This document shows positions 1 to 64,000 of a stretch of DNA of 64,000 nucleotides, in pieces. The stretch comes from Vitis vinifera (Eukaryota > Streptophyta > Magnoliopsida > Vitales > Vitaceae): NCBI RefSeq assembly GCF_030704535.1, contig NC_081812.1, positions 23,597,501 to 23,661,500 of the forward strand. The letters run 5' to 3'. Both the position numbers and the translations under genes were made by a program. The first letter of the stretch is position 1; the number at the start of each line of letters is the position of its first letter. Below the pieces are notes generated by a model. The model was not told where the DNA came from and made no database searches. It saw only the letters and a list, made by a program, of their open reading frames with translations.

Positions 1-102
1 GCGCTGGAGAGCCAGCTTCTTGTACGCCGACCGTATTTCATCTGCGGTGGCGTCGGTTGTGAGGCCGAGAACCTCGTACAGGCATCGTCCCTCCGACGCC
101 AT
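1..102 (-). CDS. J-domain (DnaJ-like) protein, first exon, N-terminus only
   Basis: Thirty-four codons read on the minus strand from an ATG at 102-100 to the window edge. The peptide starts [14 protein letters not shown] and continues through [15 protein letters not shown], which is helix I, helix II and the basic stretch just before the HPD loop of a J domain. The HPD motif itself lies outside the window. J domains stimulate the ATPase of Hsp70. An N-terminal J domain starting directly at the initiator Met resembles the DNAJC21/JJJ1-type zinc-finger J proteins of plants, but that subclass call is an inference. An AAACCCTAG box (telo-box-like) lies just upstream of the ATG in gene orientation, at about 107-115. 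The call of a J domain is secure; the specific orthologue is not. Confidence 0.85.
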
Positions 103-1738
103 GCTCTAGGGTTTTTTCTGAGACTCTTTGAATTTGAGACATGAATATGTACAATTTTAGTGTACGTTGTTGCGTATATTTGTTTTCCGTTTTTCAAAGA
201 TGAAATATTATTCAAATGATGTTTTTATTTTGAGAAATAACTGGTTTTCGCGTAAATATGTTTTGTTATTTCAACTCTAGTTAAATAATAAATTATTTTT
301 ATTAAAAATAAAATATAAAAATAATAATAATAAATTATATCTCAAGGTTTTTTTTTTTTTTAAGTAATACTATTACTCTTTTCCAATAAAAACTTCAAAA
401 AACTCTTTTATATTATTATTTTTAATTTTAAAAATATAAAATATAAAATATATTTTAAACATATACTTTATATATATATATATATATATATAATTGGATG
501 TCAATGGGACTATAATAAGAATATCACCTTGATAAAGTATTTGTTAATGCATTAGATGTTAAGAAAATTATGGAATAAAAATAGAGTAGAATAAGTCATA
601 CAAATAACAAATTAAGACAAATTTTATTAAGAATGACAATAAACATTTATTCAAGTCATTTGAGTTATTTAAAAAAAAATAAGAAAATCCTATACCAAAT
701 TAAGTGTTAATAAAAAAGATAAAGTAAAAAATGGTTGTTATATATACACCTTGATCATTTAATATAAGAGGAGTTAATGCCATTGAAAAATAAATTATTT
801 TGGATGCCAACATCAATGAACTAATTAGAATCTGAAATAAATCCTAAAATAGGGAAGTTTTTACTATTAAACATTTTTAAAATAATAAAACTTAAGGTTA
901 AGGATTTTTTTTATCTTAAATCAATTTTTTTCGTACGAGGAAATAAATCAATGATCTTACAATCTTTAAGAAATACCAAATGGTGGGATGCCTTGACAAA
1001 TGATATCTTAATCAAGACATTTTAAAAGTACTCAGAATGTCGAAGGTTGAGCTTTTCAATGAGCTTATGAATAGTATTTAAGAAGATCGACGTATTGTTA
1101 ATATTAATATATATAATGATAAAATGTAAGAATTAAGGATTTTATTTGTAATATTTTTAATTATTTTAAAAAGTGAAAATGACAGATAGAATTAGTTTAA
1201 ATTATGGGTGATGGAATTTGAACAAGAGTCAAACACCTAGGGTGAACATTGAATGAGAAAACCAGAACAACTTAGATTAATTTTTAAGATCGATGGAAAC
1301 TATTCAATAATATATTTAGCAGATTTGTAGGCTAATCAGTTAGAGGCGCCACACAAGGCAGCTGACTTTTTAGTTTTTAAAAAAGTCGACAAAACCAGAC
1401 ATGGTTTTTTCAGCCAACTCCCAAGTCCCGTAGAACGATAGAATTGGCCTAGTAGCTTTACCTCAAAAGTACACAAATACCCCTACAGTGATTGAATGCA
1501 AGTTGCAACATCTTTAACCTTACTTCAGGAGACTATAATTCAACCTCCAACCGAGGTAGTCAGGGTTAATGGTGGTAAATTTTCGGGGGAAAAAAAATAT
1601 TATCGTAGGAAATTTAATGGCGGCAGTAAAATAGCAATATTACATATTTTTCATCATTTTATAGTCAAATTTGAAATTATTTATAAGTTTGTAAAGTAAT
1701 TAATAAGAAAAAAATTGAATATAACATGGATGTGTTCT
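103..1738. other. AT-rich intergenic region
   Basis: No credible gene seen. It contains the promoter side of the J-protein gene near 103-200, a T tract near 349-361, and a (TA)n microsatellite at about 471-493. The 67-codon ORF at 1496-1699 has no recognisable domain and looks like chance. The right edge is where the 268-bp direct repeat begins. Confidence 0.6.
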
Positions 1739-2006
1739 ATTTTTATTATTTTTCTATTGTTTTTTAAGAAAATTTATATTTAAATTTGTTCATGAATCGT
1801 TATTCAATTATGAATTTAATATAATAAAAGTAATTTAATTTAGATAAAATAAATCCATAAATTATATTTAATTGTAGGAATAAGAGAAGACAAGATATCA
1901 TATTTAATAAGAAATACATATACTTATAATATGGTTTTTAATGAAATATTATATTTAGTTTGTAAAATAAAATAAATAAAATAAATGAAATATATATTAT
2001 TTCTTA
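1739..2006 (+). repeat. 268-bp direct repeat flanking the viral block, left copy
   Basis: Positions 1739-2006 match 16613-16880 at a constant offset of 14874, with no difference seen by eye. The sequence is AT-rich host-type DNA, not viral. Viral sequence starts at 2007 and host sequence continues leftward from 1738. One copy sits on each side of the 14.6-kb viral insertion. This is what a very large target-site duplication, or repair of a break with widely spaced ends, would leave. Confidence 0.9.
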
Positions 2007-2394
2007 ACTTTATCAATTGATTTTCTCTCATCCTGATCAAACTGATAAATTTGGAAGAAAATTAGCTATTTGTGTTTTAAATGCCTTCATCAATGATTTC
2101 AAATCTGTTGAACTCATCATAGAAAGTAAACCTCCTGAATGGTCGAATGATGGAGGAGTCTACCCTGCTCAGCATCTCATTTTACTCAAAGCCAATCAGA
2201 GAAAACATCAGTTGTTTGGTACAGAGGACCCTTGGCCCTGTACTAAATCCAGTCTCAAAAAACAAATCAGACATTGCAGATCAAGAATAATTGCAAGAGA
2301 CCTTGATTCTGAGATTTATAGTTCTTCTAACTATAATCTCATTACTGAAGATAATATTCAAAAAATCATCTCTGCAAATAACTTTCATGAAGTC
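2007..2394 (+). pseudogene. 3' fragment of component-B polyprotein ORF
   Basis: The reading frame matches the last part of the B polyprotein in the inverted copy (minus strand, about 8775-8390), with one visible residue change (C for W). It starts abruptly at the host junction at 2007 and leaves the coding sequence at 2394. There ATGAAGTC, shared with viral noncoding DNA, joins it to the 3' noncoding region, so the last codons are missing. The function of this C-terminal region is unknown. The fragment has no start codon or promoter of its own. Confidence 0.9.
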
Positions 2395-2416
2395 TGAAGA
2401 AGTGCACAGTTCACAG

Positions 2417-2421
<5 letters not shown>

Positions 2422-2468
<47 letters not shown>
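2422..2468 (+). repeat. 47-bp poly(A) tract in viral noncoding DNA
   Basis: An uninterrupted A run lies between two short viral noncoding motifs (GTGCACAGTT.. and CAGTATATGAAGTC). The inverted copy has two corresponding T tracts (8113-8140 and 8182-8216) separated by about 40 bp. Here only one tract remains and the order of the flanking motifs is changed, which indicates rearrangement by short homologies or slippage. Confidence 0.8.
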
Positions 2469-2469
<1 letters not shown>

Positions 2470-2478
2470 AGTATATGA

Positions 2479-2918
2479 AGTCATCAGCTCTCTGTAATCA
2501 AGGTATATTTTCAATAAACAATATTTTCAGATTCAAATATTTGTGTTATTATGCTTAAATTTCTGCAATAAATTAGACAGTATTAGACATTAAATATTTC
2601 TGTTTTTATGCTTGGAGTTAATTAGACAGATTTAATTACTGCGTGCACGAACTGTTGTATGTCCTGGGTGCAAATGGTATCAGAGTCATTTTCTGCTTGA
2701 GAACCGAGTGGTGTTACGAGTTGGAACAGTGATTAATCGCACATTTAGTCCTGACTTAGTTCGGGTTGAATTTCCTGTGAACGGTTTGGTCAGCCTGTGA
2801 TAAGCGGTGTTTAAGGGCAGAAGGAGCGTAAGTCCCGTGTTGATCCGCTTGTGGTGGTCCCTGTTCAGGAAATTATCTGAATTAATTAAGGATAAAATTG
2901 TGATTATTTTCTGTGACA
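2479..2918 (+). promoter_or_regulatory. Component-B leader with primer-binding site and poly(A) signal, copy 1
   Basis: This noncoding leader is shared with 7337-7636 and 13094-13575 (inverted) and, from the primer-binding site onward, with component A (15300-15543). It holds an AATAAA at 2513-2518 and a tRNA-Met primer-binding site at 2675-2687. In this copy the site has one substitution (GAGTC for GAGCC), so pairing to the tRNA 3' end is slightly weakened. The upstream promoter part found in the inverted copy (TATA box, G-box) is absent here because of the join at 2479-2482. Confidence 0.8.
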
Positions 2919-5900
2919 ATGAGTAATATTTTTAGGAGATTAAGTAGAGGTAGTTCTTCCAAAACACTTGGGTCTAATGATAGTTCTGCATCATCATCTG
3001 CATCATCACTCACTCAAAATATAGTTAATAGTCAAGAAATAAATATTGCTCAAATAGAGAGTCAACTTCATAATTGGTCAATTCCTCACATGAAAATTAA
3101 TACAATATATCAACAAGGAAATTTTGAATTTAATCAAAATTATTCAATAAAAACTGAAGAAAAAACTATATCTCTTAATCAAAATTTAGAAAGTCTTCAA
3201 TTGTTAAGTCAAAATACTATTAATCATCATAGGAAGAAATTCAATTATATTCATATAGGATTAGTTCAAGTTGCTATAAAACCTTTATTTAGGCTAGGAT
3301 TAGATATTCCTGTATTTACATGCCTTAGAGATGCTAGATCTATAAATTTTACTGATTCAATACTTAGCATGATAGATTCAAACCTTGCTAATGGTCCTAT
3401 TTATTTTAATTGTTTTCCAAACTTTTCTATGAACATAAATGATCCTAGTATACTTTCTAGTTTAACTTTAAATATTAAAACTAAAAATATGAATTTTGTA
3501 GAAGAAGCTCAAACTATAGCAATAATTTATAGGATATATTATAAAGTCATGACTACTCAATTAAATCCTAGAGCCATATGTCAATCTGTCAAGGATGAAA
3601 CATTATTATTACAATATAATCCTAATAATACCCAAGCTTTTGTTCCTAAGAAATTAAAATGGAATGAAATTACTCAAGGGAGTCAATGGGAATTAAAAGA
3701 TTTAACTCATCCAAAACCTATTAAACCTTTAACAACTCTTTCAAAAATTATTCAACATACTGATGGTACTATTCAAATAGAATTTTCTCCAGCATCTAGA
3801 TATTCTTTCAATCAAGATTTCGTGTCTTCAAGACCTTCTACTTCAAATGCTAGCTTAAATAGTGTCAATTTTACTCCAAAAATTCCTATTCCTGTTTATC
3901 AACAAAATGAATCTCCTCCTGTGTCTCCTACTCATTCAGATATGTTTCCTAATCAAGTCAACATAATTCATAAGAAAAATTACAAAAAGACTCCTTTTAC
4001 ACCTAATATAGAATGGATAAAATCAGATTATTTTTCTCCTAAAAATGATTCAAAAAGAGTTTATTTTCAAACATTTCCTCCTCAAACTAGAAATGCACTA
4101 AGAAAACAATATGAAAAATATATGAATCAAAAGAAAATTACTATTCCCTTTTTCTATTGGTTTTTCAAACTTAAAAAACAAAGAAAACAAATTATAACTT
4201 TAAGAGATAAAGAAGGTCACCAATTAGCCTTAAAACACTCAGAAAATATTCAAAAAAGAATTTTAACAATAACCTCAGAATTAGGTTCACAACCACCCTT
4301 AAATAATCATCAATTCAATTTTGACAATAATTCAATTTCTGCATCACCCTTTAAAATTCCAAGAACTAAAGATGAACAAAGTCCCATAATTTACAAAGAT
4401 ATTAGACAAATTCAACAACAATTAAATTATACAAATCATTCTCTTCAACATGTGAATCAACAGACAACAAAAATTTCTCAATTTTTGTTTTCTTCTGTCC
4501 CGAGAGAGAGGATAGGAGAAACAACATCAAAATTACAATTTTCTTCAAAAGTTTCTTCAACTTTATCATCATCATCATCTTCGTCATCATCATCTTCTAA
4601 GTGTTCAGATCAACCTTTTATTATTCCTATAAATGCTGCAAAATCAAATATTCAATTAGCCACACCAACAGAAATAATGTTAAAAGAAATACAAATTAGA
4701 TTAGATAAACTCAATATTAATGGTATTAATCAAACTAAGAATCAAATTCAAACCATAACAAAAGGAAAATCAGAAATCAATAAAATAGAAGAACAATTCA
4801 AAATGTCTCCTGATTCAATAGTAAAACCTCCTGCAACAGTCAATGCAATTTCTAATAATTTTGTAAGTAGAAAAAATTATTATTCAAAACCCTCTTTTCC
4901 TGATGTCCAATTAGAAGAAAGAAATTATCAATTAGCTGCTAGTTATGATGGTAGTAGTTTTTATGAATGGAATATAGATGGAATGAGTGAACATCAAATA
5001 ATCAATCTGCTTCATGAAATGATGATGGCTGCAAATGCATATAGAATCAAGACTAGTAATTCTGACTTTCATGCTGCCGGTGCCTTGGTCATAGGATTCA
5101 CTGGTTTGCTTAAAGGATGGTGGGATCATTATTTGAGTCAAAATGATAGAGAATATATATTAAATGCAAAAAAGACAATAATCAAAGAAGAAGGAACATC
5201 AGTCCAAACTTATGAAGAAGATGCTGTCAATACTCTAATATTTGCAATAACAAAACATTTTATAGGAGATCCAGTCTATTTTCAAGAAAGAACTTCTGAA
5301 ATCCTTAACAATCTTAGATGTCCAACACTTCAAGATTTTAAGTGGTATAAGGATATGTTTCTAGTCAAAGTTATGTCAAAACCTGATTGTGGAAATCATT
5401 ATTGGAAAGAAAAATTTATATCAGGATTACCCACCTTATTTGCAGAAAAAGTTAGACAAAGAATAAGAAATATTCATAATGGTAGGATTCCTTATGAGTC
5501 ATTAACTTATGGAGAATTAATTACTTTTGTTAATAATGAAGGTTTAGCTCTTTGTACAGATCTTAAATTAAAGAGTCAAATGAAAAAAGAGAAACAAGAT
5601 AACAGAAAAGAATTAGGAAAATTTTGTTCGTATTACGGTTATGATACATTAGTTGCCCCTTCAAAAAGAAAAAATAAACAAAATAAAATAAAAAGTAAAA
5701 AACCTTCAACAGAATCAAAATTTCAAAAGAAGTTTGTAAAATCTACTCCTAATAAATCAAAACCTCCAAATAAATCAAATTTAAAAAAGAAAACACCTAC
5801 TTGTTATAAATGTGGAAAAGTAGGTCATTATTCAAGAGATTGTCAATTAGAAAATAAAATCAATTCATTAGAAATAAGTGATAAACTCAAAAATTTAATG

Positions 5901-7199
5901 ATAGGATTAATGATTGATAAAGAAAATGATGAATCAAGTGAAAATTATGAATCAGAAGAAGATAATCAAATCCTCATAACTCAAGAAATATCAAGTGAAG
6001 GGTCAAGTCTAGAAGAAGAATCAGATAATAAAAAAGATTGTGATGGTATTTGTGCATGCTCATATAAGTCAATAAATGTGATTTCAAAATATTCAAAGAC
6101 TCATTTTAATATCATTATTAGAAATTATGTTCCCCTCATGAACTCAATATATTTTCAAATTTGGTATGATAAAGACAAAACCATTAGATATTTGTTTTAT
6201 TCTTCAATAAAGATACTAACATTTAAACTTTGTGTACAGATGGAGCAAGAAAGAATTACATCATATAAGTCAATAAATGTGATTTCAAAATATTCAAAGA
6301 CTCATTTTAATATCATTATTAGAAATTATGTTCCCCTCATGAACTCAATATATTTTCAAATTTGGTATGATAAAGACAAAACCATTAGATATTTGTTTTA
6401 TTCTTCAATAAAGATACTAACATTTAAACTTTGTGTACAGATGGAGCAAGAAAGAATTACATTTGGGAAATTTACTCTTCCAGTATTTCCTAAATGTAAT
6501 CTGTCATTTCGGATTCATAAAGATATTGAAGGTTTAGACAGATCACAAAAATGCATTTTAGACAACCTCTGGAATGCAAAAAGTGATATTCAAAAGTTGG
6601 AAGCTTTAAATGCCTTATCTTTCTATTTTAAACAGTAAAATGATAAATTAGAAAGTTTTTCTAACCCTTCAAGTTCTGATATACATTGCACCCCAATGGA
6701 TACAGATCTTGAAAATTTCATTTGCAGGAAAAAAGCAAAAGGATCCAAAGATGCATTTTCAAAAGATTTTCAAAATGAATTTCAAAAAGAACTTTCAAAA
6801 CCAAATGAAGATTCAAAACTTTCCCAGGAAGGCCAAGAATGTCAAATTTCCAGATTTTCATTTTTCAAGTTGAAAAATTTGGACCTTCTTGAAAGTATTA
6901 GACAGATGATATGTGAAAAGGCTAAAGCTACAGGAGAAGCAAAGCAAGAGCATATCATGCAATTTCTTGCTGACTGTAGCACTTTTGGAATTACTATTCA
7001 AGGGATGAGCTTCACTTGGATTTTTTGTTATGACAATACTTATAATAATTGTCCAAAGACCGATCCCTTGTGTAGAGAAATTCCATTAGAAAGGCATGAC
7101 TGTAAGTGTGCTCTTACTTACAGTATATGCAAAGCCAACATTGACTTAGACAGTTATAAACCAATAGTCATTAAATTCAACAATGAGTCAATAGAGCTC
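2919..7199 (+). pseudogene. Component-B polyprotein (movement protein, coat protein, zinc knuckle), copy 1, 3' deleted
   Basis: The frame opens at ATG 2919 and ends at TAA 6636-6638. In the inverted copy this stop is a TTA codon, so it is a nonsense change. The same frame then continues to 7199. Order: Ser-rich N-terminus; 30K-superfamily movement protein (residues about 110-215, with LGLDIPVF and GPIYFNCFPNF); a basic block with RNALRKQYEKYM; a Ser tract; a coat-protein core near residue 680-800 (LKGWWDHYLS); a CCHC knuckle C-x2-C-x4-H-x4-C at about residue 962-975; an acidic stretch; a 67-residue tandem duplication; then an unrecognised Cys-rich tail. No protease, RT or RNase H is encoded. 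At GAGCTC (7194-7199) the frame jumps into leader sequence, deleting the rest of the ORF and the promoter. Confidence 0.9.
6060..6461 (+). repeat. 201-bp in-frame tandem duplication inside component-B ORF, copy 1
   Basis: 6060-6260 is repeated at 6261-6461. The unit is 201 bp, so the reading frame is kept and 67 residues (beginning SYKSINVISKYSKTHF) occur twice in a row. The same duplication is present in the inverted copy at 9552-9953. The two copies therefore inherited it from one template, or one copy derives from the other. Confidence 0.95.
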
Positions 7200-7636
7200 G
7201 GCAAGGGGTTCCAAGAGTGTTGTAAGAGTTAGCTGCAAGAGAGAAAAATATTAGAGAGTTGCAAAAAATATTTTGAGAGTTCAAAAATTCTCTTTTAATT
7301 TTCTTAGAGTCATTCCTCTACTGTCAACAACTTGTAGTCATCAGCTCTCTGTAATCAAGGTATATTTTCAATAAACAATATTTTCAGATTCAAATATTTG
7401 TGTTATTATTTCTGCAATAAATTAGACAGTATTAGACATTAAATATTTCTGTTTTTATGCTTGGAGTTAATTAGACAGATTTAATTACTGCGTGCACGAA
7501 CTGTTGTATGTCCTGGGTGCAAATGGTATCAGAGCCATTTTCTGCTTGAGAACCGAGTGGTGTTACGAGTTGGAACAGTGATTAATCGCACATTTAGTCC
7601 TGACTTAGTTCGGGTTGAATTTCCTGTGAATGGTTT
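7194..7636 (+). promoter_or_regulatory. Component-B leader region downstream of copy 1
   Basis: This starts at the GAGCTC junction and runs through the pregenomic leader: an AATAAA at 7370-7375, then the primer-binding site TGGTATCAGAGCC at 7524-7536. It stops at about 7636, where the sequence inverts. Compared with the inverted copy it lacks eight bases near 7408 (in the region reading TTATTATTTCTGC). No ORF follows it in plus orientation. Confidence 0.8.
7508..7549 (+). other. 13-codon short ORF overlapping the primer-binding site
   Basis: ATG at 7508 starts a 13-codon ORF that ends with TGA at 7547-7549 and spans the primer-binding site (7524-7536). The same short ORF exists in the inverted leader. 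Between its stop and the polyprotein ATG the leader (about 240 nt, seen complete in copy 1 and component A) contains no other ATG. Plant pararetrovirus leaders commonly hold short ORFs that govern ribosome shunting or reinitiation; whether this one is translated is unknown. Confidence 0.4.
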
Positions 7637-7924
7637 AACTCCAAGCATAAAAACAGAAATATTTAATGTCTAATACTGTCTAATTTATTGCAGAAATTTA
7701 AGCATAATAACACAAATATTTGAATCTGAAAATATTGTTTATTGAAAATATACCTTGATTACAGAGAGCTGATGACTACAAGTTGTTGACAGCAGAGGAA
7801 TGACTCTAAGAAAATTAAAAGAGAATTTTTGAACTCTCAAAATATTTTTTTGCAACTCTCTAATATTTTTCTCTCTTGCAGCTAACTCTTACAACACTCT
7901 TGGAACCCCTTGCCGAGCTCTGCT

Positions 7925-8060
7925 CTGGTAGGAAGCCTTTGAGCCCTATTTATAGCAAAGGCTTGAAGGCTTTATGCATTGGATGTCTTCCACGTGTATG
8001 CAGGAGGTAAATTTGCTTTCTTCTTCTTCATTTGGTCACATGGGTAATGAGTCATCTTGC
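7925..8060 (-). promoter_or_regulatory. Probable pregenomic RNA promoter of component B
   Basis: On the minus strand the order is a bZIP-type TGACTCA (plus strand TGAGTCA, 8048-8054), a G-box CACGTG at 7991-7996, and a TATA box CTATAAATAG at 7945-7954. Transcription would start around 7915-7925 and run toward lower coordinates. G-box or as-1-like elements upstream of a TATA are usual in caulimovirid promoters. This is the only copy of the module in the window, because copy 1 and both A fragments have lost the corresponding DNA. Confidence 0.7.
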
Positions 8061-8112
8061 TTTTTACTTTAAAGGACGGATTTTACTATTCACAAAACAC
8101 TATTCACTTTTC

Positions 8113-8145
<33 letters not shown>

Positions 8146-8180
8146 CTGTGCACTGTGCACTTCTTCAGACTTCATATACT

Positions 8181-8216
<36 letters not shown>
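8113..8216 (-). repeat. Two homopolymer T tracts (A on viral sense strand)
   Basis: T runs at 8113-8140 (28) and 8182-8216 (35) are separated by a 41-bp segment holding GTGCACTGTGCAC. They lie between the stop codon of the B ORF (8280) and the promoter. They could be slippage products or traces of polyadenylated RNA copied into DNA. The ORFs predicted through them are artefacts. Confidence 0.7.
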
Positions 8217-8219
<3 letters not shown>

Positions 8220-8279
8220 GGATAATCATAAGAGAGCTACTTTACAGATGTACAAAAGATTCTTGATTCTTGATATCTC

Positions 8280-11200
8280 TTAGTTGAGCATTTCTAAGAG
8301 ATATTTCTCAAAAGTTTTTCTGGCTTCTTCTTCAAGGACATATTCTTTTTTATACTTATCAACAAGATAAGTAAATTGAGTTTGAAACAAAAGAGGGACT
8401 TCATGAAAGTTATTTGCAGAGATGATTTTTTGAATATTATCTTCAGTAATGAGATTATAGTTAGAAGAACTATAAATCTCAGAATCAAGGTCTCTTGCAA
8501 TTATTCTTGATCTCCAATGTCTGATTTGTTTTTTGAGACTGGATTTAGTACAGGGCCAAGGGTCCTCTGTACCAAACAACTGATGTTTTCTCTGATTGGC
8601 TTTGAGTAAAATGAGATGCTGAGCAGGGTAGACTCCTCCATCATTCGACCATTCAGGAGGTTTACTTTCTATGATGAGTTCAACAGATTTGAAATCATTG
8701 ATGAAGGCATTTAAAACACAAATAGCTAATTTTCTTCCAAATTTATCAGTTTGATCAGGATGAGAGAAAATCAATTGATAAAGAACTCCATAGTCCATGA
8801 GAAGGGTTGGAGTTAGCTCTATTGACTCATTGTTGAATTTAATGACTATTGGTTTATAACTGTCTAAGTTAATGTTGGCTTTGCATATACTGTAAGTAAG
8901 AGCACACTTACAGTCATGCCTTTCTAATGGAATTTCTCTACACAAGGGATCGGTCTTTGGACAATTATTATAAGTATTGTCATAACAAGAAATCCAAGTG
9001 AAGCTCATCCCTTGAATAGTAATTCCAAAAGTGCTACAGTCAGCAAGAAATTGCATGATATGCTCTTGCTTTGCTTCTCCTGTAGCTTTAGCCTTTTCAC
9101 ATATCATCTGTCTAATACTTTCAAGAAGGTCCAAATTTTTCAACTTGAAAAATGAAAATCTGGAAATTTGACATTCTTGGCCTTCCTGGGAAAGTTTTGA
9201 ATCTTCATTTGGTTTTGAAAGTTCTTTTTGAAATTCATTTTGAAAATCTTTTGAAAATGCATCTTTGGATCCTTTTGCTTTTTTCCTGCAAATGAAATTT
9301 TCAAGATCTGTATCCATTGGGGTGCAATGTATATCAGAACTTGAAGGGTTAGAAAAACTTTCTAATTTATCATTTAACTGTTTAAAATAGAAAGATAAGG
9401 CATTTAAAGCTTCCAACTTTTGAATATCACTTTTTGCATTCCAGAGGTTGTCTAAAATGCATTTTTGTGATCTGTCTAAACCTTCAATATCTTTATGAAT
9501 CCGAAATGACAGATTACATTTAGGAAATATTGGAAGAGTAAATTTCCCAAATGTAATTCTTTCTTGCTCCATCTGTACACAAAGTTTAAATGTTAGTATC
9601 TTTATTGAAGAATAAAACAAATATCTAATGGTTTTGTCTTTATCATACCAAATTTGAAAATATATTGAGTTCATGAGGGGAACATAATTTCTAATAATGA
9701 TATTAAAATGAGTCTTTGAATATTTTGAAATCACATTTATTGACTTATATGATGTAATTCTTTCTTGCTCCATCTGTACACAAAGTTTAAATGTTAGTAT
9801 CTTTATTGAAGAATAAAACAAATATCTAATGGTTTTGTCTTTATCATACCAAATTTGAAAATATATTGAGTTCATGAGGGGAACATAATTTCTAATAATG
9901 ATATTAAAATGAGTCTTTGAATATTTTGAAATCACATTTATTGACTTATATGAGCATGCACAAATACCATCACAATCTTTTTGATTATCTGATTCTTCTT
10001 CTAGACTTGACCCTTCACTTGATATTTCTTGAGTTATGAGGATTTGATTATCTTCTTCTGATTCATAATTTTCACTTGATTCATCATTTTCTTTATCAAT
10101 CATTAATCCTATCATTAAATTTTTGAGTTTATCACTTATTTCTAATGAATTGATTTTATTTTCTAATTGACAATCTCTTGAATAATGACCTACTTTTCCA
10201 CATTTATAACAAGTAGGTGTTTTCTTTTTTAAATTTGATTTATTTGGAGGTTTTGATTTATTAGGAGTAGATTTTACAAACTTCTTTTGAAATTTTGATT
10301 CTGTTGAAGGTTTTTTACTTTTTATTTTATTTTGTTTATTTTTTCTTTTTGAAGGGGCAACTAATGTATCATAACCGTAATACGAACAAAATTTTCCTAA
10401 TTCTTTTCTGTTATCTTGTTTTCTTTTTTCATTTGACTCTTTAATTTAAGATCTGTACAAAGAGCTAAACCTTCATTATTAACAAAAGTAATTAATTCTC
10501 CATAAGTTAATGACTCATAAGGAATCCTACCATTATGAATATTTCTTATTCTTTGTCTAACTTTTTCTGCAAATAAGGTGGGTAATCCTGATATAAATTT
10601 TTCTTTCCAATAATGATTTCCACAATCAGGTCTTGACATAACTTTGACTAGAAACATATCCTTATACCACTTAAAATCTTGAAGTGTTGGACATCTAAGA
10701 TTGTTAAGGATTTCAGAAGTTCTTTCTTGAAAATAGACTGGATCTCCTATAAAATGTTTTGTTATTGCAAATATTAGAGTATTGACAGCATCTTCTTCAT
10801 AAGTTTGGACTGATGTTCCTTCTTCTTTGATTATTGTCTTTTTTGCATTTAATATATATTCTCTATCATTTTGACTCAAATAATGATCCCACCATCCTTT
10901 AAGCAAACCAGTGAATCCTATGACCAAGGCACCGGCAGCATGAAAGTCAGAATTACTAGTCTTGATTCTATATGCATTTGCAGCCATCATCATTTCATGA
11001 AGCAGATTGATTATTTGATGTTCACTCATTCCATCTATATTCCATTCATAAAAACTACTACCATCATAACTAGCAGCTAATTGATAATTTCTTTCTTCTA
11101 ATTGGACATCAGGAAAAGAGGGTTTTGAATAATAATTTTTTCTACTTACAAAATTATTAGAAATTGCATTGACTGTTGCAGGAGGTTTTACTATTGAATC

Positions 11201-13093
11201 AGGAGACATTTTGAATTGTTCTTCTATTTTATTGATTTCTGATTTTCCTTTTGTTATGGTTTGAATTTGATTCTTAGTTTGATTAATACCATTAATATTG
11301 AGTTTATCTAATCTAATTTGTATTTCTTTTAACATTATTTCTGTTGGTGTGGCTAATTGAATATTTGATTTTGCAGCATTTATAGGAATAATAAAAGGTT
11401 GATCTGAACACTTAGAAGATGATGATGACGAAGATGATGATGATGATAAAGTTGAAGAAACTTTTGAAGAAAATTGTAATTTTGATGTTGTTTCTCCTAT
11501 CCTCTCTCTCGGGACAGAAGAAAACAAAAATTGAGAAATTTTTGTTGTCTGTTGATTCACATGTTGAAGAGAATGATTTGTATAATTTAATTGTTGTTGA
11601 ATTTGTCTAATGTCTTTGTAAATTATGGGACTTTGTTCATCTTTAGTTCTTGGAATTTTAAAGGGTGATGCAGAAATTGAATTATTGTCAAAATTGAATT
11701 GATGATTATTTAAGGGTGGTTGTGAACCTAATTCTGAGGTTATTGTTAAAATTCTTTTTTGAATATTTTCTGAGTGTTTTAAGGCTAATTGGTGTCCTTC
11801 TTTATCTCTTAAAGTTATAATTTGTTTTCTTTGTTTTTTAAGTTTGAAAAACCAATAGAAAAAGGGAATAGTAATTTTCTTTTGATTCATATATTTTTCA
11901 TATTGTTTTCTTAGTGCATTTCTAGTTTGAGGAGGAAATGTTTGAAAATAAACTCTTTTTGAATCATTTTTAGGAGAAAAATAATCTGATTTTATCCATT
12001 CTATATTAGGAGTAAAAGGAGTCTTTTTGTAATTTTTCTTATGAATTATGTTGACTTGATTAGGAAACATATCTGAATGAGTAGGAGACACAGGAGGAGA
12101 TTCATTTTGTTGATAAACAGGAATAGGAATTTTTGGAGTAAAATTGACACTATTTAAGCTAGCATTTGAAGTAGAAGGTCTTGAAGACACGAAATCTTGA
12201 TTGAAAGAATATCTAGATGCTGGAGAAAATTCTATTTGAATAGTACCATCAGTATGTTGAATAATTTTTGAAGGAGTTGTTAAAGGTTTAATAGGTTTTG
12301 GATGAGTTAAATCTTTTAATTCCCATTGACTCCCTTGAGTAATTTCATTCCATTTTAATTTCTTAGGAACAAAAGCTTGGGTATTATTAGGATTATATTG
12401 TAATAATAATGTTTCATCCTTGACAGATTGACATATGGCTCTAGGATTTAATTGAGTAGTCATGACTTTATAATATATCCTATAAATTATTGCTATAGTT
12501 TGAGCTTTTTCTACAAAATTCATATTTTTAGTTTTAATATTTAAAGTTAAACTAGAAAGTATACTAGGATCATTTATGTTCATAGAAAAGTTTGGAAAAC
12601 AATTAAAATAAATAGGACCATTAGCAAGGTTTGAATCTATCATGCTAAGTATTGAATCAGTAAAATTTATAGATCTAGCATCTCTAAGGCATGTAAATAC
12701 AGGAATATCTAATCCTAGCCTAAATAAAGGTTTTATAGCAACTTGAACTAATCCTATATGAATATAATTGAATTTCTTCCTATGATGATTAATAGTATTT
12801 TGACTTAACAATTGAAGACTTTCTAAATTTTGATTAAGAGATATAGTTTTTTCTTCAGTTTTTATTGAATAATTTTGATTAAATTCAAAATTTCCTTGTT
12901 GATATATTGTATTAATTTTCATGTGAGGAATTGACCAATTATGAAGTTGACTCTCTATTTGAGCAATATTTATTTCTTGACTATTAACTATATTTTGAGT
13001 GAGTGATGATGCAGATGATGATGCAGAACTATCATTAGACCCAAGTGTTTTGGAAGAACTACCTCTACTTAATCTCCTAAAAATATTACTCAT
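8280..13093 (-). pseudogene. Component-B polyprotein, copy 2 (inverted, nearly intact)
   Basis: ATG at 13093, stop TAA at 8282-8280, about 1600 codons. Compared with copy 1 there is one 1-bp deletion at about 10420-10430, in an A/G run after the coat-protein core, which shifts the frame and ends it at 10397. The original frame resumes and runs open to 8280. Content is as in copy 1: movement protein, coat protein, CCHC knuckle (about 10165-10210), duplicated 67-residue unit, and the full C-terminal tail that copy 1 lacks. A cluster of Cys and His residues lies around 8905-8990. Protease, RT and RNase H are absent. Only a handful of amino-acid differences separate it from copy 1, for example K for E and R for K. 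Confidence 0.9.
9552..9953 (-). repeat. 201-bp in-frame tandem duplication inside component-B ORF, copy 2
   Basis: Units are 9552-9752 and 9753-9953, the counterpart of 6060-6461. The frame is maintained through both units. Confidence 0.95.
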
Positions 13094-13575
13094 TGTCACA
13101 GAAAATAATCACAATTTTATCCTTAATTAATTCAGATAATTTCCTGAACAGGGACCACCACAAGCGGATCAACACGGGACTTACGCTCCTTCTGCCCTTA
13201 AACACCGCTTATCACAGGCTGACCAAACCGTTCACAGGAAATTCAACCCGAACTAAGTCAGGACTAAATGTGCGATTAATCACTGTTCCAACTCGTAACA
13301 CCACTCGGTTCTCAAGCAGAAAATGGCTCTGATACCATTTGCACCCAGGACATACAACAGTTCGTGCACGCAGTAATTAAATCTGTCTAATTAACTCCAA
13401 GCATAAAAACAGAAATATTTAATGTCTAATACTGTCTAATTTATTGCAGAAATTTAAGCATAATAACACAAATATTTGAATCTGAAAATATTGTTTATTG
13501 AAAATATACCTTGATTACAGAGAGCTGATGACTACAAGTTGTTGACAGCAGAGGAATGACTCTAAGAAAATTAAA
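13094..13575 (-). promoter_or_regulatory. Component-B leader of the inverted copy, with primer-binding site
   Basis: This leader precedes ATG 13093 and contains the primer-binding site at 13325-13337 (minus) and AATAAA at 13494-13499 (minus). Positions 13391-13575 repeat 7635-7819 at an offset of 5756 bp. The inverted copy therefore carries a short terminal redundancy, and the B genome unit is about 5.76 kb. At about 13575 the sequence switches, within an A-rich stretch, to component A in plus orientation. Confidence 0.85.
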
Positions 13576-13867
13576 ACAAAAACAAAAACATCAACAGAAA
13601 CATCAAAAACAACAAAGATAGAAAATCCAAAAGAAATCAAAAAGATAAATGTAATATCTTCAAAAGTAGATAAGCAAATATTTTTTGATGTTGTAGACAA
13701 AATTCAAGATGAAGAAATACAAAGAACTTATTTACAAAATTTAAAAAATTTAATTCTCACTGAAAATCCAAATAAAACTCAAGACATCAAACCCAATCAA
13801 TATTCAATGGATGAAATTTATAATAGATTCAAAAAGACTCAAAGGCCAATAACCATTAAAGACTTGG
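13576..13867 (+). repeat. About 292-bp direct duplication between the two A fragments, left copy
   Basis: 13576-13867 matches 16321-16612 at an offset of 2745 with no visible difference. The two component-A fragments overlap over this stretch but lie in permuted order, with the middle of the genome first and the beginning second. They were therefore joined from separate or circular molecules. Confidence 0.85.
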
Positions 13868-15299
13868 AAGAAGAAATAAAAGAAATAAAAAGTCAAATAA
13901 ATCAATTAAAATTAGATAATGAAAAAATAAAATTAGAAAATGATCAAATAAAACAAGAGAATGAACAAATTAGAAACGTAATACAATATAAACAAGATTT
14001 AGATGAAACTTCTGAAAACCAAGAACCAGGAATAATAATACCTAATAAAATAACTCCTATAGAATCATTTATAAATACAATATCAAAAATAGATTTTCAA
14101 AGATGGTATACAAATGTAAAACTCATAGTTGAAGATTTTGAAATAGAAATAGTAGCATTAATAGACTCAGGAGCTGATATGAATTGTATTCAAGAAGGAA
14201 TAATTCCTACTAAATATTATGAAAAAACAGGACAAGAACTTTTTGCTGCTAATAAAGGAAAATTAGAAATAGAATATAAACTTCAAAATGTTCATATATG
14301 TCAAGATAATTATTGTTTTAGAACTCAATTTATTTTAGTACAAAATATGTCTGAACCTTTAATATTAGGAACCCCTTTTATTACCTTACTCTATCCTTTT
14401 CAAGTAAATGATGAAGGTGTCAAAACTACAATATTAGGAAATACCATATTTTTTCCCTTTATATATCCATTAACTAAAAAAGAAATGCATCAAGTTCAAA
14501 GTGATTCAATAAACAAGAATATAAATTTAATTCAAAGAAAGAAAGCTCATATAAATTATCTATCAAAAGAAATTCAATATAAAAAGGTAGATGAACAACT
14601 CTTAGAAGATAAAGTTCAAAAGAAAATTAAAGAGAATCAAGATCTTTTTCAAAATGAAATTTGTTCTGATCTTCCTAATGCTTTTTGGTCAAGAAAGAAA
14701 CATGAGATAAGTTTGCCTTACATTCAAAATTTTGATGAGTCCAAAATTCCTACTAAGGCTAGGCCGATTCAAATGAATGAAAAACTTTTAGAATATTGTA
14801 AACAAGAAATTGATTCATTATTAAAAAAGAAATTAATTAGACCCTCAAAATCTCCTTGGAGTTGTGCCGCTTTTTATGTTCAAAATGCTGCTGAGATAGA
14901 AAGAGGAGCACCTAGATTAGTCATTAATTATAAACCTTTAAATAAAGTATTACAATGGATAAGATACCCTATTCCTAATAAGCAAGATTTACTTAAAAGA
15001 CTTCATAGTTCTGTCATTTATTCAAAATTTGATATGAAATCAGGATTCTGGCAGGTTCAAATTAGAGAAGAAGATAGATACAAAACTGCTTTTACTGTCC
15101 CTTTTGGTCATTATGAATGGAATGTCATGCCTTTTGGTCTCAAAAATGCCCCTTCTGAATTTCAAAATATTATGAATGATATTTTCAATCCTCATTTTCA
15201 ATTCATAATTGTGTATATTGATGATGTTTTAGTATTTTCTGATTCATTAGAAAAACATTTTATTCATTTGAAAAAGTTTTTTAATGTCATTAAAGCAAA
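13576..15299 (+). pseudogene. Component-A polyprotein fragment: coiled coil, aspartic protease, reverse transcriptase
   Basis: An open frame enters without its own start and runs through a Lys/Thr-rich stretch and a heptad-like coiled coil (13867-13990, EEEIKEIKSQINQLK type). It then reaches an aspartic protease with LIDSGADMNC at about 14158-14187 and a reverse transcriptase. RT blocks seen are a primer-grip-type segment near 14930, KFDMKSGFWQV near 15025, FGLKNAPSEFQ near 15135, and YIDDVLVFSDS at about 15213-15243. The fragment is cut inside the RT thumb at about 15295-15302 and joined to a leader, so the RNase H domain is missing. No movement protein or CCHC knuckle is seen on this component. 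Confidence 0.92.
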
Positions 15300-15543
15300 T
15301 GGTATCAGAGCCATTTTCTGCTTGAGAACCGAGTGGTGTTACGAGTTGGAACAGTGATTAATCGCACATTTAGTCCTGACTTAGTTCGGGTTGAATTTCC
15401 TGTGAACGGTTTGGTCAGCCTGTGATAAGCGGTGTTTAAGGGCAGAAGGAGCGTAAGTCCCGTGTTGATCCGCTTGTGGTGGTCCCTGTTCAGGAAATTA
15501 TCTGAATTGATTAAGGATAAAATTGTGATTATTTTCTGTGACA
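15300..15543 (+). promoter_or_regulatory. Component-A leader with primer-binding site
   Basis: The primer-binding site TGGTATCAGAGCC is at 15300-15312. From there to the ATG at 15544 the leader is almost base-for-base identical to the component-B leader (2675-2918). I noticed one difference downstream of the site (GAATTGATT for GAATTAATT) plus the altered base in the copy-1 site. Identity continues into the first codons and then fades, so the shared block acts as a common region of two otherwise different molecules. Confidence 0.88.
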
Positions 15544-16612
15544 ATGAGTAATATTATTAGGGAATTAAGTAGAAATAGTTCTTCCAGATCTCTTAGGTCC
15601 CATGATAGTTCTGCATCTGCATTAAATAATTCTGCATATAATTTAGAAAGTTCTTCATATAAGATAATGAGATTTTCAAATGCATCTACTGCATCATCAT
15701 CTGCATCATTACCTGCTGCATCATTAGCTGCATCATCATGGTGTCATCACATAAAATTTAATAATTCAAAATTTAATGAAGAATTAAATCAAATAGAAAA
15801 TCAACTAAAAAATAGTTCAAACTTTGTTCCTGAAATTTCTCTTTTTGAAGAAGAGTCTGAGTCAAAAATTTTCTATCATGATAAACCTCCTTTAAACATA
15901 AATATCATTAGGAAAAGATACATTAAAAGAAATCCTTTTGTTCCTGAAGTAGAATTAATTAAAGCAAATTATTTTTCTCCTGAAAATACTGCAAAAAGAA
16001 ATTATTTTCAACAACTTCCTCCTCAAGTTAGAAATGCATTAAGAAAACAATATGAAAAATATATGCAACAAGTTAAAATGACTATTCCTTTTTTCCTTTG
16101 GTTTTTCAAATATAGGAAACCCCTTAAAAGAATTGCAACATTAACTTCAAGAAAAGCAATAGAAAATTCTCCACATAATAAAAAATTGGTAGAACAACAA
16201 AAACCAAATCCAGAAGAGTCAAGTAAAGAATCAAAAGAAGAATCAAGTGAAACAAAATTTAATCAAATTTTGTTTTCTTCTGCCCCGGGAGAGGTGGAGG
16301 AAACAGAAACAAAAACAAAAACAAAAACAAAAACATCAACAGAAACATCAAAAACAACAAAGATAGAAAATCCAAAAGAAATCAAAAAGATAAATGTAAT
16401 ATCTTCAAAAGTAGATAAGCAAATATTTTTTGATGTTGTAGACAAAATTCAAGATGAAGAAATACAAAGAACTTATTTACAAAATTTAAAAAATTTAATT
16501 CTCACTGAAAATCCAAATAAAACTCAAGACATCAAACCCAATCAATATTCAATGGATGAAATTTATAATAGATTCAAAAAGACTCAAAGGCCAATAACCA
16601 TTAAAGACTTGG
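15544..16612 (+). pseudogene. Component-A polyprotein, N-terminal fragment
   Basis: The ATG at 15544 opens a frame with an N-terminus related to component B (MSNIIRELSRNSSS versus MSNIFRRLSRGSSS) and an Ala/Ser-rich segment. A block related to B follows (FSPEN..., RNALRKQYEKYMQQ, IPFFLWFF), then a Lys/Thr-rich repeat and the start of the coiled-coil region. Compared with B, the movement-protein region is missing between the N-terminus and the RNALRKQYEKYM block, and no coat-protein core is present. The fragment stops at 16612, where host DNA resumes, with a one-base overlap (A, 16613). Confidence 0.88.
16321..16612 (+). repeat. About 292-bp direct duplication between the two A fragments, right copy
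   Basis: Counterpart of 13576-13867; its right end is the right boundary of the viral block. Confidence 0.85.
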
Positions 16613-16880
16613 ATTTTTATTATTTTTCTATTGTTTTTTAAGAAAATTTATATTTAAATTTGTTCATGAATCGTTATTCAATTATGAATTTAATATAATA
16701 AAAGTAATTTAATTTAGATAAAATAAATCCATAAATTATATTTAATTGTAGGAATAAGAGAAGACAAGATATCATATTTAATAAGAAATACATATACTTA
16801 TAATATGGTTTTTAATGAAATATTATATTTAGTTTGTAAAATAAAATAAATAAAATAAATGAAATATATATTATTTCTTA
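16613..16880 (+). repeat. 268-bp direct repeat flanking the viral block, right copy
   Basis: Matches 1739-2006. Host DNA continues at 16881 with sequence unrelated to what follows 2006, so the pre-insertion site would have carried one copy. Confidence 0.9.
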
Positions 16881-19800
16881 ATGTTTAAAATAAAAATATA
16901 TTTATCTGGTTAAATTGATTTGAAAACAATTTTCTATTTTTAAAAATAGAGAGTTGCTTTTAAATTTTTTTAACACTGTTTGGTCATTGTTATTAGAAAC
17001 TATTTTTAAAAATATAAATGAAATAAATAACAATTTTTAAAGAATAAGTAAAAGTTGGTTTTTACTATTTTTAAAAATAAAAGAAAAACATTAAAAATTT
17101 ATTATAAAAAAACAAATAAAATTGAACATTATATTATTCTCTTTCACTATTTACAATCTAATATCTATACTAAAATAATTTAAATTACAAATAATTTTTT
17201 GAATTTCTTTTAACTCATCTCAAATTTTTTCATTAACCAAATAAATTTAAAATGAAATTGTATTTTATATATAAATTTTGTTAATTTTTTAATAACATTA
17301 GTAATACTGAGAATAGTTCAAAACTCAAAAACTGATTTACTTAATACTAAAAAGTCATAAAACTAGATAACATTAGTATGCAATAAACCAATATTTATAT
17401 TAAATGTCTTAGCGTATTTTTACAAATTTTTTATTAAACAAATAAACTTCAACTTAATATGCTAAATTCATTAATAAGTATAATAACATTTAAAAATAAT
17501 TTAAAACCCAAATAATAAACCTATTAATATAAAAAATTTATGGATAAAAACTGGTCTCGATCAATAATGAGTCTAATAATTTTTAAAAATAAATTAAAAC
17601 TCAAATAATGATCCACTTAATACCATAATTTTATGGACAAAAATTGGACAAAAATATTTTTCTTTTACATAAAATCATTATTTTCTAGTTTTTTTTAACT
17701 AGGCAATTAAACTCCAAGATAAAACAAAAATTAATTTATTTGATTCATTGACAAGTTTAGTCATTTTTAAAAATAATTCGAAACTTAGTGAATAACTCAT
17801 TAACTCTATGAATTTATGGATAAAAATTGATTTATAATGACTCAATTATTATTATTATTTTTGTGTATAATTATATTTTCATAAAATTTTTCACTATAAA
17901 AATCAACTTGAAATCAAGTGACACTTTGTATTAATTCTATTAATGAGTTTATTTATTTTTTTAAATAATTAAAAACTTAAATTTTTTTATAGATAGGGTC
18001 ATTAAAAAAATAATAAATCAAAACTGATATATTATGAGTCATGACAACATTATTATTTTGTTCACACAAATATATGTTTAGGTAAATAAATTATAAAATA
18101 AGTAAGACATAATTAATAATTTTAATTATTTAATAGTTTAAAAAATTTATAAATAATTTTGAATTCAAAAAAATGATTTAAGTAATTATAGATTAAATTA
18201 AAATATTTTACAATATTATGTTCATAATTGAGTACTAAATGTGTATATGAAATGAAAACTTGAATCATTTATATATTAAAAAAATTACATGTTATTCATT
18301 ATTTATTTTAAATAAAATATTATTATAAATTACTATTATTCATTTTTAACAAAAAAAAACTGCATTATGTTTCTAAAATATACTAAGATAATATTTTTTT
18401 TTTTAATTTATGATTTTATTATAATTATATTATTCATGTTTTACTATAATTTTTTATTTTAATTTGTAATTACAAAATTATTTTATTTTTTAATAAGACT
18501 TGAATTAAATTGAATTTATAATTTGTAAATTGAATTTGCAATGTTTTTACAATGCCAAAAAAAAACAACTTATCTAAACAGATTTCTTGTTTTTTTTTTT
18601 TTTTTTTTAAACCCGTTTTTAAAAATAACTTGTTAAATACATTTGTAATACTTATTTAAAAAATGAAAATAATTTTGAAATTTGAAATGGCTCAAAAACT
18701 TGTACCTTCAGGCTTTTGATTGTTCATTTTTTATGTAAAAACTCACGCAAAAGAAAATAAGGGAGATAATTTGAATCACTTTTGATAAATAAAATTTAAA
18801 TATTAATTAAAATAAATAACTTAATACTTAATAACATCTACACATCAATAAAAAATAAATATCCAAATACCTAAGTTACATTCAACCCGATCCACATTTT
18901 CATTACCTTTCATGTTTATCTTTTAATATATATATATATTTTTTTCTATTTAATGATTAAAGTGTTGAAGAATATAGCATTCGCCTTAATTCATAAGAAA
19001 AGGAAAAAGAAAAGTCAACTACGACCGAGTCATACCATTTTAGGACACGTGGCATACAAGTGATACAACTATCCTTATGCCCACAAACGTGGACTAGCAG
19101 ATGTTACGGTTCAATGGTCGCAGTTATTTGAAACGTACATAAATAACCCTAACTGTATTCAGATGTTACAGGTTAAACCTTGAAAGAAAACGCGAAATTT
19201 CAGGTTATAGAGATGTTTTTCCTATTTATGATTTTTTAATCGATAGAAGGTTGGAAATTTGAACCATGTGTCGTTTTTTCCATTAAAATATTAAAAATAT
19301 TGATCATATTTTTAAATCCTATGATTTTGTTCAAGGATTTTAATATGGTATTAAATATAATTATCCCACACCTCTCCCGTGGGTGCTATTATGACTTAAA
19401 ATGATATATAAAAACTATAAAATTAACTGCAAAACTTTTAATCATCCTATGAAAAAAATTATCATTATCCTATGGAATGTATAGATTCATAAAAATCGAA
19501 CATTTTTTAGAAAATTCAACTAAACTCGTTTCTCATTATAGAGAAAGCTACTTGAAACTTCTAAAATGTTTTACATTATACAATTAAATTCCAGTTAAAA
19601 AATAGAGAATAGAATTGCATCATGATAGGTTATTAGAGACTCTAATGAAACTATAAAAAATATTACTAGTAGGCATATAGGCAATGCTTTGATAAATATT
19701 ATGAAATGTATGACTTTAATAAATGATATATTATCCATAAAGAGCGATGAGTTTTTAAGCTTAGAGACTGAAAGTTGCTAAAAAATAATAATAAATTGTT

Positions 19801-20400
19801 ATAATAAGAAAATAATAATATTTATAATTCTATTATGTTATTAATGGAGTATATCTCAAACTCGTAATATAAATATTTAGGATTGTTGATATTGAGAAAC
19901 AAATAAAACAACAAGTTACTTAATTGAGAAAAAATATTTGTAATATGGAGTGGGTTATTTGATGGTCAAATATTTTTAAAGATGTCACAAAATTTGATTT
20001 TGAGGATTGTCATCATTCATGTTTTAATCGAATTTACAAATTTTTTTTATAAAAAAAATAAAAATATTTATAAGTTTTAGTGATTCAATGATAATAGAAG
20101 TATGATGTTAGCATAAATATACAACCTATATGTGATTAAAATTTAAAAATAATGAAAAAATGTTTAAAATGTTAATTTTTTAAAACTTATAATATCAATA
20201 AAATATAAATATACTAATATTTTAAATTTTATTAAAAAATATTTATATCCGAGAGATAAAAAATTAGAATTAAATTTTTTCTATATTTCAAAATGATTTA
20301 TTTATGTGGGTCCAAATTTTGATGATTTTTAATTACTAGTGGAAATAGAGAAGAGAGTCGGCCCATTTCAAAATTAATTATAATTATGAATAATGAAGCC
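16881..20400. other. AT-rich intergenic region
   Basis: About 3.5 kb, strongly AT-rich, with no gene or clear element seen. It contains scattered poly(A)/poly(T) runs (for example about 18590-18608) and repeated short TTTTTAAAAATAA-type motifs. Confidence 0.6.
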
Positions 20401-20540
20401 TTTAATTGAGTAGGTCTGTAGGTGAAGCAACACCCAAGATTCTACTGTTACTGATATACTATTATTTTATTATATCGTTTGAGAATTTTTTATTTATTTT
20501 TCTACGACGACTTTTTTCCCTTCAAAATACAGCCAGTAGA

Positions 20541-20679
20541 CACGTGGGAGGGTGGATCCGTGGCTCTGTCTATAAATATAATACATACCCGTGAGGTCCG
20601 CGATCCGCGTTAAGGAAATGGCAGTTTGGTAATATTCTAGAGGTCGAGCACCAAACTTTTAGACTTCCATTCTATATAA
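20541..20679 (+). promoter_or_regulatory. Promoter region of the penta-EF-hand gene
   Basis: A G-box CACGTG lies at 20541-20546. TATA-type motifs follow at about 20569-20579 (CTATAAATATA) and 20673-20679 (TATATAA). The second is 60 bp before the ATG, so a start near 20700 is most likely. A G-box suggests bZIP/bHLH control, for example by stress or ABA; this is inferred only. Confidence 0.5.
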
Positions 20680-20738
20680 CTCTCCTTGAGGCTTCAGCTT
20701 TCTCCCGATTAGAAACCCTCGATTCGTCTTTTAGGAAA

Positions 20739-22168
20739 ATGTCTGGATATCCACACGCGCCTCCAGGTCACGGCTACGGCTACGGTGCGCCGCCGCCGGC
20801 GCAGCCTTACTCTGCAACTCCATATGGTGCGCCGGCGCCACAAGGCTACCAACCGTACGCCCCCGTGGCCACACCCTATGGTGCTCCATCGGCGCCGTAC
20901 GCAGCCCCAGGAGAGAAACCCCCTAAGGAGAACAAGCCCCACGGAGGCTCCAGCCACCAACCTCCGCCATCGTCCATGGGAGGGTATCCGCCTTCGGCGC
21001 CGGGGTTCGGAAGTCCCTTCGCGTTGCTTGTGCCGTCGGCTTTTCCTCCGGGGACGGACCCCAACGTGGTGGCATGCTTCCAGATGGCGGACCAGGACGG
21101 TAGTGGGTTCATCGACGATAAGGAGTTGCAGGGGGCTTTGTCTTCTTACAATCAGAGGTTCAGCCTCCGAACTGTTCATCTTCTCATGTATCTCTTCACC
21201 AACAGTAACGCCCGAAAGATCGGTGAGTTTTTTGGGTTTCGTTCACTGTTTCGGATTTTCAATCTTTGAGCATCGTGAAAATGAGAGGTCTATAGCTTAG
21301 TTTAAGGATTTTGTTGGACAACTGAAAAAATATCTTGCAAACAGCATTAAAATCACCACAATACCCCCTCCAAGTGCCCAAATATTACATGCACAAAGGC
21401 AGGTGTAGTAGGACAGGTGTTGTTGGAATTTATTCCACGCGTTTGTAGATAAAGTAGCTTTACTGAAAGGTTGGTGTGGGCCATGGCCGTCTTTGAAGTC
21501 TGAACTAATATATATATGGTTTTTTGAATGAATGGATGGAAAAACAGGCCCCAAGGAATTCACAGCTGTGTTTTACAGTCTTCAGAATTGGAGGGTAAGT
21601 AAATAAGTGTTTGAATTTAGGAATTATTTATAGAGAGTATGGATGATGAATTTGAATGGGTTGCAAAATTGTCAGGCGATATTTGAGAATTTTGACAGGG
21701 ACCGTAGTGGGAAAATCGAAGCTGGGGAGCTGAGAGAGGCACTGATGAGCCTAGGATTTGCTGTTTCGCCAGTGGTTTTGGATTTGCTGCTTTCCAAGTT
21801 TGATAAGAGTGGAGGCAGAAACAAGGCTATTGAATATGATAATTTTATTGAGTAGGTGGTTTCAACTTTTTGTATATTGAATTTTTCTTAATTTTAATTT
21901 TGATTTTGATTACTTATCATCTTTTTGTTCCATGCAGGTGCTGTCTCACGGTAAAGGTAAGCAAAGTGGGTGTGTGTGTGTAATAGCAATAGCAATAGCG
22001 CAGTGCAGCAGTGGGTTTTGGGTTTGGGTTTGGAATTAAACAATGTGTTGTTATTTGTGACAGGGGCTGACAGAGAAATTCAAGGAGAAGGATAGCTCGT
22101 TCTCTGGTTCCGCAACCTTCAGTTATGAGAATTTTATGCTCACCGTCTTGCCATTTCTTATTGCTTAG
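20739..22168 (+). CDS. Penta-EF-hand calcium-binding protein (CML49/50-like)
   Basis: Five exons by splice sites and frame: 20739-21222, 21548-21594, 21676-21851, 21938-21956, 22064-22168, giving 276 residues. The N-terminal 100 residues are rich in Gly, Pro, Tyr and Ala (PYGAPAPQGYQPYAP type). Penta-EF-hand repeats follow, including a clear loop DQDGSGFIDDKE at residues 118-129 and DRDRSGKIEAGE at about 184-195; later hands are degenerate. This architecture is that of plant relatives of ALG-2/sorcin (Arabidopsis CML49 and CML50 class). Such proteins bind calcium and associate with membranes or partners through the Pro/Gly-rich tail. All introns are GT-AG. The GC-rich first exon contrasts with AT-rich surroundings. 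Family certain, exact orthologue not. Confidence 0.9.
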
Positions 22169-22284
22169 TAACATCACATGTAAACTATGGTCTATGGTTT
22201 TTAGTTTTTAGACTGCTGGAATGTTGTTTTTCTGTAATTTCCTGCTTTCCTTTTTTTATCTGTATGACCCGTGTTAGTCACCAT

Positions 22285-22290
22285 AATAAA
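22285..22290 (+). terminator. AATAAA poly(A) signal of the penta-EF-hand gene
   Basis: AATAAA lies 117 bp after the stop codon at 22168, a usual spacing for plant 3' UTRs. Confidence 0.5.
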
Positions 22291-22299
22291 AGCTTTTAG

Positions 22300-24900
22300 C
22301 CTTCTACAGTCCACCATTTCTTCATGCTTATCCTCTTTTCATTTTTCTACCATTTCTCCTTTCCTTCTCTTTTTCTATTTTTTTTTTATTATTATTACTA
22401 TTTTAAATATGGGTGATGTTGAACTTCTTTTAACTTTAAAAATAAGTTCATGTTTATTTATTTTTATTAGTAAATCTATTATTATTAGGTTAAATGAAAT
22501 GTAAAGGAGATATGAGTGATGGTGAACTTCCTATAACTTTAAAGATAAGTCAATGTTTATTTATTTTTAATTATTATTAGGCTAAATAAAATTAAAAGGA
22601 CTAATCATTTAGACTTCTAATTTTATATATTAAACTTCTAGAATATCAATAATTTAATATTTTAAAATGATTTTCTAATAATGTTATTATTTTTTAATAA
22701 AAGTTTAAACTCTATGTGCATTTGTTGGGTTTTATCTTATCAGGGGATCAACAAAACTAAGACAAAAAAGTAAGATTTGGTTTATTGGTAGCATCTCTCT
22801 TTTAAAACATGAGGTAATATCAATAATTTGATGATTTAATATTTAATATCTAAAAATTAATTTTTAATGATTGGTTGGTATGACACCATATAGTAGAAGG
22901 TGAAAGTCTATAATCAAGACATAACTTAGAGTTTAGGGTTTGAGGCGGGAGATTTCAACTTGTTGGGTCTTATGCGTCATTCCTAATTCTATATATATAT
23001 ATATATATATTTTTTTTTTAATATGGATTTTAAATGAGAAATTGAGTTAATATAGGTGGAATCATGGAAGTGAAGAAGGGATATAATGCGATATAATGCT
23101 TTAAAAGGTAATTAGTAAATATGAAAAAAAAAAATTATTTTAAATGTGTTTATCATATTCAATATGGATTTTACATGAGAAATTAAGTTAATATGGGTGA
23201 ACTAGGAAGGATATAGTCTTTAATAATAGAATTTAAATTAAATTATATATATATATATATATGATTATTTAGATTATTGTTTTAAATTTTAGAATTAATT
23301 TAATTTTTATCCTTATGATCCTTAATAATTTATTAAGTAAACTTGGTATGATGTTTAAAAATTAATTTTAATTTTAATTTTTTAATATCCAGTAATGATT
23401 TAGATGAAATTTTCTTTATCATTAATAAATGTCATGAGTTTCACAATAAATTATCTCCTTTAAATAAAATATGATATAAATAACTCTTGTTATAATTATC
23501 TTCCAACTTTTTTTAGCCAAGACTAAGGATATCATTTTTTAGAATCCAAGAGTTAATTGATTAAATAAAAATAAAGATAAGTATTAATAAATATTTTAGG
23601 ATAAATTCGAAATTTATTTATTTTTAAAATAACGTGGATCATAAACAAATCTGATATATTCCTCAATTCTTTACACAATCTATTAAAAAAACTAATGTTG
23701 ATCTCCTTGGAAATTCAATGCTATACGAAAACACTAAATAATTATAAATATTTGACCTTTTAAATGAAAAAAAGTTTATGAATTATTTTTTACTATATTC
23801 AATAAGATAATTTAAATTAAATTTGAGAGTATTATATATAATGATTTACTAAAGTAAAAGAATGATTTAACCATTTAATTTTTTTAAAATTGTGGTAATA
23901 ACTGTGAATCACCTTAAATAAATTGAATTAATTGTTGATAAACAATGGGACGCGCTCTTTCACACCTGTAATTCCATTGTATTTAAACCTTTTTCTGGTG
24001 TAAGGTGGGCCGTGGGCAAATCTTGGGCCTGCTTAAAAATGCAACTTAGAGTTCGACAATGCTATCATAACAGAAAGAAAAAAAGATTAAAAAAAAAAAA
24101 GTTCTTCTACATGAAATCTAAATCTGTCCAAGTATGAGATATATGAAAATTAATCTCCTTAATACGTCAACAAAGGAGGTTCCATCCACATCCAACTTCT
24201 ACTGGGCTCGTAATATCTTTGTTGATTCCGAGATAACTCAGACTTCTACTGGGTTTGGATGCGTGCGAAGAGAAATAGTACACCCTGTTTGCAACCATCT
24301 TTGTTTCCTCTCTTGCTGAAACTCCAAACGAAGTCCAAGAGGTTTCCCAAACGAAAAGGCAATGATGGAGTAGTTGTGCTGGAGGGGATGTCCTACCAGA
24401 GATGAATACTTTGTTTGAGAGGTTTTCATGAACATTAACCTTTTCTTTTATATGTTTTTGAGAACTGGATTTAATTTGAATATAAAATTAAAATAGTTGA
24501 TGGAATAGAAATTTGAGATAAATGAAAACATTAAATTTTCAATTACTTTGTCCGTTTGTGATGGTAATTTCAAGAATGACTAATTTTAATTCTTTGAAAA
24601 AATTACTTGGACCTTTTCTCTTATTTTTATGAAGTCTTAAAATGGAAGTTCTTAATTGATAATATGCGTCACCCAAGGTATGAGGAGGTATTATATTGTC
24701 AATATCCTTGTATACATAATAAAAAATATTTGATAATATGTTAACGTTAAAAGAAAAAGCATGAACTCCAATCTTGTCTACTATTAAATAATTTAAATAA
24801 CAGAAAAGTAGTTGTATTATTAGAAAAGTAATTTTTAGATTTTTAAAACTAAAAGTCTAAAACTATGAAACATGATACTCGGCAGTGACTGTGCTTAAAT
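22300..24900. other. Intergenic region with local duplications
   Basis: No gene supported. An imperfect tandem duplication of about 100 bp lies at 22410-22590 (both units contain GTGATG.TGAACTTC and a TTTATTTATTTTTA stretch). A second short direct repeat occurs at about 23020-23060 and 23158-23205. (TA)n microsatellites lie at about 22992-23010 and 23239-23260. ORFs around 24134-24435 have no recognisable domain. Confidence 0.55.
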
Positions 24901-24987
24901 CAATAGGATAAGGATTGAATCCAATTCCCCAAGGGCCAAGACAAGCCTAGCCTGGCCTTCCTACCCCCATTATTCTTCCTCTCATCT

Positions 24988-26873
24988 TCAATTTGATGGA
25001 CGTCCCATTTGAAATGGAATATACAACCAAACTGGTCTTCCATTCAGTCTCTGGGCTGGCCTTGCATTTCCTTCATGTCCCTGAAAAATGAAAGGTAAGA
25101 AACACCAAAGCACATGTTTAGTTTCTACTTTGGAAAGTCCCAATTCGGAAAGAACTACTTACATCATGAACCACCCTCCTTAAGCTTTCCACCTGCTCCT
25201 TTGAGACTGTGTTAACCTGCACAAGATCAAAGGCTGGTTTGGTCATTGTCCTGTATAATAATAATAAATTTATTACAGACAGATTCAACCACCTTCTTGC
25301 TTATTGTCCATATAACACCCTCTGTGCAAGGGGGCGTTGTAAGAGAACCTATATATCTGTAGTACTTTCTGCCCCAATGCTTGATATCGTTGGCATCAAC
25401 AATCCCGATATCTTTTTCTTCCCCAGCTGGTATACCAGTTACGTGATCAATCATCTACGAGAGAGAAGAACAAACTAACAACATCACTTTATGCTGAAAC
25501 AAAGAAACCAAAACAAATCCATCTATAATTAATACCTTTGCAAGAAAAGGATCGGGTGGTCCAAGTTTGAAGGTCTTTCCAATAACAGCAATCTTCCCGC
25601 GAGCGCTTTTATGTACCAAATGTAGTTCCATTTGAAAGCTGCAACCAAAATTGAGGAGAAAGGAAAGACAACTAGCAAATTAAAATCTACCCTAAGTCAA
25701 TAAAAAAAATTAAAACCAACCTTGTTCCATTGACTGTATGCTCTGAAGGTGTATGCCAATGGAGCTGCTCCAGTTTGAAATGGACCCCATGCAGTTTAAT
25801 TTTTCCTGCATTTCCTTTCCATTCCACCTGCCCAAACACTCACCTCAGAAACTCAAATGGGTTTACACTAAAAATCATAGACGAACACAATAACACAGAT
25901 ATTATGGACTCTGAATGTTAGCTTACTGCAACATCATGGCCTCTGTTTTTCAGCACAGCATGAGCTGGTCTATACTTCCTCTTCAATTGTCCAAAATCAG
26001 GAAATATAGAAACCCTCCGATTCCGAAGATCGATTGGAGACTGCCGTTTCCCTTTACCACAAGTCTTCCACTCTGCTTTTATCGTACCCCATTTCTCAGG
26101 CCCTGTCTCACTTCCTTCTATGTAACTAAATTCACTTTCATCCTCTGTTTTTTTCATCCATGTAAACCAAATCTTACATAAAAATACATAGGAGACAATA
26201 CAAGGTTAAACCAAAATTTAAATAGATCAATTTCATTTTCCAGAAAGAAGAACCAACTACATTCGATTGAGAATCCATATTTATATAGAATTTTGGCCCT
26301 TTTTGCCTTGCCAAAACAAACATATAAATCACTTTTCAGTTGATATTCTATTCCGTCATTCTCTCTCTCTGTACTTATATATTCTGACAATTAACAATTG
26401 AAATTATTAAAACATAGAATATATTTCTTAAATTTTTGTTCCCTTTGTTCCTCTACATATTCTTCCCTTATTCTATGCATCATGCACCTTAAGAGTCTTA
26501 GATATACTTGTCCAAGAAGAAAATGCTCTGAAATTTCGTATCACTAAATTAGATGAGAAAACCAAAAACCCAGAGGATGGCTTGGCTTCTCGAACATGCT
26601 AGACACTCCAAAATAGGCTCTCAAATTCGGAGATAGAATGCTGGTAATTTTGCACAAAATTAAAAGACATGACATCAGATTTATTTCGATTCTAAAAAAA
26701 AATAAAATTACGAATCATGATAAAAGTCATAGTAGTGGACAAGGGAGGTGGAAAAAGAAAGGGAGCATACCCACTTCATCTGCAATTGTAATAGATGTGC
26801 AGAGAATGAGAAGGGAAAAGAGAAGAAGAGATATGCGGAAGAGAAAGGTGAAGTTACGATTGCTGCTCTGCAT
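24988..26873 (-). CDS. Alpha-carbonic anhydrase, gene 1 of tandem pair
   Basis: Seven exons (minus): 26771-26873, 25927-26144, 25721-25827, 25536-25638, 25293-25454, 25163-25216, 24988-25080; 279 residues. It should catalyse CO2 hydration to bicarbonate. The hydrophobic N-terminus ([14 protein letters not shown]) is a signal peptide, so the protein enters the secretory pathway or is targeted through it. Alpha-CA hallmarks are [11 protein letters not shown] near the proton-shuttle position, the zinc ligands in LHWH and ELH, the gatekeeper Glu in PSEHT, and [13 protein letters not shown] with the Thr199 equivalent. Length and exon pattern fit plant alpha-CAs. All introns are GT-AG. A TATA box (CTATATAAG, 26909-26917 on minus) lies about 36 bp before the ATG, implying a very short 5' UTR. 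Confidence 0.92.
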
Positions 26874-26908
26874 TGTGGCAATGCCAATGGCTTCAAATTC
26901 ACAAACTT

Positions 26909-26917
26909 CTTATATAG
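26909..26917 (-). promoter_or_regulatory. TATA box of alpha-carbonic anhydrase gene 1
   Basis: CTATATAAG on the minus strand, ending 36 bp upstream of the ATG at 26873. Confidence 0.5.
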
Positions 26918-26929
26918 TAGTATAGTACA

Positions 26930-27590
26930 CATGGGCCCGAGAATTCTTGCATTGTCCAGGGATGAATTCCTTTATTAATTTCATGCACCCATGGAAATAA
27001 AATGTTGGGCAGACAGGGATACCTATTAAAGAAGACGCAACATTTCCTTTTTTGTGAAAAAGAAATTATTGGCTTGATTTTGAATGGAGACTGATTTGAG
27101 TAAAAATCAAACCATAATTTTTTAGTCTCAATATATATGGTAGTCTGAAAATATGCTTTATTGGGAGGTTGACTGGTCGAGTAAAAAATTAAAAATATTT
27201 CAACAAATACATGGTATTCTGAAAATACTGTAATGGGAAAAATTCCCATATATAATCCATAATGAATATTCCACCTACAGTTATGGTTATACAATTTGAT
27301 AGAAACTCTCCCTCCCAGTTCAATGCCTCTCCATCTCAGCCTTATCAATTAACGTATTCAAGGCTGTATCATCGTTTAGCTCGTTTTATCTTTTTATCTT
27401 TTTCCAAATTCCATAATTACCCATTACCCAAATGGAATAGTACATCATTTGTAAAATAGAAATGCCTCTATTGATTTCTGTTTGAAATATTTTATTGTAA
27501 TTTGTATCTGCTAGACGGTTTTTTCACAACTGGAATCATACAACAACATTGATAGAAAATATATTTATTATTGGGCTTTTCCATTCCATT
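26930..27590. other. Spacer between the two carbonic anhydrase genes
   Basis: No gene seen. The 149-codon ORF at 26899-27348 (minus) has no recognisable domain and overlaps the promoter of gene 1. Confidence 0.5.
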
Positions 27591-27595
27591 TGAGG

Positions 27596-30500
27596 CTAAG
27601 TAGAACCTCTACGCAGACTTGGTTTATACAACAAAACTGTTCTTCCATCCACTTCCTGACTTGGCCTTGCATTTGCCTCATATCCCTGAAAAACACAAGA
27701 ATTTAAATGTGTTTTGGCATGTTTGAGATGGCATATATGGATGTTAAAGTAGCCTCAAACAACATAAATCCTAGCATCACCCTTCACCACCTACTCACAT
27801 TGTATTCCTAGTTGTATCCATTTCCACCCCCCAACCTCTCAAATTGTAGCACCATGTCGGTGCAAGGAAGCAACTTTTATAGAAAGATGCCTTCAAGGAA
27901 AATCATACTGTCTAGGTATGATTATCTTTCAACATTTCTATAAAAAGCAAGACAGGCCTAAGTTTCATAATTTTTTTATGGTTCATTTTAATAAGCTCAA
28001 GCAGAAGATATTTTTTCTAGTAGTGGTTATCCCGATTTAGAAGCACTTACATCTTGAACAGCCTTCCTCAAGGCTCTCACTTGCTCCCTTGTGGCTGTCC
28101 TCACCTACAAAAGACAAAAGGGTATTTTTGTTAACAGCTTGTTGGAAAGGCCATCTATGGGATTAATGTGATGAAGGAAAAAGGTACAAGACTCGAACCT
28201 TCTTGCTTATTGTCCAAATAACACCCTCTGTACATGGAGGAACTGTGAGAGAACCAATATATCTATAGTACTTTCTGCTCCCGAACTTAATATCACCCGG
28301 GTTAACAATCCCCAATTCCTTTTCTTCCCCAACCGGGAGTGAATCAATGTGGCGGAGCATCTGCAAGAAGCAAAAGTCAAAAAAGAGAGAATTTGCCTCA
28401 CCAACATGGTATTTAAAAGCCAGATTGATTTGTTAACATCATGTTTGTCTTTCTAGGCTTAAATACATTTAAGTCCTATAGTTAGATTGAGACAAATTGT
28501 CATTTCCATATCCAAACATCATTCTTTTGGCCTTTTTGGTTGCTAGAAACAAAGTGAAGGAGAGAAAATTCATAGCCTTATGACTATTTGAACACGGGAA
28601 CCTTGATGATAGCACATGACAAACATGCAAGCTAAACATTCCGTTGTTCCATTTTGCTGTGGCTTCCAAATGCACCAATCAAGAATAATCAGCTTCTTTT
28701 TAAGGAGTATGTAGCATGAATAAGACTTTCACAGATACAGACACATGCATAGCTAATATTTAAGTCGGAATGTTTATACGAGGGAGCAAAATCAAAAGCA
28801 AGAGAAACCCATCTAACTGCCGTACCCTTGTGAGGAAAGGGTCAGCTCTTCCATATTTGTAGGTGATTCCAATAACAGCAATCTTCTCATCAGAGCTTAA
28901 ATGAATGACATGCAGCTCTAAGTTGTACCTGCAACCGAAAATGGAGTTAAAAAAAAAAAAAAAAAAAAAAAGTAGGAAGAGCAATTCTAGACCCTTTTTT
29001 TGGTTCTCTTTTTTTTTTTTTTTCCTGGATAGGCAATAAAAATATTGAATGAAGAATAGAAGTCTAACCTCGATCCATTAAAGGTGTGCTCCGAAGGTGA
29101 ATGCCAATGGCACTGTTGCAGTTTGAAATAAGTCCCATTGATGTTAATCTTTCCTGCATATCCTTTCCATTCCACCTGACAACGTGGATTAGATTGAAGT
29201 TATTAAATTGTTTTTCTCCTACTAAAGATCATGAATGTGAAGAGGGAATTATAGACTAAACGCGGCAGCTTACCGTGACATCATGTCCTCTGTTTTTCAC
29301 AACAGCAGGAGCCGGTTTATAATCCCTCTTTAATTTTTCAAGATTAGGCAAAACCTGCACCCTTGCATCAAGAAGATCAATTGGAGACTGCATTGCCCCA
29401 TTACCACAGGCTTTCCAATCAGGGTTAATCTGGCCCCATCTCTTTGGTCCTTTGCCGGTATCTTCAATGTAACTAAATTGAGTTTCATCTTCTATCCCCC
29501 ACCCAGTCAAAGAATGAAAAAGAAAAATCAGATGAACATGACATAAAAGAAAGTAAAAGGTTTGCAGACTGGAATTCAATGCATTTATAGCTCATTGTAT
29601 CACGTGGAGGGTTAGGCGGTGTGGGTATTATTTACAAAACCAGAATAAATGCCATTTTTGAATACTAAAGGTACTAAAATCATATAATGAGACATCAAAA
29701 ATAATATAAACTTGTTTTCATGCCAGTGAAACATTGAAAGGGAGAGAGAATCTCTCCTCTTCTTCCTTCATTCATAAATAAGAGAGAGCCAGCAGATCCT
29801 GGATGAAAAGTTAAATCATAAAGAAATGAAAACTTTACCAATTTATAAAAGTTATCATCGGCCAAATCTACTTATTCACCTTAATATTCCTTTCTTTATT
29901 CTCAAACAAAAACAAATATTAAAAACTGAACATAGAAACAATAGGATACCACAGCTCCTGCCACTACCTCGATGGAACTGTTTTCTTGTATTAACAAATC
30001 AACAAACCAAGTGTTATATGAATCAAAATGTGAAATGGGAGAATGAAGATTTGGATCATCTCATCAAAATCATAACAGACTCTCCGTTGATACTCAGGGT
30101 AGTCAATGGGTGAAGAAGATGGCTGATGTTAGCAAATAGCTAAACAATGAGCTAAATAGTAACCCCCTTCCAGATATGTGGTCAGAGGGATTAGTAAGAT
30201 GAAATCATTAAATGAACCTTTGAAGGAAATTCTTTGAATTCATTTCACCTTCTTTGCCAATTTTGACAAATGGGCATTTCGGATTATGTGATCGAAAAAA
30301 AACAACAGACACTCACGCAGACATTACTGAAAATCTGATCTAAACCTGGAAAAATGGGGATTGCAATGGAACTTTGAAGTTAAATTGTATTTTGAGAAAA
30401 CCCAAGAACATGAAAAACGGACCAGACTCCTGGCACCCGAAAAACGAAGGTACATTAAAGCAAAAGTAGATGGAAAAAGAACAATTTGAAGTGGGCATAC

Positions 30501-30597
30501 CAGTTTCAGATTCAGAAGATGTGGCAATGGTGAAAAGGGAAGAGAGAAGAAGAGAAAAGAGGATGAGAAAGAGGAAGTTAGGGGTGGTGGTATGCAT
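27596..30597 (-). CDS. Alpha-carbonic anhydrase, gene 2 of tandem pair
   Basis: Seven exons (minus): 30501-30597, 29274-29491, 29069-29175, 28826-28928, 28199-28360, 28051-28104, 27596-27685; 276 residues. Exons 2-6 have exactly the same lengths as in gene 1 (218, 107, 103, 162, 54), so the genes are tandem duplicates. A signal peptide (FLFLILFSLLLSSLF) is present. The catalytic set is QSPIDL, GHD, zinc ligands in CHWH and ELH, and PSEHT. The motif SLTVPPCTEGV keeps the Thr199 equivalent but has Val at the next position, where gene 1 has Thr. I chose ATG 30597; the frame is open further upstream but only from non-ATG codons. Intron 1 is about 1 kb, longer than in gene 1. Confidence 0.92.
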
Positions 30598-30663
30598 GTT
30601 GGTGAGAACTGAGAAGCTGACTGACAGTCCCAACTATGCTCCCACCACATATCAGCCACTCTG

Positions 30664-30670
30664 ATTTATA
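30664..30670 (-). promoter_or_regulatory. TATA box of alpha-carbonic anhydrase gene 2
   Basis: TATAAAT on the minus strand, about 67 bp before the ATG at 30597. Confidence 0.5.
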
Positions 30671-30679
30671 GAGCGTTAA

Positions 30680-32299
30680 AACTTAAAAGTTCAAAGTTCA
30701 AACCCAATACTCACGCGCGCTGGTTAGGACATCGCGTGGAATGGTCCACTCCGTTACAGATTCGGTTAGGAGATCGCGTGTAATGCTCTACAGCCTCTAC
30801 AGTCTACTCCGCTCCACTGAGTGATAAAAATAATAAATAATTAAAACATGGAATAATAGTTATGTTTTAAGTTCAAAAAAATTAAAATTTATAAATTTAT
30901 AATTGTCTTTGCTGTATGTTTTCCTTCTTAGCAAGTCGAATTTTATTATATGCTCAAACACTTTTACCCACAATAAGCACGAATAGAATAAACTCATTAC
31001 TTACATGAGAAGAAAATTAAATATATATTCTTTTACAAACTGAGACGAGAGTGGAAAATTGGAATGATACCTTCCCTCTATGTCTACGTTTCCAATAAAG
31101 GAGCCCTATGCCATGATTTGAAGATCTAGGTACTACCTCCTGCACCCATCAACTGTTCTTGAATTTATACTAGAAATTAGTGCAATACATAATTGATGCA
31201 TAGTTGCCAAAGAAAATTAAACCATTTCTTATTCACCCCCTCAATTTCGTTCACCTCCCTTCAATTTGCCCAAATACACTTACTTTCTATATGTTTAAAA
31301 TTTTATTAAATATATCTTCTATTTTTATTTACTTTTCATCTCACTCAAAATAAAAAAGGTTTTTTTTTTTTTTTCCTAATATTATCATCTTAGGTCATAT
31401 TAGGTTGTTCGGATATAATATAAGATAAGATGAAAAAGGGGATAATCCTATCTCATATTTAGTTATTAATGGAATAGAATAAGTTATTTCATCATTTATT
31501 CAGTTATATGTTTAACTAGTCATAAAATAAGATAAGTGATGAGATATATTATCCAACTTTTTTTTTTTATTCCTTTCACATATGATATGTTAATTTCATA
31601 GTAAGATATACACGTATCCTATATATCAAAAATTTAGTTTTTAACATTTCTTATTTTTTAATATACTCATTTTATAAAATAATTTTTTTAATTATAAATT
31701 TAATTTATGATTAAAAATTTTAAAATAATATTTAGAAAATAATATCAATATAGGATATATATTAAATAACATAATTAAAAAAATATTTGTAAAGTTTAAA
31801 TGTTTTAATCATTAATATTGTTAAACATAAGTGAAATTTCATTTTTTTTAAATGGAAATATTTTAATGTAATATAATTTTTATTTTAACATTGAAAAATA
31901 ATATATATTTTATATTATTTTTTTATTCATTTAACAAATTAAATTTATAACATAACATATTATATTGGATATGATACCTTCAAATACTATATATATATAT
32001 CTTATCAAATGAGATATGATATCCTATTCAATGTTTTAATTATCATTTATTTAATAGAATAGTTAATTTTTTTTAATAGATACCTTACTCCAATTCCAAA
32101 TCTTAATCATAAAAAAATTAATAAAATTAAATATTTATTTATAATTCAGTTTCATAAAGTATTGTATAACATATTTAAAATTTAAAAATCTCATATAATA
32201 AGAATAAAACCAAATCCGTAAAAAAAAAAAAAAAAAAATCATTTTCACGTTTCAATTGTTCTCATTATCAAATTATTAAATTAAATTCAATACTTAAAC
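30680..32299. other. AT-rich intergenic region
   Basis: No gene seen. A near-duplicate pair of GGA/TCGCGTG..ATG.TC segments occurs at about 30728-30750 and 30770-30790. The stretch at about 31375-32060 has GATAAGAT/ATCTTATC motifs in both orientations and may be an old non-autonomous transposon, but I could not define its ends. Confidence 0.4.
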
Positions 32300-32304
32300 T
32301 TAAG

Positions 32305-34540
32305 TGTGGACCTCGTATTTCGGTTCATGCGTTTCCCACTCAAATGAAGCGAATTTGCTTTTTATTTGAAAAATATTTATTTTTTTAGAAAATAACTTGG
32401 AGTCGCCACTTATTTTTATTTTATTTTTAAAGGACAAACAAAATAAAAAAGAAAACCTTAAGTGTGACTACTTATTTGGAAAATATGATTTGTGAAAAAC
32501 CAAATATAGGCTTTGGGGTCAGGTTACTTATTGGTAAGGTATGGTGAAAATCGTAGCACCCCTTTAAGCAAAAAAAAAATGGGTCTATACTAATCAAGCT
32601 AAAACAAGTGTGACACTTAATTGATCAAACCTGTATACCAAAAGAATATCGATCTAAAAATAATTGAATGAACAAGAGAGGCAAAGAGTGTACCTGAGTA
32701 ATGAGCTGATTGCTTCATTGAAAACAAATGTTAGTGAACAAACACAAAATAATCACATGTGTCACAAAGCAAATCAATCAAACATAGCAATCAATCAGTC
32801 AATGAAAAAAATATCACTGATGTTGGGCCCCTACCAAAACCCAATTTATTTTGCATGAATTAATCCCAAAATTCCATTGTTTTGAAATTATGAGAATTAT
32901 ATTCATGCTTATTAAAAATCAAAGAAAACATGAAAATCATTTTAAAATTAAAGAAAATTTGTGAAATTGCTTACCTAAAAGGAAAGGTAGCAAGTTTATT
33001 TAAAACGAGATTTTTAGTGACTTAAAACCCTAATGAAGGTTGAAAAGTGGTGGAATTAAAAAATATTTGAAAATTGGAGTGAAATTAAAATTATTTGAAA
33101 AACTCAAATTTGAAAAGTGAAGCTTGGAAAATTATTTGAAAATTAGAGTTTTGAAAATTAAATTTAAGAATTGGAATTTTAAAAAAAAATTAAATTTGGA
33201 AATTGGAACTTTGGCAAATGGAAGTTTTGAAAATTGGAATTTTGAAGAATTGTTTGCGAATTGGATTTCTTAAAAATTAAATTTGAAAATTAGAGTCTTG
33301 AAAAATATATTAGAGAATAGGAATTTTGGAAATTATTTGAGAACGGAATTTTGAAAATTCGAATTTTGAAGATGAAATTTTTTTTGAAATTATATTTGAA
33401 GATTGAAATTTTGAAAATTAAACTTTCATATAAAAAAAATGAAAAAAAAAATGAAGAATTAAAATGGAAAAGTGGTCTGCACGCACATGAAAAAGGGTTG
33501 GAAGAAGTTAAGTGGAGGAAATAGTGAGAGAGAAAAAAAAAATAAATAAATAATGAGCTTGGTTGTGGAATAAGTGGAGGTTATTAAACTCATTGTTTTT
33601 TTCATGACCCACTTTCCCATAATTCTTGCAGATTGGAAGGTCTTGGCTGAATAATTAAAGTTCCTCATCTCCATTTTCTAGTGGGTTGCTAGTATGCCTA
33701 AGAAAATCATATCAGCCTTAAATGCTTCCTTTGTGCTTCTCCCCATTCTTGATGACTCCAACACGACCCTTGTTCCTTCCACCAATCACCATGACAACAT
33801 TTCCAACATCAAATTTGATGAAGTTGGTGATCTTGTTGCTCTCTAAGTCAAGCTTGCTAGTGTCATTGGCTTTGATCAGTGGGTCTGGGTAGCGAATGGT
33901 CCACCTATCATAGGTGTTTAAGTATGGGATGCCTTTTTGCCCAAACTGAACGGATTGAACCTTTTTAGAGCTTAAACTTTGCCTCTTCATCCCTAATTAA
34001 GTGGAGTCGGAACCGACCCTTGGTGTCGTAAAGAAGACAGAAGTTCTCATTTGTCTTTGGAATTGAAACAACATCCATGAAACCAAAAGGATATGTTTTA
34101 TTTGTCATAACTTTTCCATCAACAAGAACATGTTGTTGCATCAAGATGACAATGACTTCACGATATGTGAGAGCATACTTCAATCTGTTCCGTAAAATGA
34201 GGATCAATGGCAGGCATTCCCTGGATTTGTGAGGTTCAGATAAAGGCTTTGGAGCAAATACACCTCCAAGCTTGTCTAGCATTCAATGCTTCGGTGCATT
34301 GAGCCTCTTCAAATGCTTCTTCAACCCTCTAGCCATTTTCTAGGGTTTGGTTACTCTGGAAGAAGATCTTTGCACTGCTCACCTCTAGTGCCACCATCCC
34401 TGCATCCCTGCATCCCTGAACCCACTCCATTCTTGCTTCCCTTTCCTGGTTTTTTTTCTCTCTCTAACTCAAAATCTTCTCAACCCAGCTTTTTGTGAGA
34501 GCTCATCTCTAGCAAAAATGAGCAAGAGAACTCATGAGTT
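32305..34540 (-). repeat. Left (3') LTR, truncated
   Basis: Homologous to 37291 through about 40006, including the eS4 retrocopy and the purine-rich stretch (about 33040-33430). About 450 bp corresponding to 40007-40453 are missing at its inner end, where gag sequence is directly joined. Divergence from the right LTR is obvious by eye (many substitutions and small indels), so the insertion is not recent. Confidence 0.8.
33718..34336 (-). pseudogene. Ribosomal protein eS4 (RPS4) retrocopy inside the left LTR
   Basis: The minus strand from an ATG at 34336 encodes the eS4 N-terminus: a [12 protein letters not shown]-type start, [98 protein letters not shown] and [16 protein letters not shown]. 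It covers about 190 of roughly 260 codons with no introns and begins with a short 5' UTR-like AACCCTAG sequence. Breaks are a stop for Trp near codon 18 (cattgaatg context) and a frameshift around 33970-33990. eS4 is a small-subunit ribosomal protein; this copy cannot make one. Confidence 0.9.
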
Positions 34541-35251
34541 CTTATCCTTAGGCCGGTCTATTATACCAACCACCTTTGTCCTCCAACGACTGACAAATGA
34601 CGAAATAGACTCATCTGACCTATGTCTGGTGGCCTCCAACTCTCGTCTAGATACATCAATGTCAAAACTGAAAGCAAACTGAGTTAGGAACTTATGAGCC
34701 ACATTCTCCCATGTGCAAAGTCTCGAAGGCTCAACTGAGGCAAACCATCTCTGACATGCCCCACTAAGTGACATGGGAAAGAGGGTTACCAATTGTGCAT
34801 CATCTATCCCGTGTGCTCTCATGACCGTGTTGTATAGTCTCAAGTGGATCTTGGGACAACCAATCCCACTATAGCGCTCAATGTCTGGCATGCGAAACTT
34901 GGCGGGTAAGCTAGTGGTCGATATGCCATCTCTATCATCCCAAGTCAAACCTCCATCCTGCAATCTGATCTATTTCATCCTGGACTCAAGCCTCTCAACC
35001 CTGGCCTCTTACTTGACCAATATAGTATCATCAGTAGTAGGAACAATGGGAGGTGGCATTGTGTCATTGGGTGGTGGAATGGTCTCATAATGATCTGCCA
35101 GATGGAATGGAATACCAAGTGAAACCCCAGGTTGAAGAGCCTGTGCTGTCTGAGATGCATGAGGAACTATCTCATCAGTGACCATGCCAATTGGATGAGG
35201 ATCTTGGCGAGAACTCTCTATCTGATCCAAACGTCTATTGACTCCTACCAT
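34541..35251 (-). pseudogene. Ty3/Gypsy gag fragment
   Basis: One frame from an ATG at 35251 contains MVGVNRRLDQIE, a Pro-rich stretch, and in-frame stops at 35009-35011 and 34970-34972. It then reads into a typical retrotransposon gag core: MPDIERYSGIGCPKIHL, ALMSLSGACQRWF-like SLSGACQRWFASVEP, WENVAHKFLTQF, and ISSFVSRWR. It ends at the deletion junction with the 3' LTR. No zinc knuckle or protease follows. Confidence 0.8.
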
Positions 35252-36207
35252 GAACTCCTAAATAGAAGCAAGTATGGAAACTAACTTGTCTGACATCTCA
35301 ACTGAACTGTCTGAACTCTTATGTGAATCTGCTCTGATCAATTAACCTCCAACTCTCCTCCAAGAATGTGACTCCAGACTCAACCAACTCCTAAAATGAC
35401 TCCTTACCATGCAAACAAAAATGAATGAAGGACACAGGATAAAACTCTAAAAGACAATAGTACAACATGCAAGCACATGGTCTTGAGGTGGCAATCCAAA
35501 ATCTGGATGTATGATGAGAACTCTGGAGCCATAAAGGTGTCCACTATGAGATGACTACAAATGTGACTAGAGAATTCCTATCAATAATCCAAGATGAAGG
35601 AGGTGTGAGAAACATACTACCACGAGATTGATATTCCATCTATAACCACATGTCCTTAACTCAATTTTCAACCTGAGCTCCATAAAAGAAAAAAATGATA
35701 AAATGAGACAACTCTCTCAAAAAGTGTGTGAATGTAAAAACGTGCCTTTTACATTTCTGTAATAAAAATATGAGCATCGAGTCAAAAATCGAATCAAGGA
35801 TTAAACGAAGAATGATGTACTGGGCCCGGTGATAGGTGTATAGTGTAAAAAGATGATCATGATCAATGAACATATCCCAAAGCATCAAGTAAGTGATGGC
35901 AAAGTGAAATGATGTGTCGAGCCAAGAAAGAAAGACGAAAGCCCTAGGAAGAAAACATGTTAAACTCATTGAGTGCAAAACATAATCTAAGACGACATGA
36001 CAAAAGGTGATCCAACTGATACCGAAACTCGTACCAATCTCTGAGCACTCTCAAATGGAAGCCAAAAGAGAAAAAACTGAACCTAGGTGGTGACTAAGGC
36101 GACTCTAAAGGCTCTCAAATGTACCCACGTGTGAGGAAGGAATCCTAATCAAAGGATTTAAGCTCATTCTACAAGGTCAAGGTGGCCCTAAAAGACATGA
36201 GTGGAAT

Positions 36208-36459
36208 TTAAAAGATCCTTAACAGAAGCGATCGTACCCTCCGACAGTACGCAACCCTCTGCACGCCTCCCGAATATACGGGACACTTCCATGCAATGTG
36301 GTCATCATCTCCACACATGCACTGCCTCAACATCCTAGGAGGTTTCCTGTGGTGAAAGATATCACAGTTCTCATCACTAAGTGGTAATCGAAGGTGCACA
36401 ATGAACGGTGTGGGTGCATCCGAAAATCCTATGAAACTAAAAGAAAACACACTGGTCAT
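36208..36459 (-). pseudogene. Knuckle-like short ORF upstream of gag
   Basis: An 83-codon ORF with C-x-C-G-D-D-D-H-I-A-W-K-C (about 36280-36320), close to a CCHC zinc knuckle but with only one residue between the first two Cys. It lies in the same orientation as the element, between the primer-binding site and gag. Some Tat/Ogre elements carry an extra ORF upstream of gag; this could be a relic of one, or chance. Confidence 0.3.
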
Positions 36460-37270
36460 AAAAATATCCTGAAATCTAGCTCTGAGCTATACAGGTTTTC
36501 AAAATTCAGACTTCAATCAGTATCAATATGTCGACCACCTCCAGAATGCTCCCAAACATCGATATAGCCCGTCGCTAGACCCTACTTCTAACCACTAGCT
36601 CGATCAAAGGAACAAACACACACAAGGCCTCGCACTTGCAAAAGTAAGAGTCAAAATGAAGAAAGTGATCGAAACCAGAGGGTTGAAGGTAAGAGGATAG
36701 ATGTGCGGTCCACACAGACAAACAACATGCAATCACATAGAAGAGTGATCATGAAACAGGCAATCATGCAAAACAAGTATTTATAATCTAAATCTACACA
36801 CAAGCTAATCGAAATGAATATTTGGCAAGGATAACATGCTCCATAACAATCATGATAATATACAACTAAAAGGATCAACACATCAAGTTGAAAAATATAC
36901 AACTATGAGTCTATACATGTGAGATGAGTAGAACAATCATGGCAAGATCAAAGTCACTATGCTAAGACAGACAAGATAATCAATCAACACAATCAACGTG
37001 TCAATGATCTAAATGGGTATAACAATGAAGTACAAAAAAATCGTCACATTAGAATCCTCAATCAAGATATTTAATCAACATAATCAACATGTTAATATCC
37101 CAAATGAATACAATAACCAAACATGCATCAAGGATAATGATATCAAGAGCTCTCAATGTGTAATCAACATTCAAGCAAATGAAAGCACAAAGAGAGGTGG
37201 GTATCCACTGATCGACCAATCAAATGCCACATTTGCCTCATCTTAAGTTCGAGCTTGACCCTCTAGTGAT

Positions 37271-37287
37271 CCCCAGCGGAGTCTCCA
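37271..37287 (-). other. Primer-binding site of the LTR retrotransposon
   Basis: TGGAGACTCCGCTGGGG on the minus strand, three bases after the end of the 5' LTR. It starts with the TGG expected for pairing to a tRNA CCA end. It resembles the TGGCGACTC.. sites of plant Tat/Ogre-like elements; I did not establish which tRNA it matches. Confidence 0.6.
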
Positions 37288-38710
37288 TTTTGTGAACCCC
37301 GCATTTTGGCTCATGCGTTTCCCACTCAAATAGTGCAAACTCGTTTTTTATTTGAAAAATATTTATTTATTTAGAAAATAACTTGGAGTCGCCATTTATT
37401 TTTGTTTTATTTTTAAAGGGCAAACAAAATAAGAAAAAAAAAACCCTACGTGTGACTCCTTATTTGGAAAAGATAGTCTGCGAAAAACCAAATATGGGTT
37501 TGGGGGTTAGGTTACTTATTGGTAAGGTACGGTGAAAGCTGTAGCACCCCTCTAAAAAAAAAAGGGTATTTACTAATTTAACTAAAACAAGTGTGGCAAT
37601 TAATTGATCAAACCTGGATACCAAAAGAATATCGATCTAAAAATAATCGAATGAACAAGAGAGGCAAAGAGTGTACCTGAGTAATGAGCTGATTGCTTCA
37701 TGGAAACAAAGGTTAGTGAACGAGCACAGAATAATCGCATGTGTCACAAAGCAAATCAATCATACATAGCAATCAATCAGTTAATGAAAAAAATATCACT
37801 GATGTTGGGTCCCCACCAAAGCCCAATTTATTTTGCATGAATTAATCCCCAAATTCCATTGTTTTGGAATTATGAAAATTGCCTTTATGCTTATTAAAAA
37901 TCAAGGAAAACATGAAAATCATTTTAAAATCAAATAAAATTTGTGAAAGTGCTTATCTAAAAGGAAAGGTAGCAAGTTTATTTAAAATGAGATTTTTAGT
38001 GACTTAAAACCCTAATGAAGGATGAAAAGTGGTAGAATTAAAAAATATTTGAAAATTGGAGTCAAATTAAAATTATTTGAAAAACTAAAATTTGAAAAGT
38101 GAAGTTCGAACATTGTTTGAAAATTGAAGTTTTGAAAATTAAATTTAAGAATTGGAATTTAAAAAAAAAAAATGGAAATGGAAACTTTGGAAAATGGAAG
38201 TTTTAAAAATTGGAATTTTGAAGAATTGTTTGAGAATTAGATTTCTTAAAAATTAAATTTGAAAATTGGAGTCTTGAAAAATACATTGGAGAATAGGAAT
38301 TTTGGAAAAATTATTTGAGAATGGAATTTTGAAAATTTGAATTTTGAAGATGGAATTTAAAAAAAAATAAAATTTGAAGGTTGAAATTTTGGAAAATTAA
38401 ACTTTGATATAAAAAAATAAAATAAAATAAAATATTTAAAAAAAAATGAAGAATTAAAATGGAAAAGTGGGTTGCATGCACATGAAAGAGGGTTGGAATA
38501 AGTTAAATGGAGGAAATAGTGAGAGAAAAAAATAAATAAATAAAGAATGAGCTTGGTGGTGGAATGAGTAGAGGTTATTAACCTCATTGTCTTTTTCATG
38601 GCCCACTTTCCCATAATTATTACAGAATGGAAGGTCTTGGCCGAATAATTGAAGTTCCTCATCTCCATTTTTGAGTGGGTTGTTGGTATGCCCAAGAAAA
38701 TCATATCAGC

Positions 38711-39812
38711 CTCAAATGTTCCCCTTGTGCTTCTCCCTGTTCTTGATGACTCCAACACGACCCCTTGTTCCTTCCACCAGTCACCATGACAACATTCCCA
38801 ACATCAAATTTGATGAAGTCAGTGATCTTGTTGCTCTTTAGGTCAAGCTTGGTAGTGTCATTGGCCTTGATCAGTGGGTTTGGGTAGCGAATGGTCCGCT
38901 CATCATAGGTGTTTAAGTATGGGATGCCATTTTTGAAGAAAATTTAAACAGCATAGGATCACATGTTGACATTTAAGCATGCATTGAACGGCAAAAACGG
39001 AAACGTTCACCTTGGTTAATTCCGTGAAAGGCCATTTCTTACTCTTTTCTGGTATTCAGGATGCTCCTCCAGTGCTTGATGGTGAGAGAATTACGGGTTA
39101 ATGAGCTCTTCCCTTCTATACCCAGATTCAGTCCAAAACGAGAGTGCGCGCTCTCTTTCAGCCAAAGGAGGAAGGAGCAAGGGGTCCACCTCCAAGAGAG
39201 CTACTTCTTTTCTTTTATATATATATCACACACATTATTTGGACCACCACTTGACTTAATAGGCCAGTCAAGTGAATTAGGGTGAGCCCATAAAAAATCA
39301 AGCAACAATATGTGTCCAGTCCCATTATAGACCACAATGCAAAAATAAATAACATTGATTTATGACATTATTAAATTGATTATGTAAGTCCACATATAAA
39401 AATTCCAACACTTTTGCCCAAGCTGGACAGATCAGACCTTCCAGAGCTTAAACTTTGCCTCTTCATTCCTAACTAAGTGGAGTCAGAACCGACCCTTGGT
39501 GTCGTAAAGAAGACGGAAGTTCTTATTTTTCTTTGGAATTGAAACAACATCCATGAAACCAGAGGGATATGTTTTATCTATCCTAACTTTTCCATCAACA
39601 AAAACATGTTGTTGCATCAAGATGGCAATGACTTCACGATATGTGAGAGCATACTTCAATCTGTTCCATAAAATGAGGATCAATGGCAGGCGTTCCCAGG
39701 ATTTTTGAGGTCTATATGAAGGCTTTGGAGCAAATGCACCTCCAAGCTTGTCAAACATCCAATGCTTCGGTGCATTGAGCCTTTTCAAATGCTTCTTCAA
39801 CCCTTTAGCCAT
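38711..39812 (-). pseudogene. Ribosomal protein eS4 (RPS4) retrocopy inside the right LTR, interrupted
   Basis: Same captured gene as at 33718-34336. It starts [18 protein letters not shown] at 39812, then [29 protein letters not shown] and [14 protein letters not shown], and stops at a CGA-to-TGA change after TKGRF (about 39483). The remaining eS4 sequence is split by the solo LTR (38934-39410) and continues to about 38711. In both LTR copies eS4 homology ends at the same place (HKGS/TFE), followed by non-eS4 LTR sequence. Capture therefore preceded duplication of the LTRs. Confidence 0.9.
38934..39410 (-). mobile_element. Copia-like solo LTR inserted in the right LTR
   Basis: On the minus strand it begins TGTTGGAATTTTTATATG and ends AAATTTTCTTCA (TG..CA). 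It is 477 bp long and flanked by 5-bp near-identical target duplications (ATTTT 38929-38933 and CTTTT 39411-39415). The left LTR lacks it at the corresponding place (GGATGCCTTTTTGCCC). TGTTGGAA is a common start of Ty1/copia LTRs. No internal domain is present, so it is a solo LTR. Confidence 0.75.
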
Positions 39813-40458
39813 TTTCTAGGGTTTGGTTACTCTGGAAGAAGATCTCTGCACTGCTTTCCTCTAGCGCCACCATCTCTGCATCCTAAAACCCACTCTATTC
39901 TTGTTTCCCTTTTCTGGTTCTTTTTTCCCTATAACTCAAAATATTCTCAACCCAGCTTTCTATGAGAGCTATTCTCTAGCAAAAATGAGCAAGAAAACTC
40001 ATGAGTTTTTCTCTTTCTCTATTTTTCTCTTTCCCTTATTTCAACTATCATTTCTCAAGCTATCTTCCTTCATGCTCTGTTTTTCTCTTCTAGCTTCTTT
40101 CTCTGCAAAACTTCATTCATTTCCAGCTCGTTCTCTCTTCTCCAAGATGATTTTTCCTTCTCATCCGAATACCTCATTTTCTCATCTCCTGCTCTCGAAG
40201 CAACCATGCCCCTCAACCAAACACATCCCTTCCTCCGTAACGACCTGCCCATTCTCTCTCTCCTCAACGACTTCAGAATATTCCCACAAACACGTGTCCC
40301 TCACCTATTGCCTCTCAGCCAAACCATCCATTTCCTTAATAGACAAGATGCCATTATATAATGACCAATCTTGAGGCGCCATGTGGCCTTCCAAAAACTT
40401 GGCATCTGGCAAAATGACACTTGCACACACACACCCCAAAATGGGGGTCTACACTAAG

Positions 40459-42380
40459 ACAATAATTTATTCCCAAAAAATACTAATAAGAAAAAACATA
40501 TAAAAATATAAAAATATAAAAAAATATATATAAAAAAAGATTTCTTATATTAGGTTATATTGTGAAAAAAAAAAACTACAAATATAATCACTAATTTAAT
40601 ATTTATGTAGAAAAGTTATAATAAATAAAATGAGGTTGAAGTAGCACATAAAAAAAAATTATTAACTTTTAATTTAATTTTCGTTTCTTTTTATTCTTTC
40701 TCCCCTTCCATTGTTTTATTTTATTTTTTATTTTACATTTCATAAGAACCAAACTTAGTTGTTGGGATAATGAGTCTCGTTTATTGGTAATTTTGTTATT
40801 TTTAATAATAACATAAAATGACTTAGAGGGCATTTATTTTTTAGTTTTTTACTAAAAGTTTGTTTTCAAACTTTAAATTATTATTATTTTTTTCATAACT
40901 TATTATAAATTTTTTATTGAATAAAAAAATAAAAAAATTTGGTTTTTTATAAATGAAAAAAGCAATATGTTGATTTTGCTTTACTTTTTAATATTTAATA
41001 AAAATAAAATATTAAAAAACAAACAATCTAATACTTAACACTATTAAACAACTTTATTTAAAATTAACACTATTAAACAATTTTTTTTAGAATTAAGTAA
41101 AAAAACAAATACCACCTTACTCTCCATTGAAAATTCAAGATTGTTGTTTATTTAATAGGATTGTCACAATTAAGTTTGAAAAGTTTTGTTAAAGACAAGT
41201 TAATTTTTTTAATAAGATAGAATTTGATTGAAAGTTTTAAAATTGAGTAAAATGTCTTAATTAATCGTTGATAGAAATTTTTTATCTTAATTAAATTTTA
41301 GAAAGTTGATATTTAATTTTAAGAAAATTATTTTCTTAATTAACTTTTAGAAAGTTGATATTTTATTTTTTAAGAAAATTATTTTCTTAATTAATTTTTG
41401 GAAATTTGATTTTTTTAAGAAAATCACTTTCTTAATTAAATTTTAGAAAGTTCATATTTTACATAATTAGTGTGAAGAGTTTTCAAGTAATTTTTTTTTA
41501 ATTTCTTATTTGATAATTGATTATTTTGTTTATCTTGATATATCTTCATTTTAATTTGAATAAAAGTTTATAATCCTTATATCATAATTTTTAAAAATCA
41601 GTCCTTCCTACTAGGTGTGTTACCTTACTATGCAAGGTTTTCTCATTAGTATAAGATTAGGACACTTTTGGTTTTATTCATTCAATATTTATTATCTCAC
41701 TATTTATAGTTCACAAATAAGGTTTTTCATATTATCATTTTACCATGTTTTCTTATAAATAGTAAAAATCCGTTTGATAGTATTTTTTAGAAGTGTTTTT
41801 ATTCATAAAAAATACCTTTTAAGGTGAAAAAAAATAGATATTCTATAATATTTAGAAAAATATTTTTAAAAATTTAGAAAAATACTTAAAATGCTTTGTA
41901 CTCGGAGCACTTGAGAGGTGTTTTTTGAAAAAAAAAACTTCAAAATTTTGAAATATTAATAAAATAAAAATATTTATATATGTATTTTTTAAAATAAAAG
42001 GATTTGGTTTATTATAATGAATGTCATTTTTAATAATTTATTAATATTAAAAGTGTTTTTGTATGTATGCAACATATTATAAAAACACAATTATATAATC
42101 ATTTTTTCATATTCTTATAAACATAAGCGTCCACCTAAGAAAACACTTGTACTAAAAGTTTTGTGAAACGGGCTCAAAATGGAGTGATGTTTAGATGGTG
42201 TTTATTGTAAAGTAAATTACCGAAAAAGGTAAAACTTATCAATTTTTAATTGAAAATATTATTATATAAATAAATAAAGAAAACATAGGTAGAGTATGGA
42301 ACCAAGTCCAGGGTGTTTCTGGTATTTCACTCAAAGAAAAGGGCAAATAAAGTTATCCCTCCCTCAGCAATAATTCCCTT
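40459..42380. other. AT-rich intergenic region with a tandem repeat
   Basis: No gene seen. At about 41287-41462 roughly four imperfect units of 45-55 bp recur, each starting TTAATTAA followed by TTTTAGAAAGTTGATATTT and AAGAAAATTATTTTC-type motifs. Confidence 0.55.
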
Positions 42381-42384
42381 TGTG

Positions 42385-42399
42385 TAGGGTTAGGGTTTT
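42385..42399 (+). promoter_or_regulatory. Telo-box upstream of eIF3e
   Basis: TAGGGTTAGGGTTTT lies 37 bp before the ATG. Telo-boxes (AAACCCTAA) are typical of plant genes for translation components and coordinate their expression in dividing cells. Confidence 0.6.
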
Positions 42400-42435
42400 G
42401 CGGTGCAGAGAACTTCACATCGTGACATCGCGGCC

Positions 42436-45400
42436 ATGGCGACGCACGACCTAACCCCGAGAATCGCACCGAATCTCGATCGCCACTTGGTCTTCCCACT
42501 CCTTGAATTTCTTCAGGAACGCCAGCTCTACCCCGATGAGCAGATCCTCAAGGCCAAGATCGAACTTCTTAATAAGACCAACATGGTTGACTATGCCATG
42601 GACATCCACAAGAGTCTTTACCACACCGAGGACGTTCCTCAAGGTACTTTTTATTTTATACGTGGTAGGGTTTATGGCTTGTGGTTTGTGATTTGTTGCG
42701 ATTTTTGGCAGATATGGTGGAGAGGAGGGCTGAGGTTGTGGCGAGGTTGAAGGCCTTGGAGGAGGCAGCAGCACCGCTAGTTTCTTTTTTGCAGAATCCG
42801 AACGCTGTGCAGGAGTTGAGGGCTGATAAACAGTATAACCTTCAGATGCTCAATGATCGTTACCAGGTTCGCTATTTTTATTTTGGGATTTTTTTGTATA
42901 GTTGCGAAACTAGTCTTATGTGAATTTTCTATCAAAAAGAGAAAATTTTAGTGTAGGAGATTTGCGTTAGATTAGGGTTTGTGTGATGGACTTGTTTTAG
43001 ATTTTTTTCCCCTCCGAGAGACTCTCTCTGTATCCACTTTTGATTTGTTTCCCCATATTTCAATTTTTCATATTTGAACTCGAGGGCAAACACCACGTTC
43101 ATTCCTTACTCCATTATAAAAGAGAAAACATCCAGTTTCATTGTATTCAAATGAACTGTTCGTTGAATCTCTGCAACTCTTTTTCAACTATTCTAGCCGA
43201 AGTTATAATGTTATACAAACCAATCATGATCGATGAGTTGTCCATACTTTAGGATTCAGGGTAGTGTTTATTACCCTATATACAATGTTGAAAAGATGAA
43301 ATTGCCCGTTGAAGTGTTTATTACCCTATTCACAACGACGAAAAGGCGAAATTGCCCCATAAGAGTCATTGTCATACTGTTTCAGGAGGTGATGAGCGAG
43401 AGTATTTTGTGTTAGGTGCAGATTACAATCCGTTTAGATTTACCATCAAGTAATTTGCAGACGTGGATGTACTGTATGTAATGTCACAAGCATGCGCGGG
43501 ATGCTTATTTTCATCATTACAATTAGATTATCATTATTATTTTTTCTTTTATTTATTTATTTTTGAGTTTGGAGTGAAAAAGCTTTTTGTTGCTTTTGTG
43601 TGGATGTAAATGTAAATATAAATATATCCAATGTTCCTTCACTATATTGTTTAGTGTGCTGACTTTAAATAGTATACCTTCTGACAGTTCTTCCAATAAG
43701 ATGGTTTGATTTTCAGTTATATGTCATCAGCATAACTACCTTTTCAATGCAGTTTTTCTGCAGCTCACTTCAATAGTTTAAATTAGATTTTGTTGTATTG
43801 GAAAAGAAAAAAATATCAAGTAATACAAATTGTTGACATCAGCATGATTATATGGATAATGATGGTAGATTATTTGAGGATGATATTTAGTGGTCCTTGT
43901 ACACCTTTCTTGATCTTTCTGAACTATTGTTATTACTGTTGCTCACATAGGTTGCCCATATTAGTAAACCGTTGTCAGTATAAGTATACTTCGCTGGATG
44001 CATATTTCTGTTGACAAGATTTTTTTAATGTCATATTTTTGAAATCCTGTTTTTGTTGTTGTATTGTTGCTAATTTGACAGAATTCTAGGTTTTTGGGTC
44101 TATTTGGCTTACAAAATTATATCCCTTTTTTCTTTTCTGACCAGATTGGCCAGGAGCAGATAGAGGCATTATATCAGTATGCCAAATTTCAGTTTGAATG
44201 TGGAAACTACTCTGGTGCTGCTGATTACCTGTATCAGTACAGGGCCCTATGCACAAACAGTGAAAGGAGTCTGAGTGCATTATGGGGCAAGTTAGCTGCT
44301 GAGATATTGATGCAAAACTGGGATACTGCTTTTGAGGAACTTAATCGGCTGAAAGAAATTATTGACTCAAAGGTCACTGTCATATGCATATTGGTTGCTC
44401 TGTACAGTTTGTTTTGTTGCATGATATATTTGCTAATCATGAGTTCTCTTGCAGAGTTACGCTTCACCTCTGAATCAGGTGCAAAGTAGAATATGGCTAA
44501 TGCATTGGAGTCTCTTCATCTTTTTCAACCATGACAATGGGCGAACACACATAATAGACTTGTTTAATCAGGACAAGTATGCCATCTAAGCTGAGCCATC
44601 CATATCCTACTTCCTTATTTATCTTGAAACATGTTTTGCTTGATTTGTTGTTGAGTTTTACTTCAGATTTTTTTTTTTTGGGTCAAATTTTAAAATTATT
44701 TTAATCTCATCACCATGAACATTATTATTAATTAGGTTATTGGTGGAAAGGTTATGAGCGAAAAATGGTGGGTAAATGTTATTTGTTGAAGAATTCTTGT
44801 GGCAGGGGGTCTTAAAAGAGTTAGCTTAATGTAGTAAGATGTAAGGAATGTCGTAGGACTCATATCTGTGTCAGACACTAAGAACATTTCTCTTTCTGCA
44901 TTTGTCCAAATTTTTTGTTTATATTTTTGTCTCCATGTAACTGTTAATATGGTTTATCATTTATTTATTTATCTCCACTCAACCCTACTTAAAAAAAAAA
45001 GAACTTTCTTCCAGGTATCTAAATGCCATTCAAACAAATGCACCCCATCTTTTACGGTATCTTGCCACTGCACTTATTGTCAATAAACGGAGGAGGACTC
45101 AGTTCAAAGATTTTATAAAGGTAATCCAGCAAGAGCAGTATGCCTTCAAAGATCCTATCACAGAATTTTTAGCATGTGTCTATGTCAATTATGACTTCGA
45201 TGGAGCACAAAAGAAGATGAGAGAATGTGAAGAAGTAAGTTTCCTGTACTTAATAGCGGTTTAACTTCCTGATAGTTCCTTCAGTAAAATTTTCTCACTA
45301 TGTTTCCCATTGAGGTTCACTCCAATTGAGCTATATACAGTTGTACTTCCATTTCATGCTTGCAATTATACTCTTACCCTTTTTCCTTAGAATTTTACCA

Positions 45401-47497
45401 ATAAAAAAAAGACGCTATTCCAATTTCTTCCCCTTATCAAAGGTTTTGGGTGACTAATTTAACATTTTGTACAATTGGATAATCATTGGACTATAGCTTA
45501 AGTCTGATATTTCAATGCATCCTTGCATCAATTATGATGACATATTATTTTAATGTAGGTAATTTTAAATGATCCATTTCTTGGCAAACGTGTTGAAGAA
45601 GGAAGCTTTTCTACTGTGCCATTGAGGGATGAGTTTCTCGAAAATGCCCGGCTTTTTATTTTTGAGACATACTGCCGAATACATCAACGAATTGACATGG
45701 GGTATATTTATACTTTCTGAAATTTGATTAATATAGCTTCATTCTTTTTGATAGGCAAATTGATAGACTACATTGATTAGCATAGCTTCATGTGGGAGTG
45801 CTAATTCCAAAGATCCAACTTTTGGTTTAGGGGAAGTGGGTGAAGCATCTTGGTAACTCATGCCAGCAAATATTTTTGCTTCAGCTTTGTGATTTTGTTT
45901 TATTTCCACTTGGCCCTTTGGCAATGAAGTGTCCCGAGCTTGAGCTCCCAGTATTTAAGTAGTGTAGGGTTGGGGGTCTACTTCACCAGTAGGAATAAAT
46001 GCCTCACTGTTGGGTGGATTCCCTCTTATCAAAAAAGAAATGCTCTCTTTCCTCTTTTTCATTTAGTTTTTGATAAGTTATACAAATGTGTTGCATTTGA
46101 AGGGTAAAGAAATATTGCACATTCTTTATTGGGATTTAGCTCATTCTATAAATATTAGCATTAAGCACAAGCTCTCTGTTTTTTATAAGATTCTGAATAT
46201 GGAAACATTGAGATGTAAGTAAGATGTGGAGGATCACTGAGAGGTATCGGATATCTGTTGATCTATCAATATTGTTATTTCATTTATGTTCATGAGATCC
46301 TTGCTAAAAAAATTCCATTTTTTGCTACTATTTGTCATCTTTATAGCAGATTAATATTCCACATTTTAAGAACCTCAATATCATGGATGATATATATGTT
46401 TTATTTGTTGCTCTACTTAACAAAAAAAAAAATGTTCTATTTGTTGCTCTACTTATCCAAAAAAAAAAATGTTCTATTTGTTGCTCTGAGTTCAATGATA
46501 TTTGTGCAAGATCCTTGATTCCTTTCACCAACTCATGCTTTCACACTTCTTTTTCTTTTTCCTTTTGCAACAAAAGTGACTCCAGGAACTAGCATCCAAT
46601 TTCTGTAATTCAGAATGTAGAGTATTTACATGCTAATAGGATGTTGAGGACTAGAGTAACATAGTCTAATGACATTGAGGCAAGGCACATCAAACTCAAG
46701 TTTGAAGAGAGTTCTTTAGTTTTTTCAATTGTTGAAGTTGTTATCAACAAAGTTTTCCAGTACTTCAAATGTGATGTGGTGGTTGCCTTCGGTGAAAGTT
46801 ACTTTTACTGTAGCAGGGATGCAAACATGCATATCCTGAGTTCTGTGTATGTGTTTTGTTCATTTTTGTTTTTGCCGTTTGGTTTGTTTTTATTTGATAT
46901 ACCGTACACCTTCTTGTATTGAGCTATCCACCAACCCAAGTGCAGTTTTTCCAACTCTGCCAGCCTCACTACCAAGGTGCTTTTTAGGGTGGGGTTTGTT
47001 GTGTTGCGGTTGGTGGGTTTTGGCTTTTCAAGCAGCGTTAATTTGATTAGTTATGAAATTTTAAGGCCTTGTTCTCAACTATGTGCTGTTGGTTTTCTGG
47101 CATCTGGCAGAGTGCTTTCTGACAAACTGAATTTGAATTATGAGGAAGCTGAAAGATGGATTGTGAATCTTATAACGACCTCAAAGCTTGATGCTAAAAT
47201 TGATTCAAAGTCAGGAACTGTTGTTATGGAACCCAATCATCCAAATGTGTAAGTTTATAGAACAGACTGCTGGTGTTCTGTAATATTAGTTACTTTTATT
47301 TTTACAGTCTCCTTTTAGACCTGGCTATCCTTTTTCTTACTTTTAAAGTTCTATTTCTGTATCCACTGCTTTTAATGTTGATTTTCCTTGCTTTCAGGTA
47401 TCAACAGATTATAGACCACACCAAGGCAGTATCGGGGCGAACCTACAAGTTGGTTAATCAGCTTCTAGAAAAAGCACAGACACAGGCTGCTCGATGA
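42436..47497 (+). CDS. EIF3E: Translation initiation factor eIF3 subunit e (INT6)
   Basis: Eight exons: 42436-42643, 42712-42866, 44145-44372, 44455-44576, 45015-45234, 45559-45701, 47111-47248, 47398-47497; 437 residues, the usual length of plant eIF3e. It is a PCI-domain subunit of eIF3, which binds the 40S ribosome during initiation; eIF3e also interacts with the COP9 signalosome in plants. Seen in sequence: N-terminal [19 protein letters not shown], helical repeats ([44 protein letters not shown]), and a C-terminal PCI region with [52 protein letters not shown] and [11 protein letters not shown]. Start chosen at GCGGCCATGGCG, a good context. All introns are GT-AG. No disruption seen. Confidence 0.95.
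43264..43363 (+). repeat. 50-bp tandem duplication in eIF3e intron 2
   Basis: Units 43264-43313 and 43314-43363 both start GTGTTTATTACCCTAT and end near AAATTGCCC. They differ at several bases. Confidence 0.7.
45745..46036. mobile_element. Probable short transposon or SINE-like insertion in eIF3e intron 6
   Basis: The segment has inverted ends (CTTTTTGATAGG at left, CTTATCAAAAAAG at right) and a higher GC content than its surroundings. No target duplication could be assigned with confidence. An 18-bp direct repeat (GATTARYATAGCTTCATK) occurs at about 45727 and 45775. The ends also resemble LINE tails of the type TTATCAAAAAA, so its class is uncertain. Confidence 0.35.
46397..46487 (+). repeat. 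Tandem repeat in eIF3e intron 6
   Basis: About two and a half units of roughly 37 bp, each TGTTYTATTTGTTGCTCT followed by ACTTA and an A tract. Confidence 0.7.
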
Positions 47498-49414
47498 GCT
47501 TGATTGGGGGTTTTATTTTCAGTTTCAACCATTAAGACATCTGGAATTTCATTTATGAGTGAAGGACTAGATTCAATTTAGAGGAAAATTAGTGAATGTT
47601 TTTTCTCTGGAAATATTTGGAAAAGAATATTGTTTTGATATAAATTTTGTTAAGATATTTTTGTTGTGATTCAAGAAAAGTCTTATTCTGATTCCTAAAT
47701 ATTAAATGGTAAGCCAAGCTTTGGAGGCTATTGTCATGAAATAGGTCTTTCCTAAGCTCATGTGCGGCATTTGGATGCAACCTTTCTCTTATACTTAGCT
47801 ATGCTAGCTATGCTAAGCAATGTTACGTGATTCGCAACAAAGGCAATACTTGAAAAGAAAAGAAGCTTTTGTAATGCACAAGAATGCTTTATAATGGAAG
47901 AAGCTCTCAACTTGTTTGATTCATTAGTCTAAATGAGGCCACCTATTTACAGGCACTCAAAGAGTTATTTGGAAACCCAAAGGTTCTCTAGTAATCTAGA
48001 ACTTTCTAGAAAAGCCTATATAAAATATATGGACAAGGTTATATATAAGAGTTGTTTGTAACTCTTTAAAATACCTCACACTCTTTCCTTATCTTCCAAT
48101 CTAATTTTATGTAGAAATATGTGGACATTTTTAAGTCTCTTTAAAATCTTTCACATTTTTTCATTAGTACGGATTTGATTTTGAGAGAGAATAAACACAC
48201 ATTCAACTCAACAACTCAATGCTCTGTTGAAGGAGTTTGCACCGTATTGACGCAGGGGGTAGCATAAGATGGATGTTGGAATTCCATCTTAATGTCAAAG
48301 TAAGAATTGACCTTGAGCTTGGAATTCCATCTTAATATCGCAGTAAGAACTGACTTTGAGCTTAGATGAAGTTGGCAATGGCAAACTTGGGCGCGAGACG
48401 GGTAAAGCCTGCGGGTCACTCGTTAGGATATGTGCCAGTGCTAGTGCTGAGGATATTAAAACTGTTGGAACTTGGAAATGGGAGGTGGATCAAGGCTATC
48501 TCCTTTATGCTGATTGATTGCTCAAGGACTATCCCATCTCCTCTGAAGTCTGACCCACCCATTGGGAGTGTGCTTGATGCGCCTACATGGTCATCTCCAG
48601 GCACCAACCACGCCTTTTGGTTTGACTCCCAGTCCAAGCTCACCCAACCACATATTTCTAGTTTTTTCGTATTCCCCATCATCTGCACCCCTTTCTCCAA
48701 AATGCATTTTATAAAAGCCATAATTCAAATACAGTTCGAAATCACAAGTCTACAACGTTGTGCATGAGGTCGTCTACTATGGGCTTTGAATCTGCTTCAA
48801 GGTCCAAATCCTTGAAATTCTCAAAGTCAAATGCATCAACATTCAAAGACGGTTTTTTATGATGCTGATGTGCAAAGCACAATAGGTGATAAATCCCCCT
48901 CTTAAAAAAAATAAAAATAAAAATTGCTGCATCCCCTCTCTTATCATCGTGTGCAAGAACAAGAACATCTATTGCTTTCATAAATAGTATCTACATCACT
49001 CGGACCAAATACAAAGATAACATTACAAATTGTGTCAACAATTCTCTCTTTCTTTCTTGTTTCGGTGATTATTTCATTTTATTTTGTTTCTTCCTTTTCT
49101 TTAGATGTAATGTGCACGCCAGCAAACCCTCGCTCTCCCACGCGCACAAAAAATTCTTTTTACTCTTATCTCTTGAGCTCAATATCTTCAATTCCCGCAA
49201 GAAGCAATTATTTTCTCAGACAAGCCAGCAATCACCATTACTTCATATTGTATCCGTCTGAGTGGAGCTGCTTATAACCCAATTGGTCCAAAGCCACTCG
49301 TATCCAATTTATCCATCATGAAATTTGGTTGTATATCAGCTGATCCAAGACTTCATCAATTCGATACCTCGCACAGTTAATTCAATAATGCATTTGTTTT
49401 CTTCTAGATGCTTT
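47498..49414. other. Convergent intergenic region between eIF3e and the TPR/J-domain gene
   Basis: It contains the 3' UTRs of both convergent genes. A 43-bp imperfect tandem duplication lies at 48278-48320/48321-48363 (GGAATTCCATCTTAAT...). Partly open frames at 48366-48981 (minus and plus) have no family I recognise; they may be remnants of an old insertion or pseudogene. Confidence 0.5.
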
Positions 49415-52400
49415 CTACCATCGAGAGTAAGAGTTCCCATATGTTTTCCATGTCTCCTGCCAGTATCGCCCATTGGTATTCCTCTCAAATGAATAACTCT
49501 GTGCATCTGACGAACTTCTTGAGGTGCCACTAAGGCTGGTTTCCCTTCGAGAGTTCCTTATTTCTTCTTCAAGATCATACTCTGAGCGCTGAAAACAGAA
49601 AAGTAGGTCAAATGGAAAATTCAGTTCATAGCTCAAATGAAAAACAAACACAGATAGGACATGGTGATAGCCATTAAGTAATAGGAGGACCCTTGAACGG
49701 ATTCTGTAAATCAACTTCAAAACTCATGTAGACTGTCCTAAGGCAGTAAAAATTCATCAATTTTGGTAGGGCTTCCATCCGGATTTTAGACTTAGTGATG
49801 CAGGAATTGCCACAACATGGGTATCACAGAAGAGACTTTATAGTGCCAATTCATCTTATGATTTCGGGCCCATATAGTTTAATTGATTAAATCTTCATAT
49901 ATTTAAAATGTTTTCCACCCTCCCAATCACATGATTTAACAATTACAAAATCATTCTATTATCATAAAGCTTCCATCGCGAGTGTATCTAAAGGTGGAAC
50001 CTATCCATTCCAGTGCCCAGTTACTTTGTAAGTTGCATGTACCAATGGTAGATGTTTTGGTTTTTTCGATAAGCAAGAATATATTATAAAATTCAAAGAG
50101 AAACCATACATCAAGATATGCAGGACGTATACCATAGTTATCAAAGGATTTACCAAATAGAGAAAGAACTCAAAAAACTACTCCCTTCCTCAGTTAGATT
50201 CCACCTAATCTACAAACTCAATTAAAGGCATTGAGCCTTTTTCTATATACATGCTAACTTGGAACACTAGACTTCTAAGGAAAGAGCACTTTAGCAATTG
50301 AATCAGTTGTTCCTCACTTTGAACACTCTTTGATTCATTTCCTAATTGTCCAAAAAATATGCAAGGAAGTGGCTCTCCAAACCTTCATAAGTTTTCTTAA
50401 AAAGAAAAAAAGAAAAAAATGCCAACTTAAAAGAGTTCCCAACATAAAAAGAAGGGCCCATACAATGCCGAAAAATGAGAACAACAGGTACAATAATTCA
50501 CATACTTTGACACAATGTAATAGGAGGTGATCAATTGATTCCTCTTCATTTTTGCAAAGAAGACATCTATTTGCCAACAACCACCCTCTCTTCTAAAGTT
50601 AATTTGAAGTCAACACCTTCACTCACTAGCTTTTCAAACAAAAAAAACTTACTTTTGATGGGACCCAAGAATTCCAAATAATATCAATTGAGAAAAGAAT
50701 TGTACACCTTGACTCCAGGATGGAATATAAAGATTTGACCAAGAAAACTCATCCAAACCACTCTACCCTTCTCTTCCCTCTTCATGGACCTTTCTTGCAA
50801 CTTAGAAAGAAAAACTTTAATGTTATCTAGCTCTAAATCATCCCGTGTCTAAAGAAACAAGGATTCCAATAGCCACCCTCACCTAAATCTTCCCATACAT
50901 CCGTCACCCAAACCCCTTTCAATTATGCTAAAGCATACAAGGAGGGGAAAGACATACATAAGGGTTCTTCCTCACACCACCTATCATTCCAAAACTTCAC
51001 CCTCCTACTATTTCCTACCTCGAAATATACTTTATTGTTGACCTGATCTCATCCCTTTCTGATGTTTTTCCAAATCCTAACTCCATAATCTTTCCTGACT
51101 TTGCAAGAACAACCCTTATCCATGCTTCCGCTAAATGACCTTCTTCCAAAAAGCTTCTCCTTTCGTTGCAAATCTTCAACACCACTTTCCTAGGAAAGCC
51201 CTATCAAGCGAAGAAAGGCATCTACTGCCCAAACCTCCCTTTCTTTGGGCCCTGTAGACAATTGGGCATTTCACTAAGTGTATTTTTTTCTCCAAAGCCC
51301 AGCCTCCCCAAAGGAAGTCTCTTTGAAGTTTCTTCAACCTCAATTTTACATTTCTGGGAATGTTGAACAAAGACATAAAATAAAAAGGTAAGTTGGACAA
51401 GGTAATTCAAATCAGGGTAAGCCTAATCTTCAGCGAAATCTCCCTTCTACACAATCCCAACTGTCTTTGCATTGAAAGGAGCCTATAATGGGTGTCCCAA
51501 GTAAGTATATGGAAGCTCCCTTATCCTACATCCCAGTTCAAGGGCCAAATCCTCTATATTAGCCACTCTCCCTATTAGGATCAATTCACTTTTCTCTAGG
51601 TTTATTTTCAACCCAAAAATAACTTCAAATCACATAAGCAATCGACTTAAGTGAGTCATTTGACTTTGTGTGGCTTTGCAAAATATTAAGGCGTCCTCAA
51701 CAAACAACAGATAGAATGCTCCATAGCAAAGAGTTACTGGAAAAGTCTAAGTTTGAAAGGGAGTTAAAACGATTAGAATGCTCCATAAACTATGAGGGAG
51801 GGATGAAACAGAAAGGCTCGGTACAGGGCAAAGGGCGCCAAATTGTAATTGTCCAATGAAGGTGAAAATTTTGAGTTGGAACGTGAGGGGAGCAAATGAT
51901 AGCTCCAAAAGAAAAGTGATTAAGACGTTCATAAGAAATCAGAGGGTGGACTTAATGTGCATTCAGGAGACAAAATTGCAGTGTATGACGGATAGCATTG
52001 CGAGAAGTATAGGATCCGGGAGATTCCTAGGCTGGAAAGCAATGAATGCGGAGGGAGCTTCGGGAGGTATTTTTATATGCTGGGATAGAAGGTCTCTGGA
52101 TATGCTAGATTGGGAGGAGGGACAATATACCTTGTCTTGCAGATTCCGTAATGTAGAAAACGGGACTGTATGGGTTTTTACGGGAGTGTATGGCCCTTTC
52201 TCTAAGGTAGAGAGGGATGCTTTATGGGAAGAGTTTGGGGCGATTAGAGGGTTGTGGGAGGATCCTTGGTGCATAGGGGGGGATTTTAACATTACTTTGT
52301 TCTCGAGGGAAAGGAGTAGTCAGAGGAGAATTAGCTCAGCAATGAGGAAATTTGCTGAAACTGTGGATGATCTTGGGTTGGTGGATCTTCCTCTTCAGGG

Positions 52401-55400
52401 GGGAGATTTTACTTGGAATGAGGGCCTACATAATCAGACTTGGGCACGTTTGGACAGGTTCCTTGTGTCTCCTAGCTGGATAGATCTATTCAGTGGGATT
52501 AACCAGTGCAGGCTGCCCCGTCCGGTTTCCGATCACTTCCCAATTATGCTAGTGGGGGGTGGGATAAGACGAGGCCCCACCCCATTCAGATTTGAAAATA
52601 TGTGGCTTAAGGCTGAGGGTTTTAAAGAGCTTGTTCGCAGCTGGTGGCAAGGAATTGATGTTAGGGGCAGTGCTAGTTACAAGTTGGCTACTAAGATGAA
52701 GGAAATTAAACAGAAGCTGAAAGTGTGGAATAGAGAAGTATTTGGTAAGTTGGAGAGCAACAAATCTGCAGCTTTGCAATAGGTGGAATTCTGGGATAGG
52801 GAGGAAAATGAAAGAATTCTGACTATGGAGGAATCAGAGCTTAAGAAAGAGGCAAAAGAGAATTACAAGAAATGGGTGATTATGGAGGAAACTCACTGGA
52901 GACAACTTTCTAGGGAAATATGGCTGAAAGAGGGGGATAGAAACACGGGTTTCTTTCATCGCATGGCAGGTGCTCATCGTAGAAATAATTGTATGGAGAG
53001 AATTAAGATCAATGGGGAGTGGCTTCTAGAGGAGCAGGAAATTAGAGAAGGAATTGCTAATGCGTTTAAAGAGTTACTTTCAGAAGATACGGGGTGGAAG
53101 GCGGATATTGGGAGTCTTCAACTTGATCAGATCAGTCAAGAAGAGGCTAAGATATTGGAGAGGCCCTTTACAGAGGATGAAATTCATGGGGCTCTGATGG
53201 AGATGAATGGGGATAAAGCCCCTGGTCCGAATGGTTTTACTTTGGCTTTTTGGCAAAGCTGTTGGGAGTTTATTAAAGAGGAGATTATAGAAATGTTCAA
53301 GGAATTCTATGATCATAGCTCTTTCCTCAAAAGCCTTAACAATACTTTTTTGGTTTTGATCCCCAAGAAATGTGGTGCTGAGGACCTTGGAGACTTTAGA
53401 CCTATTAGCCTCTTAGGGGGTCTTTACAAGTTACCGGCTAAAGTGTTGGCTAACAGATTGAAGATAGTGGTTGGTAAGGTGGTCTCTAATTCTCAGAATG
53501 CCTTTGTGAGGGGAAGACAAATTCTTGACGCTTCATTAATTGCAAATGAAGTGATAGACTCATGGCAAAAACGAAAAGAAAAGGGTCTTATATGCAAACT
53601 GGATATAGAAAAAGCTTATGACAGTATCAATTGGAAGTTTCTATTGAAGGTGATGCAGAAAATGGGCTTTGGGTCTAAGTGGGTGGGGTGGATGTGGAGT
53701 TGCCTATCTTCAGCTAAATTCTCAGTGATGGTTAATGGAGTGCCTGCAGGTTTCTTTCCTAGCTCCAAAGGTCTTAGACAAGGAGATCCCCTGTCTCCTT
53801 ATCTCTTTGTTATGGGAATGGAAGTGCTAGATGTTCTTATTAGGAGAGCTGTGGAGGGAGGCTTCTTATCAGGGTGTAACATAAGGGGCGGTAGTGAACC
53901 TCCTTTGAATATCTCTCACTTGTTCTTTGCTGACGACACCATTATTTTCTGTGAGGCCAGAAAGGACCATTTAACTCATTTAAGTTGGATTTTATTCTGG
54001 TTTGAAGCGGCGTTAGGCCTAAGGATTAATCTAGCCAAGAGTGAAATCATTCCAGTGGGAGAGGTGGTGGAGATGGAGGAGTTGGTTGTTGAGCTAGGTT
54101 GCAGGGTGGGGTCTTTACCTTCTCAGTACTTGGGTCTACCCTTAGGGGTTCTCAATAGAGCGCCTTATATGTGGGATGGGGTGGAAGAGAGAGTCAGGAG
54201 GAGGCTAGCTCTTTGGAAAAGGCAATATATATCTAAAGGGGGAAGAGTCACTTTAATAAAAAGTTCTTTGGCTAGCATGCCAATCTACCAAATGTCTATC
54301 TTCAAGATGCCCAAGATGGTTGCTAGAAGACTTGAGAAAGTGCAAAGGGACTTTTTGTGGGGAGAAGGAAATATGGAGGGGAAAACTCACTTGGTAAATT
54401 GGGAGGTGGTATGTACAGATAAGGCTAAAGGTGGGCTAGGCATTAGGAAGCTAGCCTTGTTGAACAAAGCATTACTTGGCAAGTGGATATGGAGGTATGC
54501 TTGTGACAAAGATAATCTTTGGAAACAAGTGATCAAGGTGAAGTATGGGCAGGAGGATTTTGGGTGGAGGCCAAAGAAGGCTATGGGGGCGGTGGGAGTA
54601 GGGGTTTGGAAGGAGATTTGGAAAGAATCAGAATGGTGCTGGAATAACATGATCTTCAAAGTAGGGAAGGGCAACACGATCATATTTTGGATAGATGTGT
54701 GGTGTTCAGAGACAGCGTTGTCCCATTGTTTTCCTCACCTCTTTGGTATGGCAGTTCAAAGGAACACAACGGTTGAGGAAATGTGGGATCAAAATTCGGG
54801 TCAAGGAAATTGGAATCTAAATTTTTTGAGGGATTTCAATCATTGGGAATTGGGGTTGGTTGGGGATTTTCTTCAGATTTTGAGGGGTCACAAACCCTCT
54901 TGGGAAGAAGATTCAGTTTTGTGGAGAAAAGGAAGAAGTGGGCAATTTAGGGTCAAGGAAGCGTATAACTTGCTGGCGAGATCTGATGATACATGCTTTC
55001 CTTCAAGAAGCATCTAGGTGACAAGGGTGCCAACTAAAGTTTGTTTTTTTGCATGGGAGGCGACGTGGGGGAGGGTGCTGACTTTGGATAGACTTCAAAG
55101 AAGAGGATTACAACTTCCAAATCGCTGCTTCCTGTGTGGTTGTGAGGAAGAAAGTGTAAATCATATACTCATACACTGTACAGTGGTTAGAGTTCTATGG
55201 GATATAGTGTTTGGTTTAGTTGACGTGAAATGGGTTTTCCCAGAAACTGTAAAGGAAGTCTTAGTTAGTTGGAGGGGTTCGTTTGTGGGAAAGAAAAGGA
55301 AAAAGATTTGGGATGCCATTCCATTGTGTATTTTTTGGACGGTGTGGAAGGAAAGGAATAGATTAGCCTTTAGGGGTGTTGAACGTTCAGAAGTTAAAGA

Positions 55401-58400
55401 ATTTTTTTGTTTGTAATTTGTGGAGTTGGGCCAAATTGTATGTAAGTGAGGAGGCGTTCTCCCTTATAGGATTCCTAGAGTGGATGGCTTCCACTTAAAG
55501 GGAGGTGATTCTGTTTTTGTTGTTTTTTGAGGCTTAGCTGCCTTGTATACCCCCTGTATACTTTGTGGCGTTTTGTCTTTTGAATGAATATACTTTACTT
55601 ATCAAAAAAAAACAAACAACAGATAGCCTTAGGTAGACTTTGTCTTCAACCTTTAGAACATTGAAAAAAACCAAAGAAAATGTCATTAACTAGAAAAAAA
55701 AACTTTACTATTAATATTCACCATTTGCTCCATTCAATCCATTTTTGGTTAAACCCCATCTTTCCAAGAATAGCCAGCAAAAAAACCCCAATCAACATGA
55801 TCATATGCCTTCTCCATGTCAAATTTAAAAATTACACCATTGGAACTACTTTTCATCATAGAATCAATTGCCTCATTAGCTATAGGTACTGCATAAAAAA
55901 TCCATCTTCCCTTTACAAATGTAGTCTAGAATTAAAAATTTTCTTGGTCATAGAATTCCCTAACAAACCCCATCACTTTGTTTTTCACAAAGTCCTAGCT
56001 GAATTGTCAAAAGGCAATGGAAAAGCCATCTAAGCTTGGAGCTTTATCCCCATTCAAATCTAATAGAGTCCGAACACCTCCTCCGTGAATGACAACTTTA
56101 ATCTTTCTGCATCCTGATTATCTAAGGCTTTAAAAGACATTCCGTTGATGCTAGGACTCCAATAGCAAATGTTTTAGTCAAATTAAAGAAATTCACCCTA
56201 TTTATTTTATAGTGAGATAGAACTAGAAATAGAACCAACAAGCTTCATCCAAATCATTTGGGGTTGGCTTTGTGGATCGAGAAATGTTAAATCAGAGTCA
56301 GAGATTACTTTATAACCAGCTCTTGGGCTGACTTCAATCTACATTGAAGCCAAATGAAGGAGGTAAGTGGGAAAAATGAAACAGTCTGTTAATCAAATAG
56401 GTGACAGACCTTGGTGGGATCTGAAAGTACTGCATATGCTTCTCCAATCATTTTAAAGAGCCTGTCGGCATCCTTGTGAACTTCTTCAGCAATTTCCTTC
56501 CAAAGTTGCCCATCATCTCCACCCTCACTTCTTGCTAGAAATTGACCGGCCTAACTCAAGAGAAATATTAATGAAAATGAGTAGAAAATATGGAGGTCAG
56601 ATTGAAAATAGACTCAAATAGCATATAAGCAAAGATTAAACCTTGTCTGGATGATGTCTAAGTGCAGCTTTCCGGTATGCCTTCTTGATATCAGCTGCTG
56701 TCTCAGATGGTTTAATTCCCCTGGCATTATAAAATTTGAGATACTGAATTAGAAGCTTGCAGAAACATGGTGTCAGGAAGCTGAATGAGACTCAAAAGCC
56801 TTCAATCCTATGGGCAACATGGAATTTCCATCATATCTGTAGGTAGGTACAAAAGCAAGTACCATCTAAACAGTGTTTTGGTATACTGACCTAGGTAACA
56901 CTCACTGATTCAGTTAGTTCATGTCAATAAAAATAAGTTGCAGACCCAACTATCCTTGCACACAATCCACAGCGAATTACACTAGCATATGTCTCAATTG
57001 AATATGTTTATCAAACTCAGAATAGCTACTTCTAGCATCAACCTTCTTAAAAGAGAAGGCATTTAAAGAGGTGGATAGAGTAGGGAATTTCATAGGCTTA
57101 TCATTCTCAAAATGCCACCATCCACCAAAATGTTTGAGAGTTTTGAGTAAACACTGTATTCATATAATGTATAGGTACAATTTGGTTGACAAAGGAGCAC
57201 TGGAACATTAGGAAATGTACTAAATTATATTTATGGGACTAATAACATTTGTTTCAATACTTCAGGGCATTATGTGATATTTGTAGAAGACATTAAGAAA
57301 TGTGCTTTCTGTAACCATGTTCTGAAACACCACCTGGTAAAATCTTTGTTCTTCCATGCATGATATAGCCAAAAACATTGAGTTCTTAAAGGTTCCAACT
57401 AAATGAGGAACTTACAGAATGAGATAAAGATCCAATGGAATTCCATTTTTGGCTTTTTCTTCCATTGATGACAAACGTCGATGAGCTTGTTTAATCTCTT
57501 TTGCATTGCCACTGGATCGACCTGGTGTGCCAGATAGTTTGATCTTTTCATGTGATTGCTTTTCAAGAACAGGTATAAGTCTCTGGAGGTCCCTAGCTGC
57601 TTGTCTGTAGTCTCTGATCCTCTCATGTAAGGTGGCTCTTCTAGAAACTGCCTGCATAAGAAAAGGATCAATCAGGTACAGAAATCCAACGAAGGCATGC
57701 ATACAAAATCTTTGATCTGCACAAAGCAAACTGTATTGCATGGGTGAGGGGGGTTAACTAACGCATGCACAAAATGAAACCATAATAATGACCATGAACT
57801 ATAATTGAGGAAAATATGCCCACATTACAACTTGACTGTATGATTTAACAGATTACTCCAAATGTCTTGTTGCAGAACAGTGCCAATCCAAATTACACAA
57901 GCTTGCCTTTGTCATTATGAAATAAATCCAAAGTTCAAAGATAGTGAAGGGAGAAATCTCTACAAGAAAAAGGAAAATAAAGATACAACACCAAATGTTT
58001 ATTAAAGAAGTAAGCTTATTTTCTTCTCCTCTTTCTTTGGTCTAAAGATGGGCATGAGCTATGCAATTGGGATAGCATTCCCCTATTGTCCAAAGGCCAT
58101 ATTTGGAGGGGGGTGGGGTTCCCCTTTCTGTATGGTCTTGATGTGTGATTACATAAGCACATCAATCTGTTCACGCTTGAGCTCCTCTAAGGATATCCAA
58201 GTTGCTCCAAAGTGTTCTTTAAAGTTCTGGAACATTTTTGAGTTGTTTGGAAAGCCCTGGAGAGCAGCAAAATTGAGGGCAAACTGTGATAATAGGCTAT
58301 GCAGTGGTGGGTAGCTTCACTAACCCCTTAAACACAATCCAAAGTGTTAGAAAAGAACATCCCTCTAATTGAAAGCAACATAAAACTCATTTAAACTCCT

Positions 58401-61400
58401 TAATTAAAGCAGATACTGAAGCATTACATTGGACTTCATGCAGAGCTAATAGGTCTTCTCTACCAGTCAATAAGAGAATGGTGGAATAAGAATTTGAACA
58501 ACTTCCCATCTAATCAAAGGACCAATTAAATCATGCCACAGAAGGAGGTGGGTTTCAAGAAGGGAGAAAACTTTGAAATTTCAAGGTTATTAAGGCTACA
58601 GAAAAGTTGAAATTCCTGTTGTGACCATTCAGGAAGTAGATCCAAAAATTGGCAACACTTTCACAGCATGATCTGGAAAAAAAGATTGGGAAGTAATAGA
58701 TAAAGCTTTATATCCTCATGATAGTTGTTGTATGATTAATTATGAGTTAGAAAGACATCCTTCAAAGATGGCATGTAGAGAACAATCCTCCCAATTCTCT
58801 CGAAGATCTACCTAATCATAAACCTGATGGAGCTCTATTCCTTCATATCACATTCTGGGTAGAACAAAAGACAGTGAAAATCCAAAAGTTGATCACACTT
58901 CCTTTCCTGCACTCCATCTAAAGAAAGCCACTCTGATGTTTTTCAATCTTAAAAACAATCAACAATCCAAGCCTAAGTGAAAAAATGGATAAGAAATAGG
59001 AGGAATATTTAGATCACCTTTTCGACAACTAGATACCAGAATACATTCAGGTTTATTATTGCTTTGTTTTACAATAAATGTTTTCTTTTTAGCTATAGCA
59101 AAGGAATATGTACGCAATTAGTGCTTCTTCTTGATAAACTGAATCTTAGTCACTCAGAAATTATGTGACTGTGTGCTTGCACTAGAATCCTGTATCTAAA
59201 GACAAGGTAGCGAGAAGAATTTAGAATGTATACTTGTACCCAAAACCAGCATCAGAACTCAGTGATGTATTATAGGGTAAAGAACATACTCCACCACATG
59301 CTGTTTGACAAGGCCTCTACAATCTAACTTCTAGATTATCATCTTCTTGTACACACAAAAATAAAAAAATGAAACAAAATAAGATAAAACAAACATAAAT
59401 ACGGTGCATTGATCAATTCCATTAAATGGGAATCACCTGGTATGCAAGTTTTTCAATGTGTGTGTAAGATGGCAAACCTTACAGGTTAAAGGGGCATACA
59501 TGTAACCAGTATATGCTCTCCCAATAACAAAATAACCATGCACACTAAACCTGGTTAATTATTGTTTATTAAGGCTGCTACCAGAAACTTTTCACTTTCC
59601 AGAAGGAAAATGAACAAATTGAAAAAAAAAATATGAAATTCCATCTTTTTTGCATGAAAGCTTGCCTACCCAATAAAGAGCCTTGATACATCACATCAAC
59701 CAATTGAAAACTATACGCAATAACAAGTGAAACTAATTAAAGCATGTCAATACACCACTCCACATACACACAAGAACAAAACTACACTAAAATTAAACAT
59801 AACAAATATTCCAAGCAGCCAAAGTTATCTAGAAACAAACATATTGAAATAACACTGCAAAGGATTTAAGGGTTCGATGTCTATGCCCTATGTGACTAGT
59901 TACTAGTTAGGCCCACTTCTTGCAGCAACATTCTCTCCAAAAAGATGCAGTTAATGCACTCTATTCACATCATTAAAAAAAATGGAAAAAAAAAAAAAAG
60001 AATAGTGAGAAAACATGTGTAATGTGCCACAAATCACTTTAGGCAGACCTTTGAGTAACTTCCATCAAGAGCTATGGCTAGACTACAATCTGCAATGGCA
60101 TCAGCAATTTGGCCCAAAGCCTGATGTGCAGCAGCACGATTGCACAGACAAATTGCCGCAAAAGGACGCGATTCAACATTAATTGACAAGGCAGAGGTAT
60201 AATGCTCTACTGCTTCTGTATACCTTCCTGATTGAAATGCTTCATTTCCAGCTCTCTGTAGATGGTAAAAATGCAAGAATGATATACATATATAGGAAGA
60301 CAAAACAAAGTACATATCTAATAAGAATAACAATTTGACATAAAAAATTTCAGGGTTGCTAGTACATGAATACTAAAATGACGGGGGAAAAAAACGTAAC
60401 ACAAAATGAAGCAGAAAGGAATATGTTCATCACATATATTTAAAATAAGTGGTACCAAGGAGAAAACCATTTGGTCTATGTGAAGAAAGCCATACCCAGT
60501 CTGCATCAAGTTCTACATTTAACCATTTACCCCGAATGGAAGGCAATTAAATAAAAAGATAAATAGCAGACAGTGAGTATTGCTGGAAAAATAAAGTTTA
60601 AACTAAAACAGAGATGAGACTGAGTCAAGTAGTTTTTATCCCTCCTTGTTGAGCTTCTGAAACTCCTACCACAAATCACAACAAAGCAACTGATCAACTC
60701 ACATTACTGTATGGTTCTGGCATTTAAACACAGACCTTGATCAAGGGTCAAGGTTAAAGTATGAGCTCTCCAGTTGTTGTTGGTTTTCCTTTTTCTTTTC
60801 GGATAGGCTAGCATCCTGCTAGTGCTAAATACTTAAAATTTTCATGGGATAGCAATATGGTTCCTTTTATCAGTTTCACTACATAAGAAACGTGAATGTA
60901 TGCTTAACAATTTATATGGCAATGTTAATGCAAGACTTCTACATTAAAAGAACAAGAAGAAATCTTAACCAACATGTTACCAGCATTCAAGCAATCAAAT
61001 ATTTCTTTATGTATAATTTCTTGGGGTGGGCTAGAGGGTACATAAGTGATCACTCAATGTCCATGGTGGACCTCATTGATTGGCTGAGCTCTAAATAGGG
61101 AGAGGGTATTATTTTTTGTGCCTCTCTCCACTTTGTATAAGCTTTTGGTGTCTTTGTATGCACTGTGTACACTTTCATACACTCTTTTATTTGGTACTTT
61201 TATAGATTTGACCTCTGCTGATCAGAAGAAAAAGAAAAAGAAAAAGAAAAAGAGAAAAAAAAACATGATATCAGCATTCAAGTAGAAAAATAAACTTAAA
61301 AAAATGGATGGCATGCCTTGATCTGTAAAAGTTCACGTATCGTGGCAGCTAATGGAATTGATGATTCCACAGTCTCACTTGCATACCTACACCAATAAAA

Positions 61401-63601
61401 TTAGAGCTCTCTCAGTAAGGTGATTTCATAACTGGATTTGGGACTAGGGAAATACAAAAGTTAATGCTGTAGGATGAAAATTGTCTATTACTTTTCCATA
61501 TGAAATACCACTTACTCTTGCTTCTCAAGTAAATCTAGAGCAACCTCGAGCCTTCCCATATGGAAGTAAGACTTAGATATCAGGCGCGACCTCCATAACC
61601 TTACAAATGATCTCCTTTTGCATTTAAAACCATTCGTATTTTCCAGTTGTTCATCATTGCCAGCCAAAGCAAAATTCTTCTCAGCAAAACCAAGAGTCTG
61701 CTCACATAGCTGAATCACCTCTTCATACTTCCGCAACTGTGAGATGCCGCCAAGAAATAGCCGACATTAAGACCAAAATTCTAGCATGTTACATGAATGG
61801 CAACTTGACTTTCAATACTTTAAAATGAGTCAATAACTAATAGAGAGACAGGGAAAAAAACTGAGTGAAGTAATACATTGAAATCATACAGACCATAAAG
61901 AGAGCCTCTGCTTTCATTTCAAGTAACTTTTCTGAATACGAACTTATTGACAAGCCCTCAGCAATTTTTTCTAAAGCAGTAACAGCTGCATCAGTTGTCC
62001 TCTGTTTTAAAAGTTCAGCAGATTGTTTCATACACTCAGCTACTTTCTGCTAGTAAGGAAAGCCAGTCAATCAGTCAATGCATTGTCAAAATACAAAGTA
62101 CTCATAGAGGAACAAAGAAGAACATTCACAAAAATGCATTGTATCCAAACAAGAATCATACAATAGAAACAATAAAATTAGATTATGAAAGGTTTGCCTA
62201 TAAAAAATGGATTATTGAAAATAAGAAACGGTAAGTAAATCTACAGAAGAAGCATAACTGCATATCCATAAAATCACTCTCCTTTATGAAGCAACTTATT
62301 GGGCACATTCCTCAAGGGGCCATATCAGGTGTGCAAGTTTAGGATGTAGGATCTAGGGAAGTTATTTATGGACTAAATCTAGTGTTATGTGATTGATGCA
62401 TGAGCTGAAGAGGACTCCATCAAGATAAGCCTCCACTTGAGTGCCATTATGACATTAAAGTGTTGACTTTCTACCTTCTTATGTTCACTTGAAGCCATTA
62501 GAGTGACAACGGTGAATTTGAAGGTTCATTTGAGTGAGTACTTCAACATAAAAGATCTTGTCTGACTGTGATATCTTCTAGCAATAGAAGAAGCCAGACA
62601 AAGGGTATTTGTCTCTTGCAGTCACCAATGAGGAATGTTACGAACCTATGAGCCACACAACCAACATATTCTCCAAGAAATCAAAGCATCACTTTAATGT
62701 AGAACAGAATGAACTATTAGCCACCTGGATAAATATAGACATTAGAAACCTGTGAACAAACTAGGTACATCTAACTTTGGCATACCCGTTCAGACTCTCC
62801 ATGCAATCTCACTAGGAAGCCAAGTTGTATTTTGACTCTTAAGACATTTAAAGGGTGTTCCAAGGAAATTTCTTAGTTTGAAAATTCAAGGAATCTTGAG
62901 GGTTGGGATTTTCTAATGCAAATTGGGCATATGATCAGTCAGATTGTAAATCTAGTCTGGGACATTTCCCATTTTTGCTGAGCAATCCTATGACATGAAA
63001 AGAAAAGGGCTAAAAGTGGCTAGGCAACAAGAAGCAGGAGTACCAAAGTATAGGCAAATGCTTGTTATTCTAATCTACATGTTAGGGGAAATCTCACTAA
63101 ATACTCTAAAAGCATTCGACAACAATTATATAGAAAAGCATAATGCTAGAAATTTTTGCTTCACAATAGAGAAAGAACATTGAAGTCGATTATTACTTAC
63201 ATAGAATATTTAGATGAGTAAGAAAATAATCAGACTTTAAGTCAAAAGCAGAGGTTTTCTTCACAAAAGATTTCGAAGGAAGTTGATTCGTAAAAATTAG
63301 CAACAATCTAGAAAGGATTAAAAACTATGCACCAACTTGTCTACATGGCTGGGAGTGTTACAATACTAGCTGATATGTAGTCAATAAAGACAGTATCTTG
63401 AAGAACCTATAAAACCTAGAAAATAATGATAGCATCAACACCACAAGTGTAGCAAAAATCAATCACAGTACCTGAGCCTTTAGTAGGTTATCAGAAGCCT
63501 CTATCATGAGCCTACGATCCAAACACACGATTCTCCCTGATTCTAAACACTTGCTGAAATATTGTAGTGCATCTTCAACTTCCCCCAGCACAAGATGACA
63601 A
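49415..63601 (-). CDS. TPR-repeat protein with C-terminal J domain (Hsp co-chaperone), 3' part
   Basis: Nine exons on the minus strand: 63472-63601, 61894-62049, 61516-61736, 61317-61386, 60049-60255, 57416-57651, 56642-56720, 56410-56550, 49415-49588. Upstream exons lie beyond the window; about 470 C-terminal residues are visible. TPR helices are recognisable: [69 protein letters not shown] and [26 protein letters not shown] domain follows: [32 protein letters not shown] with the HPD triad, ending SDPTKRSEYD. TPR plus J architecture links clients and Hsp70/Hsp90, as in human DNAJC7 and Arabidopsis TPR15/TPR16-type proteins (closest match by memory). All introns are GT-AG except the one after 61317, which appears to use GC. 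The last intron (6.8 kb) holds nested LINEs. Confidence 0.88.
51715..51859 (+). pseudogene. LINE ORF1, C-terminal remnant
   Basis: An open frame of about 48 codons with [18 protein letters not shown], a motif recognisable as the end of plant L1 ORF1, stops at TGA 51857-51859. Its stop overlaps the ORF2 start as ATGA (51856-51859). The missing upstream part reflects 5' truncation at integration. Confidence 0.65.
51856..55416 (+). pseudogene. LINE ORF2: endonuclease and reverse transcriptase
   Basis: One frame of 1187 codons is broken only by two TAG stops (52780-52782 and 55015-55017). N-terminal APE-type endonuclease: [36 protein letters not shown] and [55 protein letters not shown] and active-site FADDTIIF. 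C-terminus: zinc-binding [20 protein letters not shown] and an [10 protein letters not shown] motif. It cleaves target DNA and primes reverse transcription there when functional. The two nonsense codons disable this copy, but the otherwise clean frame indicates a fairly recent insertion. Confidence 0.92.
61227..61262 (+). repeat. AAAAAG microsatellite in an intron
   Basis: About five AAAAAG units followed by an A run. The preceding 200 bp (about 61020-61225) are distinct in composition and may be a retroposon 3' end with this as its tail; not proven. Confidence 0.5.
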
Positions 63602-63746
63602 CTGAAAAGAAAACATATGATTTAGAGGATAAACAGTTCTTTTCATAGCAACAATATCAAAAGTGAACCGTGCAGCCGATTAGAAGAATATCCAACATTA
63701 ACATGCATAAAGGATAGACAATGGCAATTTGATTTTTATTTTCCCT

Positions 63747-64000
63747 TTTTTTTTTTCTGAGAAACCAAAACTGCCTTAATTTAAGTGAAAGGTACAAGGA
63801 AGAACAAGAAATCCTCCAAAGAACGAGAACTTAAGATGCAAGTTGGTTCTTTAGTGGGGATAATTTTTTTTTTTTTTGGATAAGTAAACAATAAAATAGC
63901 CACAAGATACTATTGAAGAAAAGGAAAAATACAAATATAAGCCAAGTTTTTAGCTCCATTGTTCTTTCCATAACCCAAAAATATATAATACCATAGTCCC
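63747..64000 (-). mobile_element. Possible LINE 3'-end fragments in an intron at the window edge
   Basis: On the plus strand a T tract (63749-63760) followed by CTGAGAAACCAAAACTGCC, and a second T tract (about 63867-63881) followed by GGATAAGTAAAC, look like reverse-complemented LINE tails (compare TTATCGAAAAAA at 50062). No coding sequence is visible before the window ends. Confidence 0.35.

What the first reader, a model, noticed from the sequence alone, without database searches (positions are those of the whole stretch)
2675..16612. Two complementary pararetrovirus components sharing one leader: a candidate bipartite genome
Seen: B units (2919-7199; 8280-13093 minus) encode movement protein, coat protein and zinc knuckle, but after the knuckle go into an unknown tail with no protease or RT. 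A fragments (13576-15299; 15544-16612) encode protease and RT, with no movement-protein core or knuckle between their N-terminus and the protease. Both start with the same primer-binding site and about 240 nt of nearly identical leader, then diverge within the first codons. Known: I recall that bipartite genomes have been proposed for some endogenous florendoviruses. Inference: A and B replicated together, with the common leader kept identical because it carries cis signals for priming, translation and packaging, like the common region of bipartite begomoviruses.
Basis: partly seen in the sequence, partly recalled or inferred. Interest (0 to 1): 0.88.

Follow-up and report, generated by a model that had tools for sequence, protein, structure and literature searches.

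The report
Two-part plant pararetrovirus fossil
A plant chromosome carries the remains of a virus that seems to have split its genes over two DNA molecules sharing one control region, a layout already reported for a few fossil plant viruses but here apparently divided more cleanly.

Summary
Window 2008-16612 is one compound insertion of two endogenous caulimovirid components, flanked by a perfect 269-bp direct repeat. B units encode MP, coat, zinc knuckle and an unknown tail; A pieces encode protease and RT. Their 244-nt leaders match at 243/244, the next 74 coding nt at 63/74.

Full A units elsewhere carry N-terminus-DUF7588-protease-RT-RNaseH plus ORF2. Of 41 leader matches (best 40 of 198 candidates scored), 19 precede A, 20 B, 2 are unassigned. 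Leaders do not sort by component (A-B 3.02%, A-A 3.18%, B-B 2.97%), and divergence steps up at the start codon. Polymerase-less B shows purifying selection (MP 0.08, CP 0.11, tail3 0.16). No monopartite unit was seen apart from one evident B-A deletion fusion.

Best reading: a bipartite florendovirus-like pararetrovirus whose components exchanged a common leader by recombination. Bipartite florendoviruses were published in 2014, so the kind is known. This differs from the published grapevine description: no protease in B, no MP in A, no detectable homology between B tail and A ORF2. Sequences of the published viruses could not be compared.

The parts
1739..2007 (.). left copy of a perfect 269-bp direct repeat of AT-rich flanking DNA (target-duplication-like)
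   Evidence: identical to 16613-16881, 269/269; abuts viral sequence
2008..2394 (+). 3' tail fragment of component B
   Evidence: 387 nt, 99.7% to 8397-8783 on the minus strand
2395..2674 (+). rearranged, shortened intergenic region of B1, without the TATA-bearing stretch; includes R/U5-like sequence 2476-2674
   Evidence: short shared words at internal joins; repeats with 8108-8216 and 13536; no match to the promoter piece here
2675..2918 (+). leader of B1, starting at TGGTATCAGAG (initiator tRNA-Met binding site; the tRNA match is recalled)
2919..7199 (+). B1 polyprotein frame: MP, DUF7588, DUF7746/coat, CCHC knuckle, unknown tail; one premature stop
7199..7634 (+). fragment: start of the R-like region, U5, primer-binding site (7524) and part of leader; its 5' end lies about 33 nt beyond the TATA box of the inverted copy
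7635..13576 (-). B2, a more-than-unit-length inverted copy of B with 186-nt terminal redundancy (7635-7820 = 13391-13576; unit 5756 bp)
7922..8100 (-). promoter-like part of B's intergenic region, TATAAATA starting at 7954 (minus strand)
8280..13093 (-). B2 polyprotein frame, one frameshift
13094..13337 (-). leader of B2
13577..15299 (+). A fragment 1: linker, aspartic protease, RT (cut within RT)
   Evidence: RVP and RVT_1; best PDB match 8r0s 'Enzymatic polyprotein', 170 bits against 122 for the next chain, 4ol8
15300..15543 (+). leader of A
   Evidence: 243/244 to B2's leader; folds with z -3.27
15544..16612 (+). A fragment 2: A-type N-terminus, DUF7588, linker; 302 nt overlap with fragment 1 at 99.3%
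16613..16881 (.). right copy of the 269-bp direct repeat
6060..6461 (+). perfect 201-nt tandem duplication in the B tail (also 9551-9953 in B2)
   Evidence: the B units of the fetched long loci show one tail1 match, not two

Best explanation
This is a compound germ-line capture of an extinct or dormant pararetrovirus with two genome components. Component A (leader-to-leader about 5.0-5.6 kb) made protease, reverse transcriptase, RNase H and the ORF2 protein. Component B (about 5.5-6.0 kb) made movement protein, coat protein with zinc knuckle, and a tail of unknown function. Each had an intergenic region, tRNA-Met primer site and 244-nt structured leader. A's enzymes must have copied B's RNA and presumably cleaved B's polyprotein in trans; B's coat and movement proteins served A. 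The leader belonged to one shared pool because the co-replicating components recombined there (template switching or recombination between circles). At this locus B and A DNAs were joined into one 14.6-kb chain that filled a chromosome break whose repair left a 269-bp duplication. Shown: the two unit types, their complementarity, the pooled leader, co-location, selection on several B pieces. Inferred: trans-complementation, separate circles, recombination as the homogenising process, break repair.
For: Complementary domains. 19 A, 20 B, 2 unassigned among 41 leaders. No component signal in the 39 assigned leaders: A-B 3.02% (360 pairs), A-A 3.18% (163), B-B 2.97% (182), label permutation p 0.88; same-locus A-B 1.27% (20 pairs), pairing permutation 42 of 5040. 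The four commonest leader haplotypes occur on both components; 9 A-B pairs have identical leaders. In A-B comparisons divergence rises from 1.2-4.6% per leader bin to 8.5, 14.5 and 22.1% from the start codon on, against 1.4-5.3% within components in those last bins. Purifying selection on B pieces: MP 0.08 (26 pairs), CP 0.11 (7), ZK 0.21 (3), tail3 0.16 (8), tail1 0.34 (17), DUF7746 0.28 (4); on A: linker 0.24 (5), AP 0.42 (7). 11 of 35 A-pol loci have a B coat hit within 10 kb; random placement gives 0.08 on average, at most 2, within 20 kb. Same-component joins A-A and B-B exist, so each component could exist alone as a circle or terminally redundant molecule.
Against: Only insertions are seen; no episomal form. 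Searches scored the best 40 of 198, 473 and 430 candidates, so more divergent units, a monopartite parent included, could be missed. Divergence of the shared DUF7588 between A and B shows little constraint (0.86-1.08; 0.67 within A). RT, RH, ORF2, tail2 and DUF7588b had no pair with 5% divergence, so selection on them was not measured. Pairs of copies are not independent and several pieces rest on few pairs. Nearest leaders of B at other loci lean slightly to B (7 B, 5 A, 8 tied of 20; for A 2 A, 4 B, 13 tied of 19). A and B could be helper-dependent defectives rather than an obligate pair.
Confidence: 0.82

Rival explanations
1. A and B are defective deletion derivatives of one monopartite virus that helped both; the pair was never obligate.
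For: A and B share the N-terminus and DUF7588, so both descend from one longer frame. The review PMC10377300 reports a potential non-segmented parent for one published bipartite virus (passage). Searches were capped at 40 scored candidates.
Against: None of 25 leader contexts and none of 15 older A-pol upstream stretches shows a monopartite unit; L061, where MP, coat and RT lie on one strand, is a B unit with its whole tail fused to A. The A-type N-terminus persists at 11 of 15 A copies whose polymerase is 85-95% identical to the window's. B pieces have diverged to dS 0.41-0.51 (MP, CP, knuckle, tail3) under purifying selection, long for a defective.
Confidence: 0.13
2. A and B were one roughly 11-kb circular genome with two leaders, not two molecules.
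For: Head-to-tail A-B and B-A joins at near unit spacing at C4, C5, C10, C13, C14 and C15 (4970-5956 bp); A-B and B-A joins together are about as common as same-component joins (3+5 against 3+4).
Against: A-A joins at C4 and C14 and B-B joins at C5, C9 and C11; B2 is a terminally redundant B monomer. 11 kb exceeds the 7.1-9.8 kbp that the ICTV profile abstract PMC7660458 gives for the family (search listing).
Confidence: 0.08
3. The leader is alike in A and B only because it is functionally constrained, without exchange between components.
For: It folds well beyond shuffles (z -3.27) and holds the primer site.
Against: The leader does vary (about 3% between loci) and the commoner variants are shared by A and B in the same combinations; constraint alone would not keep variants in step across components.
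Confidence: 0.12
4. The 269-bp flanking repeat and the inverted B copies are assembly or segmental-duplication artefacts.
For: B1 and B2 are 99.7% identical and inverted, and the flanks are 100% identical; the flank could not be searched in the genome.
Against: The junctions read differ from one another; A and B units recur at many loci with other joins.
Confidence: 0.1

Closest known systems
Bipartite florendoviruses VvinBV and VvinDV of Vitis vinifera (Geering et al. 2014, PMC4241990, passages and section 7)
   Same: Two components sharing a nearly identical intergenic region, MP and coat on B, RT on A with an ORF2, tRNA-Met site, compound insertions, components of 5.5-6.9 kb (here about 5.0-6.0).
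   Different: Published B also carries the protease and ends in an extension homologous to A's ORF2, and MP (>87% nt) was used to pair A with B. Here B has no protease, its tail shows no detectable homology to A's ORF2, and A has no MP. Sequences could not be compared; it may still be one of these viruses.
Oryza sativa B virus and Sorghum bicolor virus (same paper)
   Same: Bipartite; A and B in compound loci (stated for Vitis and Oryza); ORF2 homologues of A and B more divergent there.
   Different: Described as having the same overall structures as the Vitis components, protease on B included.
Common region of bipartite begomoviruses (recalled)
   Same: A shared non-coding region kept alike between two components while the genes differ.
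   Different: Rolling-circle ssDNA virus with an origin; here a transcribed leader behind a primer site in a reverse-transcribing virus.
Petunia vein clearing virus (Petuvirus)
   Same: One polyprotein with the domains that A and B divide between them (inferred ancestor).
   Different: One component; no second ORF like florendovirus ORF2 (PMC4241990, passage).

Membership tests
Caulimoviridae | pararetroviral RT with aspartic protease and RNase H, no integrase | tested here: met
   RVP, RVT_1, RT_RNaseH in A of L013, no integrase family listed; the RT's best PDB match is 8r0s 'Enzymatic polyprotein', 170 bits, against 122 for 4ol8; that 8r0s is the cauliflower mosaic virus enzyme and 4ol8 the Ty3 enzyme is recalled
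Caulimoviridae | 30K movement protein and caulimovirid coat domain | tested here: met
   PF01107 2e-20, PF22909 4e-14 in B
Florendovirus | second ORF of 45-58 kDa downstream of RT-RNase H without known homologues | tested here: met
   L013 4384-5688: 428 aa from the first Met, 49.5 kDa, no Pfam or PDB match; homology to published ORF2 not tested
Florendovirus | tRNA-Met primer-binding site as start of the unit | tested here: met
   TGGTATCAGAG at 2675, 7524, 13337 (-), 15300; that this word is the tRNA-Met site is recalled
Florendovirus | position in the florendovirus clade of the AP-RT-RH1 tree | not testable with these tools
   no reference florendovirus sequences held; protein search switched off
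Bipartite florendovirus as described for Vitis | component B carries MP, CP and AP | tested here: not met
   MP and CP yes; no RVP in B and A's protease piece finds no match inside a B unit of the 20 long loci or window at E 1e-4
Bipartite florendovirus as described for Vitis | B's C-terminal extension homologous to A's ORF2 | tested here: inconclusive
   BLASTP best E 0.96, hhalign probability 0.35%, E 0.17, the same 24-25 residues in both; profiles of 3 and 2 near-identical rows have little power
Bipartite florendovirus as described for Vitis | intergenic region more than 90% identical between A and B | tested here: inconclusive
   leader part met: mean A-B distance 3.02% between loci. The 130 nt upstream of the primer site align poorly: A-B 8-32%, A-A 7-26%, B-B 10-41% per bin, so A-B is no worse than within components but the 90% level is not reached there
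Bipartite virus (general) | both components needed for infection | not testable with these tools
   needs a live system

The most novel reading that the evidence does not exclude
A reverse-transcribing virus with a fully partitioned two-component genome: all enzymes on A, all structural and movement functions on B. It was held together over long virus evolution by a recombining common leader that stops at the start codon, and was often captured as A-B heterodimers; it is distinct from the published Vitis viruses.
Probability: 0.35. Interest if true: 0.72.

Novelty: new variant of a known kind. Interest (0 to 1): 0.52.

Why it matters
The review I read says there are many multipartite viral genomes but none among Ortervirales apart from these putative florendoviruses (PMC10377300 passage). 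The published case, as far as I read it, rests on domain complementarity, intergenic and MP similarity, and compound loci. The tests here add population evidence: leader variants shared across components with a step at the start codon, and purifying selection on a component without polymerase. They turn a structural guess into something that can be tested in any genome with such fossils.

Tried and rejected
Third component: two B leaders (C5:25055946, C9:20496790) match B for only about 170 nt; L015 shows transposon-like and other frames further on, so that one is read as a truncated B; the C9 copy was read for 1.35 kb only. Monopartite candidate: L061 (C11) has partial MP, coat and A polymerase on one strand, but with the whole B tail between coat and protease. 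C17:2524353 has A genes followed by knuckle and B tail on one strand, a fusion without MP or coat core. Structure of the B tail: single-sequence model at pLDDT 34.8, not searched further. NCBIfam and PDB gave nothing for the tail (only the knuckle matched a PDB chain); Pfam gave only DUF2306 below its cut-off (17.5 bits against 31.6). IMG/VR: no pattern match for A, two pattern matches without a confirmed relative for B. Obligate heterodimer: kept as a rival only, because A-A and B-B joins exist.

Results against the reading: selection on DUF7588 is weak; upstream of the primer site the copies are too divergent and gappy to add support; the 90% intergenic identity of the published viruses is met for the leader only. 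Rows dropped: 2 unassigned leaders before the leader statistics; gapped matches, matches under 90% length and identical copies before dN/dS. Of 20 A-pol hits that I judged to have no listed leader nearby, upstream DNA of 15 was read and C11:5833319 later as L061; C1:9519604, C11:17773004, C15:15240387 and C7:24835312 were not read.
Full report
What is in the window. Between 2008 and 16612 lies one chain of viral pieces: a B tail fragment and a shortened intergenic region, B1, a leader fragment, an inverted B2 with 186 nt terminal redundancy (unit 5756 bp), and two A fragments. The chain is bounded by two identical 269-bp copies of AT-rich flanking DNA, 1739-2007 and 16613-16881; BLAST of the first 20 kb against the whole window finds no third copy. 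That is what a single insertion with a long target duplication would leave, so A and B probably entered together; the flank could not be searched in the genome. The internal joins I inspected mostly show short shared words; at the two host joins I saw none longer than a base or two. B1 and B2 differ at 13 bases and one gap over 4723, so the event looks recent; I give no date because I hold no rate from a call.

Domains. B carries MP (PF01107, 2e-20), DUF7588, DUF7746, the Caulimovirus coat domain (4e-14) and a CCHC knuckle, then a tail with no family match above its cut-off. A fragment 1 carries protease and RT; its RT matches 8r0s, 'Enzymatic polyprotein' (cauliflower mosaic virus, recalled), with 170 bits, against 122 for 4ol8 (Ty3, recalled). 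A fragment 2 has the A-type N-terminus and DUF7588 only.

Leader. Primer site to start codon is exactly 244 nt in B1, B2 and A2; B2-A2 243/244, then 63/74 in the next coding bases (Fisher 5.8e-7). One of 200 shuffles folds as well as the A leader (z -3.27); long structured leaders are usual in caulimovirids (recalled).

The host genome. The window lies in a 495.6-Mb assembly of 21 contigs. Size, contig number and the LINE frames at 51796-55017 suggest grapevine; this is my inference from memory. The leader query scored 40 of 198 candidates and gave 41 matches. Of the 38 outside the window I fetched 9.9 kb for 20 and 1.35 kb for 17; the last lies inside already fetched DNA. All 41 were found again in the fetched DNA: 19 A, 20 B, 2 unassigned in a C4 fragment. 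Complete A units, for example in L013, read N-terminus-DUF7588-protease-RT-RNaseH (1090-aa frame), then an overlapping ORF2 (428 aa from the first Met, 49.5 kDa), then an intergenic region and the next leader. Among 25 leaders in the 20 long loci plus the window, none is followed by MP or coat together with protease or RT before the next leader or a change of strand. Several of the 25 contexts are too truncated to be informative, and one (C17:2524353) has A genes followed by knuckle and B tail.

Common leader, separate genes. Among the 39 assigned leaders, mean distance across loci is 3.18% within A (163 pairs), 2.97% within B (182) and 3.02% between A and B (360); shuffling the component labels gives as large a between-within difference in 88% of 1000 cases. 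No listed variable column is fixed between components. The four commonest of 11 five-site haplotypes are split 4A/5B, 6A/3B, 3A/3B and 1A/4B, a fifth 2A/1B; the other six, with one or two copies each, are on one component. Nine A-B pairs have identical leaders. Nearest leaders at other loci are tied or of the other component for 17 of 19 A and 13 of 20 B. At the 7 of 21 loci holding both, A and B leaders resemble each other more than leaders re-paired across loci (42 of 5040 pairings as good). In 30-nt steps, A-B distance is like within-component distance up to the start codon and then rises to 8.5, 14.5 and 22.1%, against 1.4-5.3% within components. Only the best-scoring leaders were sampled, so deeper divergence is not covered.

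Co-location and joins. 40 A-pol and 40 B-coat hits (of 473 and 430 candidates) fall into 35 and 32 loci; 11 A loci have B within 10 kb, against 0.08 expected at random within 20 kb. Both kinds of head-to-tail joins occur: B to A 5, A to B 3, B to B 4, A to A 3, with 10 of 25 not assignable. Of these, one B-B (C11:15207693) and the window's A-A are rearranged, the window's B-B has a shortened intergenic region, and the C5 A-B joins look like one duplicated unit. Further same-component joins: A-A in L052 and B-B at C9. So A and B joined freely and each could exist alone.

Selection. Summed over pairs with at least 5% divergence, dN/dS is 0.08 for MP (26 pairs), 0.11 CP (7), 0.21 knuckle (3), 0.34 tail1 (17), 0.16 tail3 (8) and 0.28 DUF7746 (4) in B; 0.42 protease (7), 0.24 linker (5) and 0.67 DUF7588 (95) in A. 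Gapped matches and stop codons were left out and identical copies collapsed; DUF7588b, tail2, RT, RH and ORF2 had no such pair. A component without polymerase that keeps MP, coat and tail3 under constraint through dS of 0.41-0.51 implies replication with a polymerase supplied in trans. Between A and B, DUF7588 itself shows 0.86-1.08 over 75 codons.

Older copies. For 15 A polymerases at 85-95% identity I read 2.3 kb upstream: 11 have A-type DUF7588 on the same strand, 4 are rearranged or unreadable, and none has coat or knuckle on the polymerase's strand. Four further such hits were not read, and a fifth, L061, is the B-A fusion. The split is therefore older than this insertion.

Against what is known. 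Geering et al. 2014 (PMC4241990; I read passages and sections 5, 7 and 9) describe bipartite florendoviruses in Vitis, Oryza and Sorghum with the same logic, compound insertions included. The review PMC10377300 (passages) adds sugar beet and a possible monopartite parent for VvinBV. I read passages of PMC9719215, PMC5766536 and PMC13308828; the last does not use the word bipartite. My paper searches were made; no listed title or abstract start describes a protease-less B, but no search asked for that in words. Supplements could not be read, so identity with VvinBV or VvinDV is open. The differences (no protease in B, no MP in A, B tail not detectably like ORF2) rest on the main-text description.

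Verdict. The finding is real and its interpretation is largely right; the kind is known, the partition looks different, and the pooled leader is the strongest new evidence.

Noticed in passing
window 6060-6461 and 9551-9953: Perfect 201-nt tandem duplication in the B tail, in both B copies of this locus and in none of the B units of the 20 long loci (one tail1 match each): a possible marker of this B strain.
   Followed up: partly
window 20595-21269: Exon-like frame with a Gly/Pro/Tyr-rich N-terminus and an EF-hand motif, resembling plant penta-EF-hand proteins (recall only).
   Followed up: no
window 51796-55017: Two frames of a non-LTR retrotransposon (endonuclease, RT); similar to grapevine LINEs by memory.
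   Followed up: no
L061 3587-6653: B unit with complete tail fused to A's linker-protease-RT, without a detected leader between them.
   Followed up: yes
L023 (C17): A unit fused to the knuckle-tail part of B on one strand.
   Followed up: partly
L015 and L035: Two B fragments at different loci match B for only about 170 nt after the leader; shared breakpoint or coincidence.
   Followed up: no
window 7199: The leader fragment begins about 33 nt beyond the TATA box of the inverted copy, near the expected RNA start, joined to the B tail at a shared AGAGCT: perhaps a misdirected strong-stop transfer during reverse transcription.
   Followed up: no
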